Part shown: one piece after another, positions 1 to 64,000 of the stretch
Layout: the number at the start of each line of letters is the position of its first letter
Position numbering within the stretch: the first letter of the stretch is position 1
NCBI RefSeq assembly: GCF_000600335.2
Contig: NZ_KK088565.1
Coordinates: 1-64,000, forward strand
Direction: 5' to 3'
Source of the DNA: Rubellimicrobium mesophilum DSM 19309
Lineage (GTDB): Bacteria; Pseudomonadota; Alphaproteobacteria; Rhodobacterales; Rhodobacteraceae
Length of the DNA: 64,000 bases
The notes under the pieces: model-generated
What the model was told of the DNA's origin: nothing
What the model saw: the letters and a program-made list of their open reading frames with translations, nothing else
The model's database searches: none
Made by a program: the position numbers and the translations under genes

Positions 1-11
1 GGCCCTGATCC

Positions 12-131
12 GGTCTGGTGGCCATAGGCTGCGCGACACACCCGATCCCATCCCGAACTCGGCCGTTAAGCGCGCATCCGCTGATGGTACTGCGCCGTCA
101 TAGACGCGGGAGAGTAAGTCACCGCCAGACC
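12..131 (+). rRNA. rrf: 5S ribosomal RNA
   Basis: The 5' segment GGTCTGG pairs with the 3' segment CCAGACC to close helix I, and the interior carries the conserved GATCCCATCCCGAACTCGG-type stretch of bacterial 5S rRNA. The 120-nt length fits. It sits 78 nt upstream of an initiator tRNA, the usual end of an alphaproteobacterial rRNA operon; the 23S gene would lie just left of the window. The ends were set by stem pairing and may be off by one or two bases. Confidence 0.95.
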
Positions 132-209
132 TGACCAGAGCCCCCCCTCTCTCTCCCAGCGCCCCAGGCCCCCCAAGCCCAGGGACCCTCCGGATCAGAC
201 ACGCCTCGC

Positions 210-436
<227 letters not shown>

Positions 437-467
437 ATCGGAGGGTCTGGTCCATCTGGGTATGAGG

Positions 468-1448
468 TTAGGCGGTTGCGGCGTGATGCTGCAAGCGCCG
501 GTGGGTTAGGGTCTGTCGTTTGATCCGCGCCCGCTCGGCTAGGATGGCCTCGCCGCGGCCGTGATAGACGTCGGCGGGGGTGAGATTGCCCAAGCTCTCG
601 TGGGCGCGAGTATGGTTGTAGTGCTCGACGCAGGCTGAGACCTGCTCCTCCAGATCGCCGGGCAGGTAGTAGTGTTCGAGCAGGATGCGGTTCTTCAGGG
701 TTTGGTGCCAGCGCTCGATTTTGCCTTGGGTCTGTGGGTGGCGTGGAGCACCTCGGATGTGGGTCATGCCTTGGTCCTCGAGCCATTCGGCCAGGTCGCT
801 GGCGATGTAGCTAGAGCCGTTGTCGCTCAGGAGCCTGGGCCGGTGCCGGACCTTGACCTGATCGAGCCCTGAGGCACTGAGCGCCAAGTCCAGCGTCTCG
901 GTCACGTCCTCGGCCTTCATGGTCGTGCAAAGCTTCCAGGCCACCACGAAGCGCGAGAAGTCGTCGAGCACGGTGGACAGGTAGTACCAGCCCCAGCCGG
1001 TGACCTTGAGGTAGGTGAAGTCGGTTTGCCAAAGCTGATTGGGCGCGGTGGTCTGGTCTTTGAACTCCTCGGCCGCCTTGACCACGATGTAGGCGGGGCT
1101 GGTGATCAGGTCGTGGGCCTTCAGGAGGCGGTACACCGAAGCCTCGGACACGAAGTACTTCTGCTCGTCGGTGAAGCGCACCGCGAGCTCGCGCGGGGAC
1201 AGCTCCGGCTGATCGAGAGCCAGCGCCAGAATCCGCTCCCGCACCTCCTCGGGGATGCGGTTCCAGACCCGGCTGGGCCGGGAGGGGCGGTCCTCCAGGG
1301 CCTCAGGTCCACCGACCTGGTAGAGCTCGTACCACCTGTAGAAGGTGGCGCGTGGGATGCCGAGCTTCTCCAGGGTGCGCCGAATGGGGAGATGGGACTG
1401 CTCCACCAGGCGGATGATCTCGGCCTTCTCAGCGGCGGGGTACCTCAT
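468..1448 (-). CDS. IS3-family transposase OrfB (DDE integrase core)
   Basis: This 326-residue protein catalyses strand transfer of the IS. An N-terminal helix-turn-helix (LEKLGIPRATFYRWYELY) precedes an rve integrase core whose DDE triad is visible: D in QTDFTYL, D in LLSDNGSSY, and E in GKIERWHQTLK. The frame is open upstream of the ATG at 1448 and overlaps the end of orfA. The active OrfAB fusion is therefore expected from a -1 frameshift at the A6G slippery run at 1482-1476 (minus strand). Both parts look intact, so the element may be functional. Confidence 0.93.
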   Translation of the reverse strand: MRYPAAEKAEIIRLVEQSHLPIRRTLEKLGIPRATFYRWYELYQVGGPEALEDRPSRPSRVWNRIPEEVRERILALALDQPELSPRELAVRFTDEQKYFVSEASVYRLLKAHDLITSPAYIVVKAAEEFKDQTTAPNQLWQTDFTYLKVTGWGWYYLSTVLDDFSRFVVAWKLCTTMKAEDVTETLDLALSASGLDQVKVRHRPRLLSDNGSSYIASDLAEWLEDQGMTHIRGAPRHPQTQGKIERWHQTLKNRILLEHYYLPGDLEEQVSACVEHYNHTRAHESLGNLTPADVYHGRGEAILAERARIKRQTLTHRRLQHHAATA

Positions 1449-1470
1449 GCGTCGTCGCCCCCAACCCCGC

Positions 1471-1824
1471 TCATGCTTTTTTGAGCAGGCGGTTCTCGAG
1501 GGTGAGGTCGGCGACCAATTCCTTGAGGGCACCGGCCTCGCGGCGCAGGTTCCTGACCTCATCCGAGGTCGCCGCCCGAGCGGTGTCGCCGGCCAAGCGC
1601 TTCTTGCCCGCCTCCAGGAACTCCTTGGACCAGCCATAGTACATGGACGAGCTGATCCCCTCGTGCCGGCAGAGCTCGGCGATGCTGTCCTCGCCTCGAA
1701 GGCCTTCCAGCACGATGCGGATCTTCTCCTCCGCCCCGAACTGGCGGCGCGTGGCGCGCCGGATGTCCTTCAGCGTGGCCTCGGCCGAGGGCTTCGTCTT
1801 TGTCGGTCCGGATGTCTGCTTCAT
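1471..1824 (-). CDS. IS3-family transposase OrfA
   Basis: This 117-residue DNA-binding subunit begins at the ATG at 1822-1824 (MKQTSG). A longer start at 1869 would run beyond the IS end and is unlikely. It carries a transposase helix-turn-helix (SIAELCRHEGISSSMYYGWSKEF) and a C-terminal leucine-zipper-like helix ending NRLLKK. The AAA AAA G slippery sequence lies in its last codons, four bases before its stop, as in IS3 elements that make OrfAB by programmed -1 frameshifting. Confidence 0.92.
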   Translation of the reverse strand: MKQTSGPTKTKPSAEATLKDIRRATRRQFGAEEKIRIVLEGLRGEDSIAELCRHEGISSSMYYGWSKEFLEAGKKRLAGDTARAATSDEVRNLRREAGALKELVADLTLENRLLKKA

Positions 1825-1866
1825 CTTCGCTCCTTGGCGGCTACGATGAACCAGACATCCTCCTCT

Positions 1867-2099
1867 CACGAAATGCCCAGGTCTGTCTCATGGGCGCTGA
1901 TCCGGGACACGCGTCCGCCATTCAGGACGCGTTGTCTGGACTGGAGAAGGTCAACGTCGGCAGCGGCGACATCAAGGCGGCGCTGTTGCAAGGCGGATCG
2001 CCTGCGACGCCCGAAGATCTGCGCAAGCGGTTCGAGGCCTTCCTGAACGATCGATGCAAGGGCAAGGACACCACGAAGCTGCGCTTTGTGGTTGAGTAA
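1867..2099 (+). pseudogene. brxC: 3' remnant of a BREX BrxC/PglY-like ATPase gene
   Basis: Only the last roughly 75 codons remain, ending KGKDTTKLRFVVE before TAA at 2097-2099. The sequence (VNVGSGDIKAALLQGG, then SPATPEDLRKRFEAFL) resembles the extreme C-terminus of the large BREX-3 BrxC (DUF6079-type) ATPases from memory; no ATPase motif is left to confirm it. The IS3-family element abuts its 5' side, so the ATPase body and any upstream brxF are missing. It lies 35 bp upstream of the methylase, matching the brxC-pglX order of BREX type 3. Confidence 0.6.
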
Positions 2100-2134
2100 A
2101 CGTCCGCCGACCTCCTCTTTGAAAGAGACGAACT

Positions 2135-4890
2135 ATGAGTGACCAATTGAAAATTGAAAGCGGGAAGAGCGGCGGATCGGTCGAATGCCTCGGCATGACA
2201 TTCCCGAGCGAGGACGCGCGGCGTGACCACTTCCTCAACCTCCTGGCGGGGAAGCTGAAGGAACCTGCCTTCCGAGCTCAGGAGGGTTTTCCCAAGGGAA
2301 CAGATGACGCGATCCTCGCGATGTCGGATCCGCCTTACTACACCGCCTGCCCGAACCCATGGCTTGCGGGGTTCGTGACGCACTATGGTCGCCCCTACGA
2401 TCCGGCCGAGCAGTATGCGCGCGAGCCGATGGCGATCGACGTGTCCGAAGGGAAGACCGATCCACTTTACAAGGCGCACTCCTACCATACCAAGGTGCCG
2501 CACCTGGCCATCGTACCTTCCATCCTGCATTACACCGAGCCGGGCGATATCGTGCTGGATGGTTTCTCGGGCTCCGGGATGACCGGCGTTGCAGCGCAAT
2601 GGTGTGGGTTAGCGCCAGCCGCCTATCGCCACAAATTGGAGATCGAGTGGAAAAAGAGCGGGCGTGCCCTCCCCCAAAGTGGGGCGCGCGCCGAGTAGTT
2701 TTGAACGATCTGTCGCCCGCAGCTACATTCATCTCTGCCAATAACAACGTTCCGTTCTTTTCTGATTCCTATGAAAGAGCAGGAAGGAAGCTGCTAGCTG
2801 AACTTTGGTCGTCGATACATTGGATGTATGAAACAACCCATAGTGACGGAAAGTCATTAGGGCGAATCGAATATACTGTTTGGAGTGAGGTATTCATCTG
2901 CCCAAGCTGCAGCGGAGAAAACGTTTTCTTGGATGCAGAGAAAGTTTCCTATGAAGGTCAGCGAGATCGCATTCGCTGTAGCTCTTGTGGAGCCGAAGCT
3001 CGAAAAGAGGAGATGGCGCTCGCCCAAACGCAGTTCTTGGAAGATGGCCATGTTCAGTGGCGACCAAAGCGCGTGCCGGTTTCAATAGCCTACAAGTTCG
3101 GATCGAAGGTGTTCGAGAAGAAACCAGATCAAACCGACCTTGATGTGCTGAGGAGAATTGAAGAGCTTGAATTGCCCTCAGCTTTTCCTCACGTTTCCTT
3201 TCGTTCGTCGAAGACCTTCAACGAAGGGCGGATGCGAACTACTAACACCAGAAATACGAGAAGCATCTTCTTACCACGAGCAGCACATGCATTGGCGAAA
3301 CTATGGGCTTTGGCCGAGAGAGAGAGCGATAAAAAGCTCCGTGTGAATCTTCTGTATAGTATCGAGCAAGCAATAATTAGCATGAGTATTTTCAATCGGT
3401 ATCGCCCTACTGGTTACTCGCAATTCGGCCAACATCTAACAGGCGTTTTCTATGTTGGATCGCAGCATGCAGAGTGCACTCCGTGGTACATTCTCGAAGG
3501 AAAATTCGGCCGTGTAGAAAAGGCGTTTCAAAGCTTTAGGACAACGTATGGAAATGCCATAGTTGGTGCAGGCTCCTCCATGGCGCTGACTTGCCCCGAC
3601 AATATAATTGACTATGTCTTCGTTGATCCACCGTTCGGATTCAATATCTTCTATGCTGATCTGAACAAAATCGTTGAGGCTTGGCACCAAGTCATCAGCG
3701 ATGTTGATGGAGAAGCGGTTATCGATGATTATTCAGGAAAGGACATTCGTGTTTACCAGAGGCTGATCAAGGGTTGCTTCTCTGAGTTTTTTAGAGTGCT
3801 TAAGCCTGGTAGGTGGATGACGGTCGTCTTCTCAAATAGCCAAGCTAAGGTCTGGAATGCGATCCAAGTTGCGTTGCAGGAGGCTGGATTTGTTGTTGCT
3901 GAGGTTACAACCCTCGACAAGAAGCAAGGCAGCTTTAAGCAGGTTACCTCTACCAATGCCGTCAAGCAGGACCTCGTTATCTCGGCATATAAGCCAAATG
4001 GTGGATTGGAGCAGCGTCTTGCTGAACGGGGCGCCGCGCCGGAGTCTGCGTGGGACTTTGTCCAGACCCATCTGCGCCAACTTTCGGTTGCGAAATCGAA
4101 GAATGGCATGCTCGAGTTCGTCGTCGAGCGGGACCCTCGTCGTATTTATGACCGTATGATTGCCTGGTTCGTGCGGCATGATGTACCTGTTCCGCTTTCG
4201 ACTGAAGAATTCCTCGACGGGCTGCGGAGCCGTTTTCCTGAACGAGATGGAATGGTCTTCCTGCCTGAGCAGATCCCCGAGTATGATCGGAAGCGCGCAC
4301 AGTCGGCTCAACCTCCGCAGATGGAAATGTTTGTGGCCGATGAGCGCAGCGCCATCGACTGGCTGACCGATTTCTTGCGTAAACGCCCCTCAACCTATCA
4401 AGAGGTCCACCCTGAATTCACTGCCCAGCTTGGCGCGGGCTGGAAGAAGCACGAAACCCGCCCCGAACTGTCGGCGCTGCTGGAGGACAACTTCCTGCGC
4501 TATGACGGGTCGGCCGACGTTCCCAGCCAGATCCACAACTACCTGTCAACGAACTACCATGACTTGCGAAACCTCGAGAAATCCGAACCTCGGCTGAAGG
4601 CCAAGGCCAAGGACCGCTGGTTCGTGCCCGACCCGAACAAGGCGCAAGACTTGGAGAAAAAGCGCGAGAAGGCGCTGTTGAAGGAGTTCGAGGAATACCG
4701 CAACACGTTCGGCCGCAAACTCAAGGAGTTCCGCCTCGAAGTCTTGCGCGCAGGCTTCAAGGCCGCCTGGGCGAACAAGGACTACCAGACCATCGTCTCC
4801 ATCGCCAACAAGGTGCCCGAGGATGCCTTGCAGGAAGATGAAAGGCTGCTCTTCTGGTATGACAGCGCCCTGACCCGGACAGGGGGCTGA
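2135..4890 (+). pseudogene. pglX: BREX-3 adenine-specific DNA methyltransferase PglX-like, frameshifted
   Basis: In BREX this enzyme methylates host DNA to mark self. The first segment (2135-2698) carries SDPPYYTACPNPW and the SAM-binding DGFSGSGMTG. A second frame continues RVVLNDLSPAATF and contains two CxxC pairs (a Zn ribbon near 2900-2990) and a second catalytic motif, FVDPPFGFNIFYADL, near 3630. The join needs a -1 shift near 2690, as if one base were missing around the G/C runs before 2700. DNA from about 2700 to 4100 is clearly more AT-rich than both flanks, and the frameshift sits at that boundary. This suggests a swapped central segment. As read, only a 187-residue N-terminal fragment would be made. 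Confidence 0.8.
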
Positions 4891-7707
4891 TTGGTGGCGG
4901 ATGGCGGTCAAAGCTTTGGTGTTGGTGAGTGGTGCTGGCATGCGCGGCATGCTGCACCCTGCCGCGTCGTGGATCGGGAGACGGTCTGGGGCGAGACCGC
5001 CTATCGGGTCTGGCTGCCGGGTAAGGACGCCGTCGTCCGCGCCCGGGCGCGCGATCTAGGCCCTCTCGACGCTGTCCAGCCATCGGTCGACCAGATCCTA
5101 CACACCGCATCCTCGGCAAAGCTGTTGGACGCGCTGGAGGACAACCTGCTCCTGGCGCCGATCCAGTCGAGCGTGGTGCCACTGCCGCATCAGCTCTATG
5201 CGCTCAATCGCGCCATGAGCCGCGACAGCATCCGCTATCTGCTCGCGGACGAAGTCGGACTCGGCAAGACGATCGAGGCCGGCCTGATCCTGCGCGAACT
5301 GAAGCTGCGCGGCATGGCGCGCAGGATGCTGGTTGTCGCGCCCAAGGGGCTGGTCCGACAGTGGCAGGCCGAGATGCGCCTGCATTTCGGCGAGCAGTTC
5401 ACTTTCGTTGAACCGGCGGAGCTGTCCGCCTTTCGGCAGTGGCGGAACGATGAGGAGAATCTCTGGCGCGTGCATGATCAGGTGATCTGTTCGCTGGATT
5501 CCGTGAAGCCCATGGAGGGCCGACGCGGCTGGAGCGTGGAGCAGCTCCAGACCTATAACCGTGAACGGTTCGAAGACCTGATCTCTGCGTCATGGGATCT
5601 TGTGATCATCGACGAAGCCCACCGAATGGGTGGCAGCACGGACCAGGTCGCGCGGTATAAGCTGGGTGCGGCCTTGGCCGAGGCGGCGCCGTATCTACTC
5701 CTGCTGTCTGCAACACCTCACCAAGGCAAGACAGACCAGTTTCACCGGCTGATGCAGCTGCTCGATCGCGACACGTTCCCGGATGTGACCAGTATCGCAG
5801 CCGATCGCGTTCGACCCTTCGTGGTCAGGACGGAAAAGCGGGCCGCTATCGACGCGGAAGGGAAACCCCTCTTCAAGCCCCGAATGACACGGTTGCAGCC
5901 CGTCGCCTGGCTGGATCGACATGCTGCCCAGCAGGGCCTGTACGAAGCCGTCACCGAGTATGTCCGCCACGGATACAACCAGGCCATGGCGGCAAAGCAG
6001 CGCCATATCGGCTTCCTGATGATCCTGATGCAGCGTCTGGTGACCTCGAGCACGGCGGCGATCCGCACGACGCTCGAAAAGCGATTGCTCGCGCTCGACG
6101 ACGATCATGCACAGTTGAAGCTCTTTCCTAACGAGCGTGCAGATGACTGGCACGAACTGTCCGGCGAAGATCAGATCGACATGGCGGTAGCGTTTGAAGC
6201 GCTTGCTGATGAACATAAAGATGTCGAGGCCCTGCTGTTCCTCGCGCGGGAGACCGAAGCACAGGGGACCGATGCCAAAGCAGAGGCCTTGCTGGAGCTC
6301 ATCTACAAGATCCAGCAGGAAGAGAACGATCCCGACCTCAAGGTGCTGGTCTTCACGGAGTTTGTTCCGACGCAAGCAATGCTCGCTGACTTCTTGGAAA
6401 GCCGCGGCTTCTCTGTCGTGACATTGAACGGAAGCATGGATCTGGAGGCGCGGTCGCGGACCCAGAAATCGTTCTCGCAGGACGTCCGTATCCTGATTTC
6501 TACGGATGCGGGGGGCGAAGGCCTGAACCTCCAGTTCTGCCACGTCATCGTCAATTTCGACATGCCGTGGAACCCCATGCGGGTTGAGCAGCGGATAGGA
6601 CGTGTTGACCGGATCGGACAGCCGTTTGTGGTGCGCGCCATAAACTTCGTCCTCGAAGACACGGTCGAGTATCGCGTTCGTGAGGTCCTTGAGACGAAGC
6701 TTGCCATCATCGCTGAAGAGTTCGGCGTGGACAAAGCTGCCGACGTCATGGACTCGGTGGAGGCAGAGCCGATGTTCGACGAACTTTTCGTCAACGGCCT
6801 GCAGAACCCAGATGCAATCGAAGCCGACTGTGAGACAGTTGTATCCCATCTGAGAACGGCGATTGCCGAGCATAGCCAAAGCAGTCAGCTTCTGTCTGGA
6901 GGACATGAGCTTGACGCGACCGACGCCCGAAAGTGGCGCGACCACCCGGCTCAGTTCTGGCTGGAGCGGGCGATTACCTCCGGTCTGCCAAATCGCGGCG
7001 GCCAGGCCATCAAGGAGGGCGATGCCTGGCGCGTCCGGTGGTCCGGGGATGGCGAGACAAGTGATGTCTGTTTCGATGCGAGGACCGCGGAAGGACGCCC
7101 GGACCTTGAATGGCTCACACTCGAGGATCCCAGAGCTCGTGCCTTGATTGCAGATTTGCCTCGATGTGTAGCGGGCCAGATCATGCCGTGCATCCGGATC
7201 TCGGGGCTTCCTGGAACCGTCAATGGCGTGTGGTCACTCTGGGAGATCACGCTGTCGGCAGATGCCTTCAGCCGCCGTCGCTTTCTGCCAGTCTTCATCA
7301 GCGACGAGGGGCGAGCGTTCCAGCCGACCGCTAAACGAATTTGGGATCTGCTTCTGACCGAGCGTGTGGAAACCATCGGCTCGACCAATGCTTCCATCGG
7401 CGTTGAGTTCTTTGGCAAGTCCAAGGATGTAGCCGTCTCTCAGGGCGAACGCATGTTTGCGGAACTGGTCGATGAGCACATGACCCGGTTACGGGAAGAG
7501 CGGGACCGTGCGACCTACGCTTATGAGGCGCGCCATCAGGCGATCGGGCGGGTCGGGCTTGCCACGGTTCGGGATTATCGCCGGAAGCGCCTTCAGGCGG
7601 AACATGAGGATCGCCTTGCGCGACTAGACTCTGCCGAAGCCTTCGTACCGGACCTGCACGCTGTTCTTCTGCTGCGTGTTGGCCGGCAAGCAGACGCTGG
7701 CTCATGA
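4891..7707 (+). CDS. brxHII: SNF2-family helicase of the BREX-3 locus (BrxHII-like)
   Basis: This 938-residue SF2/Snf2 ATPase is the BREX-3 helicase. Visible motifs are DEVGLGKTIEAGL (Walker A, near residue 120), IIDEAHRMG (near 240), LLSATPHQG, TEFVPTQ, STDAGGEGLNLQ and QRIGRVDRIGQ (near 570). A long C-terminal region of unknown fold follows. The frame is intact, unlike its neighbours. The start is a TTG directly after the pglX TGA, or GTG one codon later, so translation is coupled. Helicase between pglX and pglZ is the arrangement of BREX type 3. Confidence 0.88.
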   Translation: MVADGGQSFGVGEWCWHARHAAPCRVVDRETVWGETAYRVWLPGKDAVVRARARDLGPLDAVQPSVDQILHTASSAKLLDALEDNLLLAPIQSSVVPLPHQLYALNRAMSRDSIRYLLADEVGLGKTIEAGLILRELKLRGMARRMLVVAPKGLVRQWQAEMRLHFGEQFTFVEPAELSAFRQWRNDEENLWRVHDQVICSLDSVKPMEGRRGWSVEQLQTYNRERFEDLISASWDLVIIDEAHRMGGSTDQVARYKLGAALAEAAPYLLLLSATPHQGKTDQFHRLMQLLDRDTFPDVTSIAADRVRPFVVRTEKRAAIDAEGKPLFKPRMTRLQPVAWLDRHAAQQGLYEAVTEYVRHGYNQAMAAKQRHIGFLMILMQRLVTSSTAAIRTTLEKRLLALDDDHAQLKLFPNERADDWHELSGEDQIDMAVAFEALADEHKDVEALLFLARETEAQGTDAKAEALLELIYKIQQEENDPDLKVLVFTEFVPTQAMLADFLESRGFSVVTLNGSMDLEARSRTQKSFSQDVRILISTDAGGEGLNLQFCHVIVNFDMPWNPMRVEQRIGRVDRIGQPFVVRAINFVLEDTVEYRVREVLETKLAIIAEEFGVDKAADVMDSVEAEPMFDELFVNGLQNPDAIEADCETVVSHLRTAIAEHSQSSQLLSGGHELDATDARKWRDHPAQFWLERAITSGLPNRGGQAIKEGDAWRVRWSGDGETSDVCFDARTAEGRPDLEWLTLEDPRARALIADLPRCVAGQIMPCIRISGLPGTVNGVWSLWEITLSADAFSRRRFLPVFISDEGRAFQPTAKRIWDLLLTERVETIGSTNASIGVEFFGKSKDVAVSQGERMFAELVDEHMTRLREERDRATYAYEARHQAIGRVGLATVRDYRRKRLQAEHEDRLARLDSAEAFVPDLHAVLLLRVGRQADAGS

Positions 7708-9708
7708 CCTCCTGGACGGAGCGGATACTTCAGGCCTTTCCTGAAGACCTATCGCCGTTCTGGATCGCAAGTGATCCGGACAACCTCCTGTTGGATGAGC
7801 GCATCCTTCAGGTCTTGCGAGACCGCGGCTTTGAGGTGCTTCCTTTTGAGGATCCGATCGCCTTCCGTGTCGAATATGAAGAACGCTATCGTGCTGCTTG
7901 GGATAATGGCGCTTTGGGAACGTGCAAAGCCCTCGTCCTCCAATTCCCCGGAACGGACCTGAGCATTCTGCCGTGGGGACTACCTTCAGTATGCGCGAAG
8001 AGTAGACCTGAGCCTTGCCGACCTGATGCCCAAGCTGAACTCCAGTGTCATCCGGCAGATCGATAGCGCCCACCTCGACATGCTGTTCGCCGCCCACAAT
8101 AACTTTGCTTCCCAGGTTCTTGGCGAGAGCCTGACCAAAGAATTCCTTCTGACACATCTGTTCGAGATCAGTCCACACCTCCTGAGGAGGCCAGAGAGCT
8201 TCTGGCGCGAGGCTTTTCGGCTCCTTTACCGCGGCGTGGCATTGCCGCCCCTTCTCGCGAAGCATGTCGCCACAATCCTATCAGGCACAGCCCTGGGGCA
8301 TTTGCCCATAGAAGACTTGCTCTCATCGAAGAGCACCATGGTCCGTACGGTCCAAACGGCTTGGGGCCGCTTTCTGGAAGAGCAAGGCGTTGAGATCCGT
8401 CATACGGATAGTGATGCAGGGACCGAAACTACGAGAAGCGTCGAGATCCCCTTCGATCATGCGGACATCCGCGCCATAGTCGACACGCTCTTCCTTGAAG
8501 GCGCGCTTCAGCCAGTAAACGTGCAAACTGCACCAACTGCATTGCCGGACTGGATCAAGCTCGGCACCATTCAAAGCCCAACCAGCCTGCGCGATCTGGT
8601 TGTTGCTGGCATTAAGTCGGTGGCGGGGAAGCTCCCTGCTCCGAATGCCACTCACCGCGATTGGATCGATGCAGCAAAGCGGCTGGCAGAGACGATCTCC
8701 CGTTTCAATGAACTGCCAAGTGAGGACGCTGCTGTCCTTCGACCCGCGATGCGTGAGCTACAGGTTGAGGCCGATAACAGGCTGCGGGGCTGGGTGCAAA
8801 GGTGCTTTCAGGACCTGCCGTCGTTACCCATCGCCAATGCACCAGTCATGGTTCACCACATCCCGCGCTACCTATTGAGGCGTCGGGATGCCGGCGAAGA
8901 AAAGATTGCGCTTCTTGTGTTTGACGGGATGGCGCTTGATCAGTGGATACAGATTCGAGAGCACCTGAACTCTCGCGCCCCGAACTTTACCGCTGAGGAA
9001 ACCGGTTGCTTCGCGTGGCTTCCAAGCCTCACTTCTGTATCGCGTCAGGCCTTGTTCTCGGGTCTGAGGCCACGTGAGTTCCAAAGGTCGATCGAAACGA
9101 CGGCTCAAGAGTCCAACCTCTGGAGCCGTTTCTGGTCGGAAAGTGGGCTCCATGGCGGCGAGGTTTTATACAGAAAGGCCATCAAGCGCACTGAACAATT
9201 GCCAGAACTGAGCGCGGCGATCTCCAACCATTCGGTTAAGGTCGTCGGCATAGTCGTCGATATGATCGACGAGCTGGTCCACGGCGCGATGTTGGGCAAG
9301 CGAGGCCTCACAGGCCAGATCCGTGAGTGGTGCGAAACCGGCTTTGTTGAGGAGCTGGTGAGCCTCATAGCGGCCCGTGGGTTCCACGTTTATGTCACTG
9401 CAGACCACGGAAACGTTGATGCTTATGGTATAGGTCGCCTCAACCAAGGTGTGATCAGTGAGGTCAAAGGCGAGCGAGTTCGCACCTACCGCAACGAAAC
9501 GTTGGCAGCGTCAGTTCCGGCAGAGATCGACGCCTTTCAGTTCCGTGGCGCAGGGCTGCCGTCGGATTTCCTTCCACTCTATGCCAGCGGGCGCGGGGCC
9601 TTTGTCCCTCCTGGCCATCAGGTTGTCGCCCATGGTGGAATGTCCGTGGAGGAACTGATCGTGCCTTTCGTGAAAATCGCAATGAAGAGAGAAGATAGTG
9701 AAGGCTAA
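7704..9708 (+). pseudogene. pglZ: BREX PglZ alkaline-phosphatase-superfamily protein, frameshifted
   Basis: PglZ is the core phosphodiesterase-like BREX component. The N-terminal frame starts at ATG 7704, overlapping the helicase stop by 4 bp, and reads TDLSILPW. One extra G in the GGGG at 7975-7978 shifts the frame; removing it joins DYLQYARRVDLSLADLMPKL and continues for 560 residues. The PglZ domain shows LLVFDGMALDQW and a metal-binding VYVTADHGN. Total length would be about 667 residues. The break is a single homopolymer indel, so it may be decay, phase variation or a base-calling error. Confidence 0.85.
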
Positions 9709-10417
9709 TGCTCCCCATATTGGCTTTGATCGCTTCATCCGCCTTGATTGGGCGGACACCGCTTTGCGTGTGCGGTCGGGCTTGGCTGACATAACCGAAC
9801 TCGATCAGATACTCACTGAAGCTCATGCCGGACTGGGGGCAAAGAAGAAGACTAGGACAGTGCTGAATCGCCTTTGGCTGGAACCGCGCGAAGAAGTCTC
9901 TGGCTTGGCGCAGCGGGGCGTCGACATTTTCAGCCAGGTCCCGGATGCGCAAGTTGCGGTCCTAACCTGGGGGATGGCGCTTGCTGTTTATCCCTTTTTT
10001 GCAAAGACGGCTGAATTCGTAGGCCGACTGACATCCATTCAGGGTGACTGCACCACTGCCGAGGTACACAGACGAATGGCCGAGATCTATGGTGAACGGG
10101 AAGGCACCCGCCGCATGACAAATATGGTGCTACAGTCTCAAGTCGACTGGTCCCTGCTCAGCAGGAGTGAGAATGGCAGGACACTGACCCGGAGACCATC
10201 AGTGACCGTCCAGAGTCCAGAGACGGTTCAGTGGATATCCGAGGCGGTGCTTATGCATGTCGGGCGTCCCCTCAGTCTTGATGGCATTTCTGGTCAGCCG
10301 ACGCTGTTTCCTTTCTCTCTGGGTGACAATCTCGGCTACGTGTTTTCGTCGTCTGACTCTCTTGATGTGCGGGCAGATAGTTCAGGAACCCGCATCGTCG
10401 GCTTGAAGCATCGGTGA
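9698..10417 (+). CDS. brxA: BrxA-like (DUF1819) protein, last gene of the BREX-3 operon
   Basis: This intact 239-residue protein overlaps pglZ by 11 bp. The segment VLTWGMALAVYPFFAKTAEFVGRL followed by TTAEVHRRMAEIYGERE resembles BrxA/DUF1819, a small helical DNA-binding protein of BREX loci. The position after pglZ is where BREX type 3 carries brxA. Family assignment is from recognisable pattern and context, not from a search. It is the only small BREX gene here with an uninterrupted frame. Confidence 0.68.
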   Translation: MKANAPHIGFDRFIRLDWADTALRVRSGLADITELDQILTEAHAGLGAKKKTRTVLNRLWLEPREEVSGLAQRGVDIFSQVPDAQVAVLTWGMALAVYPFFAKTAEFVGRLTSIQGDCTTAEVHRRMAEIYGEREGTRRMTNMVLQSQVDWSLLSRSENGRTLTRRPSVTVQSPETVQWISEAVLMHVGRPLSLDGISGQPTLFPFSLGDNLGYVFSSSDSLDVRADSSGTRIVGLKHR

Positions 10418-10447
10418 TAAGGAGTTGCGCACGTTACCGGGCGCCGG

Positions 10448-10520
10448 CGATGGTTTAGGAGCTGTCGTCGAAGCGTTCAAGGTGGCGCTCCGCGCGAAAC
10501 TCGGGCCTGCCGTGCCCTGA
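10448..10520 (+). pseudogene. C-terminal relic of the 16.6-kb hypothetical family
   Basis: About 22 codons read AVVEAFKVALRAKLGPAVP before TGA at 10518-10520. This closely matches the end of the intact protein at 16636-17262 (AVEAFKGVLRRELGLIVP), at protein and DNA level. No upstream part of the gene survives. It marks a deleted older copy just downstream of brxA. Confidence 0.6.
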
Positions 10521-10994
10521 CTGTGGCTGGGCCGCCCGAGCGCCTGCAGCATCAACGGGTTGCCGATCCGCTCCTGCGGGGCGACGCCGATTGAGTGCGG
10601 ACCTTCTCAGACAATTCGCTATCATCAATCACGAGGAGAGCGTCCTTTTCTCCGACTAGCCGGTCGCCCTAGGCAGCCAGCGCGGCTTCAGAGGCTCGGC
10701 ATTCCAGACCCCGGCCGCCATCAACGATGATCTTAACATCAGACATAAGCACGTGCTTAGGACTATGCCGAAGCCTCCATGGTCGTGCCCAGGTGTCCGG
10801 TCGAAACGGGGGCCAGTTCATTCGAGCACATGCGCCGACCTGTCGGATGCGACAGCAGCGTCTGGGGTGGCTACAGCCAATGCTCGAGATCAACTCGTCC
10901 TGCTGCGTCCTCGACCAACACAGTTGACCCCGCCTCCGTCAGCAGCGGCGTTCCCAGCAGCCTCAATGGTTCTACCGAGACTGCCACAGCAGTG
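10521..10994. other. Intergenic stretch with one perfect palindrome
   Basis: No convincing gene was found. A 25-codon minus-strand frame (about 10674-10742, MSDVKIIVDGGRG) looks protein-like but is too short to identify and may be a relic. TAAGCACGTGCTTA at 10746-10759 is a perfect 14-bp palindrome directly in front of that frame and could be an operator. Confidence 0.4.
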
Positions 10995-12788
10995 CTAGGA
11001 GGCGTCGGCGAAGTCGCCGGCCGCGGCCGGGCTGACCTTCAGGATCTTCGCGGCCAAGAGCCTCTCGCGGGCTTGGACGAACTCGGGCAAGGCCTCGACT
11101 GTCCAAAGCGACTTGTCGGACGGAATGCAGTGTCTATCGAGGAAGTTGGAGTCGCGGCTCTCGATCCAATCCCAGAAGGGCCGATTGCTCTTTTCGATGT
11201 TCTCACGGGCAAGCAAGATCTGGAGATTACCAAGGGTGCCAGCGAAGCTGAAGATCTCTTCGATCCGGTGGTTGGGCAGGCCCATCTTCATCAGAGCCTT
11301 CCGATCCGTCGAGGCTTGAGGAATGATGTGATCGATGTGGTAATCCGCGCCCCAGACCTGATCCTCATAGATCAGGCTCAGAGCAAGGAAGCACCTACGG
11401 TCGCCGTACTTGATATCGAGGACCCGGCCCAGAGTGTCTGGCGTGAAGGTCGCCATTCTATTGCTGCGCCCAAGGGCTGTGACGAGCTGGGCAAGTGGAA
11501 AATCTGTCGAGAGCCTAAGCGCGTCTCGGATTGTCCCGCGGCAGGTCGAAATGGCAAGGTCCGAGGTGCCGCTGAACGCGCCGTTGACCAACGCCCCGAT
11601 TAGAAACTTATGCATCGCCCAGCGGGCCAGCACCTCTGCAGGGGTCGAGCCGTCGAACGAGCGACCACTCTTATGCACGTAGTACGCAATTGGCATGAGA
11701 GCGTTCGTCGACGTGAGGGTCTCCCGATCAATTCCCATCCGGTTCACGATGTTCAGAGTCGCGACGAGGCTCTCCTTGATGCGCCTCCACTCCGCCTCCA
11801 TGAGGGCAAGGTTCTCGTTGGTGAAGTTGTCGACTTTATAAGCCACCTCGAGATCGGTGAGAACCAGCGCGGCCTTCAGGACGAAATCCTTCGTCAGCTT
11901 GTTGGGCCGCGAGAGCTTTTCGTTCAGGAAGTCGACAAAGTCGTAGATGTCCTGTCGCGCGTTTCTCGAGGACCATTTCGAGGTCACCATAGACATGAGA
12001 AGGTCGGATTTCGAGAGTTTCGTACCGGCGTCATTTGCGCGAATGAAAATGTTGAGAACGCGGTCGAGCGACTGATCTTTTTCTACGTAGCAGGAGATAA
12101 TCTCGTCGTGAAAGACTAGGCTCCGAAGCCGCTCTAAGTTGTTCTCGACAGTGCGGCGCTCGCCGCGGGTTATGCCCGCCGGAAGCTTGTCCAAGACGTC
12201 CTTATGTACCCTGTCGAACGCCGCCTCATCCTCGCACTGCATGATACGCGCGAGAGGAAACCAGACGTTCTCGGTCGATTTTCTGGGGTCGTGCTCAGAG
12301 AACTTCAGCCCGTAGGAAACGCCGATATCGCTATCGAGCTCATCTTCGTCGCGCTCCTCAGGAGACTTCATGAGGTCGATATAGAGGAATTGTCGGGACC
12401 AGGCGTCGGGATTGTTCTTGCGCCCATGCTTGGCGCGCACGGTGTAGGATCCCGCAAGGCCGATCAACAAGGAGGTAAGCCGCTGCTGGCCGTCAAGAAC
12501 GAGCTTCACGCGCCGCCCATTGAGCGCAACGGGCTGATTGTGAACGTCGCCTGATTTGAAGTTTTCGATGAACCTGTAGGTTTGCCAGCTATCGACTTTC
12601 TCCGGATCGACCTCCCACAGCAGGAATGAGCTGATGGGAAATCCTTTGAGCAGTGAGTCGAAGAGGCGCACAACCTGATCGGGCTCCCACACATAGGGTC
12701 GCTGGATCGAGGGGAGAAACCAGTCGGTGTTGATGGAGGAGAGGGCTTTATGGATCGTCGTGGCGCTGTAACTCAACTCGTCCTCCAC
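10995..12788 (-). CDS. GmrSD-like DUF262/DUF1524 restriction endonuclease
   Basis: This 597-residue single-chain protein resembles GmrSD and BREX-associated BrxU, type IV enzymes that cleave modified DNA using NTP. The N-terminal DUF262 domain has IQRPYVWEPDQVVRLFDSLL and the signature LVLDGQQRLTSL near residue 100. The C-terminal DUF1524 HNH nuclease shows YHIDHIIPQAS near residue 480 and LGNLQILLARENIEKSNR. The start is GTG at 12788. It is convergent with the BREX operon; such enzymes often accompany BREX and attack phages with modified DNA. Substrate is inferred only. Confidence 0.85.
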   Translation of the reverse strand: MEDELSYSATTIHKALSSINTDWFLPSIQRPYVWEPDQVVRLFDSLLKGFPISSFLLWEVDPEKVDSWQTYRFIENFKSGDVHNQPVALNGRRVKLVLDGQQRLTSLLIGLAGSYTVRAKHGRKNNPDAWSRQFLYIDLMKSPEERDEDELDSDIGVSYGLKFSEHDPRKSTENVWFPLARIMQCEDEAAFDRVHKDVLDKLPAGITRGERRTVENNLERLRSLVFHDEIISCYVEKDQSLDRVLNIFIRANDAGTKLSKSDLLMSMVTSKWSSRNARQDIYDFVDFLNEKLSRPNKLTKDFVLKAALVLTDLEVAYKVDNFTNENLALMEAEWRRIKESLVATLNIVNRMGIDRETLTSTNALMPIAYYVHKSGRSFDGSTPAEVLARWAMHKFLIGALVNGAFSGTSDLAISTCRGTIRDALRLSTDFPLAQLVTALGRSNRMATFTPDTLGRVLDIKYGDRRCFLALSLIYEDQVWGADYHIDHIIPQASTDRKALMKMGLPNHRIEEIFSFAGTLGNLQILLARENIEKSNRPFWDWIESRDSNFLDRHCIPSDKSLWTVEALPEFVQARERLLAAKILKVSPAAAGDFADAS

Positions 12789-13012
12789 TTTAGGCGAGAG
12801 ACTACCAGTCCGCTGTTCACCCGCAAGGGTTAGAGCGGCGTGTCCGTGCGCTTTGAGGGATAGGACAAGCCGCTGTGTGTCGGCTATGCATTGGGCCTTT
12901 ACTCCGTCGGCTTTCCCGTTCCGTGAGGACCCAAGTCCTTCCGCACGTTGCTAGAACGGTATCCCTGCCAGCCATCTAAGAAAGTGGAGCCCCGATGGGG
13001 CTGACTGCCTCC

Positions 13013-13500
13013 TCAAAGTGCGGGCTCGTGGGCGCGGGCGAGCTCGGACGGGATCGTGTCCAGCCCGATGAGGAAGGGATGACGTCCCGCCGCGAGGTTC
13101 GCCTCGACCTGTCTCCAGAAGCCTGCGGTGTCTAGGTAGGGCATAATCGCCGGGAGACGGTCGTCTGGGTCCTGTCCCTGGGCCGCGCTGGCGGCCAGCA
13201 ACGCCCCTTCCAGCGTCCCGGCGGGCCAGTAGGCGGTCCTGTTCGCAGCGTAGTCGAGGAGTTGGCCCACAATCTCGCGCCGCAGTCGGGAGTCGGTTCC
13301 CCCATTTTCACCTCGAGTAGCACGGGCACCACGCCGCAAGTCACGAACAGGTGGTCGATGGCCCAGCGGGCGGGCGCACCGTCCGCATCGCGGATGCGGG
13401 GCTCGCGGGCGATGAACAGGAACTCGCTCTCTTCGGGTAGGGCGGTAGGGGACGTAGAGAGGAGGCGTCTGTCTCGTCCTCGGCGCAGATCGGTCAGGTG
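13013..13500 (-). pseudogene. Broken PD-(D/E)XK-type nuclease fragment
   Basis: Two frames together read ARWAIDHLFVTCGVVPVLLEVK and GTDSRLRREIVGQLLDYAAN with YWPAGTLEG, a pattern of nuclease-like proteins with D...EVK active-site residues. The frames join if one A is restored in the A4 run (plus-strand TTTT at 13305-13308), giving LLEVKNGGTDSRLRR. The frame has no start codon on its 5' side, where it abuts the stop of the HNH gene, and it ends early at 13013. It therefore looks truncated at both ends as well as frameshifted. Confidence 0.6.
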
Positions 13501-13506
13501 CTCATC

Positions 13507-15297
13507 TCACTCCCGCATTCCCGGGCGGGGCATCGGCTCCGTCAGGCCCCGAGCCGCCGCCCTGGGCAACGCTAGGGCATTACGCGGCCTTAATGGGGGA
13601 GACGAGCTTTCTTCGCCAGGTGGAAGGGGGTTCTGCGCCTGCCGCGTTGCAGGGTCGGCAGCGTCTGTGTCTTCGGCGGCGGAGGCGAAGTAGGTCGCGG
13701 GTCCCTGAAGCCACCGGCTGTCGATCCGACCTCCGAGGAGCGTGGCGATTGCCGCGGCTTCGGCAGGTCCGCTCGCCTGCGTGCCGGCGGCCACAATCCC
13801 GTCCCGGATGATGAGCTGACGCGTCTCGTAGAGGTGGTCGCAGCCGAAGACGCAAAGGGGGAAGACAATGTCGGGGTCGCGCCGCTCCTCCTCGGAGCAG
13901 TCCTTCCGCTTCTTCTTGTGCGCCGCCACGAGGGCGCTCACGCCAAAATTCCTCTGGCATATCGCACAAAGGCCATGGGTGTCCTGATCGAACAGGAGGG
14001 CGGCAAGCCTGGACTGCTCCTTGCGGTAGCGGGCAGATGTGCTTCCGTCGGTTTCACCGAGTTCTGCGAGGGCCTTGCGCAGGGCCGCCCGTCGAAGATC
14101 GGCAGGCGACGGCGCTTCCGCGTCCGCCGCGGCGGGGGACCGTAGCTGCTGCCAGCTTTTCTGGGCGTCGGTGATGAAGTGGTAGGTGGCCAGCTTCTCG
14201 CCCTCGGACCTGTCCACGAAGACGAGGGGCGAATGATAGAAGTACCGCCCCGCCATCGCGTCCTGTAGCGCAGTTCTAGCCATCATCTCCCTGGTGAGCG
14301 CGGGGCCCCTGGCGCCCGGGCTCTTCAGGAGGATGTCCCTGAGGATCCTCTCCTCCCGGGTCAGGAGGTCGGTCGTGCCGAGATAGGCGACCTCCGGCCC
14401 CTCACGCCGGAAGTTCGGCCCGGACAGGATCCAGCGCAGGACGATGTCCTGGTCGGGGTAGCGATACCTAGGCCTTTCGTCGGCGAGCGCGTTGACGAGC
14501 AGGGTCGACAGGAGCCTGGCGTCGCAGAGGGAGACCGCCGCGAAGGCCTTGGCCGTGGCGTTGGCAAGGCGGTTGCGCCACCCGTCGAAGGTGAACCAGA
14601 ACTCGTCCCCCCGTTCGCAGATCCAGACGTCTGGGTCGTGACGGATGACGTGCTTCAGGACCTCTGCCGTGATGTCCGGGTGATCCGCGGCGTGCTTGGC
14701 GGGAACCGTGCGGATCTCGCCTATCCCGGAGTTCCCGGCCACCTTGCGCGCATCATCGAGGTATTTCGCCAGCGCCTTGTGGGCGTCCTTGTGGAGGACG
14801 AAGCGAGTCTCGGCGCGGACGTAGCTTTCTCGTGTCGCGGGCGACAGGTTCGGCAGGGTCCAGACATGGTCCCGCGCCAGGGACTGGGTCTTGAGGTAGT
14901 CGAGAAGGAGCCCCGCGGTCTGCGGGAGCCCGGTGATGCCCTGGGCCTCGATCTCGGCCAGGAGATCGGTCTCGAGCCAGAACGTCCGCGAGGTGACGAT
15001 CGCGGCGACGCGGCTCGGGCCCGCGAGAGGGCCGGCCTTCACGCGGTCGAAGTAGTAGTTCTTCTCGGCCGCCGAGACCGCCTGCTTGTTCTTCATGCCA
15101 TAGATCGGCAGCAGGTCCTCCTGGGTCGGCCAGACCAGGCTTCCGAAGCCGAAATGGTCGAGGATCATGGCCGTGTTGCGGGCCACGATCCCAGGATCCC
15201 GCTTCGGGGCCTTCCGGAGTTCGCCGTTCAGCTTGGGGGCCAGCGAAAGAGGAGTAGGGTTCTCGAGAAACTCGCGAAGCTCGTCAGACAGATTCAA
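13507..15297 (-). CDS. HNH nuclease-like protein with sigma-region-4-like N-terminus
   Basis: This 596-residue protein starts at TTG 15297, preceded by GGAG about nine bases upstream. Residues near 35-80 (RNTAMILDHFGFG, then PTQEDLLPIYGMKNKQAVSAAEKN) resemble a sigma-70 region-4 helix-turn-helix. A central part near 205-290 looks like a winged helix. The C-terminal third has an HNH/Zn-ribbon-like core: LCAICQRNFGVSALVAAHKKKRKDC, then FPLCVFGCDHLYETRQL. The last roughly 60 residues are Pro/Arg-rich and may be run-on. Function is unknown; a DNA-binding nuclease is the inference. Confidence 0.6.
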   Translation of the reverse strand: MNLSDELREFLENPTPLSLAPKLNGELRKAPKRDPGIVARNTAMILDHFGFGSLVWPTQEDLLPIYGMKNKQAVSAAEKNYYFDRVKAGPLAGPSRVAAIVTSRTFWLETDLLAEIEAQGITGLPQTAGLLLDYLKTQSLARDHVWTLPNLSPATRESYVRAETRFVLHKDAHKALAKYLDDARKVAGNSGIGEIRTVPAKHAADHPDITAEVLKHVIRHDPDVWICERGDEFWFTFDGWRNRLANATAKAFAAVSLCDARLLSTLLVNALADERPRYRYPDQDIVLRWILSGPNFRREGPEVAYLGTTDLLTREERILRDILLKSPGARGPALTREMMARTALQDAMAGRYFYHSPLVFVDRSEGEKLATYHFITDAQKSWQQLRSPAAADAEAPSPADLRRAALRKALAELGETDGSTSARYRKEQSRLAALLFDQDTHGLCAICQRNFGVSALVAAHKKKRKDCSEEERRDPDIVFPLCVFGCDHLYETRQLIIRDGIVAAGTQASGPAEAAAIATLLGGRIDSRWLQGPATYFASAAEDTDAADPATRQAQNPLPPGEESSSPPLRPRNALALPRAAARGLTEPMPRPGMRE

Positions 15298-15757
15298 AGG
15301 TAGTCGCTCCTCTCAGGGCGATCAGGGTGGGTAAGCAGTGTGCGTCCCGATTGCTCGAACCCTGCCGAGGCAAACTGTCGGAGCGATGCGGACTGGTCGT
15401 CAAGGTTACTTCCGCACTCGACGGAAGCCCTGCGGTTTCGGATCGCCTTCGGTCGGGCGGACCCACGGAATCTTAGTGTTTCGCCGGCCCAATGTTGGCT
15501 ACGTCATCGAGGCATCACCAGTGTTCCTTCGGGCGCGCCTCGTCCCGCGGCAGTGATCCATGAGTCCGTTCAGGAATGCTTTGGTTCCAACGCTCCAACC
15601 TCGAACGCGCGAGCCTACTCCGCTGCCTGTTGCCGGCTATCCACGGGTGTCAGTTTCTCAATTGTTTCCATCGAGCTGCCTTCTCAGGCCAAGTCTGGAG
15701 AGCGAAAGTCCGCTTGGACCGGCGCGCCAAGCGCCAGGCGGTCGCGCGGGGTGACGA
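15298..15757. other. Divergent intergenic region (460 bp)
   Basis: The region lies between two divergently transcribed nuclease-like genes, so it should hold both promoters. No convincing gene, strong promoter consensus or repeat was recognised. Confidence 0.5.
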
Positions 15758-16669
15758 GTGCTTCAGGCGGTGCTGGGGGGAAAGACCTCCTTTGACAAAG
15801 GGTCCGAGGACATCCTGACGGCGATGGTCTCAGGCGGCTGGCTATCTCGACGGGCCTGCCTGTGGTCCGCCTGCGGCGATCCAGCCCGGCCCCGCCAGAT
15901 CCTTCCCGAGCGGACCATGGTGCGGCTCACCGGCATCGAGTTCTGGCCCAAGTGGCCGGGGGCGGCACCCCTCTTGGGCGGGACCTATGTCGAGCCCGAC
16001 GTCGTCCTTCGCTTTGAGGTCGGCGAGCCGGCCGAGCCCTACACCATCATCGTCGAGGCCAAGTACGAGAGGGGCGGCGAGGGCGGGCAGTACGGCGAGC
16101 AGTGGGCGCGGGAGTGGATCGCCTGCGGGGCCGAGCCCGACGAGGCCTCGCGGCATCGCGTCCTTCTTGCGGTCGGCGGACTCCTCGGGAGCCGGGAGGT
16201 CACGGTTGACCGCCTGACGCCAGCGATCGGGCGCATGAAGCAGACGCTGGGGGTTCCGGGTGATGAGGAGATCCTGACCTGTGCGGCCGGCTGGGCCGAC
16301 ATCCTGGCGGTCGTCGCGGAGGACGCGAGAACCGAGGCCGATTTGGGCCGGCGTCTCGTGCTGGAGGATATCGTCGAAGGGCTGGGCCTGCACGGCTATC
16401 TCAGGCTCCTGATGTTCGACGACCTCCTGCCGCTGTTCGAAGCTCTTAACGGCGACTTTGAGCGGTCCCTCAGGGCCATTGGACGCCTTGACGGCGCCGG
16501 TGCGGCCATGCCGGCCGGACCGCCTGACCTGCCGACGCTCGGTCCGCCCGCCAGCATGATGAGCTTTTCCGGACTCGACCGCCTGCTGCCGCTGACGGCC
16601 GGTCCGGGCGACTTTCCCCGATTGGAGACCTCTTCATGCCTGCCGATCCCAGACGTACCGCAGCCATAG
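15758..16669 (+). CDS. PD-(D/E)XK nuclease-like protein
   Basis: This 303-residue protein starts at GTG 15758. The N-terminal GGKTSFDKGSEDILTAMV precedes a probable PD-(D/E)XK core, with EPDVVLRF as the metal-binding aspartate strand and YTIIVEAKYERG as the E-x-K strand (residues about 80-110). A variable C-terminal half follows. Its 3' end overlaps the next gene by 34 bp, indicating co-transcription. It is divergent from the HNH protein and could belong to the same module. No specific restriction family was recognised. Confidence 0.6.
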   Translation: MLQAVLGGKTSFDKGSEDILTAMVSGGWLSRRACLWSACGDPARPRQILPERTMVRLTGIEFWPKWPGAAPLLGGTYVEPDVVLRFEVGEPAEPYTIIVEAKYERGGEGGQYGEQWAREWIACGAEPDEASRHRVLLAVGGLLGSREVTVDRLTPAIGRMKQTLGVPGDEEILTCAAGWADILAVVAEDARTEADLGRRLVLEDIVEGLGLHGYLRLLMFDDLLPLFEALNGDFERSLRAIGRLDGAGAAMPAGPPDLPTLGPPASMMSFSGLDRLLPLTAGPGDFPRLETSSCLPIPDVPQP

Positions 16670-17262
16670 CCGATGTGCGGCGCGCCTATCGCCTGCTCTG
16701 GGCCTACCAGCGCCAGATTCTCGATACGATCAAGATCATTGAGGGGGCATTCCCGAACCACGGTTTCGAGTGGTGGAACAACCGACTCTACAATCTCCCG
16801 ACCCGTGGCCGGAATCCGGCACGGCACTGGGCCTGGGATCTCCTCCCGTTCTACAATATATCTGCTTTCTATCTCCCGGCCGGGCCCGCCCCTAGGGTGC
16901 CAGCGCCTGAGCAATGGATGCTTCAGATCCGCATCATCTCGGATGACGCCTACGAGAGTTATGAGGGGAAAGGCGAACGGGACGCGCGGGGCTTTGCGGA
17001 TGCGGCCGGGTCGCGTTCGAGTCTTGCCTTGCTCGGGTGGAAATGCACCGGCCAATACGATGGGCCCTGGATCGACGGCCTCTGGAACCATGCCGAGTAT
17101 CCTGACGGCGACGGCAAGGCCTCCGTGCAGTCCGACCCGCCAGTTTCGGTAGTCCGAAAGACCTTCGACATCGCGGACTTGGGCACGCGCGAGGAGGTCG
17201 AGCGGGCCGTCGAGGCGTTCAAGGGAGTGCTCCGCAGGGAACTGGGGCTGATCGTGCCCTGA
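16636..17262 (+). CDS. Conserved hypothetical protein, 208 aa
   Basis: The family was not recognised. The protein is soluble-looking and rich in aromatic residues (FEWWNNRLYNLP, HWAWDLLPFYNISAFYLP). It starts at ATG 16636 inside the end of the upstream nuclease-like gene. A relic of its C-terminus occurs at 10448-10520, so the family exists in at least two copies near this locus. The combination suggests it is the partner of the PD-(D/E)XK protein. Confidence 0.6.
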   Translation: MPADPRRTAAIADVRRAYRLLWAYQRQILDTIKIIEGAFPNHGFEWWNNRLYNLPTRGRNPARHWAWDLLPFYNISAFYLPAGPAPRVPAPEQWMLQIRIISDDAYESYEGKGERDARGFADAAGSRSSLALLGWKCTGQYDGPWIDGLWNHAEYPDGDGKASVQSDPPVSVVRKTFDIADLGTREEVERAVEAFKGVLRRELGLIVP

Positions 17263-17319
17263 TTGACGCCGGAGGGCCACGATATGGAAAAAGCCCTCGG
17301 TTGAAGGGCGCCGGGAAGA

Positions 17320-17339
17320 GGGGTGGCTTGCGCCACCCC
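17320..17339. terminator. Hairpin between convergent genes
   Basis: GGGGTGGC and GCCACCCC form a perfect 8-bp stem with a 4-nt loop, 58 bp after the stop at 17262 and 31 bp after the stop of the opposing small gene. There is no T-run on either side, so termination strength is uncertain. Confidence 0.5.
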
Positions 17340-17369
17340 CGGGTACCCGATCCTTCACGGGCACCGGCG

Positions 17370-17546
17370 TCAGGTCAGGCGTCGTCGCATCTCGCGCACG
17401 ACGCTTTCGCGGACGCGGAGCTGACTTTCGATCATCTCCCGGCCGGACGCTCTGCGATAGGCCTCTGCCAGAACCTGTTCCGCGGTGCGGATGACGCGGG
17501 CGAGCTTGTCCTCTCCGCGGCGGTCTTCCGTCTTTTGATGCTTCAT
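17370..17546 (-). CDS. Small hypothetical helical protein, 58 aa
   Basis: The protein is charged and predicted helical (KLARVIRTAEQVLAEAYRRAS, then EMIESQLRVRESVVREMRRR) and starts at ATG 17546. A longer start at 17600 adds a non-conserved-looking leader and is not preferred. No family was recognised. The composition would suit a small DNA-binding or antitoxin-like protein, but nothing in the sequence proves it. Confidence 0.4.
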   Translation of the reverse strand: MKHQKTEDRRGEDKLARVIRTAEQVLAEAYRRASGREMIESQLRVRESVVREMRRRLT

Positions 17547-17737
17547 GCCTCGAGCCTCCATGCATAACGGCTCGCCGGAATGGCGAGCGCACATCTGCAT
17601 CGGGAGGTACGGGAGAGACTCACGTCATGGGGCGGCGAGTATCATACCCGCGCTTCCGGTTCAAACCTTTGTTGCGTCACAGCTCCCTGTCGGGCCGGGG
17701 GGCAGGGCCGAACGGAAGCGCCAAGGCGTTCCAGGTG

Positions 17738-19789
17738 TCATGAGGGCCCCCGGAGGCAGAAGCCTACGGGCTCGCTCCCCGCACCGGGCTTGGCAGCTTG
17801 CTCGCGGGCGAGCTCCGCCACGATCCGCTCGGGGTCCGTAAGGCCCATGAGGCTCGCCCGTCGATGCGCCGCTACGTAGTCTCCGGGCGTGAGGAGGTCG
17901 AGCGCGGCGAGGCCGACCGGCGCCGGAACGCCGAAAAAGTGCAGGAAGGCCGCCCGCGACTGCGCCGGTTCGAGCGGGCGGAAGCCGACCTTGAAAGTGA
18001 AGCGGCGCAGCGAGGCCGGGTCGAGCCTGTCGGCGAGGTTGGTCGTGCAGGCGAAGGGCAGGGGATGGTCCTCCATCCAGGTCAGCATTTCGTTCACCTG
18101 GCTCACCTCCCAGGTGTGTCGCGCGCCTTCGCGGCTGGCGAGAAAGCTGTCCGCTTCGTCGAAGACGAGAAAGGCCTGCGACTCGCGCGCCGCGGCGAAG
18201 GCGCGGGCGATCAGCCGCTCGGTCATGCCGACATAGGGCGAGATGAGGTCGGAGGCGCGCCTTTGGATCACTTCCAAGCCCATGGCATCGGCGAGCCGAC
18301 GGGCGAATGCGCTCTTGCCGGTGCCGGGCGCGCCGGTGAAGAGGAACGAAACACGGCGGGCTGCCCCGGGCTCGCTCAGGCGTCTGACCAGCTCGGCCAC
18401 ATCGACATCGGCGCTAACGAGGTCGTCCCGCAGCGCAGCGGGCGCGACTGCGATCGGCGGCAACGTGCGGCCGCCGTTCATGGCACGCGCCCCCGCCGCA
18501 GCGATCCGGTCGAGGTCCTGAAGGCTTCCCCCCGAGAGCCGGGCTCCCCGGAGAGCCGAGGCGATAATGGCTGGCGGCGTCTCATGCCGCTGCGCGAGGC
18601 GGCGGGCCTCCTCGGGCGTCAGCGCGACGCCCTCGCGCAGCGCCAGCCGCGACCAGACGGCCGCGCGCACGGCCGGGCTCGGGCGCCGGATCTCTGCAGC
18701 AAGCGTCATCCGCCGCATCACCGCCGGGTCGACCCGTTCCACATCGTTGGCGGTCCAAAGTGTGGGCACGGGCGTGGTCTCGAGGATGCGATGGAGGTAG
18801 ACCCGCGACGTGGCCGAGCGCTGGCCCCAGAGGCCGGCCAGAGCATGGGGCAGGAGGTCGTCCATCTCGTCGAACAGGATGAGCGCATCCTTGGCCCCGC
18901 CCACGAAGCGCTGCCCTAGGCGCAGCGACGAGAGCCGTTCGCTTGCGGAGGGGCTGTCGCCGTCGTCGTCGGCCTCGCCCACCGCGAGGAGCCTGAGCCC
19001 GAGTTCGGCCGATAGGGCCTTGCAGAGCTCGGTCTTGCCGGTGCCGGGCTCGCCGTAGAGGAGGATGTTGACACCCTGGGCCCGCTCCGCGACAGCGCCC
19101 CGGAGGAGGCGCGCAATCTGGTCCCGGGTTTCGGCGACATGGTCGAAGTCGGACCAGAGCGTCTCGGGCGCGGGCGGCGTGTCGAACAAGCGGCCGAGCA
19201 GGTCCTCGACGTTTTCGATTCGCTCGTCGAGACGGACGCGCAGACGTTGGGAGAGGCCGTAGCCCTTGCCCCACCCGTGCCGCCGTCCCTGCTCCTCGGA
19301 CAACACGAGGCCACTGTCGATAAGTCGGCCCCGCGAGGCGAGGGCCTGTCGGATGGCGGCTAGAGGGCGGCCCGTCATGGCCGCTAACGCCTCCTCGCCC
19401 CTCATGCCGGCGCTGTCGGTCAGGGCCTCGAAAAGACGGCCCAGGGGCTCGCCCCGCTCGGCCCGCGCGATGACGACGAGGCAATCGCGCTCGATGGGAT
19501 CGAGTCCGAGCCAGTCGGCAAGGAGATCGAGGTTGCGCGCAACATCATCGGGCCGAGAGCGCATGTAGGTCCGAAGGCCGGCCTCGATGGCGGCGACAAG
19601 GCCGGCACGGTTCGGCACGGGTGTCTGCAGCCGCCGTCCCCGCGGGCCCTCGTGCTCCCAGCCGAGCTCCAGCTCGCAATTCTCGGCCCATTCCGACAGC
19701 TCCCGGAGCGCCCGGCCGCTGCGGGGGAGTACGCGCGCGAGGCGCAGGGCAGATACGAGAACAAGGCGAACAGCGTATCGACCGGACAT
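17738..19789 (-). CDS. Tandem AAA+ ATPase
   Basis: This 683-residue protein has two AAA+ modules. The first has GEPGTGKTELCKAL (Walker A) with LILFDEMDDLL and an arginine pair in DPAVMRRMTL; the second has GAPGTGKSAFARRL with AFLVFDEADSFL. The N-terminal part (WAENCELELGW, DPIERDCLVVIARAERGE) is helical. The frame is open to 20077, but ATG 19789 has GGAG six bases upstream and leaves 290 bp for divergent promoters, so it was chosen; ATG 20035 is the alternative. Duplicated CDC48/ClpX-like architecture implies an unfolding or remodelling motor. It is divergent from the nuclease-MBL-phosphoesterase-vWA operon. Confidence 0.85.
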   Translation of the reverse strand: MSGRYAVRLVLVSALRLARVLPRSGRALRELSEWAENCELELGWEHEGPRGRRLQTPVPNRAGLVAAIEAGLRTYMRSRPDDVARNLDLLADWLGLDPIERDCLVVIARAERGEPLGRLFEALTDSAGMRGEEALAAMTGRPLAAIRQALASRGRLIDSGLVLSEEQGRRHGWGKGYGLSQRLRVRLDERIENVEDLLGRLFDTPPAPETLWSDFDHVAETRDQIARLLRGAVAERAQGVNILLYGEPGTGKTELCKALSAELGLRLLAVGEADDDGDSPSASERLSSLRLGQRFVGGAKDALILFDEMDDLLPHALAGLWGQRSATSRVYLHRILETTPVPTLWTANDVERVDPAVMRRMTLAAEIRRPSPAVRAAVWSRLALREGVALTPEEARRLAQRHETPPAIIASALRGARLSGGSLQDLDRIAAAGARAMNGGRTLPPIAVAPAALRDDLVSADVDVAELVRRLSEPGAARRVSFLFTGAPGTGKSAFARRLADAMGLEVIQRRASDLISPYVGMTERLIARAFAAARESQAFLVFDEADSFLASREGARHTWEVSQVNEMLTWMEDHPLPFACTTNLADRLDPASLRRFTFKVGFRPLEPAQSRAAFLHFFGVPAPVGLAALDLLTPGDYVAAHRRASLMGLTDPERIVAELAREQAAKPGAGSEPVGFCLRGPS

Positions 19790-20079
19790 CCAGAACTCCG
19801 TGGCGGTTGTTCGGTCCAGATACTGGCGCGGTGTGACAGGATCGGTCGCAGGGCCCACACCGGCACATTGCAAGTCAGCGGTTTCGGGCGCCGTATAGGG
19901 AGCAGGAATCCGAGCCACAGAGTCAGCCGGCTTCGGCAGCACGCCGCGCCACGATTTCGCCTTAAGGGCGTGGTGCCTGTCCCTGTCGAGACTGACTGCG
20001 GCCCAGACGGCCGCAGCCTTGGCCTTGTTGTCCATCCCTGCGCCCGTGCTGGCGCTGCCGTTCTTTGTAAGGAGCACCT

Positions 20080-21078
20080 ATGTCGGTTTTCACCCGTGCC
20101 TTCCCCAAGTCGATCGCCCATCCGGACGGGTCGCTGGACGATTGGCTCGCTCGGCAGGTTGACGACAATCCTTGGTTCTCGGACCTGCTGGCCCGCTGGG
20201 AGCCGGCCGGAGGGGTGCGGGCCGACGCGGAGCCGCATCTGCGCCTCGCCGTGCGGGACGGCTACCTCAACTTCTATCGCAACGGGCAGTCGGTCGCGAA
20301 GGTGGAGTTCGGGCCCAGGGTCGGCCTGCGCGCCGAGGTCCACGCCAAGTATGTGGAGGGCCCTGATGCGAGTCTGGGCCGGCTCTACCGGCGGATCACC
20401 TCCGGCCAGACTGCGGAGGCATCGGTTGATATCGGCGCGTGGATCGAGGAGGCCGACGGCTACAGCGGCGACGAGAAGCGCTTTGTCGAGGAAGTGGTGG
20501 CCGTGAGCCGCGACGTCATTGACCTGGAGATGGCGCTTCCCGCCATCGACCTACCGGCGGATGTCGCGCCCGTAGGACCCGACGGCAAGCGGCATCGTGT
20601 TGCGCCCCGGATCGACCTTGTCGCACTGGAGCCTGCGGGTCCGGGATGGCGGCTCGCGCTATGGGAGGCGAAGCTCGTCGACGACGGTCGCATCCGCTGT
20701 GAGGGCGACGAGAAGATGCCCGAGGTCAAGAAGCAGATCGAGAACTACAAGCTCTGGCTGGAGCATGAGGGGCACGAGGAGCTGGTCCTGGACGCCTACC
20801 GCGCGACCTGCCGCATCCTGGTTGGCCTGCACGGGTTCGTCGCCGCGCGGATCAATCTCGCGATCGGCCCGCTGGGCGAGGGCATCCGGGCCGTGGCTGA
20901 GGGAGCCTCCCTTCTACTCGATAAGGATGTGCGCCTGCTGATCGACGCCCGGAAGGAGAAAACCTTGAAGTGGGAAAGCTTCGAGGACAACGGGCACAAG
21001 GCCAAGCTCGAAGGCCGCGGCATCCATCTCCAAATGGTGCGCGACGACAAGGCCCTGCGGCTGGTCGGTCGTCCGTGA
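20080..21078 (+). CDS. PD-(D/E)XK nuclease-like protein
   Basis: This 332-residue protein starts at ATG 20080 after AAGGAG. The C-terminal half has RIDLVALEPAGPGWRLALWEAKLVDD (residues about 185-210), a D...E-x-K layout typical of PD-(D/E)XK nucleases, followed by KKQIENYKLWL, a common Q/Y-containing helix of that fold. The N-terminal half is unknown. It is the first gene of a five-gene run; the next gene starts at a GTGA overlap with its stop. It probably acts on nucleic acid with the neighbouring MBL and phosphoesterase proteins. Confidence 0.65.
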   Translation: MSVFTRAFPKSIAHPDGSLDDWLARQVDDNPWFSDLLARWEPAGGVRADAEPHLRLAVRDGYLNFYRNGQSVAKVEFGPRVGLRAEVHAKYVEGPDASLGRLYRRITSGQTAEASVDIGAWIEEADGYSGDEKRFVEEVVAVSRDVIDLEMALPAIDLPADVAPVGPDGKRHRVAPRIDLVALEPAGPGWRLALWEAKLVDDGRIRCEGDEKMPEVKKQIENYKLWLEHEGHEELVLDAYRATCRILVGLHGFVAARINLAIGPLGEGIRAVAEGASLLLDKDVRLLIDARKEKTLKWESFEDNGHKAKLEGRGIHLQMVRDDKALRLVGRP

Positions 21079-22306
21079 CGCTGACGCTCACCGTCCATCG
21101 CGGCACGCGCGAGATTGGCGGAAGCTGCATCGAGGTCGCGCATCCTTCGGGGGCGCGGCTGGTGCTCGATGTGGGCCGGCCGCTCGAAGCGGAGCGGGGC
21201 GCGCGGAACCTTCTGCCGCGGACGCTCGATCTGACGCGCCCTGCCACCGTGATTCTGAGCCACTCGCATCAGGATCACTGGGGACTTCTCGAGGAGGTGC
21301 CCTCCGACTGGCCCGTCTGGGCCTCGGCGGACACGGCGGAACTCATGGCCGTGGTGCCCGACCTTCTCGGAACGCCGGCGAGCCGCGGCCTCCGGACCTG
21401 GCCCCGGCGTGGCGCTCCCCGGCGCTCGGGCCGTTCCGCGTGACGCCCATCGCAACGGACCATTCGGCCTTCGACGCTGCCATGCTCCTGATCGAGGCAG
21501 AGGGGACGCGCATCCTGTATACCGGCGACTTCCGGCGGCATGGGCGCAAGGCCGCGCTCGTGGACCGGCTCATGGCCGGTCCGCCCAAAGGCATCGCGGC
21601 CCTCGTAACCGAAGGCACGAACCTCGGCCAGGACAAGCCGGTGGAGAGCGAAGGCGCACTTGAGGACAAGTTCGTCGACCTCTTCCGCCGCACCAAGGGC
21701 CGGGTCTTCGTCGAATGGTCGGGGCAGAACATCGACCGCACAGTCACGCTCACCCGGGCGGCCATGCGGACGGGACGGATCCTGGCCATCGACCTTTACA
21801 CGGCCGACGTGCTCGAGCGCATCAGTGAGGGCACGCGGCTGCCCCGCGCCGGCCATCCCGCCCTGAAGGTGGTCATCACCGGCCGGCTGGCCGAGCGCTA
21901 CCGCGCGAACGGGCGAGGCGAGTTCGTGGCCCGCATGGCGCGGCACGGGATCAGCGCGGCGCGGCTCGCGACGGGGCGGCATGTGGTGATGCTGCGTGGG
22001 GCCCTCATCCCGGACTACGCGTGGAAGGGCGTCTCGCCCACGGCGGAAGACGCCTATGCCCACTCCACCTGGCGCGGATATCTCGCCCGGGACAGCCGCG
22101 CGCTGGACTGGTGCCGGGCGGGCGGCGCGGAACTGGCATATCTCCACACGAGCGGCCATGCTTCGGCGGCCGACCTGCGCGCCTTCGCGGCGGCGGTGCG
22201 GCCCGGGATCGTGGTGCCCGTGCATGGCGCGAACTGGGACAGCGAGGCCGAGGGCTTCGGACCGGTGCGGCGCCTCGCGGATGGCGAGCCTCTGGTGATC
22301 GGCTGA
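21075..22306 (+). pseudogene. RNase J/beta-CASP-like metallo-beta-lactamase-fold protein, frameshifted
   Basis: Starting at GTG 21075 (GTGA overlap), the first frame has REIGGSCIEV, LVLDVGRP and the metal motif SHSHQDHWG (HxHxDH). A second frame starting near 21410 adds PIATDHSAFDAAMLLIE, YTGDFRRHG, HTSGHA and IVVPVHG, the pattern of beta-CASP RNases such as RNase J. Restoring one C in the CCCC run near 21404 joins them (TWPPAWRSPALGPF). The intact form would be about 410 residues and could act as a 5'-exonuclease or endonuclease on RNA. As read, the metal-binding half stops early, so it is either inactive or a sequence error. Confidence 0.75.
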
Positions 22307-23019
22307 TGCCGGAGGAGGGGGGCGGGGAGAGCGGCCGGGTACCCACCATCGTCGTGGGCGACATCCATGCCGATTTCGAGACCTACCGCGCGCTCCTGCG
22401 ACGGGAGGAGTCCAGGGCCGGCCGGCGCCTTCCCTCGATCCAGGTCGGCGACTACGGCATCGGGACCGGCTCGGAGTTGGAGGCCCGCGAGGTGCGTCGC
22501 TTCCACCTGGCCAACCGCCGACACCGCTTCATCCGCGGCAACCACGACGCGCCGGACGAGGTGGGCCTGGCGCCCGGATTCATCGCGGATGGCACGCAGG
22601 CAGGGCGCGTCCTGCTCCTTGGCGGCGCTGAGAGTGCCCGCCACGGCCCGCGGCCCTGGGAGGACACCGAGATGAGCGAGGAGGAGATGGCCGATGTCTT
22701 GGGCTGGCTCCGCGAGAGCCCGGGCCCGGAGGTCATCGTCAGCCACGACGCACCGCAAAGCATCGCGGAGCGCCTTTGGGCTGAGCGGGAGGCAGGGACC
22801 GATCCGCTCCGACCCGGACCGGGACGGAGCGGCAGATTGGCCACGTCTCGCACCCGGCATTTCCTCGACGAGGTCTACCGGCTGGTGCAGCCCAGGCTTT
22901 GGCTCTTCGGCCACTGGCACGAGTCCTGGGCCCATCAGGACGGAGCGACCCACTTCCGCTGCGTGGGCTATCACGAAGCCTTCACGCTGGACCTGCCCAA
23001 CGAGGTCGGGCGTGCCTAG
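22306..23019 (+). CDS. Calcineurin-like metallophosphoesterase
   Basis: This 237-residue protein starts at an ATG that shares its A with the TGA of the MBL gene (TGATG), so the two are translationally coupled. All core motifs are present: VVGDIHADF, QVGDYGIG, IRGNHDAP, VSHDAP and FGHWHESW, giving a complete two-metal site. It should hydrolyse phosphomonoesters or phosphodiesters; substrate unknown. Placement between an MBL nuclease-like protein and a vWA protein suggests a role in processing nucleic-acid ends or nucleotide signals. Confidence 0.85.
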   Translation: MPEEGGGESGRVPTIVVGDIHADFETYRALLRREESRAGRRLPSIQVGDYGIGTGSELEAREVRRFHLANRRHRFIRGNHDAPDEVGLAPGFIADGTQAGRVLLLGGAESARHGPRPWEDTEMSEEEMADVLGWLRESPGPEVIVSHDAPQSIAERLWAEREAGTDPLRPGPGRSGRLATSRTRHFLDEVYRLVQPRLWLFGHWHESWAHQDGATHFRCVGYHEAFTLDLPNEVGRA

Positions 23020-23060
23020 CCCGGCCATCACCTCGCGGATCGCTGAATGGGCAACCGTGA

Positions 23061-23120
23061 ATGTGACATCTTGACATGACTATATGTTGACATCTGGTCA
23101 TCGTCGTCCTATCCTTGGTC
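23061..23120 (+). promoter_or_regulatory. AT-rich control region with direct repeats upstream of the MerR-like gene
   Basis: In an otherwise GC-rich intergenic stretch, TTGACAT occurs twice (23071-23077 and 23087-23093), once followed by ATGACTATAT. Spaced 16 bp centre to centre, these could be -35-like hexamers or regulator half-sites. The region lies directly in front of the regulator gene, so autoregulation is a reasonable inference. Confidence 0.45.
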
Positions 23121-23748
23121 ATGTCCGACGGTGATCTTTCCCTCGACGACCTGAGCGACCTGTCCGGGGTAGAGCGCCGGACCTTGAGGTCCTGGGTTGC
23201 CGAAGGTCTTCTGTCTCCCCCCGGTGAAGATGGGTCGCGGCGCCATGTACCCTCGCGCGAATCTGGATCGAGCCCTGGCCATCAGAGCCCTGCGGGACAT
23301 CCATGGCGCGTCCCGGACGGCCATCCGCGAAAGGCTGCTCTCCGCCAGCGACCGCGACATCCGCCGCCTCGCGGAGGAGGCCGGGCCGCTCGTCGCGGCA
23401 GCCGTGCCGGCGCCCTCCTCGGCCCGGGCCTATGTCGCGCGCCTGCAGGAGGCGGTGCCGAACCCTAGGAAGCCGCCCATGCCTCCGAGGGCCATTGCGT
23501 CCTCGAAGGTCCCGGCGACCGCCACGACCGCGGGCCTCGAAGCGCTGCTGGCGGTACTGGAGGCCAAGACCAGGGTCCCCGCGGGCACCCGCACTCGCGG
23601 CACCGCCCGCTACCACATCCCCATCACGCCGGACCTCGAGCTTTCCGTGCGCGGCGAGATCTCCCCCCAGGAGCGCGCCATGCTGGAACGAGTCGCCGAC
23701 CTCATCCGCGCCATCCTGACAGGAGGACTGAACCATGACGATGCATAG
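23121..23748 (+). pseudogene. MerR-type transcriptional regulator, frameshifted in a C6 run
   Basis: ATG 23121 opens LSLDDLSDLSGVERRTLRSWVAEGLLSPP, a MerR-like helix-turn-helix. The reading then needs one C fewer in the CCCCCC run near 23217-23222 to continue KMGRGAMYPRANLDRALAIRALRDIHG and a Pro/Ala-rich C-terminal domain ending at TAG 23748. Total would be about 208 residues. The last 14 bases overlap the vWA gene start. A homopolymer in the DNA-binding domain makes on/off variation conceivable; a base-calling error is the simpler alternative. Confidence 0.7.
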
Positions 23749-25066
23749 ACTCGCGCTCTCGGCCGGATTCGACCGGAGCATCGCCTGGGCTCAGGGCGGC
23801 TCCGTCCGGTACCTCGTGGCCCGGGTCGAGGCGTTGCCTGCGACACCGGAGGACCGGGCGGAGCGCGGGCCGCTGAACATCGCGCTGGCCATCGACGCGA
23901 GCGGCTCGATGGGGGGAGGCAAGCTCGAGGCGGCCAAGCGCGCGTCCCTGGCGCTCCTGGGCAGGCTCTCGCCGCGGGACCGCCTGACGGTGGTGTCCTT
24001 CGCCTCGGACGTGGTGACGCATCTGCGCGCCGTCCCGATGGACGAGGCGGGGCAGGTGCAGGCCTCGCACGCGCTGGGCCAGCTGCAGACGCGGGGCAAC
24101 ACGTTCCTGTCCGGCGGCTGGTTCGCTGCGGTCGACGCCTCCGCCGAAGCGGCCGAGTGGAACCCGGGCCTCACGCCCCGAGTGGTCATCCTGAGCGACG
24201 GGCACGCCAACGAGGGCATCACGAGCCCCGATGCGCTGGCGCATCATGCGGGCGAGCTGCGCCGGCGCGGCGTCATCACCTCGACCCTCGGCATTGGCGA
24301 CGGCTATGACGAGGCGTTGCTGGCGGCCATCGCGGAGAATGGTGGCGGCCGGCTCCATGACGCCGAGCGCACCGACGAGATCGAGCATGTGCTTCTGGGT
24401 GAGATCGGCGAGGCAATGGCGCAGGTGGCGGACGCCGTGCATCTGTCGCTGACCGTGCCGGCAGGCGTCCGGGCCGAACCGCTGGGCCTGTCGGCCGCGG
24501 AGGCGCAGCCCGGACGGCTCGGCCTGTCCTTGGGGGGGCTCTCGGCCGGGGTCCCGCGGACCGCCGTGATCCGGCTCTTCTGCCCCACAGGCGAACCGGG
24601 GACCGGCCTCGACGTCGTCCTTTCCGCCAGCGCCACGGCCAGCCGCTCCGGCGACCACCTGGACGCGCCGGAGGTTTGCTGCCGGCTAACCTTCGGCATG
24701 GGCCGGGAGAACGACAGGCAGCCCCGCGACGAGGCGCAGTCGACGGACGCCGCCCGCGCCTGGCATGCCCATGTCCTCCGAAGAGCGGCGCTGCTGAACC
24801 GCGACGCCGACATCCACGAGGCCCAAACCTATCTCGGCCGGGAGCTGGCCCATTTCACCCGCTTCGCGCGAGAGCTTCCCGGCGGGCCGGAGATGATCGA
24901 ACAACTCGAGCTGGTGCGCCGGCGATCTGACCGCCGCTGGGGCGAGCGCACGCGCAAGGAGATGGTGCTGCACTCCGCCCTCGCCGAGCGCTCGGGTCTC
25001 GACCACCGCGGCACGAGCAGGTCGCACTGGACGGCCCACATCGCGAACGAGCCTGATGCATCGTGA
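23735..25066 (+). CDS. vWA-domain protein
   Basis: This 443-residue protein starts at ATG 23735 with a strong AGGAGG upstream. The von Willebrand A domain (residues about 45-220) has a complete MIDAS: DASGSM near residue 53, TRGNTFLSGG, and ILSDGHANEG. A beta-rich middle and a helical C-terminus (FTRFARELPGGPEMIEQLELV) follow. No signal peptide is seen, so it is cytoplasmic. vWA proteins commonly partner AAA+ ATPases as metal-dependent adaptors; here the tandem AAA+ protein is encoded 4 kb away on the opposite strand. Confidence 0.88.
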   Translation: MTMHRLALSAGFDRSIAWAQGGSVRYLVARVEALPATPEDRAERGPLNIALAIDASGSMGGGKLEAAKRASLALLGRLSPRDRLTVVSFASDVVTHLRAVPMDEAGQVQASHALGQLQTRGNTFLSGGWFAAVDASAEAAEWNPGLTPRVVILSDGHANEGITSPDALAHHAGELRRRGVITSTLGIGDGYDEALLAAIAENGGGRLHDAERTDEIEHVLLGEIGEAMAQVADAVHLSLTVPAGVRAEPLGLSAAEAQPGRLGLSLGGLSAGVPRTAVIRLFCPTGEPGTGLDVVLSASATASRSGDHLDAPEVCCRLTFGMGRENDRQPRDEAQSTDAARAWHAHVLRRAALLNRDADIHEAQTYLGRELAHFTRFARELPGGPEMIEQLELVRRRSDRRWGERTRKEMVLHSALAERSGLDHRGTSRSHWTAHIANEPDAS

Positions 25067-25112
25067 TCGTCACGTCGATGCTCGAACCCTTCCACGCCCT
25101 GGAGACCGCCGC

Positions 25113-25997
25113 ATGACGGGGATCGCAGACTATCTTGGAGCCTTTCGCCGGCCTGTTCCCGCTTGGTTGATGGAGGTGGGTTCCGTGGAGGCAGCACGCG
25201 CCGACCAGCGGCGAGCGCTCCTGCGTCGCTTCCTTTCGGAGCGGGTCGTCTTCTATCCCGGCAGCGGGTCGGACGGCCAGCCCGTCGCACTCTTCAACCA
25301 GACCCATGCGGCCCATTGCCATGTCTATGTGGACTACCTGCTGAAGCGGGAGGATCTGCTCCACAAGCTCGTGACGGACGGCTTCCTCGGCTATCGCCTG
25401 CAGGCACGGGTGGATCTGGAGGCGTCTGATTTCGGGTCAGTCCGGTATCATGCGCCGCCGCAGAAGTATCGTTTCGAGCCGGTCAAGCCATACGGCTTCG
25501 TCCAGGTGTTCGAGAGGGAGGCCGGACTTGGCGAGTCCCATGGCGCAGCGCGGTTCGCGGTCCTGTTTCTGGGCGCGGACGGACACGCAACCTATGACGC
25601 CCTGTTCTGTCAGGAAAACGGAGTGCCCGCGCCTTGGTGCATGGTCCTTCAGGATCATGGCTTCGGCGGGAACTACAGCGACTTCGGTGCGGGAGGCCTG
25701 ACCCATCAGGTCGCCCGGGCTTGCGGCGTCTATCCCGAATTCATGCTGAAGGCCGACAACACCCGGATCTGGCCCGGCTACGAGGAATGCCTGGACAGCC
25801 AAGGCGGGACATTGGACACGTCCGGATTCGGGGCGAGCTACATGGGCGGGCGGCGCAGCCTTTGGGTCAGGACCGCGACGCGGGGCCTCAGATCAGATCG
25901 ACCGGCCCGAGAATCCGATGCGCGACGTCCGGAGGCCATGGCCGGTGCGGGCAGCGGCCTCGACGGTGGGACGGCGGGATCGGCAGGAGGGGTGTGA
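25113..25997 (+). CDS. Conserved hypothetical protein, 294 aa
   Basis: No family function could be assigned. It starts at ATG 25113 after GGAG. Conserved-looking segments are VVFYPGSGSDGQPVALFN, AHCHVYVDYLL, and VLQDHGFGGNYSDFG; the histidines and aspartates could be catalytic but this is speculation. The C-terminal 40 residues are low complexity. It follows the vWA gene by 46 bp and is probably co-transcribed with it and the macrodomain gene. Confidence 0.6.
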   Translation: MTGIADYLGAFRRPVPAWLMEVGSVEAARADQRRALLRRFLSERVVFYPGSGSDGQPVALFNQTHAAHCHVYVDYLLKREDLLHKLVTDGFLGYRLQARVDLEASDFGSVRYHAPPQKYRFEPVKPYGFVQVFEREAGLGESHGAARFAVLFLGADGHATYDALFCQENGVPAPWCMVLQDHGFGGNYSDFGAGGLTHQVARACGVYPEFMLKADNTRIWPGYEECLDSQGGTLDTSGFGASYMGGRRSLWVRTATRGLRSDRPARESDARRPEAMAGAGSGLDGGTAGSAGGV

Positions 25998-26097
25998 CCC
26001 CCGGAAACCGCTCGTCCGGGCCATTCCCGGATGGGCATCCAAGCGTTTCGGTCCGCCGGACCCGGAACGACATCGGCGGCATCAAAGCAGGGCAGGC

Positions 26098-27132
26098 ATG
26101 ACGAATTGGTTCGAACGACTGACGGGGTTCCGCGAGACGGGCTACGCGGCCACCCGTGCGCGGCTTCGCGTCGAGGACGGGTTGCTGCATTCCGATGCCA
26201 GCGACCGACGGGCCGCCGTGGGGCGGCTCGAGCTCGTCTCGCTGGCGGAGCTCAGGGAGCGGGCGCAGGGGGTCGTCGTGTCCGGCCGGCTTCGCCTCGG
26301 GATCGTTCAGGGCGACGTGCGCGGAATGCATCTCGAGGCCCGCAACGAGGGCGCCCTTTTCCAGGTCGCCTCGCAGTTCAACCTTCTCGAGATGGTGTCG
26401 CCCGAGGTGACCCCGGAGGAGGGGGTCGCCCGATACGAATGGGACCGGACGCAGGGCCCCGCCTGCGCCATCGCCGCGGGCGCCGGGACGATCTTCCGCA
26501 ACTACTTCGCCCCCGTCGACGACCAGGAGGGTCAGACAGCCCTGCGCCAGCTCGACGGTCTCCGGGACCTAGGCGAGACCCTGGCCGCGCGTCTCGGAGT
26601 GGCGCCCGGCACCCTTTGGCAGATGGAGAACGGCTACGCCTTTCCGACCGGGCGCAGCCTCTCCATGATCAGCGCTCATCTGAAAAAACAATCGGAGGCC
26701 GACCTCGACGGACTACGTGGTCTCCTGAGGGTCGGGCTCCAGAGCGATGTCGAAGTCACGGATGGCGACCGTATTCCGGGGCCGCTGGTGAGCCAGATCT
26801 ACTGCTCGGCCCTTCCGGTCGGCTACTCGGAACTGGATCGCCGTTCATGGACCGAGTTCGCCTGTCTCGTGCAGGAGGCGGCCTATGAGACCACGCTGCT
26901 GGCGGCCGTCCTCAACGCCGCCCGTGGCGCGTCCAGGCGGGTGCTGCTGACGCGTATCGGTGGCGGTGTCTTCGGCAACGACGACCGTTGGATCAGCGCG
27001 GCCATCCTGCGCGCGCTCCGGCTCGTGAAGGCGCACGATCTGGAGGTGGACATGGTGAGCTATGGCGTCCCATCGAAGGACATGCGCGAACTCCTCGCAA
27101 CCTGGCAAGCCGAGGCTCATCAGGACGCCTGA
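26098..27132 (+). CDS. Macrodomain-like (ADP-ribose-binding type) protein
   Basis: This 344-residue protein starts at ATG 26098, 100 bp after the preceding gene. Segments GIVQGDVRGMHLEARNEGALFQVASQFNLLEM, split by ACAIAAGAGTIFRNYF further on, and VLLTRIGGGVFGNDDRWI resemble the nucleotide-binding loops of macrodomain/PARG-like folds (an N-terminal strand with QGD and a later GGG-FGN loop). The family link is by pattern only. If correct, it binds or hydrolyses ADP-ribose derivatives and would connect this operon to ADP-ribose signalling. The frame is intact. Confidence 0.6.
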   Translation: MTNWFERLTGFRETGYAATRARLRVEDGLLHSDASDRRAAVGRLELVSLAELRERAQGVVVSGRLRLGIVQGDVRGMHLEARNEGALFQVASQFNLLEMVSPEVTPEEGVARYEWDRTQGPACAIAAGAGTIFRNYFAPVDDQEGQTALRQLDGLRDLGETLAARLGVAPGTLWQMENGYAFPTGRSLSMISAHLKKQSEADLDGLRGLLRVGLQSDVEVTDGDRIPGPLVSQIYCSALPVGYSELDRRSWTEFACLVQEAAYETTLLAAVLNAARGASRRVLLTRIGGGVFGNDDRWISAAILRALRLVKAHDLEVDMVSYGVPSKDMRELLATWQAEAHQDA

Positions 27133-27248
27133 GGCGACCGCGACTCAGACGGGCGAGGCCAGAGCAGCGACGGAGCGCCGCCAGTCCCGTCTCCTCCGCG
27201 CCGCTCGCATCGGTCCGGACAAACGGTCGCGCGTCCATTGCTACCCAG

Positions 27249-27662
27249 TCACGCCTCTTCCACATGCATCCTGTAGAACCGGAAGCTCCTGCCATCCTGC
27301 TCGACGAGGTATCCGAAGGTCCTGCCGAGCCGCGCCGCCGTCAAGGCATAGCGCCCCATCTTCTCTTCTTCGTTCGCGAGATAGGTAAAATAGTACGGGC
27401 GATGCTTCCTGAGCATGGTCGTGACAAACGCCATCACATTTCGGTAGACAGCGATCGGCTTCTTCGTCTCCAGCAATTCGCTCGACCACGACGTCCGCTC
27501 CGGCAGCGGCTCGAACCAATTCCAGGCGGCTTCGTCCTCGTCGTAAGTCACGCGGCGGCTCTCCAGTTGGAGAACGCAGAACATGAAGCCATGGCTCTCC
27601 GTGTCGTACGAGGCCTCATAAGTGATGTCATCGACGGTGAACTTCTTTGTCTCGCTCGGCAA
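27249..27662 (-). CDS. Hypothetical protein, 137 aa
   Basis: This is a compact acidic protein with a beta-rich start (KKFTVDDITYEASYDTESHGFMFCVLQLE) and a helical middle (NVMAFVTTMLRKHRPYYFTYLANEEEK). It starts at ATG 27662 with no strong Shine-Dalgarno sequence. No family was recognised. It is transcribed towards the macrodomain gene and has codon use like a real gene. Confidence 0.55.
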   Translation of the reverse strand: MPSETKKFTVDDITYEASYDTESHGFMFCVLQLESRRVTYDEDEAAWNWFEPLPERTSWSSELLETKKPIAVYRNVMAFVTTMLRKHRPYYFTYLANEEEKMGRYALTAARLGRTFGYLVEQDGRSFRFYRMHVEEA

Positions 27663-28009
27663 ATCGTGACCTCAGTTACTGGACGCCTTCGCGCACGTGT
27701 CTTCAATGCGGATCAAGGTGGCGGCCTTCGCCAGTCACTCCGTTGGCATCCCGGTCCGCCTTCCAGCGGGAATCCTATACCGGTTGGGTCGCATATTTGA
27801 GGCGGATCAAACCCTGCGGCGAGAGAAAACCGGGATGAGAGCTTTCATAAGTGGGCGCAAAAAATCGAGCCCTCGTCGGCAGGACGAAGCTGCCTGAGAA
27901 CCATGGCTCTGATGCATCGAGTCCGGCGCGAAGCCTGCCTTAGCATCCGGGTCATTCTTGCAGCCATGCAAAGGATGCTGGACCTTCACCGCATGCAATA
28001 GGAGCTCGA
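27663..28009. other. Divergent intergenic region (347 bp)
   Basis: It lies between divergent small hypothetical genes and is less GC-rich than average near 27830-27960. No defined promoter, repeat or relic was recognised. Confidence 0.45.
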
Positions 28010-28702
28010 ATGAACAGGGCAAAAGAGGAAGAACGTCTTCGGCACGCCGAAGCGAGGGAGGGCCTGACGGCAGAACAGGTCGCCGACCTCGACCGGCACG
28101 AGGTGGAGGAGACCGCCAGCAAGGCTCGTCTCGCTGGCCTGCATGCGCGCCTCTTTCCCGAAGAATACGGCTTCTACTACGACGACTCGGTCGACGCGAA
28201 GCGGCGGGCGCGGGGCGAGAACCCCATGTCGCAGGATTACATCGATCGCACCAGCGGCCGCCGTCAGGCGCTGGGCCTCGCTCCCTATTCCGGCGGCTAC
28301 GGCGGAGGGGAGTCGGACACGCAGGGATGGGTCAGACGGATGGTCCATGACGGACGGCAGGACGAGCTGCTGGCCTTGGCCGATCGCTATGCCGAAGAGG
28401 ACGAACGCCGCCGCCGCGAGGAGACTCCGACACTCGAAGGCATCCCGCCCGAGAAGCTCGGCGCCGAAGTCGATGCCTATCTCCTTGACTGGAAGGGCTC
28501 GCGCCTTGGTCAATGGTCAAAGGAGGAGACGGAGGTGCTCGGCATCTACGGCTTCTTCCTGGGAAAGAATGCCAGCGAGAAGGTGTTCGAGAGCCTGGTT
28601 CTGCGGGAGTTGCGCCGCCTAAATCCGGCCGAGGAGGAGGACACGCTCCGCGGGCGCATGGGCTTCGCCAAGAGCTACTGGATCGAAGCCTATTGCGGGT
28701 GA
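28010..28702 (+). CDS. Hypothetical protein, 230 aa
   Basis: This is a strongly charged, helical, soluble protein (LTAEQVADLDRHEVEETASK; LADRYAEEDERRRREE). It starts at ATG 28010 with GAGCTCG just upstream. The C-terminal half (LLDWKGSRLGQWSKEETEVLG) looks folded. No family was recognised. It is followed after 66 bp by the convergent exonuclease gene. Confidence 0.55.
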   Translation: MNRAKEEERLRHAEAREGLTAEQVADLDRHEVEETASKARLAGLHARLFPEEYGFYYDDSVDAKRRARGENPMSQDYIDRTSGRRQALGLAPYSGGYGGGESDTQGWVRRMVHDGRQDELLALADRYAEEDERRRREETPTLEGIPPEKLGAEVDAYLLDWKGSRLGQWSKEETEVLGIYGFFLGKNASEKVFESLVLRELRRLNPAEEEDTLRGRMGFAKSYWIEAYCG

Positions 28703-28768
28703 CCGGCAGCCCCCGGACCGGCGCCATCTGCATCGCCGCACCACCTGGCCTGCCCCGGGTGGGGCTGC

Positions 28769-29662
28769 TCAGCGGGCCGCCCGAAGCAGATCGCCCAATT
28801 CGACCACGCCCAGGCGTTCCAACCGCATGAGGAGGGCCGTCGGGCTGCGGCCATGCTCCTGCACGAGGTCGGGCAGGTCCCTCGTTTCATGCAGGAAGCC
28901 CACCACGAGCCTTTGGTCCTCCGCGGGCGTCCAACGTTTGCCTTTCGCGGGGAGGGGTCCGGCGAAGTCCGCTTCGGCATAGTGACGGATCCGCGCATCC
29001 ATGGCGGGTGAAATCGCGATGAATCCGGGTGGCAGGAGATCCACCACGCCCGCGGGCCGAAGCCGGTGATCCGTTCCGGATGGCGCCTGTGAGGCGCTGC
29101 CCGGCCCGTCGGCCCTGTCCTTCGCGGCCTCGGCGGGCCAGAGGAGGTCGTGAAGGATCCCGGCCAGCACGCGGGCATCGGCGAGGGCGGAATGCGCGCC
29201 CCGGCCGGAGAAGGTGGCGCCAACCCGCCCCGCGAGCGTTGCAAGGGAATACTTGCCTGGGCCCAGCACCGCTTTGGCCAGGTTGAGCGAGCAGTTGATG
29301 GGAGGGCAGGGCGGGTGCCCCGCCCAGACGAGCTCGGCTTCGAGGAAGCGTTGGTCGAAGGAGGCGTTGTGGGCCCAAAGCGGGGTCGCCGGCTCTCCGA
29401 CGAAGGCCAGCCAGTCCCCCGCGATCTCCCTGAAGGCAGGCTTGTCCGCCAGAAACGCCGTGGTCAGCCCGTGGACATTGGCGGCGACCCAGGGAACGTC
29501 CCGGCCCGGGTTGATGTAGGCGTGGAACTCGCGACCCGAGGGGCGGCCCTCGATGAGCTCCACCGCGCCGATCTCGACAATGCGGTCGCCGGATGCAGGC
29601 GAGAAACCGGTGGTCTCCGTGTCGAAGACGATCGCGCGGGGCGGCATCCTGATCTCCGACAT
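28769..29662 (-). CDS. DnaQ-like 3'-5' exonuclease with C-terminal Myb/SANT-like domain
   Basis: This 297-residue protein has DEDDh exonuclease motifs: FDTETTGFSP (motif I), WAHNASFDQRFLE (motif II) and GRGAHSALADARVLAG (motif III, with His). A linker leads to a second domain, RWTPAEDQRLVVGFLHETRD, which reads like a Myb/SANT-type helix-turn-helix and could bind nucleic acid. ATG 29662 was chosen; a TTG at 29680 would add six residues. The C-terminal fusion is not part of ordinary DNA polymerase epsilon subunits, so this is a specialised nuclease. Confidence 0.85.
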   Translation of the reverse strand: MSEIRMPPRAIVFDTETTGFSPASGDRIVEIGAVELIEGRPSGREFHAYINPGRDVPWVAANVHGLTTAFLADKPAFREIAGDWLAFVGEPATPLWAHNASFDQRFLEAELVWAGHPPCPPINCSLNLAKAVLGPGKYSLATLAGRVGATFSGRGAHSALADARVLAGILHDLLWPAEAAKDRADGPGSASQAPSGTDHRLRPAGVVDLLPPGFIAISPAMDARIRHYAEADFAGPLPAKGKRWTPAEDQRLVVGFLHETRDLPDLVQEHGRSPTALLMRLERLGVVELGDLLRAAR

Positions 29663-29897
29663 CGGTTCAACTCGTGACAAGGAAGCGTCCTTTCGGTGTC
29701 CGGGCCTGCCCCTGATGGGTGCAGGCCAATGCGCTGGCTGGTTCGCCCGTGTTGTCAGGCAGCCCGGCCCCTGGCTCTGTGCGTCGTCGAGAGCCCGAAT
29801 TCGTCCCGAAAGGAGGCCGGCTGCGCGGCCAGGGTCGTCGGGCCCGGGTGAACGGTCCAGAAGGCGGAGCGGGAGGCGGTCATCGGTCGCACCCTGT

Positions 29898-30587
29898 TCA
29901 GTCCTTCACGACCGGGTAGAAGGGCCGTCCCCAGTCCTCCTGGGCGTGGGTCATCATGATGTCCGCCATGATCGGAACCAGGCAGCCCAGGATCTCGGCG
30001 CCGTCGCGCAGTTGGTCGCGGTTGACGCTGGAGCCCCAGGTCGCGCCGCCGTGGACGATCTGGTTGCGCAGAACGTAGAGCCGGTCGAAGAGCATCGACA
30101 GGATCGCCACCGTGTCCTGCCGCGCCAGGGCCGCGTGGAACGCTCTTCTGGCTGTGGCGAAGCGGGTCTCCCAGTTCTCGTAGCCGGGCTGGCCGTTGTG
30201 GTGGGACCAGAACGGGCCGTAGACATAGCGGTTCTCCAGAAGCAGCCGGATCGGCCCGGAGAATCGCTCCCATACGCAGGCATAGAGCCGTCGCTCTGAG
30301 TCGAGTTGATCCAGCTGCCCGAAGAACCAGGCAAAGGCGCCGCGCTCCCCCTGGGGTCTCTCGCCCAGGACGTCGCTCTCGTCGGCATAGGCGGCGTTGA
30401 AGGCGATCCACAGGAACAGGAACATGGCGGCGGGATCGGTCGGCTCGGATTCCGCCCGCGCGAGCCAGCTCAGAGTCCGATGGATCCGCAGGCCGAAGGG
30501 CTCCGGGAAATCCGACCTGATCGCCCGCTGGCGTGCCTTGAGCGCCTCGAAGCCCAAGTCCCTCCTTGTCGCGGCGGAATAACCCAT
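29898..30587 (-). CDS. HEPN-domain protein (Apea-like)
   Basis: This 229-residue protein starts at ATG 30587. The C-terminal half carries LFDRLYVLRNQIVHGGATWGSSVNRDQ, with the R-x4-H motif (RNQIVH) of HEPN RNases and the Apea-like GGATWGS extension. An upstream helical part (FLFLWIAFNAAYADES) is also typical. HEPN proteins are usually RNases or RNA-binding parts of toxin and abortive-infection systems. No adjacent nucleotidyltransferase antitoxin (MNT) gene is seen, so it may be stand-alone. Confidence 0.75.
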   Translation of the reverse strand: MGYSAATRRDLGFEALKARQRAIRSDFPEPFGLRIHRTLSWLARAESEPTDPAAMFLFLWIAFNAAYADESDVLGERPQGERGAFAWFFGQLDQLDSERRLYACVWERFSGPIRLLLENRYVYGPFWSHHNGQPGYENWETRFATARRAFHAALARQDTVAILSMLFDRLYVLRNQIVHGGATWGSSVNRDQLRDGAEILGCLVPIMADIMMTHAQEDWGRPFYPVVKD

Positions 30588-30904
30588 GACCCTGAACCCT
30601 GCTAAGTCGACCCCGCGATGTTGACAGATGCGACGCCGCGTCGGGAGCGGACGCGGGCGGCTCCCGCGGCACGAGAGGCGGATTCGCCACAGTCGCAGGC
30701 GTTCGCTTGGCTCCCATGTACCCGCCTCTGGTCCGCAATCGCCAACCCGACATGGCACTTCCTGCGAAGGTGCCAGCGGCCTGTCGGGTCTAGGTTGATC
30801 GCCCCGTCCGGCATAGTCGACTAGCCCTATCGGGGGTGACCGATCCTGTCGCAGTGCCCTGTCACTGTGCCTGCATGAACGGATCGGCAGCACAGGAGAC
30901 AGAT
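30588..30904. other. Divergent intergenic region (317 bp)
   Basis: It separates the HEPN gene and a small plus-strand gene. No clear promoter, repeat or gene was recognised. Confidence 0.45.
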
Positions 30905-31198
30905 ATGACCTTGGGATCATTCACCGGGCGGAAACCCCCAAGGCTCACGGAGATCGAGATAGCTCTCAACGCCCACCAGCTTGAGGAGACCTGGAACGCG
31001 ATCGGGCCGCTTTGCGTGAAGCGCAGATACGGAGATTACGGCATCGCCCTCCTGAGAAGCTCCGAGGCCCTGCCGGTCTGGGTTTACCCCCGGGCCATGG
31101 CCTCCGATCCGCTGACCTCCATTTCGGAGGACGCCACGGGGGTGGAGACCTTCGCCGACTGGTCCGCAGCGGCGGAGGCCGGATGGCAGGTCGACTGA
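30905..31198 (+). CDS. Small hypothetical protein, 97 aa
   Basis: ATG 30905 is preceded by AGGAGA, a good ribosome binding site. The protein (IALNAHQLEETWNAIGPLCVKRRYGDYGIALLR) looks natural, with a short acidic C-terminus. Its last 115 bp overlap the 3' end of the convergent WYL gene, so either the WYL tail is run-on sequence or the two genes truly overlap tail to tail. No family was recognised. Confidence 0.5.
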   Translation: MTLGSFTGRKPPRLTEIEIALNAHQLEETWNAIGPLCVKRRYGDYGIALLRSSEALPVWVYPRAMASDPLTSISEDATGVETFADWSAAAEAGWQVD

Positions 31199-32187
31199 GC
31201 CGGGTCCAGCCGGGCGAGGTTGGCGGCAAGCTCGCGCCGCAGGATGTCGCGCAGCTCGGGAGGCTCGACGATCTCGACCGCTCCGCTCCAGGTGAAGACG
31301 TGGCGGGCCAGTTCGAGCAGCCCGCCCGCCCGGAAGGCCACCTCGAGGCGGCCGTCCGGCAACTCCCGGACCTTCTGCTGAGGGTGAAAGATGAAGCGCG
31401 CTGCTTCCTGCGCCACCGGGGCGTCGAAGCGGAGGACAATGTCCCGGGGTTTCTCCTGGAACAGCCCGAAGGAGCGGCTGGCGTAATCGCGGAGGTCGAA
31501 TGCGGGGTCGGGCCAGGCGGCTCGCGCCAGGACCTCCGGCGACGACATCCGGTCGAGGCGCCAAAGGGCAGGGGCCCCCCAATCGTTCAGCGCGCCCACG
31601 AGATAGGAGCGCGCCCCAAACAGGAGCCCGCGCGGCGCCACCTCTCGTCGCTGCGGCACGGCCCCCGCGGCCGCGTAGTCGAAGGCCAGCACCGACCCGG
31701 CCTGGAGCGCCGTCTGACAGCTCTCCAGGATACCGGCTGCAAGACGCTGCTGCGGACCCGCTACGGCCACGGGAAGTTGCGCAGCCTTCAAAGCCTCGAG
31801 GTCCGGTTCGATCCGCGCCCGAGCGGCGGCCCGAATGGCGGCCAGAATCTTGAGTTCGAGCGCAGCGAGGCGCTCGGAGCGGACAGCCTCACCGGCCGAC
31901 TCGAGAGCCGTTTTGGCGAGGGCAAGCTCCGCCAACTCCTCGGCCAGCGGAGCCACCATGTTGGGAGAGAGCCCGCCTACGATCCGGTAGCGCCGGCGGG
32001 ATCCGTCGAAGAGGACATCCATTGGGAACACGGTTTCGAGCGCCGCACGCATTCGCTGGACGGTGCGGACAACGACGCCCATTTCGGCGGCCATCTCGGC
32101 TACGGTCAGGCCCTCGGCGCATCCAGCCAGGCGAAGCGCCAGCTCAAGGTGGCGGGCCACGCCCAAGTGTCGTGCGTCGTCGCTCAT
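31084..32187 (-). CDS. WYL-domain transcriptional regulator
   Basis: This 367-residue protein starts at ATG 32187. An N-terminal winged helix-turn-helix (GLTVAEMAAEMGVVVRTVQRMRAALE) is followed by the WYL-type sensor core (VAPRGLLFGARSYLVGALND) and the WCX C-terminal extension (DIVLRFDAPVAQEAARFIFHP). WYL proteins sense nucleic-acid ligands and commonly control defence genes. It is divergent from the phosphatase-ADP-ribosylglycohydrolase gene, 152 bp away, and is the likely regulator of that gene. The last 35 or so residues overlap the opposing small gene. Confidence 0.85.
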   Translation of the reverse strand: MSDDARHLGVARHLELALRLAGCAEGLTVAEMAAEMGVVVRTVQRMRAALETVFPMDVLFDGSRRRYRIVGGLSPNMVAPLAEELAELALAKTALESAGEAVRSERLAALELKILAAIRAAARARIEPDLEALKAAQLPVAVAGPQQRLAAGILESCQTALQAGSVLAFDYAAAGAVPQRREVAPRGLLFGARSYLVGALNDWGAPALWRLDRMSSPEVLARAAWPDPAFDLRDYASRSFGLFQEKPRDIVLRFDAPVAQEAARFIFHPQQKVRELPDGRLEVAFRAGGLLELARHVFTWSGAVEIVEPPELRDILRRELAANLARLDPAQSTCHPASAAADQSAKVSTPVASSEMEVSGSEAMARG

Positions 32188-32339
32188 CAACCGGTCTCCC
32201 CTCGGCGGCTCGTCTCCCAACCGCACACAAGCGCTGATCCTATGACAAGACTGGTCGTGTCTATCTGCCGCTCGGCTTCCTCAAATCGGTCACAGTCGCT
32301 AGCTCTGATATGGCGAGTTTACAAGTTCGGGAGGTTTTC

Positions 32340-33916
32340 GTGATCCACACTCGGACGAGCCAGAGTCATCCACTCTATGTCAGCGACCTTGCCGTGGGGC
32401 CGGGCCGGCTTGGCCTGACCATCTGCCCGGGCAAGAAGGGGGACAGCGTTTTCGGCGCACCCTGGGACCGGGACCTCGGTATGGATCTTGCCGCAGTCCG
32501 CGACTGGGGCGCTACGGCCGTCCTGACGCTCGTGGAGCCGCACGAATTGCGGATGCTTGGGGTGGAGCGACTGGGCGAGGCCGTCCGCGCGCTTGGGATG
32601 GAATGGCACCACTTCCCCATTCCGGACCTGGGCGCGCCGAAGGATCTTGACCGCTCTAGCTGGTGGAGGCTCTCGACCCGGCTGCACGGGATACTCGACC
32701 AGGGGGGCCGCGTGCTGGTCCACTGCCGCGGCGGGCTCGGGCGCGCCGGCACCATGGCCGCGCTCCTGCTGACCGAGCGCGGCGACACGGCCCAGGAGGC
32801 GATTGCGCGAATCCGCGCTGTTCGGAAGGGCGCGATCGAGACTGCCGTGCAGGAGCGGTTCCTCGCCAGCCGCGCGGCCCTCCCCGACGCACGCACGGAA
32901 CGCATCCGCGCCTCGCTCTTCGGCGGAGCCATCGGCGATGCGCTCGGGGCCGCGATCGAGTTCTGGAAGCTTCCGCAGATCCTGCGCCGCTTTCCGAATG
33001 GTGTGGACGAGATGCTGCCTTATGACGGGCGCCTGGGGGCCATCACCGACGACACGCAGATGACGCTGTTCACGGCCGAAGGCATGATCCGGGCCATGGT
33101 GCGCGGCATCGGCAAAGGCGTCTGCCATCCGCCGTCGGTGATCCACCGTGCTCTCTTGCGCTGGTATGCCACCCAAGGCGCCCGACCGGCGCGGGAGGTC
33201 TGCGCCGTGGGCCTCGTCGAGGACCCCCGCCTGCACCGCCGGCGCTCGCCGGGTATGACCTGCATGGCTGCTTTGGGGGCGACACGGGCGTTTGGCGATG
33301 TTGCGCGCAATGACTCCAAGGGATGCGGCACGATCATGCGGGTGGCGCCCGTAGCCTTCATGGGCGGAGACCTGGGGCAGGTCGAGACCATCGCTTTAAA
33401 AAGCTCGGCGCTCACGCATGGCCATAGGACAGGGCAGGAGGCTGCCGCCGCCTGGGCGCTCATTCTGGCAGACGTGCTGCGGGGCACGAGAGTCGAGACG
33501 GCTGCGCTCGGTGCTGCGGAGCGGTTCGGGACGGAAACCGCCCGGGCGATTCGATCCGCGCTCAGCGCGCCGCGGGATGGTCGACCAGGTACGGTCGAGA
33601 GCCTGGGGGCGGCTGGATAGCGGAAGAGGCTCTCGCCATCGCGCTCTACGCCGGGCTGGCCTCCACTTCCTTCGAGGACGGACTGCGCATTGCCGTGACG
33701 CACGGCGGCGACAGCGACAGCACAGGCGCCATCGCAGGCAACCTGCTGGGCCTGCTCTACCCGCAGGAGGTCATGGCGCATCCGTGGCGGCGCGAGATCG
33801 AGTGCGCCGACGTGATGGAGCGCCTCGCTCGGGACATAGGAGCCTGCCTTCGCAACCCGGCTGTCTGCGACGACGAGGCACCCGGCGGAATCGAGGAGCG
33901 CTACCCCGGCTGTTGA
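32340..33916 (+). pseudogene. Dual-specificity phosphatase / ADP-ribosylglycohydrolase fusion, frameshifted near the end
   Basis: GTG 32340 follows GGGAGG, and the start aligns with the paralogue at 44937 (VIHTRTSQSHP versus MIRTSQTHP). Residues 1-180 are a cysteine phosphatase with VHCRGGLGRAG (HCx5R). Residues from about 195 are an ADP-ribosylglycohydrolase: GGAIGDALGAAIEF, ITDDTQMTLFTAEG, CGTIMRVAPVAF and [10 protein letters not shown]. The final metal motif [15 protein letters not shown] is in another frame; restoring one G in the GGGGG run near 33607 joins it ([18 protein letters not shown]). Intact, the protein would be about 525 residues and remove ADP-ribose and phosphate groups. Confidence 0.82.
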
Positions 33917-34073
33917 GAGCGGCGGGCCGAGCCCGCCGCCGCCAAAGCTCCCTCTCCCTGCTGTGCCCGACCAGTCAGGCGAGCGCATCGGCCAGCGGAG
34001 CGCCTCGCCAAAGATACCCTCGGACCGCGTGCTCTCTGAGCCGCGGTCCGACCACCATAACCGGAGTTATCGA

Positions 34074-35012
34074 TTGACCCAGATCTGGGACGTGATCCCC
34101 GACATCCATGCCGACATTCACCGGCTCGACGCGACCCTCGCGCTCCTGAAGGAGCGTGCCGAACGCGACGAGGAGGCGCCGGCACCCATCGCTTTCCTTG
34201 GCGACTTCATCGACGCGGGGCACGCAACCAAGGTGTCGGACGACGCGGCCGTTCTCACACACGTCCGTCAACTGGTCCAAGACGGGCAGGCGATCGCCGT
34301 GATGGGAAATCACGAGCTTAACGCCATCCTGTATCACACCCCCGGACCGGACGGCGCCCCGCTGCGCGTGCATGGCGCGAAGAACACAGGCCAGCACCGG
34401 AGCTTCCTGCGCCAGTTCGGGGTGTCCACGCCGCAGGCGATGGTCTGGGTCGACTGGTTCCTCACACTGCCACTCTGGCGCGACTTGGACGGCCTACGCG
34501 TCGTCCATGCCTGCTGGAGCCAGCCCCACATCGACATCATCGCGGCACGACGCCCGGACGGGCGGTTGCAGCCCGAGGATCTCTGGGAGGTGGCCACCGA
34601 GTCCACCGACTTTGGACGGGCCGTGAAGATCGTCGTGGGCGCCCCCGAGCTGGATCTGCCAGCGCCCTACAGCTTCCATGACCGGAACGGCGATGAGCGG
34701 CGTCGGGTCCGTATCGCCTGGTGGCGCGCTGATGCGCCAACCTGGCGCCAAGCGTCCCTCTCGGTCCCGAACCCGCTGGAGCTGCCGGAAGGCGACGTTC
34801 CGACAGGCCACGCGGTGGCCTTTTATCCCGAGGGGAGCACGCCCGTCCTCGTGGGCCACTACAAGATGGATGGCACCCCCTCCATCGAAGCACCTCAGGC
34901 GGCCTGCCTCGACTATCCAAGCACAGCCTGTGCCTACCGCTGGCGCGGGGAGGGACGCTTGGCGAAAACGCAACTGCTTCTGGCGGAGCGAGCTGAAAGC
35001 ATGCCTGCGTGA
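34074..35012 (+). CDS. Metallophosphoesterase (PPP-like)
   Basis: This 312-residue protein starts at TTG 34074, with GGAG eight bases upstream. Metal-binding motifs are PDIHADIHRLD, FLGDFIDAG, VMGNHELNA and a later VGHYKMDG. The first motif has PDIH where the family usually has GDIH. It follows the ADP-ribosylglycohydrolase fusion by 157 bp on the same strand, so joint action on ADP-ribosyl or phosphorylated substrates is plausible. Substrate unknown. Confidence 0.8.
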   Translation: MTQIWDVIPDIHADIHRLDATLALLKERAERDEEAPAPIAFLGDFIDAGHATKVSDDAAVLTHVRQLVQDGQAIAVMGNHELNAILYHTPGPDGAPLRVHGAKNTGQHRSFLRQFGVSTPQAMVWVDWFLTLPLWRDLDGLRVVHACWSQPHIDIIAARRPDGRLQPEDLWEVATESTDFGRAVKIVVGAPELDLPAPYSFHDRNGDERRRVRIAWWRADAPTWRQASLSVPNPLELPEGDVPTGHAVAFYPEGSTPVLVGHYKMDGTPSIEAPQAACLDYPSTACAYRWRGEGRLAKTQLLLAERAESMPA

Positions 35013-35198
35013 GCGGGCTCTCGGGAGAGACGGAACCAGGATCGAGACTGCGTCCAGAATCTGCCGAGCCGGCGGTTGCTGCAGCCCTGACAGAACCGGT
35101 CATCCCAAGTTCCTCGTTCTTTCTTTGTTCATCTAGGCGACCTGCGGCCCGTCCATCACGCTTTCGCACGACGCGCCACACCGAAAACATGAGGCAAA

Positions 35199-38100
35199 AT
35201 GAAGACCTTCGGGGACACGATCCTTCTGTCCGCATCCGACGTGATGCGCTTTGCGGGCTGCCAGCACGCCACGGCGCATGACCTGCGCTGGATGCGGCGC
35301 GAGCCGCCGAAACCGCGCGAGGCCGGGGCGGAGGCTGTGATCCTCCAGGGCAAGGGCGACGCGCACGAAGCCGGGCATCTCGACAAGCTCCGGGCCGACG
35401 GACGCCGCATCATCGGGATCGAGGGCAACGACCTCGTTCGCGACGTCGGGGCCACGCTTGCGGCGCTCCGCGAGGGCCCGGAGGTGATCTACCAGGGCGC
35501 GCTCATGGCGCGAGGAGAGGGCGCCGCCTGGGGCGGCTGGTCGGACTTCCTCGAGCGGGTGGATAGACCCTCGAAGCTAGGCGAGTACAGCTACGAGGTG
35601 GTGGACACCAAGCTCAAGCGCAGCGTTACCGCCAAGCACGTCCTCCAGCTTGCCCTCTACTCGGACCTTCTGGCCGAGGTGCAGGGGGTGCATCCCGAGC
35701 ACATTCATGTCGAGCTCGGCACGGGCAAGCGCGCGACGCTGCGGCTCGTGGAGTTCGCCGCCTACGCCCGGCGGTTGCGGCGGAGGCTCCAGGGCTTCGT
35801 GGCCTCGCCTTGGGCCACGCGGGCTGCTCCTTGCGCGGACTGCGATCTCTGCCGCTGGGGTGACGCCTGCGACGACCAGTGGCGCGCCGAGGACAGCCTC
35901 TTCGGCGTGGCGAACATCTCCAAGGTGCAGGTCGCGAAGCTCGAGGCGGCGGGCGTGCGGACCATGGCCGAACTCGCCTCCCTCGACCGCGTGGTGCGAG
36001 GCCTGTCGCCCTCGACGCAAGGCAAGCTTGTCCTCCAGGCCAAGCTCCAGCACGACCGCAAGACCGGCGAGCCCACTCATGTCCTGCGTGAGCCCGAGCC
36101 GGGGCGCGGCTATGCGCTCCTGCCCCGGCGCGATCCGGGCGACATCTTCTACGACATCGAGGGCGACCCCCATGTGGACGGGGGCGGGCTCGAGTACCTG
36201 CACGGCCTATGGTGTGGGGGCGAGTTCCACGCGCTCTGGTCCCATGACCGGGCGGGGGAGAAGGAGGCGCTGCGCAAGCTCCTCGGCTTCTTCGAGGCGC
36301 GCCTGCGCGAGAGCCCGGAGGCGCACATCTACCACTACGCCGCCTACGAGGTGACGGCGCTCAAGCGCCTCACCGTCCGGCACGGGATCGGCGAGGCCCT
36401 CCTCGACCGGCTCCTGCGCGAGCGGCGCTTCGTGGACCTCTACACCGTTGTGCGCGGCGCAGTGGTGGCTTCCGAGGACAACTATTCCATCAAGTCGCTT
36501 GAGGCGCTTTACGGCCTCGAACGCGACGGCGAGGTGAAGACGGCGGGCGGTTCGGTGGTGGCCTACGAGCGCTACCGCGACACCGGCGACGAGGCGATCC
36601 TCAAGGAGATCGAGGCCTACAACCGCGTCGACTGCGTCTCGACGGAGAAGCTGCGCGATTGGCTCGTCACCGTCCGCCCCGCGGGCGAATGGCCGGTGCT
36701 CGGCCAAGGCTCCGCCGACGCGGAGGAGTCCGACAGCGCCCGCAAGGACCGCGAGCACGAGGAGGAGGTGCGCCGCCTCTTGGGGGAACCAGGCGAGGAC
36801 AAGGTCCGGCGCGCGCTCCTCGATCTGGGCCTCTTCCACCGCCGCGAGGCGAAGCCGGCTTGGTGGGCCGTGCTCGCCTCCGTGGACAAGCAGCCCGAGG
36901 AGCTGGAAGAGGATCTCGACGCCCTGGGCGGGCTGGAGGCGATGGGCCCGGCCGAGCCGACCTCGACCCGTAAGTCGGTTCAGCGGCGCTACCGCTTCCC
37001 ACCGCAGGAGACGAAGATCCGCGCCGGGCAAACGGTCTCGGTGCCCACCGACGGGTTCCCCGACACGGTCGAGGTCGTCGAACTGGATCATGCGCGGGGC
37101 GAGGTTCTCCTCAAGAAGGGGAACGCCAAGGCGCATCTCCTGGCGGATCGGCTGAGCCTGCATCCGACCGGCCCTCTGAAGACTGACGTGATCCGCGACG
37201 GCCTACGCGCCGTGATCGTCGACCAGTGCGGCGAGAAGCGCCTGACCGCCGTGGACGACCTCCTCGCCCGCCGGCCGCCGCGGCTTCGGGGCGGGCCGGT
37301 GGCCGACATCCTGGGCGGCCGCGACCCGGTCGAGGGGACGGTCGACGCGGTGCTGCGGATGGAAGGCACGGTGCTGCCCATCCAAGGGCCGCCCGGGACG
37401 GGCAAGACCTATGTCACCGCCCGCGCGATCCTGGCGCTGGTGCGCGAGGGCAAGCGCGTGGGGGTCGCCGCCTCCTCGCACGAGGCGATCCGCAACGTGC
37501 TCCTGGGCTGCCTCTCGGCTCTGGAGGAGGCGGACCTGCCCTTCGACTGCGAGATCGCCCACAAGGTGGGCGAGGGGGAGGACAGCTACGAGGAGGGCTG
37601 CCCCATCCAGCGCCCGACCTCGAACGACGCGGCGATCCTGAGCGCCGCGCCGGTTGTGGGCGGCACCGCCTGGTTCTTCGCCCGCGACGAGCAGGCCGGC
37701 CGGTTCGACTACCTCTTCGTCGACGAGGCGGGGCAGATGGGCCTCGCCAACCTCCTCGGCATGGGCCGCGCCGCGCGCAACATCGTGCTCGTCGGCGACC
37801 CGCGCCAACTCCCGCAGGTGATCCAGGGCTCTCATCCTGATCCCGCCGGGCTCTCCTGCCTCGAATGGCTCTTGGGCGAGGCCTCGACCATCCCGCCCGA
37901 CCGGGGCATCTTCCTGCCTGTCTCGCGCCGGATGCACCCGGACGCGTGTCCGCTTCATCTCGGACCAGGTCTATGCGGGCCGGCTCCTGAGCCACCCCGA
38001 CACCGCCAAACAGAAGGTTGGCAACACCCCCTTCCCGGAGGGCGGCGCCTTTTGGGTGCCTGTGGAGCACAGCGCCCGCGCCCAGATCTGCCCCGAGGAG

Positions 38101-38544
38101 GTCGAGGCCATCGCCGAGGCCGCGGCTCTGCTCCTCTCCGGGCTCTGGACCGACAAGGACGGCGCTAGTCGCCCCATGCGCGAGAGCGACATCATCGTGG
38201 TCGCCCCCTACAACGCGCAGGTGAACGCGCTGCGGGACGCGCTACCTGCCGGCATCAAGGTGGGCACGGTGGACAAGTTCCAGGGCCAGGAAGCGGCCGC
38301 CTGCCTCGTCTCCATGACCGCCTCGTCGGCCGAAGAGACCTCGCGCGGGATGGAGTTCCTGCTCTCGCTCAACCGCATCAACGTGGCCGTGTCGCGGGCC
38401 AAGGCGCTCGCGCTCGTCTTCGGGGCCGAGCGGCTGCTGGACGCGCGCTGCGAGACGGTGGAGCAGATGCGGCTCGCGAACACGCTCTGTGCGCTAGCCG
38501 AGGCGGGGCAGGTGGAACGGCCGGTGATCCGGAGGGCGTCGTGA
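35199..38544 (+). pseudogene. TM0106-type RecB-like nuclease / RNase H-like / SF1 helicase, frameshifted
   Basis: The intact protein would be about 1115 residues. The N-terminal RecB/Cas4-like nuclease has YEVVDTKLKRSVTAKHVLQLALY and a Cys cluster (CADCDLCRWGDAC). An RNase H-like YprB domain follows: IFYDIEGDPHV, YHYAAYEVTAL, YNRVDCVST. The helicase has GPPGTGKTYVTARA, LFVDEAGQMG, LVGDPRQLPQV, TVDKFQGQE and NVAVSRAKALA. The frame breaks after RRMHPDA near 37951, where one extra C in TGTCCGC shifts it; removing it reads CRFISDQVYAGRLLSHPD and continues. It is GTGA-coupled to a membrane coiled-coil protein. Confidence 0.85.
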
Positions 38545-39566
38545 CAGACATGGTGGAAGCAGGAGCCGCAGGAGTCCGAACAGCTTGGCGCGGCTTGAGG
38601 GCGCTCGTGATCCTTGGCGTCGTTCTGGTGATGATCGCGCTGAACGTGGCGACCCTGACCCTGTCCAGCCTGAACACGCTGGTCTCGGCGGCCATCAGCG
38701 CCGTCACCGCGCTGGAGCCGGTGGGAGACCGCGACCGGCGGGCCAAGGAGACCGCCGAGCAGGCTCTTGAGGACCAGCGTGCCCGTGCGGATCGTGCGGT
38801 CGCGGAGGCCGACGGGCTCCGGGCCGAACGCGATCGGCTCTCGACCGACCTCGATGCGGCGGAACGACGGGCTGCGGCCGCCCTGGACGAGGCCGATGGC
38901 CTGAGGCGAGAGACGGGCCGGCTCGCGGCCGAGCTCAATGCTGCAGACGATGCTGCCGCCGAGGCTGTCGAGCGGGCGCGCGGCTTGGAAGACGAAGCCG
39001 GACGGCTCGTGGCGGAGCTAAATGCCGCAAAAGCGGAAGGGCTCGCGCTGGCGACCAGGGTCGAGGATGCCGCAGACGACGTGCGCGGCCTGCGCGCGGC
39101 TCTGGAGGCAGCAGAGGCCGCGCAACTGGTCGAATGGGGCGGCGAGCAGGTGCCCGTGCGCGAGGTTGTCCAGCGCGTGACGGGAAGCATCAGCGACCGC
39201 ACCGCCCGGGTCGCTGCCACGAACTTGGGCAGCATGGCAGGGGAATCAATCCCGTTCTATGGCGTCGCCATTGTCGTTGCGGCTACGACCTATGAGCTGA
39301 AGTCCTCGTGCGACTCCATGCGTGAAATGCACGAGCTGGAGGTCGCGCTTGGCGTCGCACCGGCCGAAGATCCGCAGGTGAGCCAAGTCTGCGGCATGCG
39401 GGTGCCCAGCAAGGCTGAAGTCTGGCAGATGATCAAGGACTCGCCTTCAACGGTCTGGACGGCGGCGACCAACGTCATCCCCGATGCTGATGATCTGCCG
39501 GTGCCTGATTTTGGTGGCATGTGGAACAGCACAATCGGCTGGTTCGGTGGCTGGTTTGAAGAGTGA
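38541..39566 (+). CDS. Membrane-anchored coiled-coil protein
   Basis: This 341-residue protein starts at GTG 38541, overlapping the helicase stop (GTGA). One transmembrane helix lies at residues about 20-45 (LVILGVVLVMIALNVATLTL). Residues about 70-195 form a long coiled coil built from repeated EADGLRRETGRLAAEL-like units. A second hydrophobic segment (IPFYGVAIVVAATTYEL) lies near 235-255. The layout resembles membrane effector or sensor subunits paired with cytoplasmic nucleases or helicases in some defence systems, such as Zorya or Lamassu by analogy only. No family was recognised. Confidence 0.7.
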   Translation: MTDMVEAGAAGVRTAWRGLRALVILGVVLVMIALNVATLTLSSLNTLVSAAISAVTALEPVGDRDRRAKETAEQALEDQRARADRAVAEADGLRAERDRLSTDLDAAERRAAAALDEADGLRRETGRLAAELNAADDAAAEAVERARGLEDEAGRLVAELNAAKAEGLALATRVEDAADDVRGLRAALEAAEAAQLVEWGGEQVPVREVVQRVTGSISDRTARVAATNLGSMAGESIPFYGVAIVVAATTYELKSSCDSMREMHELEVALGVAPAEDPQVSQVCGMRVPSKAEVWQMIKDSPSTVWTAATNVIPDADDLPVPDFGGMWNSTIGWFGGWFEE

Positions 39567-39750
39567 TTTCTCGAGCCGCGTCGGATGGCTGATGTGTCCA
39601 CAGCTTTTGGAAAGCAGGAGAACGAAATGCTGAGACCAGGTCTTCGTCGCCTGCGAGACGGGATCAACAGATCTGGCTTCGACCGAAATCGCTGCGCTCG
39701 GCGTGTCTCCTTCCGCCGTCAACACCTAAACCCCAGCTCCGATAGGCATC

Positions 39751-40120
39751 ATGTCCGTTGAAGACCTTCTGGCCGCCCTCCGAGCGAGGAGGGAGCAGCT
39801 TCGCCACGCCCGCGAAGCTGCAGCCGAGACAACATCTCCGGGCTTCGACCTCTACAGTCGCCTTCCCCTGAAGGAGACGATCATGTCCGGGATAATTGCG
39901 GATCTCCTGAACCCCCGCGAGCCCCACGGGCAGGGCAGCCGTTTCCTCGATCTCTTCGTCGAACTTCTTGGGGATCCATGGGCCGGCCGCGATCGCGAGG
40001 GAGCCCGGGTGCGGGTCGAGGCGCAAACAGACCTCAACCTTGGCCTTGTATACCACCACGGTGAGGGGGTTCCCCAGGAAGATCAGAAAGCCGTTCGATG
40101 GCATGGCGGGGTCCTTTCCG
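39751..40120 (+). pseudogene. Truncated PD-(D/E)XK nuclease start fused to a Sel1-like repeat
   Basis: The first roughly 90 codons (KETIMSGIIADLLNPREPHGQGSRFLDLFVELLG, ending VRVEAQT) match the N-terminal lobe of PDDEXK-family nuclease-like proteins. The catalytic D...ExK part is absent. The frame then abruptly reads LGLVYHHGEGVPQEDQKAVRW, a single Sel1-type repeat that has no place in that family. The frame continues into the opposite-strand gene beyond 40170 without recognisable protein. This is best read as two gene fragments joined near 40030. Confidence 0.6.
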
Positions 40121-40138
40121 GCAAATGGGGAGGTGGGT

Positions 40139-40158
40139 CGGGGGCGATGGTGCCCCCG
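40139..40158 (-). terminator. GC-rich hairpin downstream of the 40.2-kb gene
   Basis: CGGGGGC and GCCCCCG form a 7-bp stem with a 6-nt loop, 12 bp beyond the stop of the minus-strand gene. No T-run follows, so it may be a weak terminator. Confidence 0.45.
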
Positions 40159-40169
40159 GGCGTCTTGGG

Positions 40170-41291
40170 TCAGGCGGCCTCGTCGAGGTCGAGAAAATCA
40201 TCCATCATGAAGGGGTTCGGGTCGTTGCGGTACGGGCCCATCATCTTCTTAACGGGCCCGTCGGTGCGGATCCCGCAGCCGTTGAGCATCCGGTGCAGGT
40301 CCCGGCGCAGCTTCAACGGCAGCCGTCCGTTCTCCGCCAGCTTGGCCTCGGACAGGTAGCAGCCGAACGGGGCCTCCGCGCTGATTGAGAAGACGACCGC
40401 CGGCGCCTCGGGCGCGCGCCATATGTAGTACTGCCGCTCCCCCTTCAGCGCCTCGGCCACGTAGCCCGCCAAGCAGTTCGAGAACTCGCGCGCGGTCCGG
40501 ACCAGCGCCTGCCCGTCCGGGATGTAGGCCAGCTCCGGGCCGCTGAGGACCGGGGCCGGGAAGGGGAGGTCGAGGTAGATCCCCTCGAGGAGGTTCCCCG
40601 GCGCCTCGCCTTCGGCGATCCGCCGCAGATGCGCCTCGGTCAGCTGGGCATTCCCGGTGATCGCCTGATAGGGGCGCATCAGCTGGTTATACTCCCCCAT
40701 CGCCTCGAAGCGGGCGGCGGCGCGGACCCCGAGCGGGGTCGGCGGGAGCGCCTGCGCAAGCTCGATCAGGTCATCGGTCAGCGGCCCGGTCTGGCAGGCG
40801 CCGAGCAGCGGCGGCGCGAGGTCCGGGTGCGCGTCCAGCAGCCCGAACAGGCCGGTGTAGATCTCCGGCTTGCGCGCGCAGTCCCCGAACCGCCCGATCA
40901 GGCGCAGGAACCCCAACGGGCAGGACCCGTAGGCCTGAGCGATCAGGTCCTCGTTGCGCGCCAGCACGAGCCGGCTGAGCAGGTCGGCCCGGGCCGCCTC
41001 GTCGAGGCCGGGCGCCTCGAAGGCCCCGTCCGCGTCGAGCCGGGCCAGCACCGCGAAATACACTTGGCGGCGGCGCGGCTCGGTCATCACGAGCAGGAGG
41101 GCGAGCGGGCCGAAGACGGCGGTGGCGGCCCCCTCGAGCGACCCGCAGACGGCGCTGACCAGGAAGCGGTTCCCGGGCACGACCTGGCAGTGGCGGGCGA
41201 GGTCGAGCAGCTCGGACTTCAGGGCGGCGGGGCTGATGCTGTCTGCGGCGCAGATCAGCTGGGTGATACGGCGGGACAAATCGGTATGCAT
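40170..41291 (-). CDS. Hypothetical protein, possible PcfJ-like C-terminus, 373 aa
   Basis: The protein starts at ATG 41291 and is helical through most of its length. Near residue 270 it reads REFSNCLAGYVAEALKGERQYYIW followed by AVVFSISAE, which recalls the Cys-containing core of PcfJ-like plasmid proteins (weak resemblance). No catalytic function can be assigned. It lies 52 bp downstream of the 143-residue gene and is probably in one transcript with it, divergent from the Nudix/NrtR gene. Confidence 0.5.
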   Translation of the reverse strand: MHTDLSRRITQLICAADSISPAALKSELLDLARHCQVVPGNRFLVSAVCGSLEGAATAVFGPLALLLVMTEPRRRQVYFAVLARLDADGAFEAPGLDEAARADLLSRLVLARNEDLIAQAYGSCPLGFLRLIGRFGDCARKPEIYTGLFGLLDAHPDLAPPLLGACQTGPLTDDLIELAQALPPTPLGVRAAARFEAMGEYNQLMRPYQAITGNAQLTEAHLRRIAEGEAPGNLLEGIYLDLPFPAPVLSGPELAYIPDGQALVRTAREFSNCLAGYVAEALKGERQYYIWRAPEAPAVVFSISAEAPFGCYLSEAKLAENGRLPLKLRRDLHRMLNGCGIRTDGPVKKMMGPYRNDPNPFMMDDFLDLDEAA

Positions 41292-41343
41292 CGCGGACCT
41301 CGCGTTGAAAGGGGCGTTCAGGGGCGAAGGGCGATGGGCGCGG

Positions 41344-41775
41344 TCAGGCGGCCCGGGGGAGGGCGACGCGGGCGTCCTCCGCCCCGGCATGAAGCGCCTC
41401 CGCCGCGGCGGCGCGCGCGGCGGAGAGGGTGGTATAGGGGCGGGGCAGCGCGGCCCCGCGCACCTGGACGATGAACTTGCCCGGGCGGACCCGGATGACC
41501 CGGGCGACGAGGCGGCCCCCGTCAAAGCCGCGGAAGGTGGTGCGCCCGGCGGTCGTGCGGTCCCAGTCGAGGCCGCAGGCGGCGATCAGGGAGTCCTCGG
41601 CGGGGCAGGCCGCCTCGAAGACGGTGAGGGCGTCACGCAGGCGCAGCGCGTCAGCGTAGGCGGGGCTGCGGCGGGGCCCTTTGGCGATGACGCGGGCGGC
41701 GTTGGCGGCCCAGACGGCGCGCTTGGCCGCGGTCATGGCGGGGATGGCGGTGATCACGTCGTCGATGCGGCTCAT
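41344..41775 (-). CDS. Hypothetical protein, 143 aa
   Basis: This Ala/Arg-rich protein starts at ATG 41775. The first half is helical (VITAIPAMTAAKRAVWAANAARVIAKG); the second has beta-like segments (RLVARVIRVRPGKFIVQVRG). No family was recognised. A candidate minus-strand promoter with TTGACA at 41936-41931 and TAGACG at 41912-41907 lies upstream, close to the operator-like element shared with the Nudix gene. Confidence 0.5.
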   Translation of the reverse strand: MSRIDDVITAIPAMTAAKRAVWAANAARVIAKGPRRSPAYADALRLRDALTVFEAACPAEDSLIAACGLDWDRTTAGRTTFRGFDGGRLVARVIRVRPGKFIVQVRGAALPRPYTTLSAARAAAAEALHAGAEDARVALPRAA

Positions 41776-41930
41776 GAGCTCTCCGTTGTGATGGGCTACA
41801 TATATGGGGGAGACGCGAGGCGGCGGGGCGCGGACATGCGAAGACGCCCTCGCGCGGGCGGCGCGACGGCGTGCAGGATGCGCGGTGATGTGAGGCGGGA
41901 AGGACACGTCTACACGATCTGCGCGGTGAC

Positions 41931-41973
41931 TGTCAAGGTAAATCTCACATAATAATATTGTAAATTTTACCTA
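41931..41973. promoter_or_regulatory. Divergent control region with operator-like element 1
   Basis: This short AT-rich patch sits in a very GC-rich block. AATATTGTAAATTTTACCTA at 41954-41973 contains the odd-centred palindrome GTAAA-T-TTTAC and matches a second element at 43235-43254 in 12 or more of 20 positions (AATAT-n-GTA, then ACC). A TTGACA on the minus strand at 41936-41931 would serve the 41775 gene. Binding by the adjacent NrtR-like regulator is an inference. Confidence 0.55.
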
Positions 41974-42029
41974 TCATGGATATCCTTGAGCTGCGTGCGT
42001 GAACCCATCAAAAACCCCAAGGAGACCCC

Positions 42030-43223
42030 ATGAGCCGGAACGATCAGCCCGACGGGGCGGAGGGCCACCTCTACCGCTTTCCGATGGTGTCGGTGGCGAC
42101 CGACATCGTGCTCCTGAACCTGCCGCGCGGGGGCGGGCTGCGGGTCGCGCTCGTACGTCGCTGTCCGGACGCCGAGGCCTACGCGGACCGTTGGGCGCTG
42201 CCGGGTGGGTTCCTGAAGGCGGGGGAGGACCCGGACTTGGAGGCCTGCGTGCGGCGCGAGCTCCTTGAGGAGGTCGGGATCGAGAACCCGCATCTTGAAC
42301 TGATCGGGGTCTACAGCGCGATCGACCGGGACCCGAGACCGGAGCGGGTGATCTCGGTCGCCTATCTGTCGGTCCTCCTGTCCGAGGAGCCGGAGGTGGC
42401 CCCGATCACCGGGACGGACGTGGTGGAGGCGCGATGGGTCCCGCTCCCGGAGCTTGTTGACGGGGATTATGAGGGAGTGCCGCTCGCCTTCGACCACGCG
42501 CGCATCCTCGCGGACGCGCGCCGGCTGATCGAGGACCGGATCCCGTTCGGCCGCCGCGAGGAGGGGGCGCCGGAGCTGCTGTTCGCCTTCCTGCCCGAGG
42601 CGTTCACGCTGGGCCAGGCGACGGAGGTGATGACCCATCTGAAGGGGAAGGTGGACCCGAGCAACTTCCGCAAATACCTGCTCCCCTTCCTGGAGCCGAC
42701 CGGCGCCTCCGCGCGGACCAGCACCCGGTCCGCCGCCCTCTACCGGCGCCGCCTCGCCGCCCCCGAACCGGAGCGGGAGCTCCCGGCCGGCCTGCAGCGG
42801 CTGCGCCGGATCGCCCGCGAGGCGCAGATCCGCCTCTTCGACCTGTTCCTCGCGACCCTCACCGCGGCCCCGGAGGGGGAGGTGCGGCTCCTCGGCCGGG
42901 TCCTCACGGCTTACGCACGTCACCGGGACTTCGGGGTCAGCGTCTCGCGCGCCCCGGAGCTCCGGATCACGGACCTGGGCACGGGCCGCCCCCTCATCGC
43001 GCTGAGCTGGGACCCGCGGCGCGGCGCGCTGACCGGGACCGCGCTGGCGGAGCCAAGGGAGCTTTCCGGGGTCCGGCTCCCGGAACTCGAGCCGAACCGG
43101 TCCGGTCCGCATCGGAGTCGGTTCCGGGCGGAGCCAGGGGAAGAGGGGGCGGACCGGCTGGACGAGGCGCTCCGGATCAGCCGGGCCGCGCTCGTCACCG
43201 GCGGGGGCGGGGATCCGGCTTGA
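42030..43223 (+). CDS. Nudix-domain transcriptional regulator, NrtR-like, with extra C-terminal domain
   Basis: This 397-residue protein starts at ATG 42030 after AAGGAG. The N-terminal Nudix fold has a full Nudix box (GGFLKAGEDPDLEACVRREL then LEEVGI). The following winged helix (FLPEAFTLGQATEVMTHLKGKV, NFRKYLLPFLEPTG) is the NrtR pattern. NrtR proteins use the Nudix fold to sense ADP-ribose or related NAD metabolites and repress NAD-related genes; the box here is intact, so hydrolysis is also possible. About 160 residues follow the winged helix, which is long for the family. Operator-like elements flank the gene. Confidence 0.85.
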   Translation: MSRNDQPDGAEGHLYRFPMVSVATDIVLLNLPRGGGLRVALVRRCPDAEAYADRWALPGGFLKAGEDPDLEACVRRELLEEVGIENPHLELIGVYSAIDRDPRPERVISVAYLSVLLSEEPEVAPITGTDVVEARWVPLPELVDGDYEGVPLAFDHARILADARRLIEDRIPFGRREEGAPELLFAFLPEAFTLGQATEVMTHLKGKVDPSNFRKYLLPFLEPTGASARTSTRSAALYRRRLAAPEPERELPAGLQRLRRIAREAQIRLFDLFLATLTAAPEGEVRLLGRVLTAYARHRDFGVSVSRAPELRITDLGTGRPLIALSWDPRRGALTGTALAEPRELSGVRLPELEPNRSGPHRSRFRAEPGEEGADRLDEALRISRAALVTGGGGDPA

Positions 43224-43256
43224 CAGGTCGGCGCAATATGGTATAAATCACCATAT
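43220..43256 (+). promoter_or_regulatory. Promoter with overlapping operator-like element 2
   Basis: TTGACA at 43220-43225 and TATAAA at 43242-43247, 16 bp apart, form a near-consensus sigma-70 promoter. Perfect inverted arms ATATGGT (43236-43242) and ACCATAT (43250-43256) overlap the -10 box, the layout of a repressor site. The same core occurs upstream of the Nudix/NrtR-like gene. It should drive the gene at 43343 and possibly the downstream phosphatases. Confidence 0.7.
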
Positions 43257-43296
43257 CTCACATCACGGTCACCGGACCCCTCCCCTTAGCGGCCTC

Positions 43297-43314
43297 GCCC
43301 GCGTCGGCGCGGGC
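43297..43314 (+). other. Leader hairpin upstream of the 43343 gene
   Basis: GCCCGCG and CGCGGGC form a perfect 7-bp stem with a 4-nt loop, followed by CCCTTT. It lies between the predicted promoter and the start codon, so it could attenuate or stabilise the transcript. Confidence 0.4.
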
Positions 43315-43342
43315 CCCTTTGTCCGTTCATCAGGAGCCGCGC

Positions 43343-43984
43343 ATGATCGAACCCGCCCCCAGTTTCCCCCTTGACCTCTCCCACCTCAAGGTAGCGGCGC
43401 GCTCCGCGATCCGGACCTGGGCCGGGGGGGAGGGGCGGATGTCGCGCGAGATCCGGGAGCTGGGGGCGATCGACGAGGCGTTCCTGCGCCGCTGGCTCGG
43501 CCTGTGGATGCTGGCCCGGTCCAACCCGACCCCGTATCGTCCGCTGCTCGCCGCCGAGCTCGGGACGGTCGTTCGGCCCGCGCTGATCGCGGCGCCGGAG
43601 GAGCGGCTGCCCGCCCTCGTGTCTGAGCTTGCCAGCGGGCTTCAGGCGGCGGGGGCGACGCGCGGCCTGCAGACCAGCCTCGTCTCGAAGTTCGCCTTCT
43701 CGCTGCGCCCGGAGGTGATCGTCCCCTATGACAAGCGGGCGCGGCAGGGGCTCGGCGAGATGTTTGGGCGCCGGCTGCCGGATCACGACTACCCGGCCTA
43801 CCTGGCCGCCTTCCACCGGTTCGCCGACGCCTTCTCCGCGCATCTGGACGGGACCGGGGTTACGGAGGCGATGTGGGACGACTGGGCGCCGGTGATGTCG
43901 GAGCGACTCTTCCGGATGCGGGCCGCGGACAAGTATTTCATGCTGCTCGGCGGGTTCCCGGTCGAGCGGATGGCGTGCGACTGA
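43343..43984 (+). CDS. Hypothetical protein, 213 aa
   Basis: ATG 43343 is preceded by CAGGAG. The middle reads TRGLQTSLVSKFAFSLRPEVIVPYDKRARQGL, a segment that recalls helix-hairpin-helix DNA-glycosylase-like proteins, though the catalytic Lys/Asp pattern was not confirmed. The gene has its own strong promoter and operator-like element and heads a run with a PPP phosphatase and a dual-specificity-type phosphatase. Function unknown. Confidence 0.55.
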   Translation: MIEPAPSFPLDLSHLKVAARSAIRTWAGGEGRMSREIRELGAIDEAFLRRWLGLWMLARSNPTPYRPLLAAELGTVVRPALIAAPEERLPALVSELASGLQAAGATRGLQTSLVSKFAFSLRPEVIVPYDKRARQGLGEMFGRRLPDHDYPAYLAAFHRFADAFSAHLDGTGVTEAMWDDWAPVMSERLFRMRAADKYFMLLGGFPVERMACD

Positions 43985-44012
43985 CCCGCCCGACGCGATC
44001 TCTGCTGAACAT

Positions 44013-44032
44013 ACGCGCCCGGCCGGGCGCGT
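44013..44032. repeat. Perfect 20-bp GC palindrome
   Basis: Two half-sites ACGCGCCCGG meet head to head to give a perfect 20-bp palindrome in the 77-bp gap between the 43343 and 44062 genes. It could form a hairpin in the transcript or be a protein-binding site. Confidence 0.5.
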
Positions 44033-44061
44033 CCCTCTCACCCCCTTCCAATAAGGCCCGC

Positions 44062-44895
44062 ATGTCGGTTGATCGGACCCGTCCGGGCCCTTGGCGCCCG
44101 CTCCCCTGTCGCGGCCCTGAAGCGCAGCTCTTCGTGATCGGGGACCTGCACGGCCAGGCGGGCGCGCTCGGCGCCGCGCTGGACGCGATCGGCCGGGTCC
44201 CGGGGACCGGCCTGCCGCGGCGCCTCGTCTTCCTCGGGGACCTGATCGACCGGGGGCCGGACAGCCTCGGCGCGGTGCGGCTGGCGATGGGGGCGGCGGA
44301 TCAGGCGCGGGTCGACGCGGTCACCCTGCTGCCCGGGAACCACGAGCTGATGCTGATCGACGGGCTTCTGGACCCGCAGGAGTTCATGGGGGACTGGCTC
44401 GACAACGGGGGGGATGAGGTGATCCGGGAGGTGGACCCGGGCTGCACGGCACGAAAGCTCGTAGACCTCGCCGAGATTGCCCGGGCCGCCTTCGACCCGG
44501 CCTTCCTGATCGCGATGACCTCCGGCCCCTCCTTCGAGCGGGCGGGGGAGTTGCTCCTGGTGCATGCGGGGCTCGCCCCGGGCGTGGATGCGGGGATCTT
44601 CCTGTCACAGGGCCGGTTCGGGTCGTCCGGGAAGCACTGGGCCTGGATCCGGGACCCGTTCCTCGACTGGGAGTTCGGCTGGGGGCCGGACCGGTCCTGG
44701 GTCGTCGTCCACGGCCACACCCCGGCGGTGACGCGCCGGGCCGGACCGGACGGGTTCGCGCGCGCCGCGGACCGGGTCGAGACCCATCGGCGGCTCTGCC
44801 TCGACGCGGGCGCCGCCTTCGGGCTGCCACAGGTCGGCTGGGCGGAGTTCGGGCCGGACCGGTACCGGGTCGGGCTCGCCCGGCAGGACGTCTGA
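44062..44895 (+). CDS. PPP-family serine/threonine phosphatase-like metallophosphoesterase
   Basis: This 277-residue protein starts at ATG 44062. The classic PPP/ApaH-like signature is complete: VIGDLHGQ, FLGDLIDRGPDS, LLPGNHELM, LLVHAGLAPG and VVHGHTPA. It should remove phosphate from proteins or hydrolyse dinucleotide polyphosphates such as Ap4A. It is followed by the stand-alone dual-specificity-type phosphatase after 41 bp, suggesting joint dephosphorylation steps in one operon. Confidence 0.85.
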   Translation: MSVDRTRPGPWRPLPCRGPEAQLFVIGDLHGQAGALGAALDAIGRVPGTGLPRRLVFLGDLIDRGPDSLGAVRLAMGAADQARVDAVTLLPGNHELMLIDGLLDPQEFMGDWLDNGGDEVIREVDPGCTARKLVDLAEIARAAFDPAFLIAMTSGPSFERAGELLLVHAGLAPGVDAGIFLSQGRFGSSGKHWAWIRDPFLDWEFGWGPDRSWVVVHGHTPAVTRRAGPDGFARAADRVETHRRLCLDAGAAFGLPQVGWAEFGPDRYRVGLARQDV

Positions 44896-44936
44896 TGCAG
44901 AGGGGAGATCAACGAGGCGATGAGAGAGGGGACCCA

Positions 44937-45503
44937 ATGATCCGCACCAGCCAAACCCACCCGATCCGGGTCGACGCCGTCCCGGTCCGCGAGGGCCTCC
45001 TCGGCCTGACCTTCTGCCCCGGCAAGCACGGGGACAGCCTGAACGGCGCCCCCTGGGCGCGCGACCTCGACACGGACTTGCGCGCCCTGCGCGACTGGGG
45101 CGCGGGTCTGGTCCTGACCCTGATCGAGCCGCATGAATTCGGCCTCCTGCGGGTCCCGGACCTCGGCACGCGGGTGGAGGCACAAGGCATGAGCTGGGCG
45201 CATCTCCCGATCCGGGACGTGGACGTGCCGGCCTCCCCGTTCTTGTCGGGCTGGCCCGCGGTCCGAGCAGACCTGCTCTCCCGGCTTGACGCGGGGGAGC
45301 GGGTGATTGTTCATTGCCGGGGCGGGCTCGGCCGGGCCGGCTTGGTGGCGGCGCTCCTCCTGATCGAGACGGGCCTGCCCGCGGAGGCGGCGATCCGGAC
45401 GGTGCGGACGGCCCGGCCCGGCGCGATCGAGACGGCGGCGCAGGAGCGGTACGTGCGGGCTTATGTCCCGTCCGGGACCGCTGACCCGGAACGAACCCTC
45501 TGA
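44937..45503 (+). CDS. Dual-specificity-type cysteine phosphatase
   Basis: This 188-residue protein starts at ATG 44937. It closely resembles the phosphatase half of the fusion at 32340: TFCPGKHGDSLNGAPWARDLDTDL, LTLIEPHEF and the catalytic loop VHCRGGLGRAG (HCx5R). The two are paralogues, one alone and one fused to an ADP-ribosylglycohydrolase. Substrate unknown; phosphoprotein, RNA 5'-phosphate or ADP-ribose-phosphate are all possible for this fold. Confidence 0.85.
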   Translation: MIRTSQTHPIRVDAVPVREGLLGLTFCPGKHGDSLNGAPWARDLDTDLRALRDWGAGLVLTLIEPHEFGLLRVPDLGTRVEAQGMSWAHLPIRDVDVPASPFLSGWPAVRADLLSRLDAGERVIVHCRGGLGRAGLVAALLLIETGLPAEAAIRTVRTARPGAIETAAQERYVRAYVPSGTADPERTL

Positions 45504-45526
45504 AGCCCCTGAGGAGGACGGACAAG

Positions 45527-45625
45527 ATGACCCTGAAAGAGACGGGGGAGGCGCATACCCGCCTCGCCTCCGCCACATCCCGTCAGAGCCGGCGCCTGCC
45601 CACGCGAGCCTCTTCAGCGGGTTAG
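45527..45625 (+). pseudogene. Possible truncated gene start, 32 codons
   Basis: ATG 45527 has a strong GAGGAGG upstream and follows the phosphatase stop by 23 bp, but the frame ends at TAG 45623 after 32 codons (MTLKETGEAHTRLASATSRQ). It looks like the start of an operon gene whose remainder was replaced by the PIN relic and IS-rich DNA that follows. Confidence 0.35.
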
Positions 45626-45716
45626 GCCGTGCATATGTCCCTTGCAGGTGTTGGCTCCATTCGACCGCGCCTGCAACGATGCGCTCAAAGATTAGAACCA
45701 GATCGGCGCAGCCGAG

Positions 45717-45941
45717 GTGCTGGCCCGCCTTCCTCGCTTGGTCGGGGAAAAGAAGCTGCGAACCTCCGCGGATCCATTCGTGATTGCCATGGCGCGGGTC
45801 CGGGGCTTGCAGATCGTGACCAACGAGAAGCCGACCGGATCGCCTCTGCGCCCCCACATCCCGGACGTGTGCTTGGCGCTGGGGATGCCACCTATGAATC
45901 TTTTGGACCTCATCCGCGCGGAGCGATGGGTGATCGGCTAG
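45717..45941 (+). pseudogene. C-terminal relic of a DUF4411/PIN-domain toxin
   Basis: About 74 codons read ADPFVIAMARVRGLQIVTNEKP, then RPHIPDVCLALGMPPMNLLDLIRAERWVIG, the end of PIN-like DUF4411 proteins including the conserved DP-x-VIA and IPDVC segments. The N-terminal half with the first catalytic acidic residues is absent, and the usual HTH antitoxin partner is not found. It is a toxin-antitoxin remnant. Confidence 0.65.
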
Positions 45942-46054
45942 GCAGTCGAAAACAGTGTCGATCAATCACCACAGCCGGCGGAGTTCGGTTCGGAGATGCA
46001 TCATCTGTCGAGCAAACGACCGTATTCCTGACAGCTCTCTTGTCCTATGAGGGC

Positions 46055-47296
46055 CTAATGCGCCAAAAGCGGCATCCGAAACACGAAGCGGGTCTGCTCC
46101 GGCGTGGAGGTCACGCCGAGTGAGCCGTGATGTGCCCGGGCAATCTCGGCCGCGATGTAGAGGCCCAGGCCGAGGCCCTTCTGTCCGGGCCGCTCGCCGC
46201 GTGCAAAGGGTTCGAACAATCGGGCCTGCAGGTCTGGTGGGATCGGGGCCCCGCTGTTGGCGACCCACAGAGTGAACTCCCCATTGCGCGTCTGGGCTCC
46301 GACCCGGATCGGCCTGCTCACGTCGCCATGCGTCATCGCATTCCCGAGCAGGTTCGAGAGCATCTGGCCGATGCGGTCGGGGTCGCAATGGACTGGCTCG
46401 GTCAGGTTGAGCTCTTCGACGATGTGGCACTCGGGGTGGCTGGCCCGCGCCTCGGCCACGACATGCGCCAGCACCGGCAGGAGCGGATCCCGCGTCCGGC
46501 GGTGCAGCTCGATCCCGCCCCCCAAGCGAAGGCGTGCGAAGTCGAGCGTGGTCTCGACGAGCTCCCTCATGCGGACCACGCTTTGCTTCATCAAGGGCAG
46601 GAGGGCCTGGGCGGTGTCGCTGGTCGGATCCCGTCTGAGAATGCGCAGGCCGGCGTCGATGGCGGTGAGCGGGTTGCGCAGGTCGTGGCCCAGCACCGCC
46701 ACGAAGCGCTCGCGCAGCTCGGCCATCCGGCGTTCGTTCTCCAGCGCCTCGGCCACGGTCGCCAGTTGGGTGGCATCGTCCATGTCCTGTCGCGGGGAAC
46801 GCCGGCGGGTCTCCAGCAGTGTCGCGGTCTGCCGGGCCAGAGCCTTGAGCCCGGCGGCCTGCGCCTCTGTCAGTCCCTCCGGCCGGGGTGCGGTGTCGAT
46901 CACGCACACCGCGCCCAGTGGCACGCCAGCGTGGGTCTTGAGCGGGGCTCCGGCATAGAAGCGGATGGACGGCGAGCGGGTGACGAGCGTGTTGTCCGCG
47001 GTACGAGGGTCGGATCGGAGGTCGGGGAGGACCAGCACGTCCGGCTCACTCATGGTGTACTTGCAGACCGACTGGTCGAGCGAGGTCTGGTCCATGGGAG
47101 CGCCGCAGCGCGCCTTGAACCATTGCCGCTCGTCAGTGACCAGGGTCACGAGAGCGATCGGGGTCTGGCACAGGGCACTCGCCAAGAGCACCACATCGTC
47201 GAAATCGGCCTCCGGCGGGGTGTCGAGAATGTCGAGGTCAGCAAGCGCCGCCAGACGCGCCGCTCTGACCTCGCCGGCTTCCATAAACTCGCCCAT
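46055..47296 (-). CDS. GAF-domain sensor histidine kinase (soluble, orphan)
   Basis: This 413-residue kinase starts at ATG 47296, or 47284. Residues about 1-160 are a GAF domain (FDDVVLLASALCQTPIALVTLV; QSVCKYTM). The kinase core has FVAVLGHDLRNPLTAID (phospho-acceptor His), LSNLLGNAMTHG (N box) and GLGLGLYIAAEIARAHHG (G box). No membrane segment and no adjacent response regulator are seen. It is flanked by relics on one side and an IS5-family element on the other, so it may be cargo or a leftover core gene. Confidence 0.88.
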   Translation of the reverse strand: MGEFMEAGEVRAARLAALADLDILDTPPEADFDDVVLLASALCQTPIALVTLVTDERQWFKARCGAPMDQTSLDQSVCKYTMSEPDVLVLPDLRSDPRTADNTLVTRSPSIRFYAGAPLKTHAGVPLGAVCVIDTAPRPEGLTEAQAAGLKALARQTATLLETRRRSPRQDMDDATQLATVAEALENERRMAELRERFVAVLGHDLRNPLTAIDAGLRILRRDPTSDTAQALLPLMKQSVVRMRELVETTLDFARLRLGGGIELHRRTRDPLLPVLAHVVAEARASHPECHIVEELNLTEPVHCDPDRIGQMLSNLLGNAMTHGDVSRPIRVGAQTRNGEFTLWVANSGAPIPPDLQARLFEPFARGERPGQKGLGLGLYIAAEIARAHHGSLGVTSTPEQTRFVFRMPLLAH

Positions 47297-47404
47297 GATA
47301 GCGACCAATAAACACCCACACGGCACGTATAGCAGAAGAGCAGCCGTCCGACCCCCTGCGCACTCCAAATTGGGATCTCGTGTGAAACACGGTCACGTCG
47401 CTTA

Positions 47405-48278
47405 GAGCCTGTTTGGCGAAGGGGGTTGGAGCGATCAGCGCTGAACCGGGATGGTGTGAGCTCGTGCGTTCCTGCCAGCATGAAAGCACGATATCCGAGC
47501 AGCCTGACGGACGCGCAGTGGGCGCTGGTCCGACGGCATCTTCCCGAGCTGGTTGGCGGTCGCCGGCGTCACTGGCCCACCCGCCTTGTGGTTGACGCCG
47601 TGTTTTACGTCGTCCGAACGGGGTGCCAGTGGCGTCAGCTCCCACGCGACTTCCCGCCATGGCAGACGGTCTACTACCACCATCGCCGATGGGACGGACG
47701 GGGTCTTCTGCACCGGCTCCACGAGGCGCTCCGGCGAGCCGTTCGCGTCCAGTGCGGCCGGGCGCCCGAGGCCTCAGCGGGCGTCATGGACAGCCAGAGC
47801 GTGCGCACGACCCAGGCAGGCGGTGTGCGGGGTTACGACGGCGGCAAAGGCGTGCAGGGCCGCAAACGGCATCTGCTCGTCGACACCGAAGGACTTGTTC
47901 TGGCGCACGAGGTCACCGGCGCCCATGTTTCCGACCAAGCCGGAGCCCGGCGCCTGCTGTCGGCCCAGATCCGCTCCAGCCTCGCCTTGAGCGGATCTGG
48001 GCCGACGGCGCCTACGCAGGGCAGCCTCTGTCCACATGGGCCTCCGAGCAAGGCGTCCGGATCGAGATCGTCCGACCCGCCGAAGGCCAAAAGGGCTTCG
48101 CTATCCAGCCGCGTCGGTGGGTGGTCGAGCGCACCTTTGGTTGGCTCGGCCGATCGCGCCGCCTGGCGAAGGACTACGAACGCCGCCTCCAGTCGGCCGA
48201 GGCTTTCATCAAGCTCGCCATGATCCACCTCATGCTCCGTAGGCTCGCTCCATCGACATAGCTTCGCCAAACAAGCTC
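47405..48278 (+). mobile_element. IS5-family insertion sequence (IS427-type size)
   Basis: Terminal inverted repeats GAGCCTGTTTGGCGAAG (47405-47421) and GAGCTTGTTTGGCGAAG (complement of 48262-48278) match at 16 of 17 bases. TTA is duplicated on both sides (47402-47404 and 48279-48281). The 874-bp length and TTA-type target agree with small IS5-family elements. Confidence 0.9.
47480..48261 (+). pseudogene. IS5-family transposase, split by a -1 frameshift
   Basis: The first frame (MKARYPSSLTDAQWALVRRHLP, GVMDSQSVRTTQAGG, GRKRHLLVDTEG) and the second (RIWADGAYAGQPL, VVERTFGWLGRSRRLAKDYE) are the two halves of a DDE transposase. The join near 47980-47990 requires a -1 shift. IS427-type elements sometimes use programmed frameshifting, but no A-rich slippery run is obvious here, so a point deletion is equally likely. 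Confidence 0.85.
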
Positions 48279-48284
48279 TTAGGG

Positions 48285-48589
48285 TATACCGTGTCCGGTC
48301 AGATCCGTCGGACACATCTCTACGTTCGAGTTGGGTTCCTTCCGAATGTATCGGACAGAGTCATGGACGGGTCTCGAGCCTACTCGGACAGACACCCCAG
48401 CGCTGGAGTGCCAACAAACGACCGGACACTGTTGGCGAAGTCAGGTTGAGGTCGTGAGAGCAGAGAAGAGCGTGGTGTGAGTGGGCGCCAGCGTCCATCG
48501 GGCGTGCTCCAGAACCGCAACTTCAGCGCTCGATCGCTACCCGGCTCCGACTTCGCCAACAGTATCCGACCGTTTGTGTCCCACTCCAG
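48285..48589. promoter_or_regulatory. Candidate res site upstream of the resolvase gene
   Basis: CGGACA occurs at 48309, 48352, 48385 and 48423, three of them preceded by TAC, TAT or ACC-like bases, and the inverted arms GTGTCCG (48291-48297) and CGGACAC (48309-48315) form a dyad. These resemble TGTC...GACA arms of Tn3-family resolvase subsites. The array lies between the IS5-family element and the resolvase, where Tn3-type res sites lie. Confidence 0.45.
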
Positions 48590-49208
48590 TTGGTTCAGCA
48601 GCTACAAAGGCTCGACCCGGACAGAACCCTGGGCCAAAACGTCGGAGGTTTTGGGAGGGTTCTGTCCATCATCCTGGGCTATGCACGGGTGTCCACAGCG
48701 GACCAGAGCCTCGACGGCCAGCGGGACGCGCTGGAGAAGGCCGGGGCAGGCCGCCTGTTCACGGACACCATCACCGGCACGGCCCGACATCGCCCCGAGC
48801 TCGACCGTCTCCTGGACCAGCTCCGCCCCGGCGATGTGGGGGTGGTCACCAAGTACGACCGGCTCGCCCGCTCGCTCAAGGACCTCCTGGAGATCGTGGA
48901 AGCCATCGAAGCCAAGGGCGCGGGCTTCCGCCCCCTTGCCGAGGACATCGACACCACCACGCCAGCGGGGCGGCTGGTCTTCCACGTCTTCGCCTCCATT
49001 GCCGAGTTCGAGCGGGGCCGAATTGCGGAGCGCACGCGCGAGGGTCTGGAAGCTGCCCGCAAGCGGGGCAGGGTAGGGGGACGGCCGCCGGCGCTCTCGC
49101 CGTCTCAGCGGGCCGAGGCACGTCGCATGCGGGATGAGGAGGGGCGGCCCATGGGCGAGATCGCCGCCCTGTTTCCGGGTGAGCGCTAAGACGATCCGGC
49201 GGGCGTGA
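48590..49208 (+). pseudogene. tnpR: Tn3-type resolvase (serine recombinase), frameshifted at the C-terminal helix-turn-helix
   Basis: The catalytic domain is complete: ILGYARVSTADQSLDGQRDAL with the nucleophilic Ser, KYDRLARSLKDLLEI, and FHVFASIAEFERGRI. The DNA-binding tail (SPSQRAEARRMRDEEGRPMGEIAALF) ends early at TAA 49189; removing one C in TTTCCGGG (near 49175) instead gives RVSAKTIRRA and stop 49208, the expected helix-turn-helix end. No ATG precedes YARVST; the upstream TTG at 48590 is uncertain. No transposase gene accompanies it. Confidence 0.8.
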
Positions 49209-49252
49209 CTGCTCTCCGAGAGTTTGGCGTCCTACATCTCCGAAGGCTTGGC

Positions 49253-49723
49253 CTAGTCGAACAGGTCCCCACGGGCGTGGAGCCGGAACACCTTGCTCCA
49301 ACGTCGCCTGCGGTGCTCGTCCGCATCGTACAGCATGTGGCACCGTTGGCAGAGCGCGGCGAGGTTGCGGGGCCGGTTGTTGCTGGGATCGTGGTCCAGA
49401 CGCGCGCTGGCCAGGACCACGCGCGTGACGGGGAGACGCGGGGCAGGGGGGATGCCGACCAAGATAAGCTGACCTGCTTCGAGGGCCTGAGGCGGCGGCA
49501 GCCCCCGCACCCGCCGGCCACGGCCATCATGCCAAATGCCTCGCTCGGCGTCCCACCAGGTGCCGTCGCCGAGATGCGTGATCTCCTGCCCGTGCGGGCG
49601 GCCGCAGTGCTCGCAGCGGCCCTGGGCACGGGTGAAGCGGATGACCTGCGAGAGCTCGCGCCAGTCGATGGGGTAGAACCAGCGGTGCTCGGGAGCGATC
49701 GGCATGACCAGAGTCTGAGTCAC
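49253..49723 (-). CDS. HNH endonuclease
   Basis: This 156-residue protein starts at GTG 49723 or ATG 49705. It has a zinc/HNH layout: CEHCGRPHG, VVLASARLDHDPSNNRPRNLAALCQRCHMLYD. The LDHD-x8-NLAALC-x2-CH arrangement is the catalytic core of small HNH nucleases from phages and islands. A 105-bp relic of its C-terminal half occurs at 51681-51784, so the gene was once duplicated around the two-gene cassette that follows. Confidence 0.85.
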   Translation of the reverse strand: MTQTLVMPIAPEHRWFYPIDWRELSQVIRFTRAQGRCEHCGRPHGQEITHLGDGTWWDAERGIWHDGRGRRVRGLPPPQALEAGQLILVGIPPAPRLPVTRVVLASARLDHDPSNNRPRNLAALCQRCHMLYDADEHRRRRWSKVFRLHARGDLFD

Positions 49724-50137
49724 GCCCCGCTTGGCGGCAATGCAGATGTCAGTCTCGCATGTGGGGCTGTGCTCCCGGAGTGGCAGTGTTCCAACTCACT
49801 TCGACCAGCAACCTTCAGAAACCCTGAAGGACGTGCTGTGGACTCCGACCTTCATCCATGCAGAGCCAGAGTCCTTGGTTGAGATTGGCGCGCGAGCGCC
49901 GAGGGAGCAATGGGCGAGCGGCGCAGCAGGTCAGGGTTGCGGAGCCGATCGCCCACTGGGCGTCTGTCAGAGTCAGTCTCTCCATCGCACGCTCCCGTCA
50001 GAGAGCTTGAATCAGACCTGATCGAGGAGCGGAGTCCTGAGTCTCAACAGGCTCTAGGCTGTCGCATCTGTCCGGGACCTCTTCACGTTTGCTGTCAAAC
50101 CCACCAAGCTGGCTCGGACGAGGGGTGGATCGGCACG
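49724..50137. other. Divergent intergenic region (414 bp)
   Basis: It lies between the HNH gene and the two-gene membrane cassette. A frame is open into it from the 50138 gene, but no start codon with a ribosome binding site or recognisable protein was seen. It should contain the cassette promoter. Confidence 0.4.
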
Positions 50138-50659
50138 ATGGACGTTAAAGCTCTTGCGATGAGGCGCCATGCCTTCGATTGGCGCGACCACTGGGCCTGC
50201 GCCGCCCGGACGATGGTTGACCGGGAGGCGAGGGTTCTGACCCATGACATCTTGGAACGCCTGACCAGCTCGAATCTGAAGGAGTATTATTGGAGTAGGT
50301 CTGCTCTTTCGCTTCGCCTGACGATGGAGGAGTGGTTCGAACGCGGCCCAGCCCCTTTCCTCGTCGAGGCGCGCCGCGAGCTGCGTCAGATGCTGGCTCA
50401 CGAAGGCTCCATTGGGCCCGACCAGCAAGCGCCTGCCCTGTCCGAATGGCTTCGGAGCGACGGCTTCGAGACGTTGGCGAACGAAGCCTCGACGCGCTTC
50501 TCCTCCACGTCGGGCCTCGTCCGGCGCGCGCTTCTCGGAGCAAAGGGCAGCCTTTTCGATCCGGAGCCAGGAAGCTTTCTGGCTCGGATCGATGCATTTC
50601 TCGAGGATGAGTTCCAGGCGGCAAGGTCGCTCGCCAAAACACAGAAAGAATCAGCGTGA
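50138..50659 (+). CDS. Hypothetical protein, 173 aa, partner of the membrane protein
   Basis: The protein starts at ATG 50138. It is helical and soluble (DHWACAARTMVDREARVLTHDILERLT; RLTMEEWFERGPAPFLVEARRELRQML). Its stop overlaps the GTG start of the next gene (GTGA), so the two are translationally coupled and probably form a complex. No family was recognised. Confidence 0.55.
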   Translation: MDVKALAMRRHAFDWRDHWACAARTMVDREARVLTHDILERLTSSNLKEYYWSRSALSLRLTMEEWFERGPAPFLVEARRELRQMLAHEGSIGPDQQAPALSEWLRSDGFETLANEASTRFSSTSGLVRRALLGAKGSLFDPEPGSFLARIDAFLEDEFQAARSLAKTQKESA

Positions 50660-51657
50660 CCATTCCGTTTGAGATTCCGGCCAGGTTTGCGGCGCAACTC
50701 GACTTGGGCCAGATCGAACGGTTCGGAACGATCCTGAAGGAGGTCGGCACCGGCCGGATCGTGGGGCATCTTCAGGAGACCGGCGCGCTCCAGGCGGTCC
50801 TCACGCAGTCTGGAGCCTTTGCCAACCCGGTTTCCGCGCTCGTCAACGCCGCATCCGGGCTCGGCGCAAACTTTCAACTCTACCGACTCGACAACAAGGT
50901 CGACGCTCTTCGCTCCATGATGGGCGGAATCCAGTCCATGCAGATCGCAAACCTGGCCCTTGCGGGTCTCGGGATCGGCGTGTCCGCGCTAGGCTTCGCC
51001 TTGGTGAAGTCGCGGCTCGACGACATTTCCGGCAAGCTCGACGAGCTTGCCTCCGAGATTCGTTCAGGGTTCCAGGACCAGCGCGCGCGCGCACTTCGGG
51101 AAGCGGAAGCCAACCTGCGCGGCGAGCTCGACAACGCGGCGGAGGGTTGGCACGCCCGTGACGGCGGACGCGAGACCTGGTCCCATGTTGTCAAGGCCCT
51201 GAGCAGCATTGAAAACGTATATGTGGGCGAGATAGGGCATGCGATCACGGAGGGGAGCTCCGTCGACAACCTGACCTATCTGGTGGACCGATACCGGGTG
51301 GCTGTAGCCACCAAGACGGAGTGCTATGTTCTTCTAGACGAGTTCGCCCAAGGTCAGGCCTATGCCGAAACGGCCGCTGGACGCACCACGGAGATCTTCC
51401 AGCACCTCAATCCTGTCGCCTTGACGGCGGGCTTTGCCAAGACCGCACCGGCCGATGCCCGTCCGTTGAAGCTCCTGTCCACCTCAAGGGCGATCTGCTT
51501 GGGCCTTCGAGAGTTGCAGGACCTTCACGCGACCGCCCCGCTCCTGCTTCGCCGCATCGGCTCCCTGGAAATCCGTGGGCGGGACTATGTTGAACGCCTC
51601 AAGCACGAGCCCCAGGAGCCGCTGCTCGTGCTGAGTCCCGAGGGACAGCCTGCCTAG
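50656..51657 (+). CDS. Predicted membrane-associated effector-like protein, 333 aa
   Basis: It starts at GTG 50656. The N-terminal half (FGTILKEVGTGRIVGHLQETGALQ) leads into a hydrophobic segment at residues about 93-118 (MQIANLALAGLGIGVSALGFALV), then a coiled-coil-like stretch (RLDDISGKLDELASEIRSGFQDQRARALREAE, split in repeats of seven). The C-terminal half is helical. This N-soluble, single-membrane-segment, coiled-coil arrangement recurs in uncharacterised bacterial island proteins; an envelope-associated effector role is only inferred. Confidence 0.6.
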   Translation: MTIPFEIPARFAAQLDLGQIERFGTILKEVGTGRIVGHLQETGALQAVLTQSGAFANPVSALVNAASGLGANFQLYRLDNKVDALRSMMGGIQSMQIANLALAGLGIGVSALGFALVKSRLDDISGKLDELASEIRSGFQDQRARALREAEANLRGELDNAAEGWHARDGGRETWSHVVKALSSIENVYVGEIGHAITEGSSVDNLTYLVDRYRVAVATKTECYVLLDEFAQGQAYAETAAGRTTEIFQHLNPVALTAGFAKTAPADARPLKLLSTSRAICLGLRELQDLHATAPLLLRRIGSLEIRGRDYVERLKHEPQEPLLVLSPEGQPA

Positions 51658-51680
51658 CCAAAAAGGCTCTCGAGAGCTCA

Positions 51681-51784
51681 GAGCCGTAACACCTTGCTCC
51701 ACGGCTTCCTGCCGTGCTCCTCGCCATCATGCAGCATGTGACACCCCTGGCAGAGCGCCGCGAGGTTGCGGGGGAGGTTGCTGC
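51681..51784 (-). pseudogene. Relic of the HNH endonuclease C-terminus
   Basis: About 105 bp match 49280-49385 closely at DNA level and, read on the minus strand, encode the NLAALC-x2-CHML portion of the HNH protein. The relic lies just after the membrane cassette and has no start or complete nuclease core. Confidence 0.7.
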
Positions 51785-51885
51785 ATGGGTGGCCAGATCA
51801 CGGCTTCGGCTTGGCGCAGCGCGAGGTCTAGCCCTGGTTCCCAGAGAAAGGAGGATGAGGCTACAGAGATCAGACGCGCCTCAGG

Positions 51886-52533
51886 TCATTCCGGGATCAC
51901 GACGCTGACGCGACCGATTATGCCGTTGCCGACCCAGCCGTCGTATTTGAGGAGTCCGTTCCAGATATAGAGGTCATCGAGTTCGTAGATCTGGAGGCGG
52001 CTGTCGCCGTCGCGGATGAGGACCTGCACCTGGGACGCCCAGATCCTGCCCTCCCCATCCCGATGGTAGTTGAGCCGGAAGGCCTCCGGGTCGGCGTGAG
52101 CCTCCATGTCCTGCAGGATCCCAAAGATCGTCCTCGGGTCTCTCACGACCTCGTCGTGGAAGTAGTAGCACCCCCCCTCGACCCCCGCGAGGACGACCAG
52201 CGCCACTGCCGCAAAGGTCGTGGCAGCCATGGCGCCGCCCACCGTGGCGCCAATGCCGGTGCTCGTCCCTGCGACGATGCCGACCGTGCCGGCGGCCGAG
52301 GTTCCCGCTGCGGTCGAGCCCAGCATGATTGCGCCCGTCGTCGCATTCGTCAGGGTGTAGTAACCCAGAGCCTGAGCGGTCGTCCCAGTCGCGAAGGTGG
52401 CCGCCGAGCCCGCGCCGACCGTGGCGGTGGCCAGCGACTGGCTCGGGCGCCAGTCGCAGAATTCTGTGGCTAGGGCAGGACCGGCCGCAACGGCGGCGAC
52501 CAATGCGGACGCGAACAGTCGGTGCTTCTTCAT
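51886..52533 (-). CDS. Exported protein with Gly/Ala-rich core
   Basis: This 215-residue protein starts at ATG 52533. MKKHRLFASALVAAVAAGPALA is a clear Sec signal peptide with an ALA cleavage site. The mature part has a long Thr/Gly/Ala-rich hydrophobic stretch (residues about 40-125), reminiscent of glycine-zipper membrane segments, and then an acidic soluble domain (EAFRLNYHRDGEGRIWASQVQVL). Probably periplasmic or envelope-inserted. No family was recognised. Confidence 0.65.
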   Translation of the reverse strand: MKKHRLFASALVAAVAAGPALATEFCDWRPSQSLATATVGAGSAATFATGTTAQALGYYTLTNATTGAIMLGSTAAGTSAAGTVGIVAGTSTGIGATVGGAMAATTFAAVALVVLAGVEGGCYYFHDEVVRDPRTIFGILQDMEAHADPEAFRLNYHRDGEGRIWASQVQVLIRDGDSRLQIYELDDLYIWNGLLKYDGWVGNGIIGRVSVVIPE

Positions 52534-52873
52534 GCTTTCTCCCATGGGCCGGCGGTCGACGGGCTGCCGCCGCCTGCCCCTAGGGAACCTTAGCGCGGGG
52601 GCACCCTTCCGGCGAGCCCCTTCTGACCTGCCAGGAGAGCGGTCCTGGGCGGGGCTCCAGGGGTGCGCAGCTCCCCAGGCCCTCGGAGAGACGACCGGGG
52701 CTTGCCCCCACGTGAGTTGTTCAGTCGGCTAGGATCGCCCATCGGGCGCAACTCAGTAGTCGGTCCCTATTGCGTTCGCCGGCCAAGCTCGCCGGACCGC
52801 CGGTTCGTCTGGTACTCCATTGGAAATTTTTTGCGGGCGGCCCTGATCCTGTTCGGTCGAAGGAGGGCTCCCA
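52534..52873. other. Intergenic region (340 bp)
   Basis: It separates the exported protein from the NYN-like fragment. No gene, repeat or terminator was recognised; it should contain the minus-strand promoter. Confidence 0.4.
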
Positions 52874-53158
52874 ATGGCGTTGATGCTGTTCGACGCCAGC
52901 ATCGGCTGGACGACCCTGCAGCGCGACATTGGGGAAGGCGAGCTCGCACAAGTGCTGGGTCTTGGTCCTGACCGGGTCCAGATGGTTCCAACTGGCAGCC
53001 AAGCGGACGCCTTCCTGATCGGCTACGCGCAGCGGAACGCGGTGCCTATCGTGACCAACGACCGGTTCAGAGACCGCCTGAATCCGGACCTCGACCTGCG
53101 CCTCGTTAAGGGAATGATCATCGGTGGACAGGCGGTGATCGACCCAGTGATCGGCTGA
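52874..53158 (+). CDS. Short Zc3h12a/NYN-like RNase protein, possibly 5'-truncated
   Basis: The 94 residues include VPTGSQADAFLIGYAQRNAVPIVTNDRFRDRL, which fits the RNase Zc3h12a/NYN motif (P-x-G-x-xAD...IV-x-NDRFRD) with two catalytic aspartates. The usual N-terminal strand with its first Asp (V-D-G-x-N) is missing, so the gene may be a relic; MLFDASIGWTTL at the start does not match it. ATG 52874 follows AAGGAGGG, so it could still be translated. Confidence 0.55.
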   Translation: MALMLFDASIGWTTLQRDIGEGELAQVLGLGPDRVQMVPTGSQADAFLIGYAQRNAVPIVTNDRFRDRLNPDLDLRLVKGMIIGGQAVIDPVIG

Positions 53159-53356
53159 GCCTCGGGACACCGGGCCGACCCACGGCCACTGACTCGGGGA
53201 TCCAGAACTGGAGCACACCCTCCTAGGCTCGCACCCCGGCGTGATAGGTTGCCTTTGGGTCGTGGTCTCAGCCGTCATCTCCGTCTCCCACTAGATCACG
53301 GATCCACCGCTCTATCCTCCTTGTTCAGAGCGCGGCCGAGTCACGCCAGAACGGAT

Positions 53357-53968
53357 CTACAAGCTGCCTGGCGACGACGCAGCTTTGGAACTTCGCAGGT
53401 TCCAAGGCGGGCGGAACGTCTGAATCAGGCCCAGTTCAAGACCGGCATCGCCTGCCACCGGCAGGCCGTTCCACTCGAGATCCGGCGGCGAGGCGGTGAA
53501 TATCCTGATCGTCGCCCCGGCTTCGAGCTCCGCTTTCAGGGCTGCGCCGATCCGCTGGCTGGTCCGCTGCGTGACACCGGGACGGCCGTAGAAATAGAGG
53601 CGCTTGGCCAGCCCCATCGTGGCCACCCCGACGTAGAGCGCATCGTCGTCCTTCATGAAGGCATAGACGCCCCGGCGCTTCGGCAGGACCTCGCTCGGCC
53701 TCAGGTCTCCCGAGACCAAGACCCAATCGGCGGTGTGCTCAAACCCGCCGGCCAGCAGCACCGCGGTGGTCAGCCGGGGCCGCCCAGCTTGCATCAAAGA
53801 CGCCGGTGCGCCATCGACAGGAGCAACATTCGACGGTGTCTGGGCCAGCATTCCGGCCGCTTTGAGGACGTTGTAGGCGTGCTGGTATCTGACGCTCACA
53901 CGCTTGGCGATCTCGGCGACAGGCAAGCCCTGACGGGCCAACTCCCGGATCTCGTCTGACTTGCTCAT
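53357..53968 (-). CDS. GIY-YIG nuclease with N-terminal helix-turn-helix
   Basis: This 203-residue protein starts at ATG 53968, or GTG 53974. Residues 1-40 form a helix-turn-helix (ELARQGLPVAEIAKRVSVRYQHAYNVLK). The catalytic domain near residues 95-190 reads RGVYAFMKDDDALYVGVATMGLAKRL with a Tyr pair and Arg, and ends LPVAGDAGLELGLIQTFRPPWNLR with the metal-binding Glu. The GIY motif is GVY-x-YVG here. Such proteins act as small site-specific nucleases; target unknown. Confidence 0.8.
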   Translation of the reverse strand: MSKSDEIRELARQGLPVAEIAKRVSVRYQHAYNVLKAAGMLAQTPSNVAPVDGAPASLMQAGRPRLTTAVLLAGGFEHTADWVLVSGDLRPSEVLPKRRGVYAFMKDDDALYVGVATMGLAKRLYFYGRPGVTQRTSQRIGAALKAELEAGATIRIFTASPPDLEWNGLPVAGDAGLELGLIQTFRPPWNLRSSKAASSPGSL

Positions 53969-54118
53969 GAGCACCCCACACGTTTACGGAGCCGTTCCTG
54001 GTCAGCCTGAACGCGGCCCATGTGAACGCACAAGAGAACCGGCCCCTTGGCTCAGTCCTAGCAGGTGGCAGGTCCGCTCCGGGTCAACATTCACATGCGT
54101 CACAAGAAATCCTACTGA

Positions 54119-55603
54119 GTTCGGCCTGAACAACCTGATCAGGCGGTTGCATAGCCCTGTCGGCGGTCCTGCATGGTCTCGACGAGGTTCAGGACCGCGG
54201 CGATGATCTGGGCAAGCCAAGCCCGGAGGTGGGCGAGGATCTTGCGAAGATTGTGGCCGCAGCCGCAGAGCACGGCGAAGAGGGCGTCGCCCAGGGTGCC
54301 CTTGAGGCCGCAGCAGGCGAGCCGGCCGTCGGTCTTCATGTGGCCGATCTCCGGCTCGATGGCACTGCGGCGTCGGAGCGCCTTCGCCAAGGCTGGCGTC
54401 AGACCGCGACGGGTGCCGCTGATCAGGACGCGGGTCGTCTCGACACCGTGGCCGCGATAGCCGCGATCGACCACGGCCAGGCGAGGGCGGCAGTCGGTGA
54501 GGATCTCGACCTGCTCCAGCGCCTCGGCCAGGGTGTGACCGTCGTAGGGGTTGCCCGGCAGTGACCGCATGCCGACAATAAACCCGCCGTTGAGGGTAGT
54601 GGCAACGCTGACCTTGCATCCGAACTCGTATCGCACACGCGCCTTGCCCTTGGAGATGCAATCCACCTCCGGCTCGTGCAGGGCGTAGATCTTGCCGCTG
54701 TCCATCGGCGTCTGGTGCAGCAGGCGCGAGACCAGCAGGAGCTTGTCGAGCACCCTCTCCCGCAGCGGCCCTGCGGGGATATCATCGAACTGCCGGCGTA
54801 GGTCCCGCAGCACGCGCCCGGTATAGCCCCTGAGCGTCCTCAGGGCCTTGCGCATCCGCTTGAACTGCTTGGCGTGGGCGTATCGGCCGACCTGAGCCGC
54901 CAGCCGGGGAGCGAGGCGGGCGTAGCTCTGCCGCAGCTCAATCCCGGCCGCCCGGGCCAGGTCCACCAGTTGCGCTCGCGCCCGCTCGTAAAGGCGGGAG
55001 TCGGTCGGGTGAGCGATGGCCTTCTCCATCACGGTGGTGTCGACGGCGACCTGCTCCAGGCTCCGGTCCTCGACGGCACCGGACTTGCGACCGGCCTCGA
55101 TGGTCTTCGTGAGCAGCCACTCGACGCCCTCCTCGCCGATCCGCTTGCGCCAGCGGGTGAGCGAGGTCGGGTCAATGGGCGGGCGGTGCTGGAAGAACAC
55201 CTCCCCGGTGAAGTGCTGGTAATACGGGTTCTCCACCCAGCGCGCGACCACCGCCTCGTCCGACAGCCGGAACGCGTGCTGGAGATAGAGCAGGCCTGCC
55301 ACCAGCCGCGGCGAGGTCGCCGGCCTGCCGGTGGTGGACGGAAAGAACCCGGCCCACTCCCGCTCGAAGAACTCCCAGTCGATGAGGCTCGCTAGCTTCA
55401 CCAGCTCATGGCGCAGGTCGATTAGGTCAACGAGCCGTGGGCGGAGAAGGTCGTCCTGCTCGGGAGGGCGCGGGCGGTGCTTCATCGAGGAGCCGAAATT
55501 GCAGGGTTCCAGGCCAGATCCTATGAAACCCTGCACGCCAAATCGACCGAAACCTCCGGTTTGCACCACAAGATTAATGACTTCGCTGTTGTTCAGACCG
55601 GAC
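54119..55603 (-). mobile_element. IS5-superfamily insertion sequence, 1485 bp
   Basis: Inverted ends GTTCGGCCTGAACAAC (54119-54134) and GTCCGGTCTGAACAAC (complement of 55588-55603) match at 14 of 16 positions. TACTGA is present on both sides (54113-54118 and 55604-55609) as a likely target duplication. It carries one intact transposase gene. Confidence 0.88.
54139..55485 (-). CDS. IS5/IS1182-like DDE transposase
   Basis: This 448-residue transposase starts at ATG 55485 (MKHRPRPPEQ). The N-terminal DUF772-type domain (RLVAGLLYLQHAFRLSDEAVVARW) and catalytic core (VAVDTTVMEKAI; VVDRGYRGHG; RRSAIEPEIGHMK, with D, D and E) are all present. The frame is uninterrupted, so the element may still move. 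Confidence 0.92.
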   Translation of the reverse strand: MKHRPRPPEQDDLLRPRLVDLIDLRHELVKLASLIDWEFFEREWAGFFPSTTGRPATSPRLVAGLLYLQHAFRLSDEAVVARWVENPYYQHFTGEVFFQHRPPIDPTSLTRWRKRIGEEGVEWLLTKTIEAGRKSGAVEDRSLEQVAVDTTVMEKAIAHPTDSRLYERARAQLVDLARAAGIELRQSYARLAPRLAAQVGRYAHAKQFKRMRKALRTLRGYTGRVLRDLRRQFDDIPAGPLRERVLDKLLLVSRLLHQTPMDSGKIYALHEPEVDCISKGKARVRYEFGCKVSVATTLNGGFIVGMRSLPGNPYDGHTLAEALEQVEILTDCRPRLAVVDRGYRGHGVETTRVLISGTRRGLTPALAKALRRRSAIEPEIGHMKTDGRLACCGLKGTLGDALFAVLCGCGHNLRKILAHLRAWLAQIIAAVLNLVETMQDRRQGYATA

Positions 55604-55962
55604 TACTGACAAAATGATTGCCGTCGGCAGAGCACTCCCCGGCACGCCGGTTCGCCCCGCTTGCGGGGGAACTCGCGCCACCAGCATCGGGCAAAACCGG
55701 AATGCTTCTTCAGGGCATAGGCGCTTTCCTTCTAGAGGTTTGCCTAGCCTTGCCCTGCTTCGGCTGCTCGCTGCCCCATCTCTCTCTTCGAAGGACGCCG
55801 GGTCTTCCTCGTTTCCCTGCCTCTAACTTCCTGTGCTGGATTCCGCTGTCTTCCTGAATCACATCCAATAAACTCCGAATTACAGGAGCTCTTTTTCCTG
55901 AAGTTCGGAATGCGAGGGTTCGCTCATCCGTGAGATGACAATGGCATCGAACGGAGGATGCC
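55604..55962. other. Intergenic region with a start-site hairpin
   Basis: No gene was found in about 340 bp. At its end, ATGGCAT (55941-55947) and ATGCCAT (55958-55964) form a 7-bp inverted repeat whose loop contains the GGAGG ribosome binding site and whose 3' arm includes part of the start codon at 55963. Folding would hide the translation start of the small gene. Confidence 0.5.
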
Positions 55963-56265
55963 ATGAGACAGAGCGCCCGTGACGTCATGAGCCAACACGC
56001 TACCCGACGGTGCCAGCAACGCGGGGTCCCGCACGAGGTAGTCGAACTCCTTTTGGACCACCACGATCTCGACCGGGAGGCCGGCTCGGGCTGCCGGATC
56101 CTGTGCATCAGCCGCCGGAGGGTACGGTCCGACGCAGCCATGCTCGAGCCGCAGCTTGCCCGTCGTCTCGAGAACCTCGCCGTGATCTGGAGCGACGACC
56201 GCGGCCAGATCGTCACTGTACTCCGCAACCACGGCACCTCGCGGCGCTACGCCGCCCGCGCTTAA
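55963..56265 (+). CDS. Small DUF4258-like protein, 100 aa
   Basis: ATG 55963 follows GGAGG. The protein has the DUF4258-type pattern: SQHATRRCQQRGVPHEVVELLLDHHD, then a beta hairpin and NLAVIWSDDRGQIVTVLRNHG, related to RelE-like folds. A second member of the family is at 63437. It is 12 bp upstream of the next gene and probably the first gene of that operon; it could be a toxin-like or regulatory component. Confidence 0.65.
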   Translation: MRQSARDVMSQHATRRCQQRGVPHEVVELLLDHHDLDREAGSGCRILCISRRRVRSDAAMLEPQLARRLENLAVIWSDDRGQIVTVLRNHGTSRRYAARA

Positions 56266-56277
56266 GGAGAGCTCCTG

Positions 56278-57627
56278 ATGACCAATGTTATCTCCATCGA
56301 GGATCGCCGGCCAAAGACAGAGGGCGTCGCGGACGCGCGGGCGGCCAAGATCCGTCGTGCAGCCCGCCTGCGCCGCGCTATCGAGATGGGGGCACCCTTC
56401 TCGGCCGAGGACCAGCTCCGCGTCGCCCAGAACCTCCATGCTATCCTTGAAGAACTGACGTCCGCCCGCCGGCTGAGCAAGCGTGACGTTCTGGAGTGCG
56501 CCGGCTTCCGGATCGACAGCACCACGGACTCGACCAAGAGGCTCGATACCTACACCTTCCCGCCCGACGGCACCGAGGAACGGCGCGGACGACTGGCGAA
56601 GAAGCCGAAGAAGTACCTCGACTTCGCGTTGGCGATCGCCGAGCTCGCGAAGGAAGATCCCGTCCAATGCCTCTGTCGGATCTTCGAGGGCGCGAGCCTG
56701 GGGACCAGCGACGAGGTGAACCTTGATCCGGAGGAGGAGAACTGGGCCCGGCTCGCCACGCTCCTGAGGCAGATGGCCTCCGCCGTCATCCACGAGGAGA
56801 ACGTGGCCCGGTACTGGGTCGAGGTGGTGAAGCTCAACGGTCGGCACGACCACATCGCGGGAACCCTGACGCCGTCCCCCCATCCACTCGATTACCTCGG
56901 CTCCGAAGTGGGGCTGGCAGGTGCCTGCGGTTATCCTGGAGACATGGCACCCGTGCCGTCCGTCCTTCTGGCCGACCGGTCCCAGATGCCGCCTGTCACA
57001 GCGGCCTTGAACCTGAAGGATGGGCGAGCCCTGGAGGCGACCTTCGACCTTCGGCTCGAGATCCGGCTGGCTCTCGCTCCGGTGAACGACAGTCGCCGGC
57101 CAGGGCCCATGATTGAGTTCCGTAGCCGGCTCGACGCCTATACGGCCTCCGACGATCTGATCGTCTTCGACAACCGCTACTCGGATGGGACCGGCGGATC
57201 AGACACCATTCGAAGCGGCGTTCTGCAAGGTCAGGTGATCGAGTTCCGAGGTTTTCCTTACGTGGATCCGCCCGAGGCCGAGTTCCGGCAGGGCGTCGAG
57301 CACGCGTACTACGCCTGGGAGGAGATCAGCCCCGGCCTGCTGCGGCGGCTCTTCGAGGATCCCGAGCATCAGCTACGGGGAGAACAGCGAAGCTCTCGGC
57401 TGTTTCTTGACCTGCCCCCGAACCGCTTCCGGTCCGGCACCGCGGCAGCCTGTCTCTACGCGGACCTCCTGACCGGAACTCTCGAGGCAGATCTGAAGGC
57501 GGCTTGCCGCGAGGTGACCGGCAAGGTCGCTCAGCTTCGGGCCGAGACCGAGACCGCGGTCGCCCGGGCCGAAGCGGAAGCCGAGGCCCGCTGGCTCGGG
57601 CGCCAGCCCACCGACCCCCTCTCATGA
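56278..57627 (+). CDS. Conserved hypothetical protein, 449 aa
   Basis: ATG 56278 follows AAGGAG. The N-terminus (IRRAARLRRAIEMGAPFSAEDQLRVAQNLHAILEEL) is helical and may carry a DNA-binding element (RRLSKRDVLECAGFRIDSTTDSTKRLDTY). The central part is mixed alpha/beta; the C-terminal 40 residues form an Arg/Ala/Glu helix. No family was recognised. Its stop overlaps the ATG of the PD-(D/E)XK gene (ATGA), so the two are coupled. Confidence 0.6.
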   Translation: MTNVISIEDRRPKTEGVADARAAKIRRAARLRRAIEMGAPFSAEDQLRVAQNLHAILEELTSARRLSKRDVLECAGFRIDSTTDSTKRLDTYTFPPDGTEERRGRLAKKPKKYLDFALAIAELAKEDPVQCLCRIFEGASLGTSDEVNLDPEEENWARLATLLRQMASAVIHEENVARYWVEVVKLNGRHDHIAGTLTPSPHPLDYLGSEVGLAGACGYPGDMAPVPSVLLADRSQMPPVTAALNLKDGRALEATFDLRLEIRLALAPVNDSRRPGPMIEFRSRLDAYTASDDLIVFDNRYSDGTGGSDTIRSGVLQGQVIEFRGFPYVDPPEAEFRQGVEHAYYAWEEISPGLLRRLFEDPEHQLRGEQRSSRLFLDLPPNRFRSGTAAACLYADLLTGTLEADLKAACREVTGKVAQLRAETETAVARAEAEAEARWLGRQPTDPLS

Positions 57628-58685
57628 ATGTGGCCAACCCCATGACCTACGTCCCCACCCTGACCCATGCCACCGAGCGCGACGTCGACCTCCTCCTCGT
57701 GGAGGAGCTGGAAGCCTCGACCGACTTCCTCGTCTGGTTCACCGATGTTGCCGGGTGCTCGGCCACCGGCCTCCTCAGTGGTATGGTGCGCCACTCCACT
57801 CGGCGCATGCACAACCGGCGCGAGATCGACATCTCGGTCGAGATCGAGGCAGCGTCAGGACGCGTGCTCCTCCTAATCGAGAACAAGCTCGACACGGACG
57901 AGCAGCCCGATCAGGCCTCCTCTTACCGGGACGAGGCTCGAACGCGTGCCGGCGAGTACCACATCGTCCGAACGGTCCTCGTATGCCCGGACGACTATGC
58001 CGCCCAGCATCGCGCCTTCGTCCAGGCTTTCGATGCGTGGGTGAGCTATGAGCGCATCGCGGCCTTTCTGGCTGAGCGAGCTGATCGCACGACCGGCGAG
58101 ATCGCCGCCCGTCTGCGCTACAGGGCGCGGCTGATGCGGCAGGCCATCGACAAGCAGCGCCGGGGCTACGCGCCGGTGATCCATCCCGCCAAGCAGGCTT
58201 TCTCGGCCCGCTACGTTGAGCTCTTGAAGGTGGAGGCCCCGAGCCTCGTCCCAGGGCCCAGCATGCTCAAGGACGGTCCTGCCGAGAGCAGGACGATGAT
58301 CTTCGGCCCCGAGAGTCTCCCTGCCTGGCCCTTCCTGCCACAGACGCGCATCGTGCATCAGCTCCGGGCAGCCAACGCAAACGTCAACTTCTACACCTGG
58401 GGTGACCACTTCGCCGAGCTATCCAAGCATATGGAATCCGCGATCGTCGATAACGGCTTCCGGCTCGAGCCCACCGTGAACAGGCGCGCGGGCGGCCGTT
58501 CCGGGTTGATGGTCGTGGCGGACACACCGAAGGTCGATCTGCTCGCCGACTTCGACATCCAGATAGAAGCCATTCGAGCAGGCATCGCGGCAGCGCGCCG
58601 GTTGCAGGCATGGGTCCGGAGCCATCGCGCCGAGCTCCAGGACTGGTCGCAGGTGGTGTCCCGTCTCGAGGGTGGTCGGGCATGA
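57624..58685 (+). CDS. PD-(D/E)XK nuclease-like protein
   Basis: This 353-residue protein starts at ATG 57624 in an ATGA overlap. The nuclease core is near residues 70-110: REIDISVEIEAASGRVLLLIENKLDTDEQPDQASSYRDEA, with D, E-x-K and a Q-x3-Y helix as in PD-(D/E)XK folds. The C-terminal half is unknown (FLPQTRIVHQLRAANANVNFYTW). The stop overlaps the next start (ATGA). It is the likely effector nuclease of the operon. Confidence 0.7.
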   Translation: MNVANPMTYVPTLTHATERDVDLLLVEELEASTDFLVWFTDVAGCSATGLLSGMVRHSTRRMHNRREIDISVEIEAASGRVLLLIENKLDTDEQPDQASSYRDEARTRAGEYHIVRTVLVCPDDYAAQHRAFVQAFDAWVSYERIAAFLAERADRTTGEIAARLRYRARLMRQAIDKQRRGYAPVIHPAKQAFSARYVELLKVEAPSLVPGPSMLKDGPAESRTMIFGPESLPAWPFLPQTRIVHQLRAANANVNFYTWGDHFAELSKHMESAIVDNGFRLEPTVNRRAGGRSGLMVVADTPKVDLLADFDIQIEAIRAGIAAARRLQAWVRSHRAELQDWSQVVSRLEGGRA

Positions 58686-59719
58686 TTGAGACGGATCGTG
58701 AAGCTTGGCGTCGGCGCTTGGCGGCCGAGGAACAGCGGCTCAACCTCAGCCAGGGACTCAAGTTCGTCTACGGTCCGTGGTCGACCCTGGATACCGGCCA
58801 CGTGGCCTTTCTGTCCTTAAAGCCCGGGACGGCCCCACCCGGGGCCGACCTGCGCGCCGTGTCGGACGAGCGGGGCAACTCCTACGAGGTCGAGCGCACG
58901 ACGACTGGCTCCCCGATCACCGGGCAGTTCCTTGCCCTCACCGAGCTCCTCGGAGTGCGGCCACGTGAAGTCCTGACTGGAGTGGTCACGCCATTCCGAG
59001 CGGTCGCCTGGGGAAACCTGACGGTCCGACAAAAGGATGGCGCGCTGGCCTTAGGCCGGGAGTTCTGGGCAGGCCCGCTCGCCCGGCCGGACCTGCGCCT
59101 CATCGTGGCCGTCTCGCAGGAGGCCGCCGATCTGATCATCACCCTGACCGGCGCCACGGCCGAGAGCGAGATTTCCGCGGGGTGGGGCCACCTGTGCCTC
59201 CGTCGCTATCGGACTTGCGACGGCCGAGCGATCGTCCACCTGCCGCATCTGTCGCGCTTCCGCCTCCTGAGCCGGGCTGCCTCGCGGGACGCGCTGGCAT
59301 TGGCGTTCGGGGAAGCTGCGGCCGAGGCGCCGCCGGCGGTTCCATCCACGGGAACGTCACCTCGCCTCGACCTGATCTCGGCGCTGGATTCCGCCGACGC
59401 CCTGGCGAGCCTGCCGCTTGAGGCGCGAAGGGTCTTCGACACACTTTTCGGAAGTCCGGACTACGCCGTTGGTGTACTGACTCAGCAGGTGGTGGTCCAC
59501 TTCCGAGGGCAGAAGGTGGGCGGCCTCAACCGGCGCCTGATGGAGTGGTACGTCTCGAAACTTTTCGTCGCTGCCCACGGTGGTCCGGCTCCGCTAGAGC
59601 GACGCGGGTTCCAGGTCAGGGACGTGGCAAAGGGGCACCGCTACTGGGCCCGGAAGGGGGCAGGTTCGGCCTCTGCCTTCGTGGCCGCAGTCGAGGAGAT
59701 GTCAGGCGTGAAGCTCTGA
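58682..59719 (+). CDS. Conserved hypothetical protein, possible uracil-DNA-glycosylase-like fold, 345 aa
   Basis: It starts at ATG 58682 in an ATGA overlap with the nuclease gene. WSTLDTGHVAFLSLKPGTAPPG near residue 35 and AIVHLPHLSRFRLLSR near residue 190 are placed like the GxNPG and HP-S motifs of uracil-DNA-glycosylase-like proteins, but the match is weak. The C-terminal domain (LNRRLMEWYVSKLFVAAHGG) is unknown. It is the last gene of the coupled operon. Confidence 0.5.
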   Translation: MIETDREAWRRRLAAEEQRLNLSQGLKFVYGPWSTLDTGHVAFLSLKPGTAPPGADLRAVSDERGNSYEVERTTTGSPITGQFLALTELLGVRPREVLTGVVTPFRAVAWGNLTVRQKDGALALGREFWAGPLARPDLRLIVAVSQEAADLIITLTGATAESEISAGWGHLCLRRYRTCDGRAIVHLPHLSRFRLLSRAASRDALALAFGEAAAEAPPAVPSTGTSPRLDLISALDSADALASLPLEARRVFDTLFGSPDYAVGVLTQQVVVHFRGQKVGGLNRRLMEWYVSKLFVAAHGGPAPLERRGFQVRDVAKGHRYWARKGAGSASAFVAAVEEMSGVKL

Positions 59720-59974
59720 CCGATTGGCACGCTTCACACCGTGTAACGTAATCCATCAGAGCCGATCTGGACGGCAATCAAGACTTCGCACCAACATCGA
59801 TGATGGAGCATGGAGGCTCAGCCGGGATGTGTCGGTGCCGAAGATCCTTGGACCCAAGTCGGCCCGTAGGTCGCACCGGTCGCGCGCGGCATCTTGCTCC
59901 GTCCCAGGCCACTCAGTCAGATGACCTCGGCAGAGGTCGTGGACCTGAGGCGCGAACAGGATGGTGGAGGTTTC

Positions 59975-61644
59975 ATGGTGATGCGGTCAGCGTTGTTCGT
60001 CGATTTCGACAACGTCCTTCTTGGTCTTCAGCCGACCTCAAAGGTTGGCGCGCAGCGCTTTGCCACCAGCCCTGAAACTTGGCTTCCCTGGTTCGAGGCC
60101 GCCGGCCATGTCGATGATGAGGCGCGCGACGAGAGACGCATCCTCTTGCGGCGGGTCTACATGAACCCTGACCGCTTCGGCACCTACCGCAAGTACTTCA
60201 CCTACTGCGGCTTGGAGACCATCGACTGTCCTTCGCTCACCGGGATGGGCAAGAACTCGGCCGACATCCGGATGGTTCTCGACATCGTCGATGCCCTCGA
60301 CCACCCAACCCGTTTCGATGAGTTCATCATCCTCTCAGCGGATGCCGACTTCACCCCCGTCCTGCAGAAGCTCCGGGCGCACGATCGCGAGACGGCGGTG
60401 CTCTCCACCCCATTGACCGCGCGCCCGCTCAAGAGCGCGGCCACCTACGCCTTCGAGGTCGACGACTTCCTGGAGAATGCGCTTGGTGTCTCGACGGACA
60501 CGAAGTTCGACGAGACCAGTGTCGCCAAGGTCTTGCCCCTCCCCCTGGCTCCGCCGCCTCCGAATTCTGTTCCACTCCGCCGCGCGGCCGAGATCCTCGA
60601 GGCTCATGTGCGCAAGCAGGGGTGGACGCCCACGAGCGAGGTCGCTCGGATCCTTCTGGCCGAGCAGCCGGAGTTCGCGGACAGCCAGTGGCTGGGCCAG
60701 GGTAAGCTGAATGCCATGCTTTCTGCCGCTCTTCAGGCACGTCCGGGCTCCTACGCGCGGAAGCTGCGTGATGGGGTCCATGGAATCGGTGTTGCGCCCG
60801 CAGACGAGGTGGTGGCACCGGGAGCCATCCCGCCGGACAGCGCCGACCTCCCGGCCGCCATCCTTGAGGCCCCAACGCGGGCCAAGTTCTCGACTTCATC
60901 GAGCAGGAGCTCGCTCGATCGGACAAACCTCTGCTCGGATCGGCTCTGGGGACCAAGCTTACCAAGGAGCATGGCCAGATCCTCCGCACGACGAACTGGT
61001 TCGGCGCGGGCAGCCTCGCGCGCCTCATCCATCGGGCTCAGCGCCCGGGCCTCATGTCGGCGGGCTTCTTCGTCTGGGATCCCCGCCGGCACACGGCACC
61101 CGATCCGGCGCAGCGGGAGACGGATGCCACCGGTCTTTTCACCGAACTCGCCCGCTTCCTGCGACAACTCGATGCTGTGGGGTGGCCGCCCCTCACCCCC
61201 GATCAGATCACCTGTGTGATCTCGGAAGCCGTCCGGCTCATCCAGGAAGGCGTGACGGAACAGAACCCCCTCAGCGCCCAGATCAGGGACCGTCTCCACA
61301 CGGCCGTCGATCAAGGGCGGCTGCCTGAGGACGACCGACTTCCACGCCGGCACATCGGGGCGTTGCTGGCCAGCGCTTGGCGTCAGGGCGCCGTCTTTGG
61401 TGAGACCTGCGTCACGGAAGCAGACTTCCGGAAGATACTCCGAGCTGCGCTCGAAGACCGCGTCCGGAATGCGCTCGGTGGCCCCATGGAGGTCTATGCC
61501 CCCTTGATCGCGCAGCTCCTGCGAGTTCCTCCCGATCATCAGGGCGCTGGAACGGAGGAGGGGCTGCCGACCGAACCAGCGAGCCTGAGAGTTCTTGGGG
61601 ACGCCGGAAAGAACCTGAGCTCCCTGTTGGTCGACGAACACTGA
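59975..61644 (+). pseudogene. NYN-domain RNase with two LOTUS/OST-HTH domains, frameshifted
   Basis: ATG 59975 follows GGAGG. The NYN (PIN-like) domain shows FVDFDNVLL, GKNSADIRMVLDIVDAL and ILSADADFTPVLQKL, with all catalytic aspartates. A LOTUS domain follows (LRRAAEILEAHVRKQGWTPTSEVARIL). The frame is lost near 60886; restoring one G gives RAKVLDFIEQELARSDKP and a second LOTUS domain (LLGSALGTKLTKEHGQILRTTNW). A C-terminal helical region ends at TGA 61644. LOTUS domains bind RNA (G-quadruplex or structured), so this should be an RNA-targeted nuclease. Confidence 0.8.
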
Positions 61645-62190
61645 GCGGCTTGGGCGAGCTAAGACTCTAGACGAAGGAGGGCCATGCTTCAGCATGGCCC
61701 TTGGTCGTTCAGGCAGCGGGCGCCAGCAGCCGGTACTGAACGAGAGTTGGTATCGCCTGCTCCAGGGCGACCGCCCGGACCATCTCATGGCCAAAGCTCA
61801 CAACGGCTCGGCAAAGGTCCTGACCTCCGAGGATCACCGTTGTGACCAAGCGGCTTGGGTCGAAGACCGAGCGAGCGTGCTTGCTGGACCATGATCAGAA
61901 ATCCGCTGCCCAGGCTCGACCGGGGCCATTCCACAGGCGCTGAGGGCCTCAGACAGCTGGCGGCCCACTTCAATGCGCGTGACACGCAAACACCAAGACG
62001 AATCAGGTCATGGGAAGTCAGAGGTGTGCGACAAGCCGAAATGTCCTTCTGAATGTCCTGAGCTTCGCGTCGAGAACGCCAAAGGCGCCGAATTTGGAAG
62101 GTTTGGCGGGTCTCGAAGGACAGAAAATGACATCTGTTCACATGAGGTTTTGTCGCTCTTTATGGTGCCGACAGGACGAGGATGAGACCG
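61645..62190. other. Intergenic region (546 bp) with a possible minus-strand relic
   Basis: On the minus strand, about 44 codons ending at 61709-61711 read like protein (SSKHARSVFDPSRLVTTVILGG, then FGHEMVRAVALEQAIPTLVQYRL), cut off upstream by a stop near 61890. It may be the C-terminal relic of an unknown gene. The rest holds no recognised gene; the part just before 62182 should contain the promoter of the XRE regulator. Confidence 0.4.
61678..61701 (+). terminator. Terminator after the NYN-LOTUS gene
   Basis: AGGGCCATGCT and AGCATGGCCCT form a perfect 11-bp stem with a 2-nt loop, 34 bp after the stop, followed by TTGG. The perfect stem makes termination likely though the T-run is short. 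Confidence 0.75.
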
Positions 62191-63384
62191 ATGGCATTCA
62201 AAGCCGAACTTCTACGCACGAAACTGAAGGAGGCGGGCAAGAGCCGGAGCTTCCTTGCGCGACAGACCGGGAAGACGGAACGCACGGTGAGCCGGTGGCT
62301 CAATGGGGGCAACCCGCCCAAGAGCAAGGACCTGCCACGGATCGCAGAGGTTCTCGGCTGCAAGCCTCAGGACTTCGACCCCAGCTTCGCGGAGGATGGT
62401 CAGGACGGGATCAGCATCGGGGCTCGTGTATCAGTCGCCTCTCACAACGCCTACGAGATCCTGAGCCTGAGTTACGGCGTCACCCAGAGGCAGATCATGG
62501 AGTTGGCACCGGTCCTATTCTCCATCGTAGCCGCCCATGCCCTGCGGGTCCCGGATGAGGATCTCGCGGCGTTTCATGCCACCGAAGACCTGGGCCTCTA
62601 CGTCCAGCGCCATGGCAGTGTGCGAGAAGCACAGGGCTTCATGCGAGATCAGCTCGCCGCAAAGGAGCGGAAGTGCTTCGGCCTGCCGCCGGCGAACATC
62701 GAGGAGGAGGAGACGCGAAATCTCTTCCACCTAGCCGTCGCGAGGCTCTGCCGAACGATCGAGGCTAACGTCAGTGTTCAGCACATGGTCAGGCCGGACC
62801 CGGGAGAGAGCCCCTCCGCCGCCGGTTTCATCCCGGACGTGCCTATGCTCCAGGCGCTCACGGGTGGTGACGACAGGCTGATCGAAGCCATCACGAAGGG
62901 CCAGATCCGCTTCGCCAAGTGCTGGGCCGAGTTCGAGAAGGATGGCGTCAGGACCGTCGAGGCGATGGTCGCGATCCTGCGCCGGGAGCTTGAGCAGACC
63001 GACAGCGCGCGAAGGAAGGCGCTGGCCAAGAGACGCACAGAAAGCTTGGCGAAGCTCGATGCCTGGCGCGCGTTCTATGAGGAGCGCCACCCCGATCTGG
63101 CTCGCGAATACGACGAGATTGTTGCGAACTATTGCCACCCGGACGGCTGGTATCCGGATTGGTACGGCGCCGAGTTGAAGGAGGTGCTCAACGCCAACCC
63201 GTACGACGAAGAACGCCACATCAACGACGAGACCCTGCCCGGATACAAGCAGAAGGCCGCGGAATCCGAAAACGGCGCCCGCGTCTTCTTCCTGCCCTTT
63301 ACCGATCCGATCTATCAGCGCTTCGAGACGCTGAAGTTTCACCGCGCCGGCAGCAAGGATCAGTTCCGGGAGCAGGCCCGATGA
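62191..63384 (+). CDS. XRE-family (Cro/C1) helix-turn-helix regulator, 397 aa
   Basis: ATG 62191 was chosen; ATG 62182 is an in-frame alternative nearer the AGGACGAGG. Residues about 5-60 form the XRE helix-turn-helix (SRSFLARQTGKTERTVSRWLNGGNPPKSKDLPRIAEVLG). The remaining 330 residues are helical and may be a sensor or effector domain (EILSLSYGVTQRQIMELAPVLFSIVAAHALR; YEERHPDLAREYDEIV). No known ligand fold was recognised. Large single-HTH regulators of this kind often control neighbouring defence genes. Confidence 0.75.
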   Translation: MAFKAELLRTKLKEAGKSRSFLARQTGKTERTVSRWLNGGNPPKSKDLPRIAEVLGCKPQDFDPSFAEDGQDGISIGARVSVASHNAYEILSLSYGVTQRQIMELAPVLFSIVAAHALRVPDEDLAAFHATEDLGLYVQRHGSVREAQGFMRDQLAAKERKCFGLPPANIEEEETRNLFHLAVARLCRTIEANVSVQHMVRPDPGESPSAAGFIPDVPMLQALTGGDDRLIEAITKGQIRFAKCWAEFEKDGVRTVEAMVAILRRELEQTDSARRKALAKRRTESLAKLDAWRAFYEERHPDLAREYDEIVANYCHPDGWYPDWYGAELKEVLNANPYDEERHINDETLPGYKQKAAESENGARVFFLPFTDPIYQRFETLKFHRAGSKDQFREQAR

Positions 63385-63436
63385 ACGCGCTCCCGTTGCC
63401 GGAACCTTCTCGCTCAGCCGCCATGCCAGCACCCGC

Positions 63437-63712
63437 ATGGCGCAGCGTGGCATCCAAGTCGAGATCTTGGACATGCTCCTCCTGCACGGCGACCCCTTGA
63501 AGACGATCGGCGGATGCGAGCGCTACTGCCTCCTCGACAGGACCGCCAAGCAGCTGAGAGCTGCCGGTGTGGATGACGAGATCCTCGCGGCCGCCACAAA
63601 GCTCTGTGCGATCGTGAGCGCCGAGGGCACCGTGGTGACCTGCTACCACGGAGCCGCGGAGACGCGCCGGCGGGCGCGCCACAGTCCTCAGGTCTCGATC
63701 CGAGATCACTGA
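63437..63712 (+). CDS. Small DUF4258-like protein, 91 aa (start uncertain)
   Basis: The protein reads MAQRGIQVEILDMLLLHGD, GCERYCLLDR and KLCAIVSAEGTVVTCYHG, the same family pattern as the protein at 55963. In frame, FSLSRHASTR precedes the ATG, which matches the family's usual N-terminus, but no start codon exists there. ATG 63381 would supply one if the frame shifted by one base near 63400. As it stands translation would begin at 63437 and lose the first strand. Confidence 0.55.
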   Translation: MAQRGIQVEILDMLLLHGDPLKTIGGCERYCLLDRTAKQLRAAGVDDEILAAATKLCAIVSAEGTVVTCYHGAAETRRRARHSPQVSIRDH

Positions 63713-63717
63713 GCGAA

Positions 63718-63738
63718 AGGCTCGCTTCGAGCGAGCCT
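63718..63738 (+). terminator. Hairpin after the small DUF4258-like gene
   Basis: AGGCTCGCT and AGCGAGCCT form a perfect 9-bp stem around a TCG loop, 6 bp after the stop. No clear T-run follows. Confidence 0.6.
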
Positions 63739-63823
63739 GGATCCAGACGCCGTCCCCGAAACATCCCGAACAGAGAGCCGGAGAGCAGGTTCCTGACGGG
63801 CCGTGCATTTAAGGTACTAAGCC

Positions 63824-64000
63824 ATGAAGATCTACGAGTCCAGCAAGTTTCACTTCGCTAGGACGCAGTACAGGGCCGAGGTCGGAGGCTTCACGGTCCT
63901 TCGCCTGACCTACGGCCGAGACGGTGGCGCCATCAAGACGGCCACCGCGAGGGATGACAGCGGAAAGCCCGTATATCCCGATCAGAAGAGCTTGATCCTC
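63824..64000 (+). CDS. Hypothetical protein, cut by the window end
   Basis: ATG 63824 opens a frame that is still open at the window edge after 59 codons (MKIYESSKFHFARTQYRAEV, then LRLTYGRDGGAIKTATARDD). Codon use looks genuine. The visible part is too short to place in a family. Confidence 0.5.
   Translation, partial: MKIYESSKFHFARTQYRAEVGGFTVLRLTYGRDGGAIKTATARDDSGKPVYPDQKSLIL

Follow-up and report, generated by a model that had tools for sequence, protein, structure and literature searches.

The stretch of DNA analyzed here (the window) comprises 64 kb with a GC content of 65.5%. It contains two AT islands at 41926-41992 (containing site 1) and 43233-43266 (containing site 2), between which the gene of an NrtR-type regulator is located. 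The genes and elements of the locus are as follows:

32349 to 33913, plus strand: dual-specificity-type phosphatase (DSP) fused to an ADP-ribosylglycohydrolase (PF03747, 1.8e-42, and PTP-SAK, both in its first open frame)
40170 to 41291, minus strand: divergent 373-aa gene without recognised family; an 80% ortholog lies beside the regulator in genome G990
41344 to 41775, minus strand: divergent 143-aa gene without recognised family, also conserved next to the G990 regulator
41926 to 41953, plus strand: weak promoter-like GTGACT-16-CATAAT toward the regulator (9/12 match), overlapping site 1a
41933 to 41953, plus strand: site 1a, TCAAGGT-AAATCTC-ACATAAT, a GT-N7-AC box and weak palindrome (3/7 pairs)
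41949 to 41977, minus strand: weak promoter-like ATGATA-17-TATTAT toward the divergent genes (9/12 match), overlapping site 1b
41955 to 41975, plus strand: site 1b (the first element of the earlier note), ATATTGT-AAATTTT-ACCTATC, a GT-N7-AC box and weak palindrome (2/7 pairs)
42030 to 43223, plus strand: NrtR-type regulator, 397 aa, identified by Pfam domains, solved relatives and a 75% ortholog in G990
43220 to 43247, plus strand: promoter TTGACA-16-TATAAA, the sole 11/12 sigma-70-like match on both strands of the 64 kb
43236 to 43256, plus strand: site 2, palindrome ATATGGT-ATAAATC-ACCATAT with perfect 7-7-7 geometry
43343 to 43984, plus strand: gene of 213 aa, the first to follow site 2, without recognised family
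44062 to 44895, plus strand: calcineurin-like phosphatase (Metallophos, 1.1e-12)
44937 to 45503, plus strand: dual-specificity-type phosphatase (PTP-SAK, 3e-12), paralogous to the phosphatase part of the fusion at 32349

The earlier note had read the gene between the two elements as a Nudix/winged-helix protein of the NrtR type. This was confirmed, as both domains scored above their Pfam cut-offs: the Nudix domain spans aa 24-142 (PF00293, 3.8e-19, 69.5 bits against a cut-off of 21.1) and the NrtR winged helix aa 185-239 (PF21906, NrtR_WHD, 37.1 bits against 27). With an N-terminal Nudix domain and a C-terminal NrtR winged helix the protein is of the NrtR-type superfamily. The remaining C-terminal extension of about 155 aa (window 42756-43223) gave no family match. 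A single-sequence structure model of the regulator was too poor for use (mean pLDDT 36.8), and for the extension the model, at very low confidence, would suggest helices, a strand meander and a helix. The best solved relatives were BtAraR (top), the MutT/Nudix-family protein 2fml and SoNrtR, which we take to be structure 3gz5. PADLOC returned a partial match of the Nudix domain to PDC-S07 (3.8e-5).

The members of the NrtR family are ADP-ribose-responsive repressors of NAD genes. The regulator resembles SoNrtR and MsNrtR in combining a Nudix domain with the NrtR winged helix; it differs from them by its C-terminal extension and by missing the cut-off of the equivalog model NF050029 (ADPR-responsive repressor, NrtR proper) with 65.7 bits against 400. 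The AraR_C model reached 21.9 bits, just below its Pfam cut-off of 23.8. We regard it as a tentative possibility that the protein, as a regulator of the NrtR superfamily, has a ligand other than free ADP-ribose (a sugar, NAD, or phosphorylated or cyclic ADP-ribose), or that its Nudix domain is still an enzyme. The NF050029 score points in this direction, as does a two-residue insertion which, by our reading of the alignment, interrupts the Nudix box, although REXXEE is retained. Furthermore, the best solved relative, BtAraR, is arabinose-responsive according to excerpts of PMC4666351. The same excerpts describe a sugar catabolic regulon for this Bacteroides protein, whereas the neighbourhood of the regulator in the window concerns ADP-ribose removal, as detailed below, which argues against this possibility.

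Full-length relatives of the regulator were rare. None was found in 146 other genomes, the best match there being G057 (aa 7-241). Within the same family, 15 of 394 genomes, our own included, had any match at 1e-12, and besides our own only G990 carried a full-length one (75% identity). All matches on plasmids (163 records) and phages (16) were below 60% identity and none covered 80% of the regulator. Genome contigs yielded no close relative and one weak Nudix match, and in viral contigs neither the regulator, nor the 43343 and 40170 proteins, nor two alignments found a close relative.

Site 2 is a perfect inverted repeat lying exactly on a promoter match. The perfect 7-bp arms reported by the earlier note were found, and the palindrome runs two bases past the end given there. 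The near-consensus promoter whose -10 box is overlapped by the element was likewise verified: its -35 TTGACA (43220-43225) overlaps the stop codon of the regulator and its -10 TATAAA (43242-43247) lies inside site 2. Perfect 7-bp arms at any gap up to 15 had a p of 0.08 in the 119-bp region and 0.01 in the 60-bp island; with the spacer fixed at the family value of 7, p was 0.0066 in the intergenic region and 0.0014 in the 60-bp island. Of the 11 perfect 7-bp-arm palindromes with spacer 7 in the 64 kb, site 2 is the only AT-rich one. The count of pairs about the axis with the spacer included was not significant (p 0.19-0.91). Distant targets were sought as sites within 3 mismatches of ATATGGT-N7-ACCATAT, and the arms of site 2 had no second match within 2 mismatches in their own genome. 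A GC-rich inverted repeat, GCCCGCG-TCGG-CGCGGGC, is located at 43297-43314 just before the start of the 43343 gene and is a possible leader hairpin.

At site 1, the boxes 1a and 1b lie 22 bp apart, near the tandem spacing seen in relatives of the regulator. A pair of GT-N7-AC boxes at 22-24 bp had a p of 0.0044 in the 254-bp divergent intergenic region, and only two such pairs occur in the 64 kb, the one outside site 1 being 43% AT. Among all GT-N7-AC boxes of at least 60% AT in the 64 kb, sites 1a, 1b and 2 make up three of four; the pattern used in these counts is a loosened version of the GTGT-N7-ACAC of the relatives and was chosen after the window was seen. The family consensus GTGT-N7-ACAC itself was absent from both site regions at up to 1 mismatch. 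The half AATATKGT is common to both sites and occurs three times in the 64 kb (10121, 41954 and 43235). The only spacer-7 palindrome of the divergent region with at least 6/7 pairs is GC-rich and lies at 41848, outside site 1. Two larger symmetries at site 1 were rejected: the long inverted repeat AGGTAAA-N23-TTTACCT (p 0.11 for 7-bp arms and gaps up to 25 in the site 1 island) and a 37-bp palindrome centred on 41954 (p 0.004 at one of six tested lengths, 0.04-0.97 at the others). What is retained of them here is the pair of outer half-sites in the double box.

The earlier note had based its proposal on the likeness of two 20-mers. These were found at 41954-41973 and 43235-43254, within the AT islands of the GC-rich window, and agree at 13 of 20 positions. 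As evidence for an operator, however, their match did not hold. In dinucleotide shuffles the pairwise likeness of sites 1 and 2 had a p of 0.08 to 0.86 depending on length and region, which is within chance for AT-rich DNA, and at 20 bp a different pair of stretches from the same two regions matches better (14/20). We have rejected pairwise similarity as operator evidence, since AT-rich shuffles do as well. This result favors an alternative in which the AT islands are mere promoter cores. They would then be alike in the way that AT-rich -10 regions are in GC-rich DNA, and the regulator would have its binding sites at other positions or in other sequences. Such an explanation leaves aside that the perfect spacer-7 palindrome coincides exactly with the window's best promoter match, that three of the four AT-rich GT-N7-AC boxes fall on the two sites, and that two of them form a tandem pair at 22 bp; we consider it unlikely. 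A further AT island at 23058-23094, with repeated TTGACAT and one 10/12 promoter match, is located just 3' of a calcineurin-like phosphatase gene.

Better evidence for an operator than the likeness of the two sites comes from the geometry of the family. The MsNrtR operator, GTTTTCGA-N7-TCGAAAAC, is palindromic with a 7-bp spacer, and autoregulation was reported, according to excerpts of PMC6800001. BtAraR binds tandem 21-bp sites, and its printed oligo, as interpreted here, reads AGTGT-N7-ACACC twice (excerpts of PMC4666351). Of 38 homolog loci, L006 (no alignment) and the ortholog L073 were left out, and upstream statistics were based on the remaining 36. Within the 150 bp preceding the predicted start, 16 of the 36 had a spacer-7 palindrome, whereas 50 shuffles gave 2.98 on average and never more than 8. 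Counts were likewise raised for spacers 3, 5 and 9 (13, 11 and 12 of 36), odd values with the same base-centred axis, and less so for the odd spacers 1, 11, 13 and 15 (8, 7, 8 and 6). Even spacers occurred in 2 to 6 of the 36 loci and never exceeded the shuffle maximum. By eye, tandem boxes 22 to 23 bp apart were seen in L055, L058, L060, L065 and L066, and boxes 24 bp apart in L038. A strict tandem-pair pattern was matched by L054, L060, L065 and L066 of the 36 (shuffle mean 0). The half-site of the window, ATATGGT, differs from the GTGT or GTTG types of the relatives.

A weight matrix was built from 24 hand-picked homolog boxes of 18 loci. With a GC-rich background, stretches one base off the boxes scored highly, 41954 ranking first and 43235 fifth in the 64 kb; in the GT-N7-AC register itself, sites 1 and 2 ranked only 14th and 67th. 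With an AT-rich background neither site region stood out (p 0.08-0.32), which again favors mere promoter cores. Since its outcome changes with background and register, the matrix was rejected as decisive evidence.

Conservation upstream of orthologous genes, the check named by the earlier note, could be followed in one ortholog and gave a divided result. A contig of G990 carries the regulator and both divergent genes (75, 62 and 80% identity), with the C-terminal extension of the regulator conserved and the winged helix that binds DNA nearly identical. In the divergent region, GTCAAGGTAAA (site 1a) and AATATTGT (left half of site 1b) are kept at identical, gap-free spacing. The ACC half of site 1 is not conserved, and for site 2 no counterpart was found at fewer than 3 mismatches in the G990 genome, which is 88% complete. 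Because the winged helix is nearly identical, the loss of the ACC half and of site 2 is the main evidence against the exact operator. The stronger part of the operator may lie in its left half, AATATKGT. Furthermore, the conservation of GTCAAGGTAAA may be conservation of a promoter, since by our reading its minus strand is a CTTGAC-type -35, a point in favor of promoter cores. The divergent region of G990 contains another palindrome, ATCAATATT-N10-AATATTGAT (L085 5216-5243), which had no other occurrence within 3 mismatches in either genome.

These data also bear on the idea of a single operator, either site 1, whose left part is conserved and which would serve autoregulation, or only site 2, to which this or a different regulator would bind. 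It would fit with a good palindrome being present at site 2 only, and with G990, where part of site 1 is conserved and site 2 is lacking. However, the AATATKGT half and the GT-N7-AC register are common to both sites, and the G990 contig ends about 50 bp past the regulator. We judge a single operator to be rather unlikely.

Among the phosphatase genes which the earlier note had placed after 43343, two of three are indeed phosphatases and the first has no family. A single-sequence structure model of this 213-aa protein was too poor for use (mean pLDDT 45.6). A search of 289 genomes of the class with the 43343 protein gave its own genome and a single weak match in G090; the 40170 protein, compared with 147 relatives, matched its own genome only, and on plasmids the 43343, 41344 and 40170 proteins had no close relative. 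Among the five other genes of the adjacent operons, three of which have no family, none was recognised as an NAD synthesis or salvage gene; in this respect the locus may differ from the NrtR family. A DDE transposase is located at 47623-48261, about 2 kb past the phosphatase genes.

The wider neighbourhood resembles a type of system predicted previously. ADP-ribosylglycohydrolase ('ARG-centric') systems have been predicted to carry ADP-ribose-sensing Nudix-HTH or WYL negative regulators, with phosphatases, vWA proteins and nucleases as partners (PMC9503650, section 3.8). Within 17.7-45.5 kb of the window we found the ADP-ribosylglycohydrolase coupled with a phosphatase in one protein, the Nudix-HTH regulator about 8 kb from it, and as accessory genes a vWA protein (23735-25066), calcineurin-like phosphatases (Metallophos at 22021, 33963 and 44062) and a TIGR03491 nuclease-helicase (35199); the window also has AAA. 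The phosphatase at 44937 is 56% identical to 32352-32885; we equate this DSP type with the rhodanese-phosphatase superfamily of PMC9503650. The distance of the regulator from the ADP-ribosylglycohydrolase differs from the predicted systems, as does the reading frame of the latter, which is broken near 33605 (two frames in tblastn); on the G990 contig (L085) the same fusion is one open frame. PADLOC gave partial matches only, of the helicase part of 35199 to MkoA (1.1e-16) and of 39751 to PDC-S26 (2.4e-8). By our own reading, a helicase-like open frame at 38056-38544 overlaps in another frame the end of the TIGR03491-type nuclease-helicase (35199-38168), which may be a broken gene. The predicted systems carry no coupled ADP-ribosyltransferase or sirtuin; among the selected window ORFs scanned, none matched either.

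The DSP-ADP-ribosylglycohydrolase fusion was also present on plasmids. In Leisingera and Fuscovulum it lies beside a WYL gene, as PMC9503650 would lead one to expect. The fusion is flanked on one side by AAA and WYL genes and on the opposite side by genes of a PD-(D/E)XK nuclease and a UvrD helicase in L090 (Leisingera thetidis) and L091 (Fuscovulum blasticum), an arrangement that looks like a conserved defence-type cluster. On Cereibacter and Roseomonas plasmids neither a Nudix-HTH nor a WYL regulator was seen near the fusion among the listed features.

Neighbours of the regulator were also surveyed over the 38 homolog loci, of which 23 were represented by 6.5-16 kb and 15 by about 3.6 kb. 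An ADP-ribosylglycohydrolase was present in two of them, one being G990. In G610 (L109 3081-5412), the homolog (44% over aa 14-250) is divergent from the ADP-ribosylglycohydrolase gene, and the 88-bp intergenic gap contains two perfect GTGT-N7-ACAC boxes. The N-terminus of this glycohydrolase resembles the DSP of the window (32%). A Band-7 gene together with a gene for a conserved 300-aa protein was found in 13 loci (L040, L060, L065, L066, L104, L105, L110-L114, L116 and L117); in the one copy scanned (L112) the 300-aa partner had no Pfam match.

A TIR gene was the neighbour in four loci. The five best same-family matches after G990 were G666, G860, G892, G057 and G043, and a TIR-WD40 gene was located nearby in four of the five. 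In G666, G892 and G860 this gene and the regulator are divergently oriented, in G860 with a doubtful open frame of 273 aa in between; in G043 it is one gene away, and in G057 none was found within the 9 kb examined. In all four loci, perfect GTGT-N7-ACAC boxes are present on the regulator side and on the TIR side:

L086 (G666), 5893 to 6422: perfect boxes near TIR-WD40
L087 (G860), 4768 to 5767: perfect boxes near TIR-WD40
L088 (G892), 6730 to 7297: perfect boxes near TIR-WD40
L038 (G043), 6406 to 6700 (tandem, 24 bp) and 7196 to 7365: perfect boxes near TIR-WD40

The TIR-side pair of G043 faces a gene of 164 aa too and may serve that gene. It is possible, judging from this gene order and these boxes, that an ADP-ribose sensor controls TIR proteins in these relatives. 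Full-text literature searches found no paper that joins NrtR with TIR-WD40, nor one that joins a Nudix repressor with TIR-domain NADases; where NrtR and a TIR domain were named together, a paper on NAD salvage in Pseudomonas mentions TIR NADases in its discussion, and a second makes no mention of WD40.

Taken together, we consider it fairly probable that the protein encoded at 42030-43223 is an autoregulated local NrtR-type repressor of an ADP-ribosylglycohydrolase-type system, acting via the predicted operators. The context is one of ADP-ribose removal, for which a Nudix-HTH repressor had already been predicted (PMC9503650), and no NAD synthesis gene was recognised next to it. The autoregulated local regulon of the earlier note is partly supported, in that operator-like elements of the family geometry are present at both promoter regions, and qualified by G990 keeping only part of site 1. 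From the domains, the site geometry, the promoter match, the gene content and the neighbourhood we infer binding, repression, ligand and extent of the regulon as follows. At site 1 the ligand-free dimer would bind the double box and so lie over the divergent promoter region that serves the regulator and the 41344 and 40170 genes; at site 2 it would bind the single strong box and lie over the -10 of the 43343-45503 promoter. ADP-ribose or a derivative, arising from the clean-up of ADP-ribosylated molecules or from NAD breakdown, would bind the Nudix domain and the repressor would be released.

The kind of system is already known from the ARG-centric prediction (PMC9503650), of which the locus is, on sequence grounds, a plausible further member. 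For the family we find it almost evenly balanced, though still doubtful, that the NrtR-type clade of the window has left NAD biosynthesis and become an ADP-ribose-responsive switch of conflict genes, including the TIR-WD40 genes of the relatives, with the C-terminal extension as an added system-specific module. Neither 'operator' nor 'palindrom' occurs in the main text of PMC9503650, and the sites described here would provide concrete candidate operator sequences for the predicted ADP-ribose-sensing repressors thought to guard against ADP-ribosylation. In addition, those relatives in which perfect GTGT-N7-ACAC boxes lie close to TIR-WD40 genes would allow a direct test of whether an ADP-ribose sensor controls TIR proteins.
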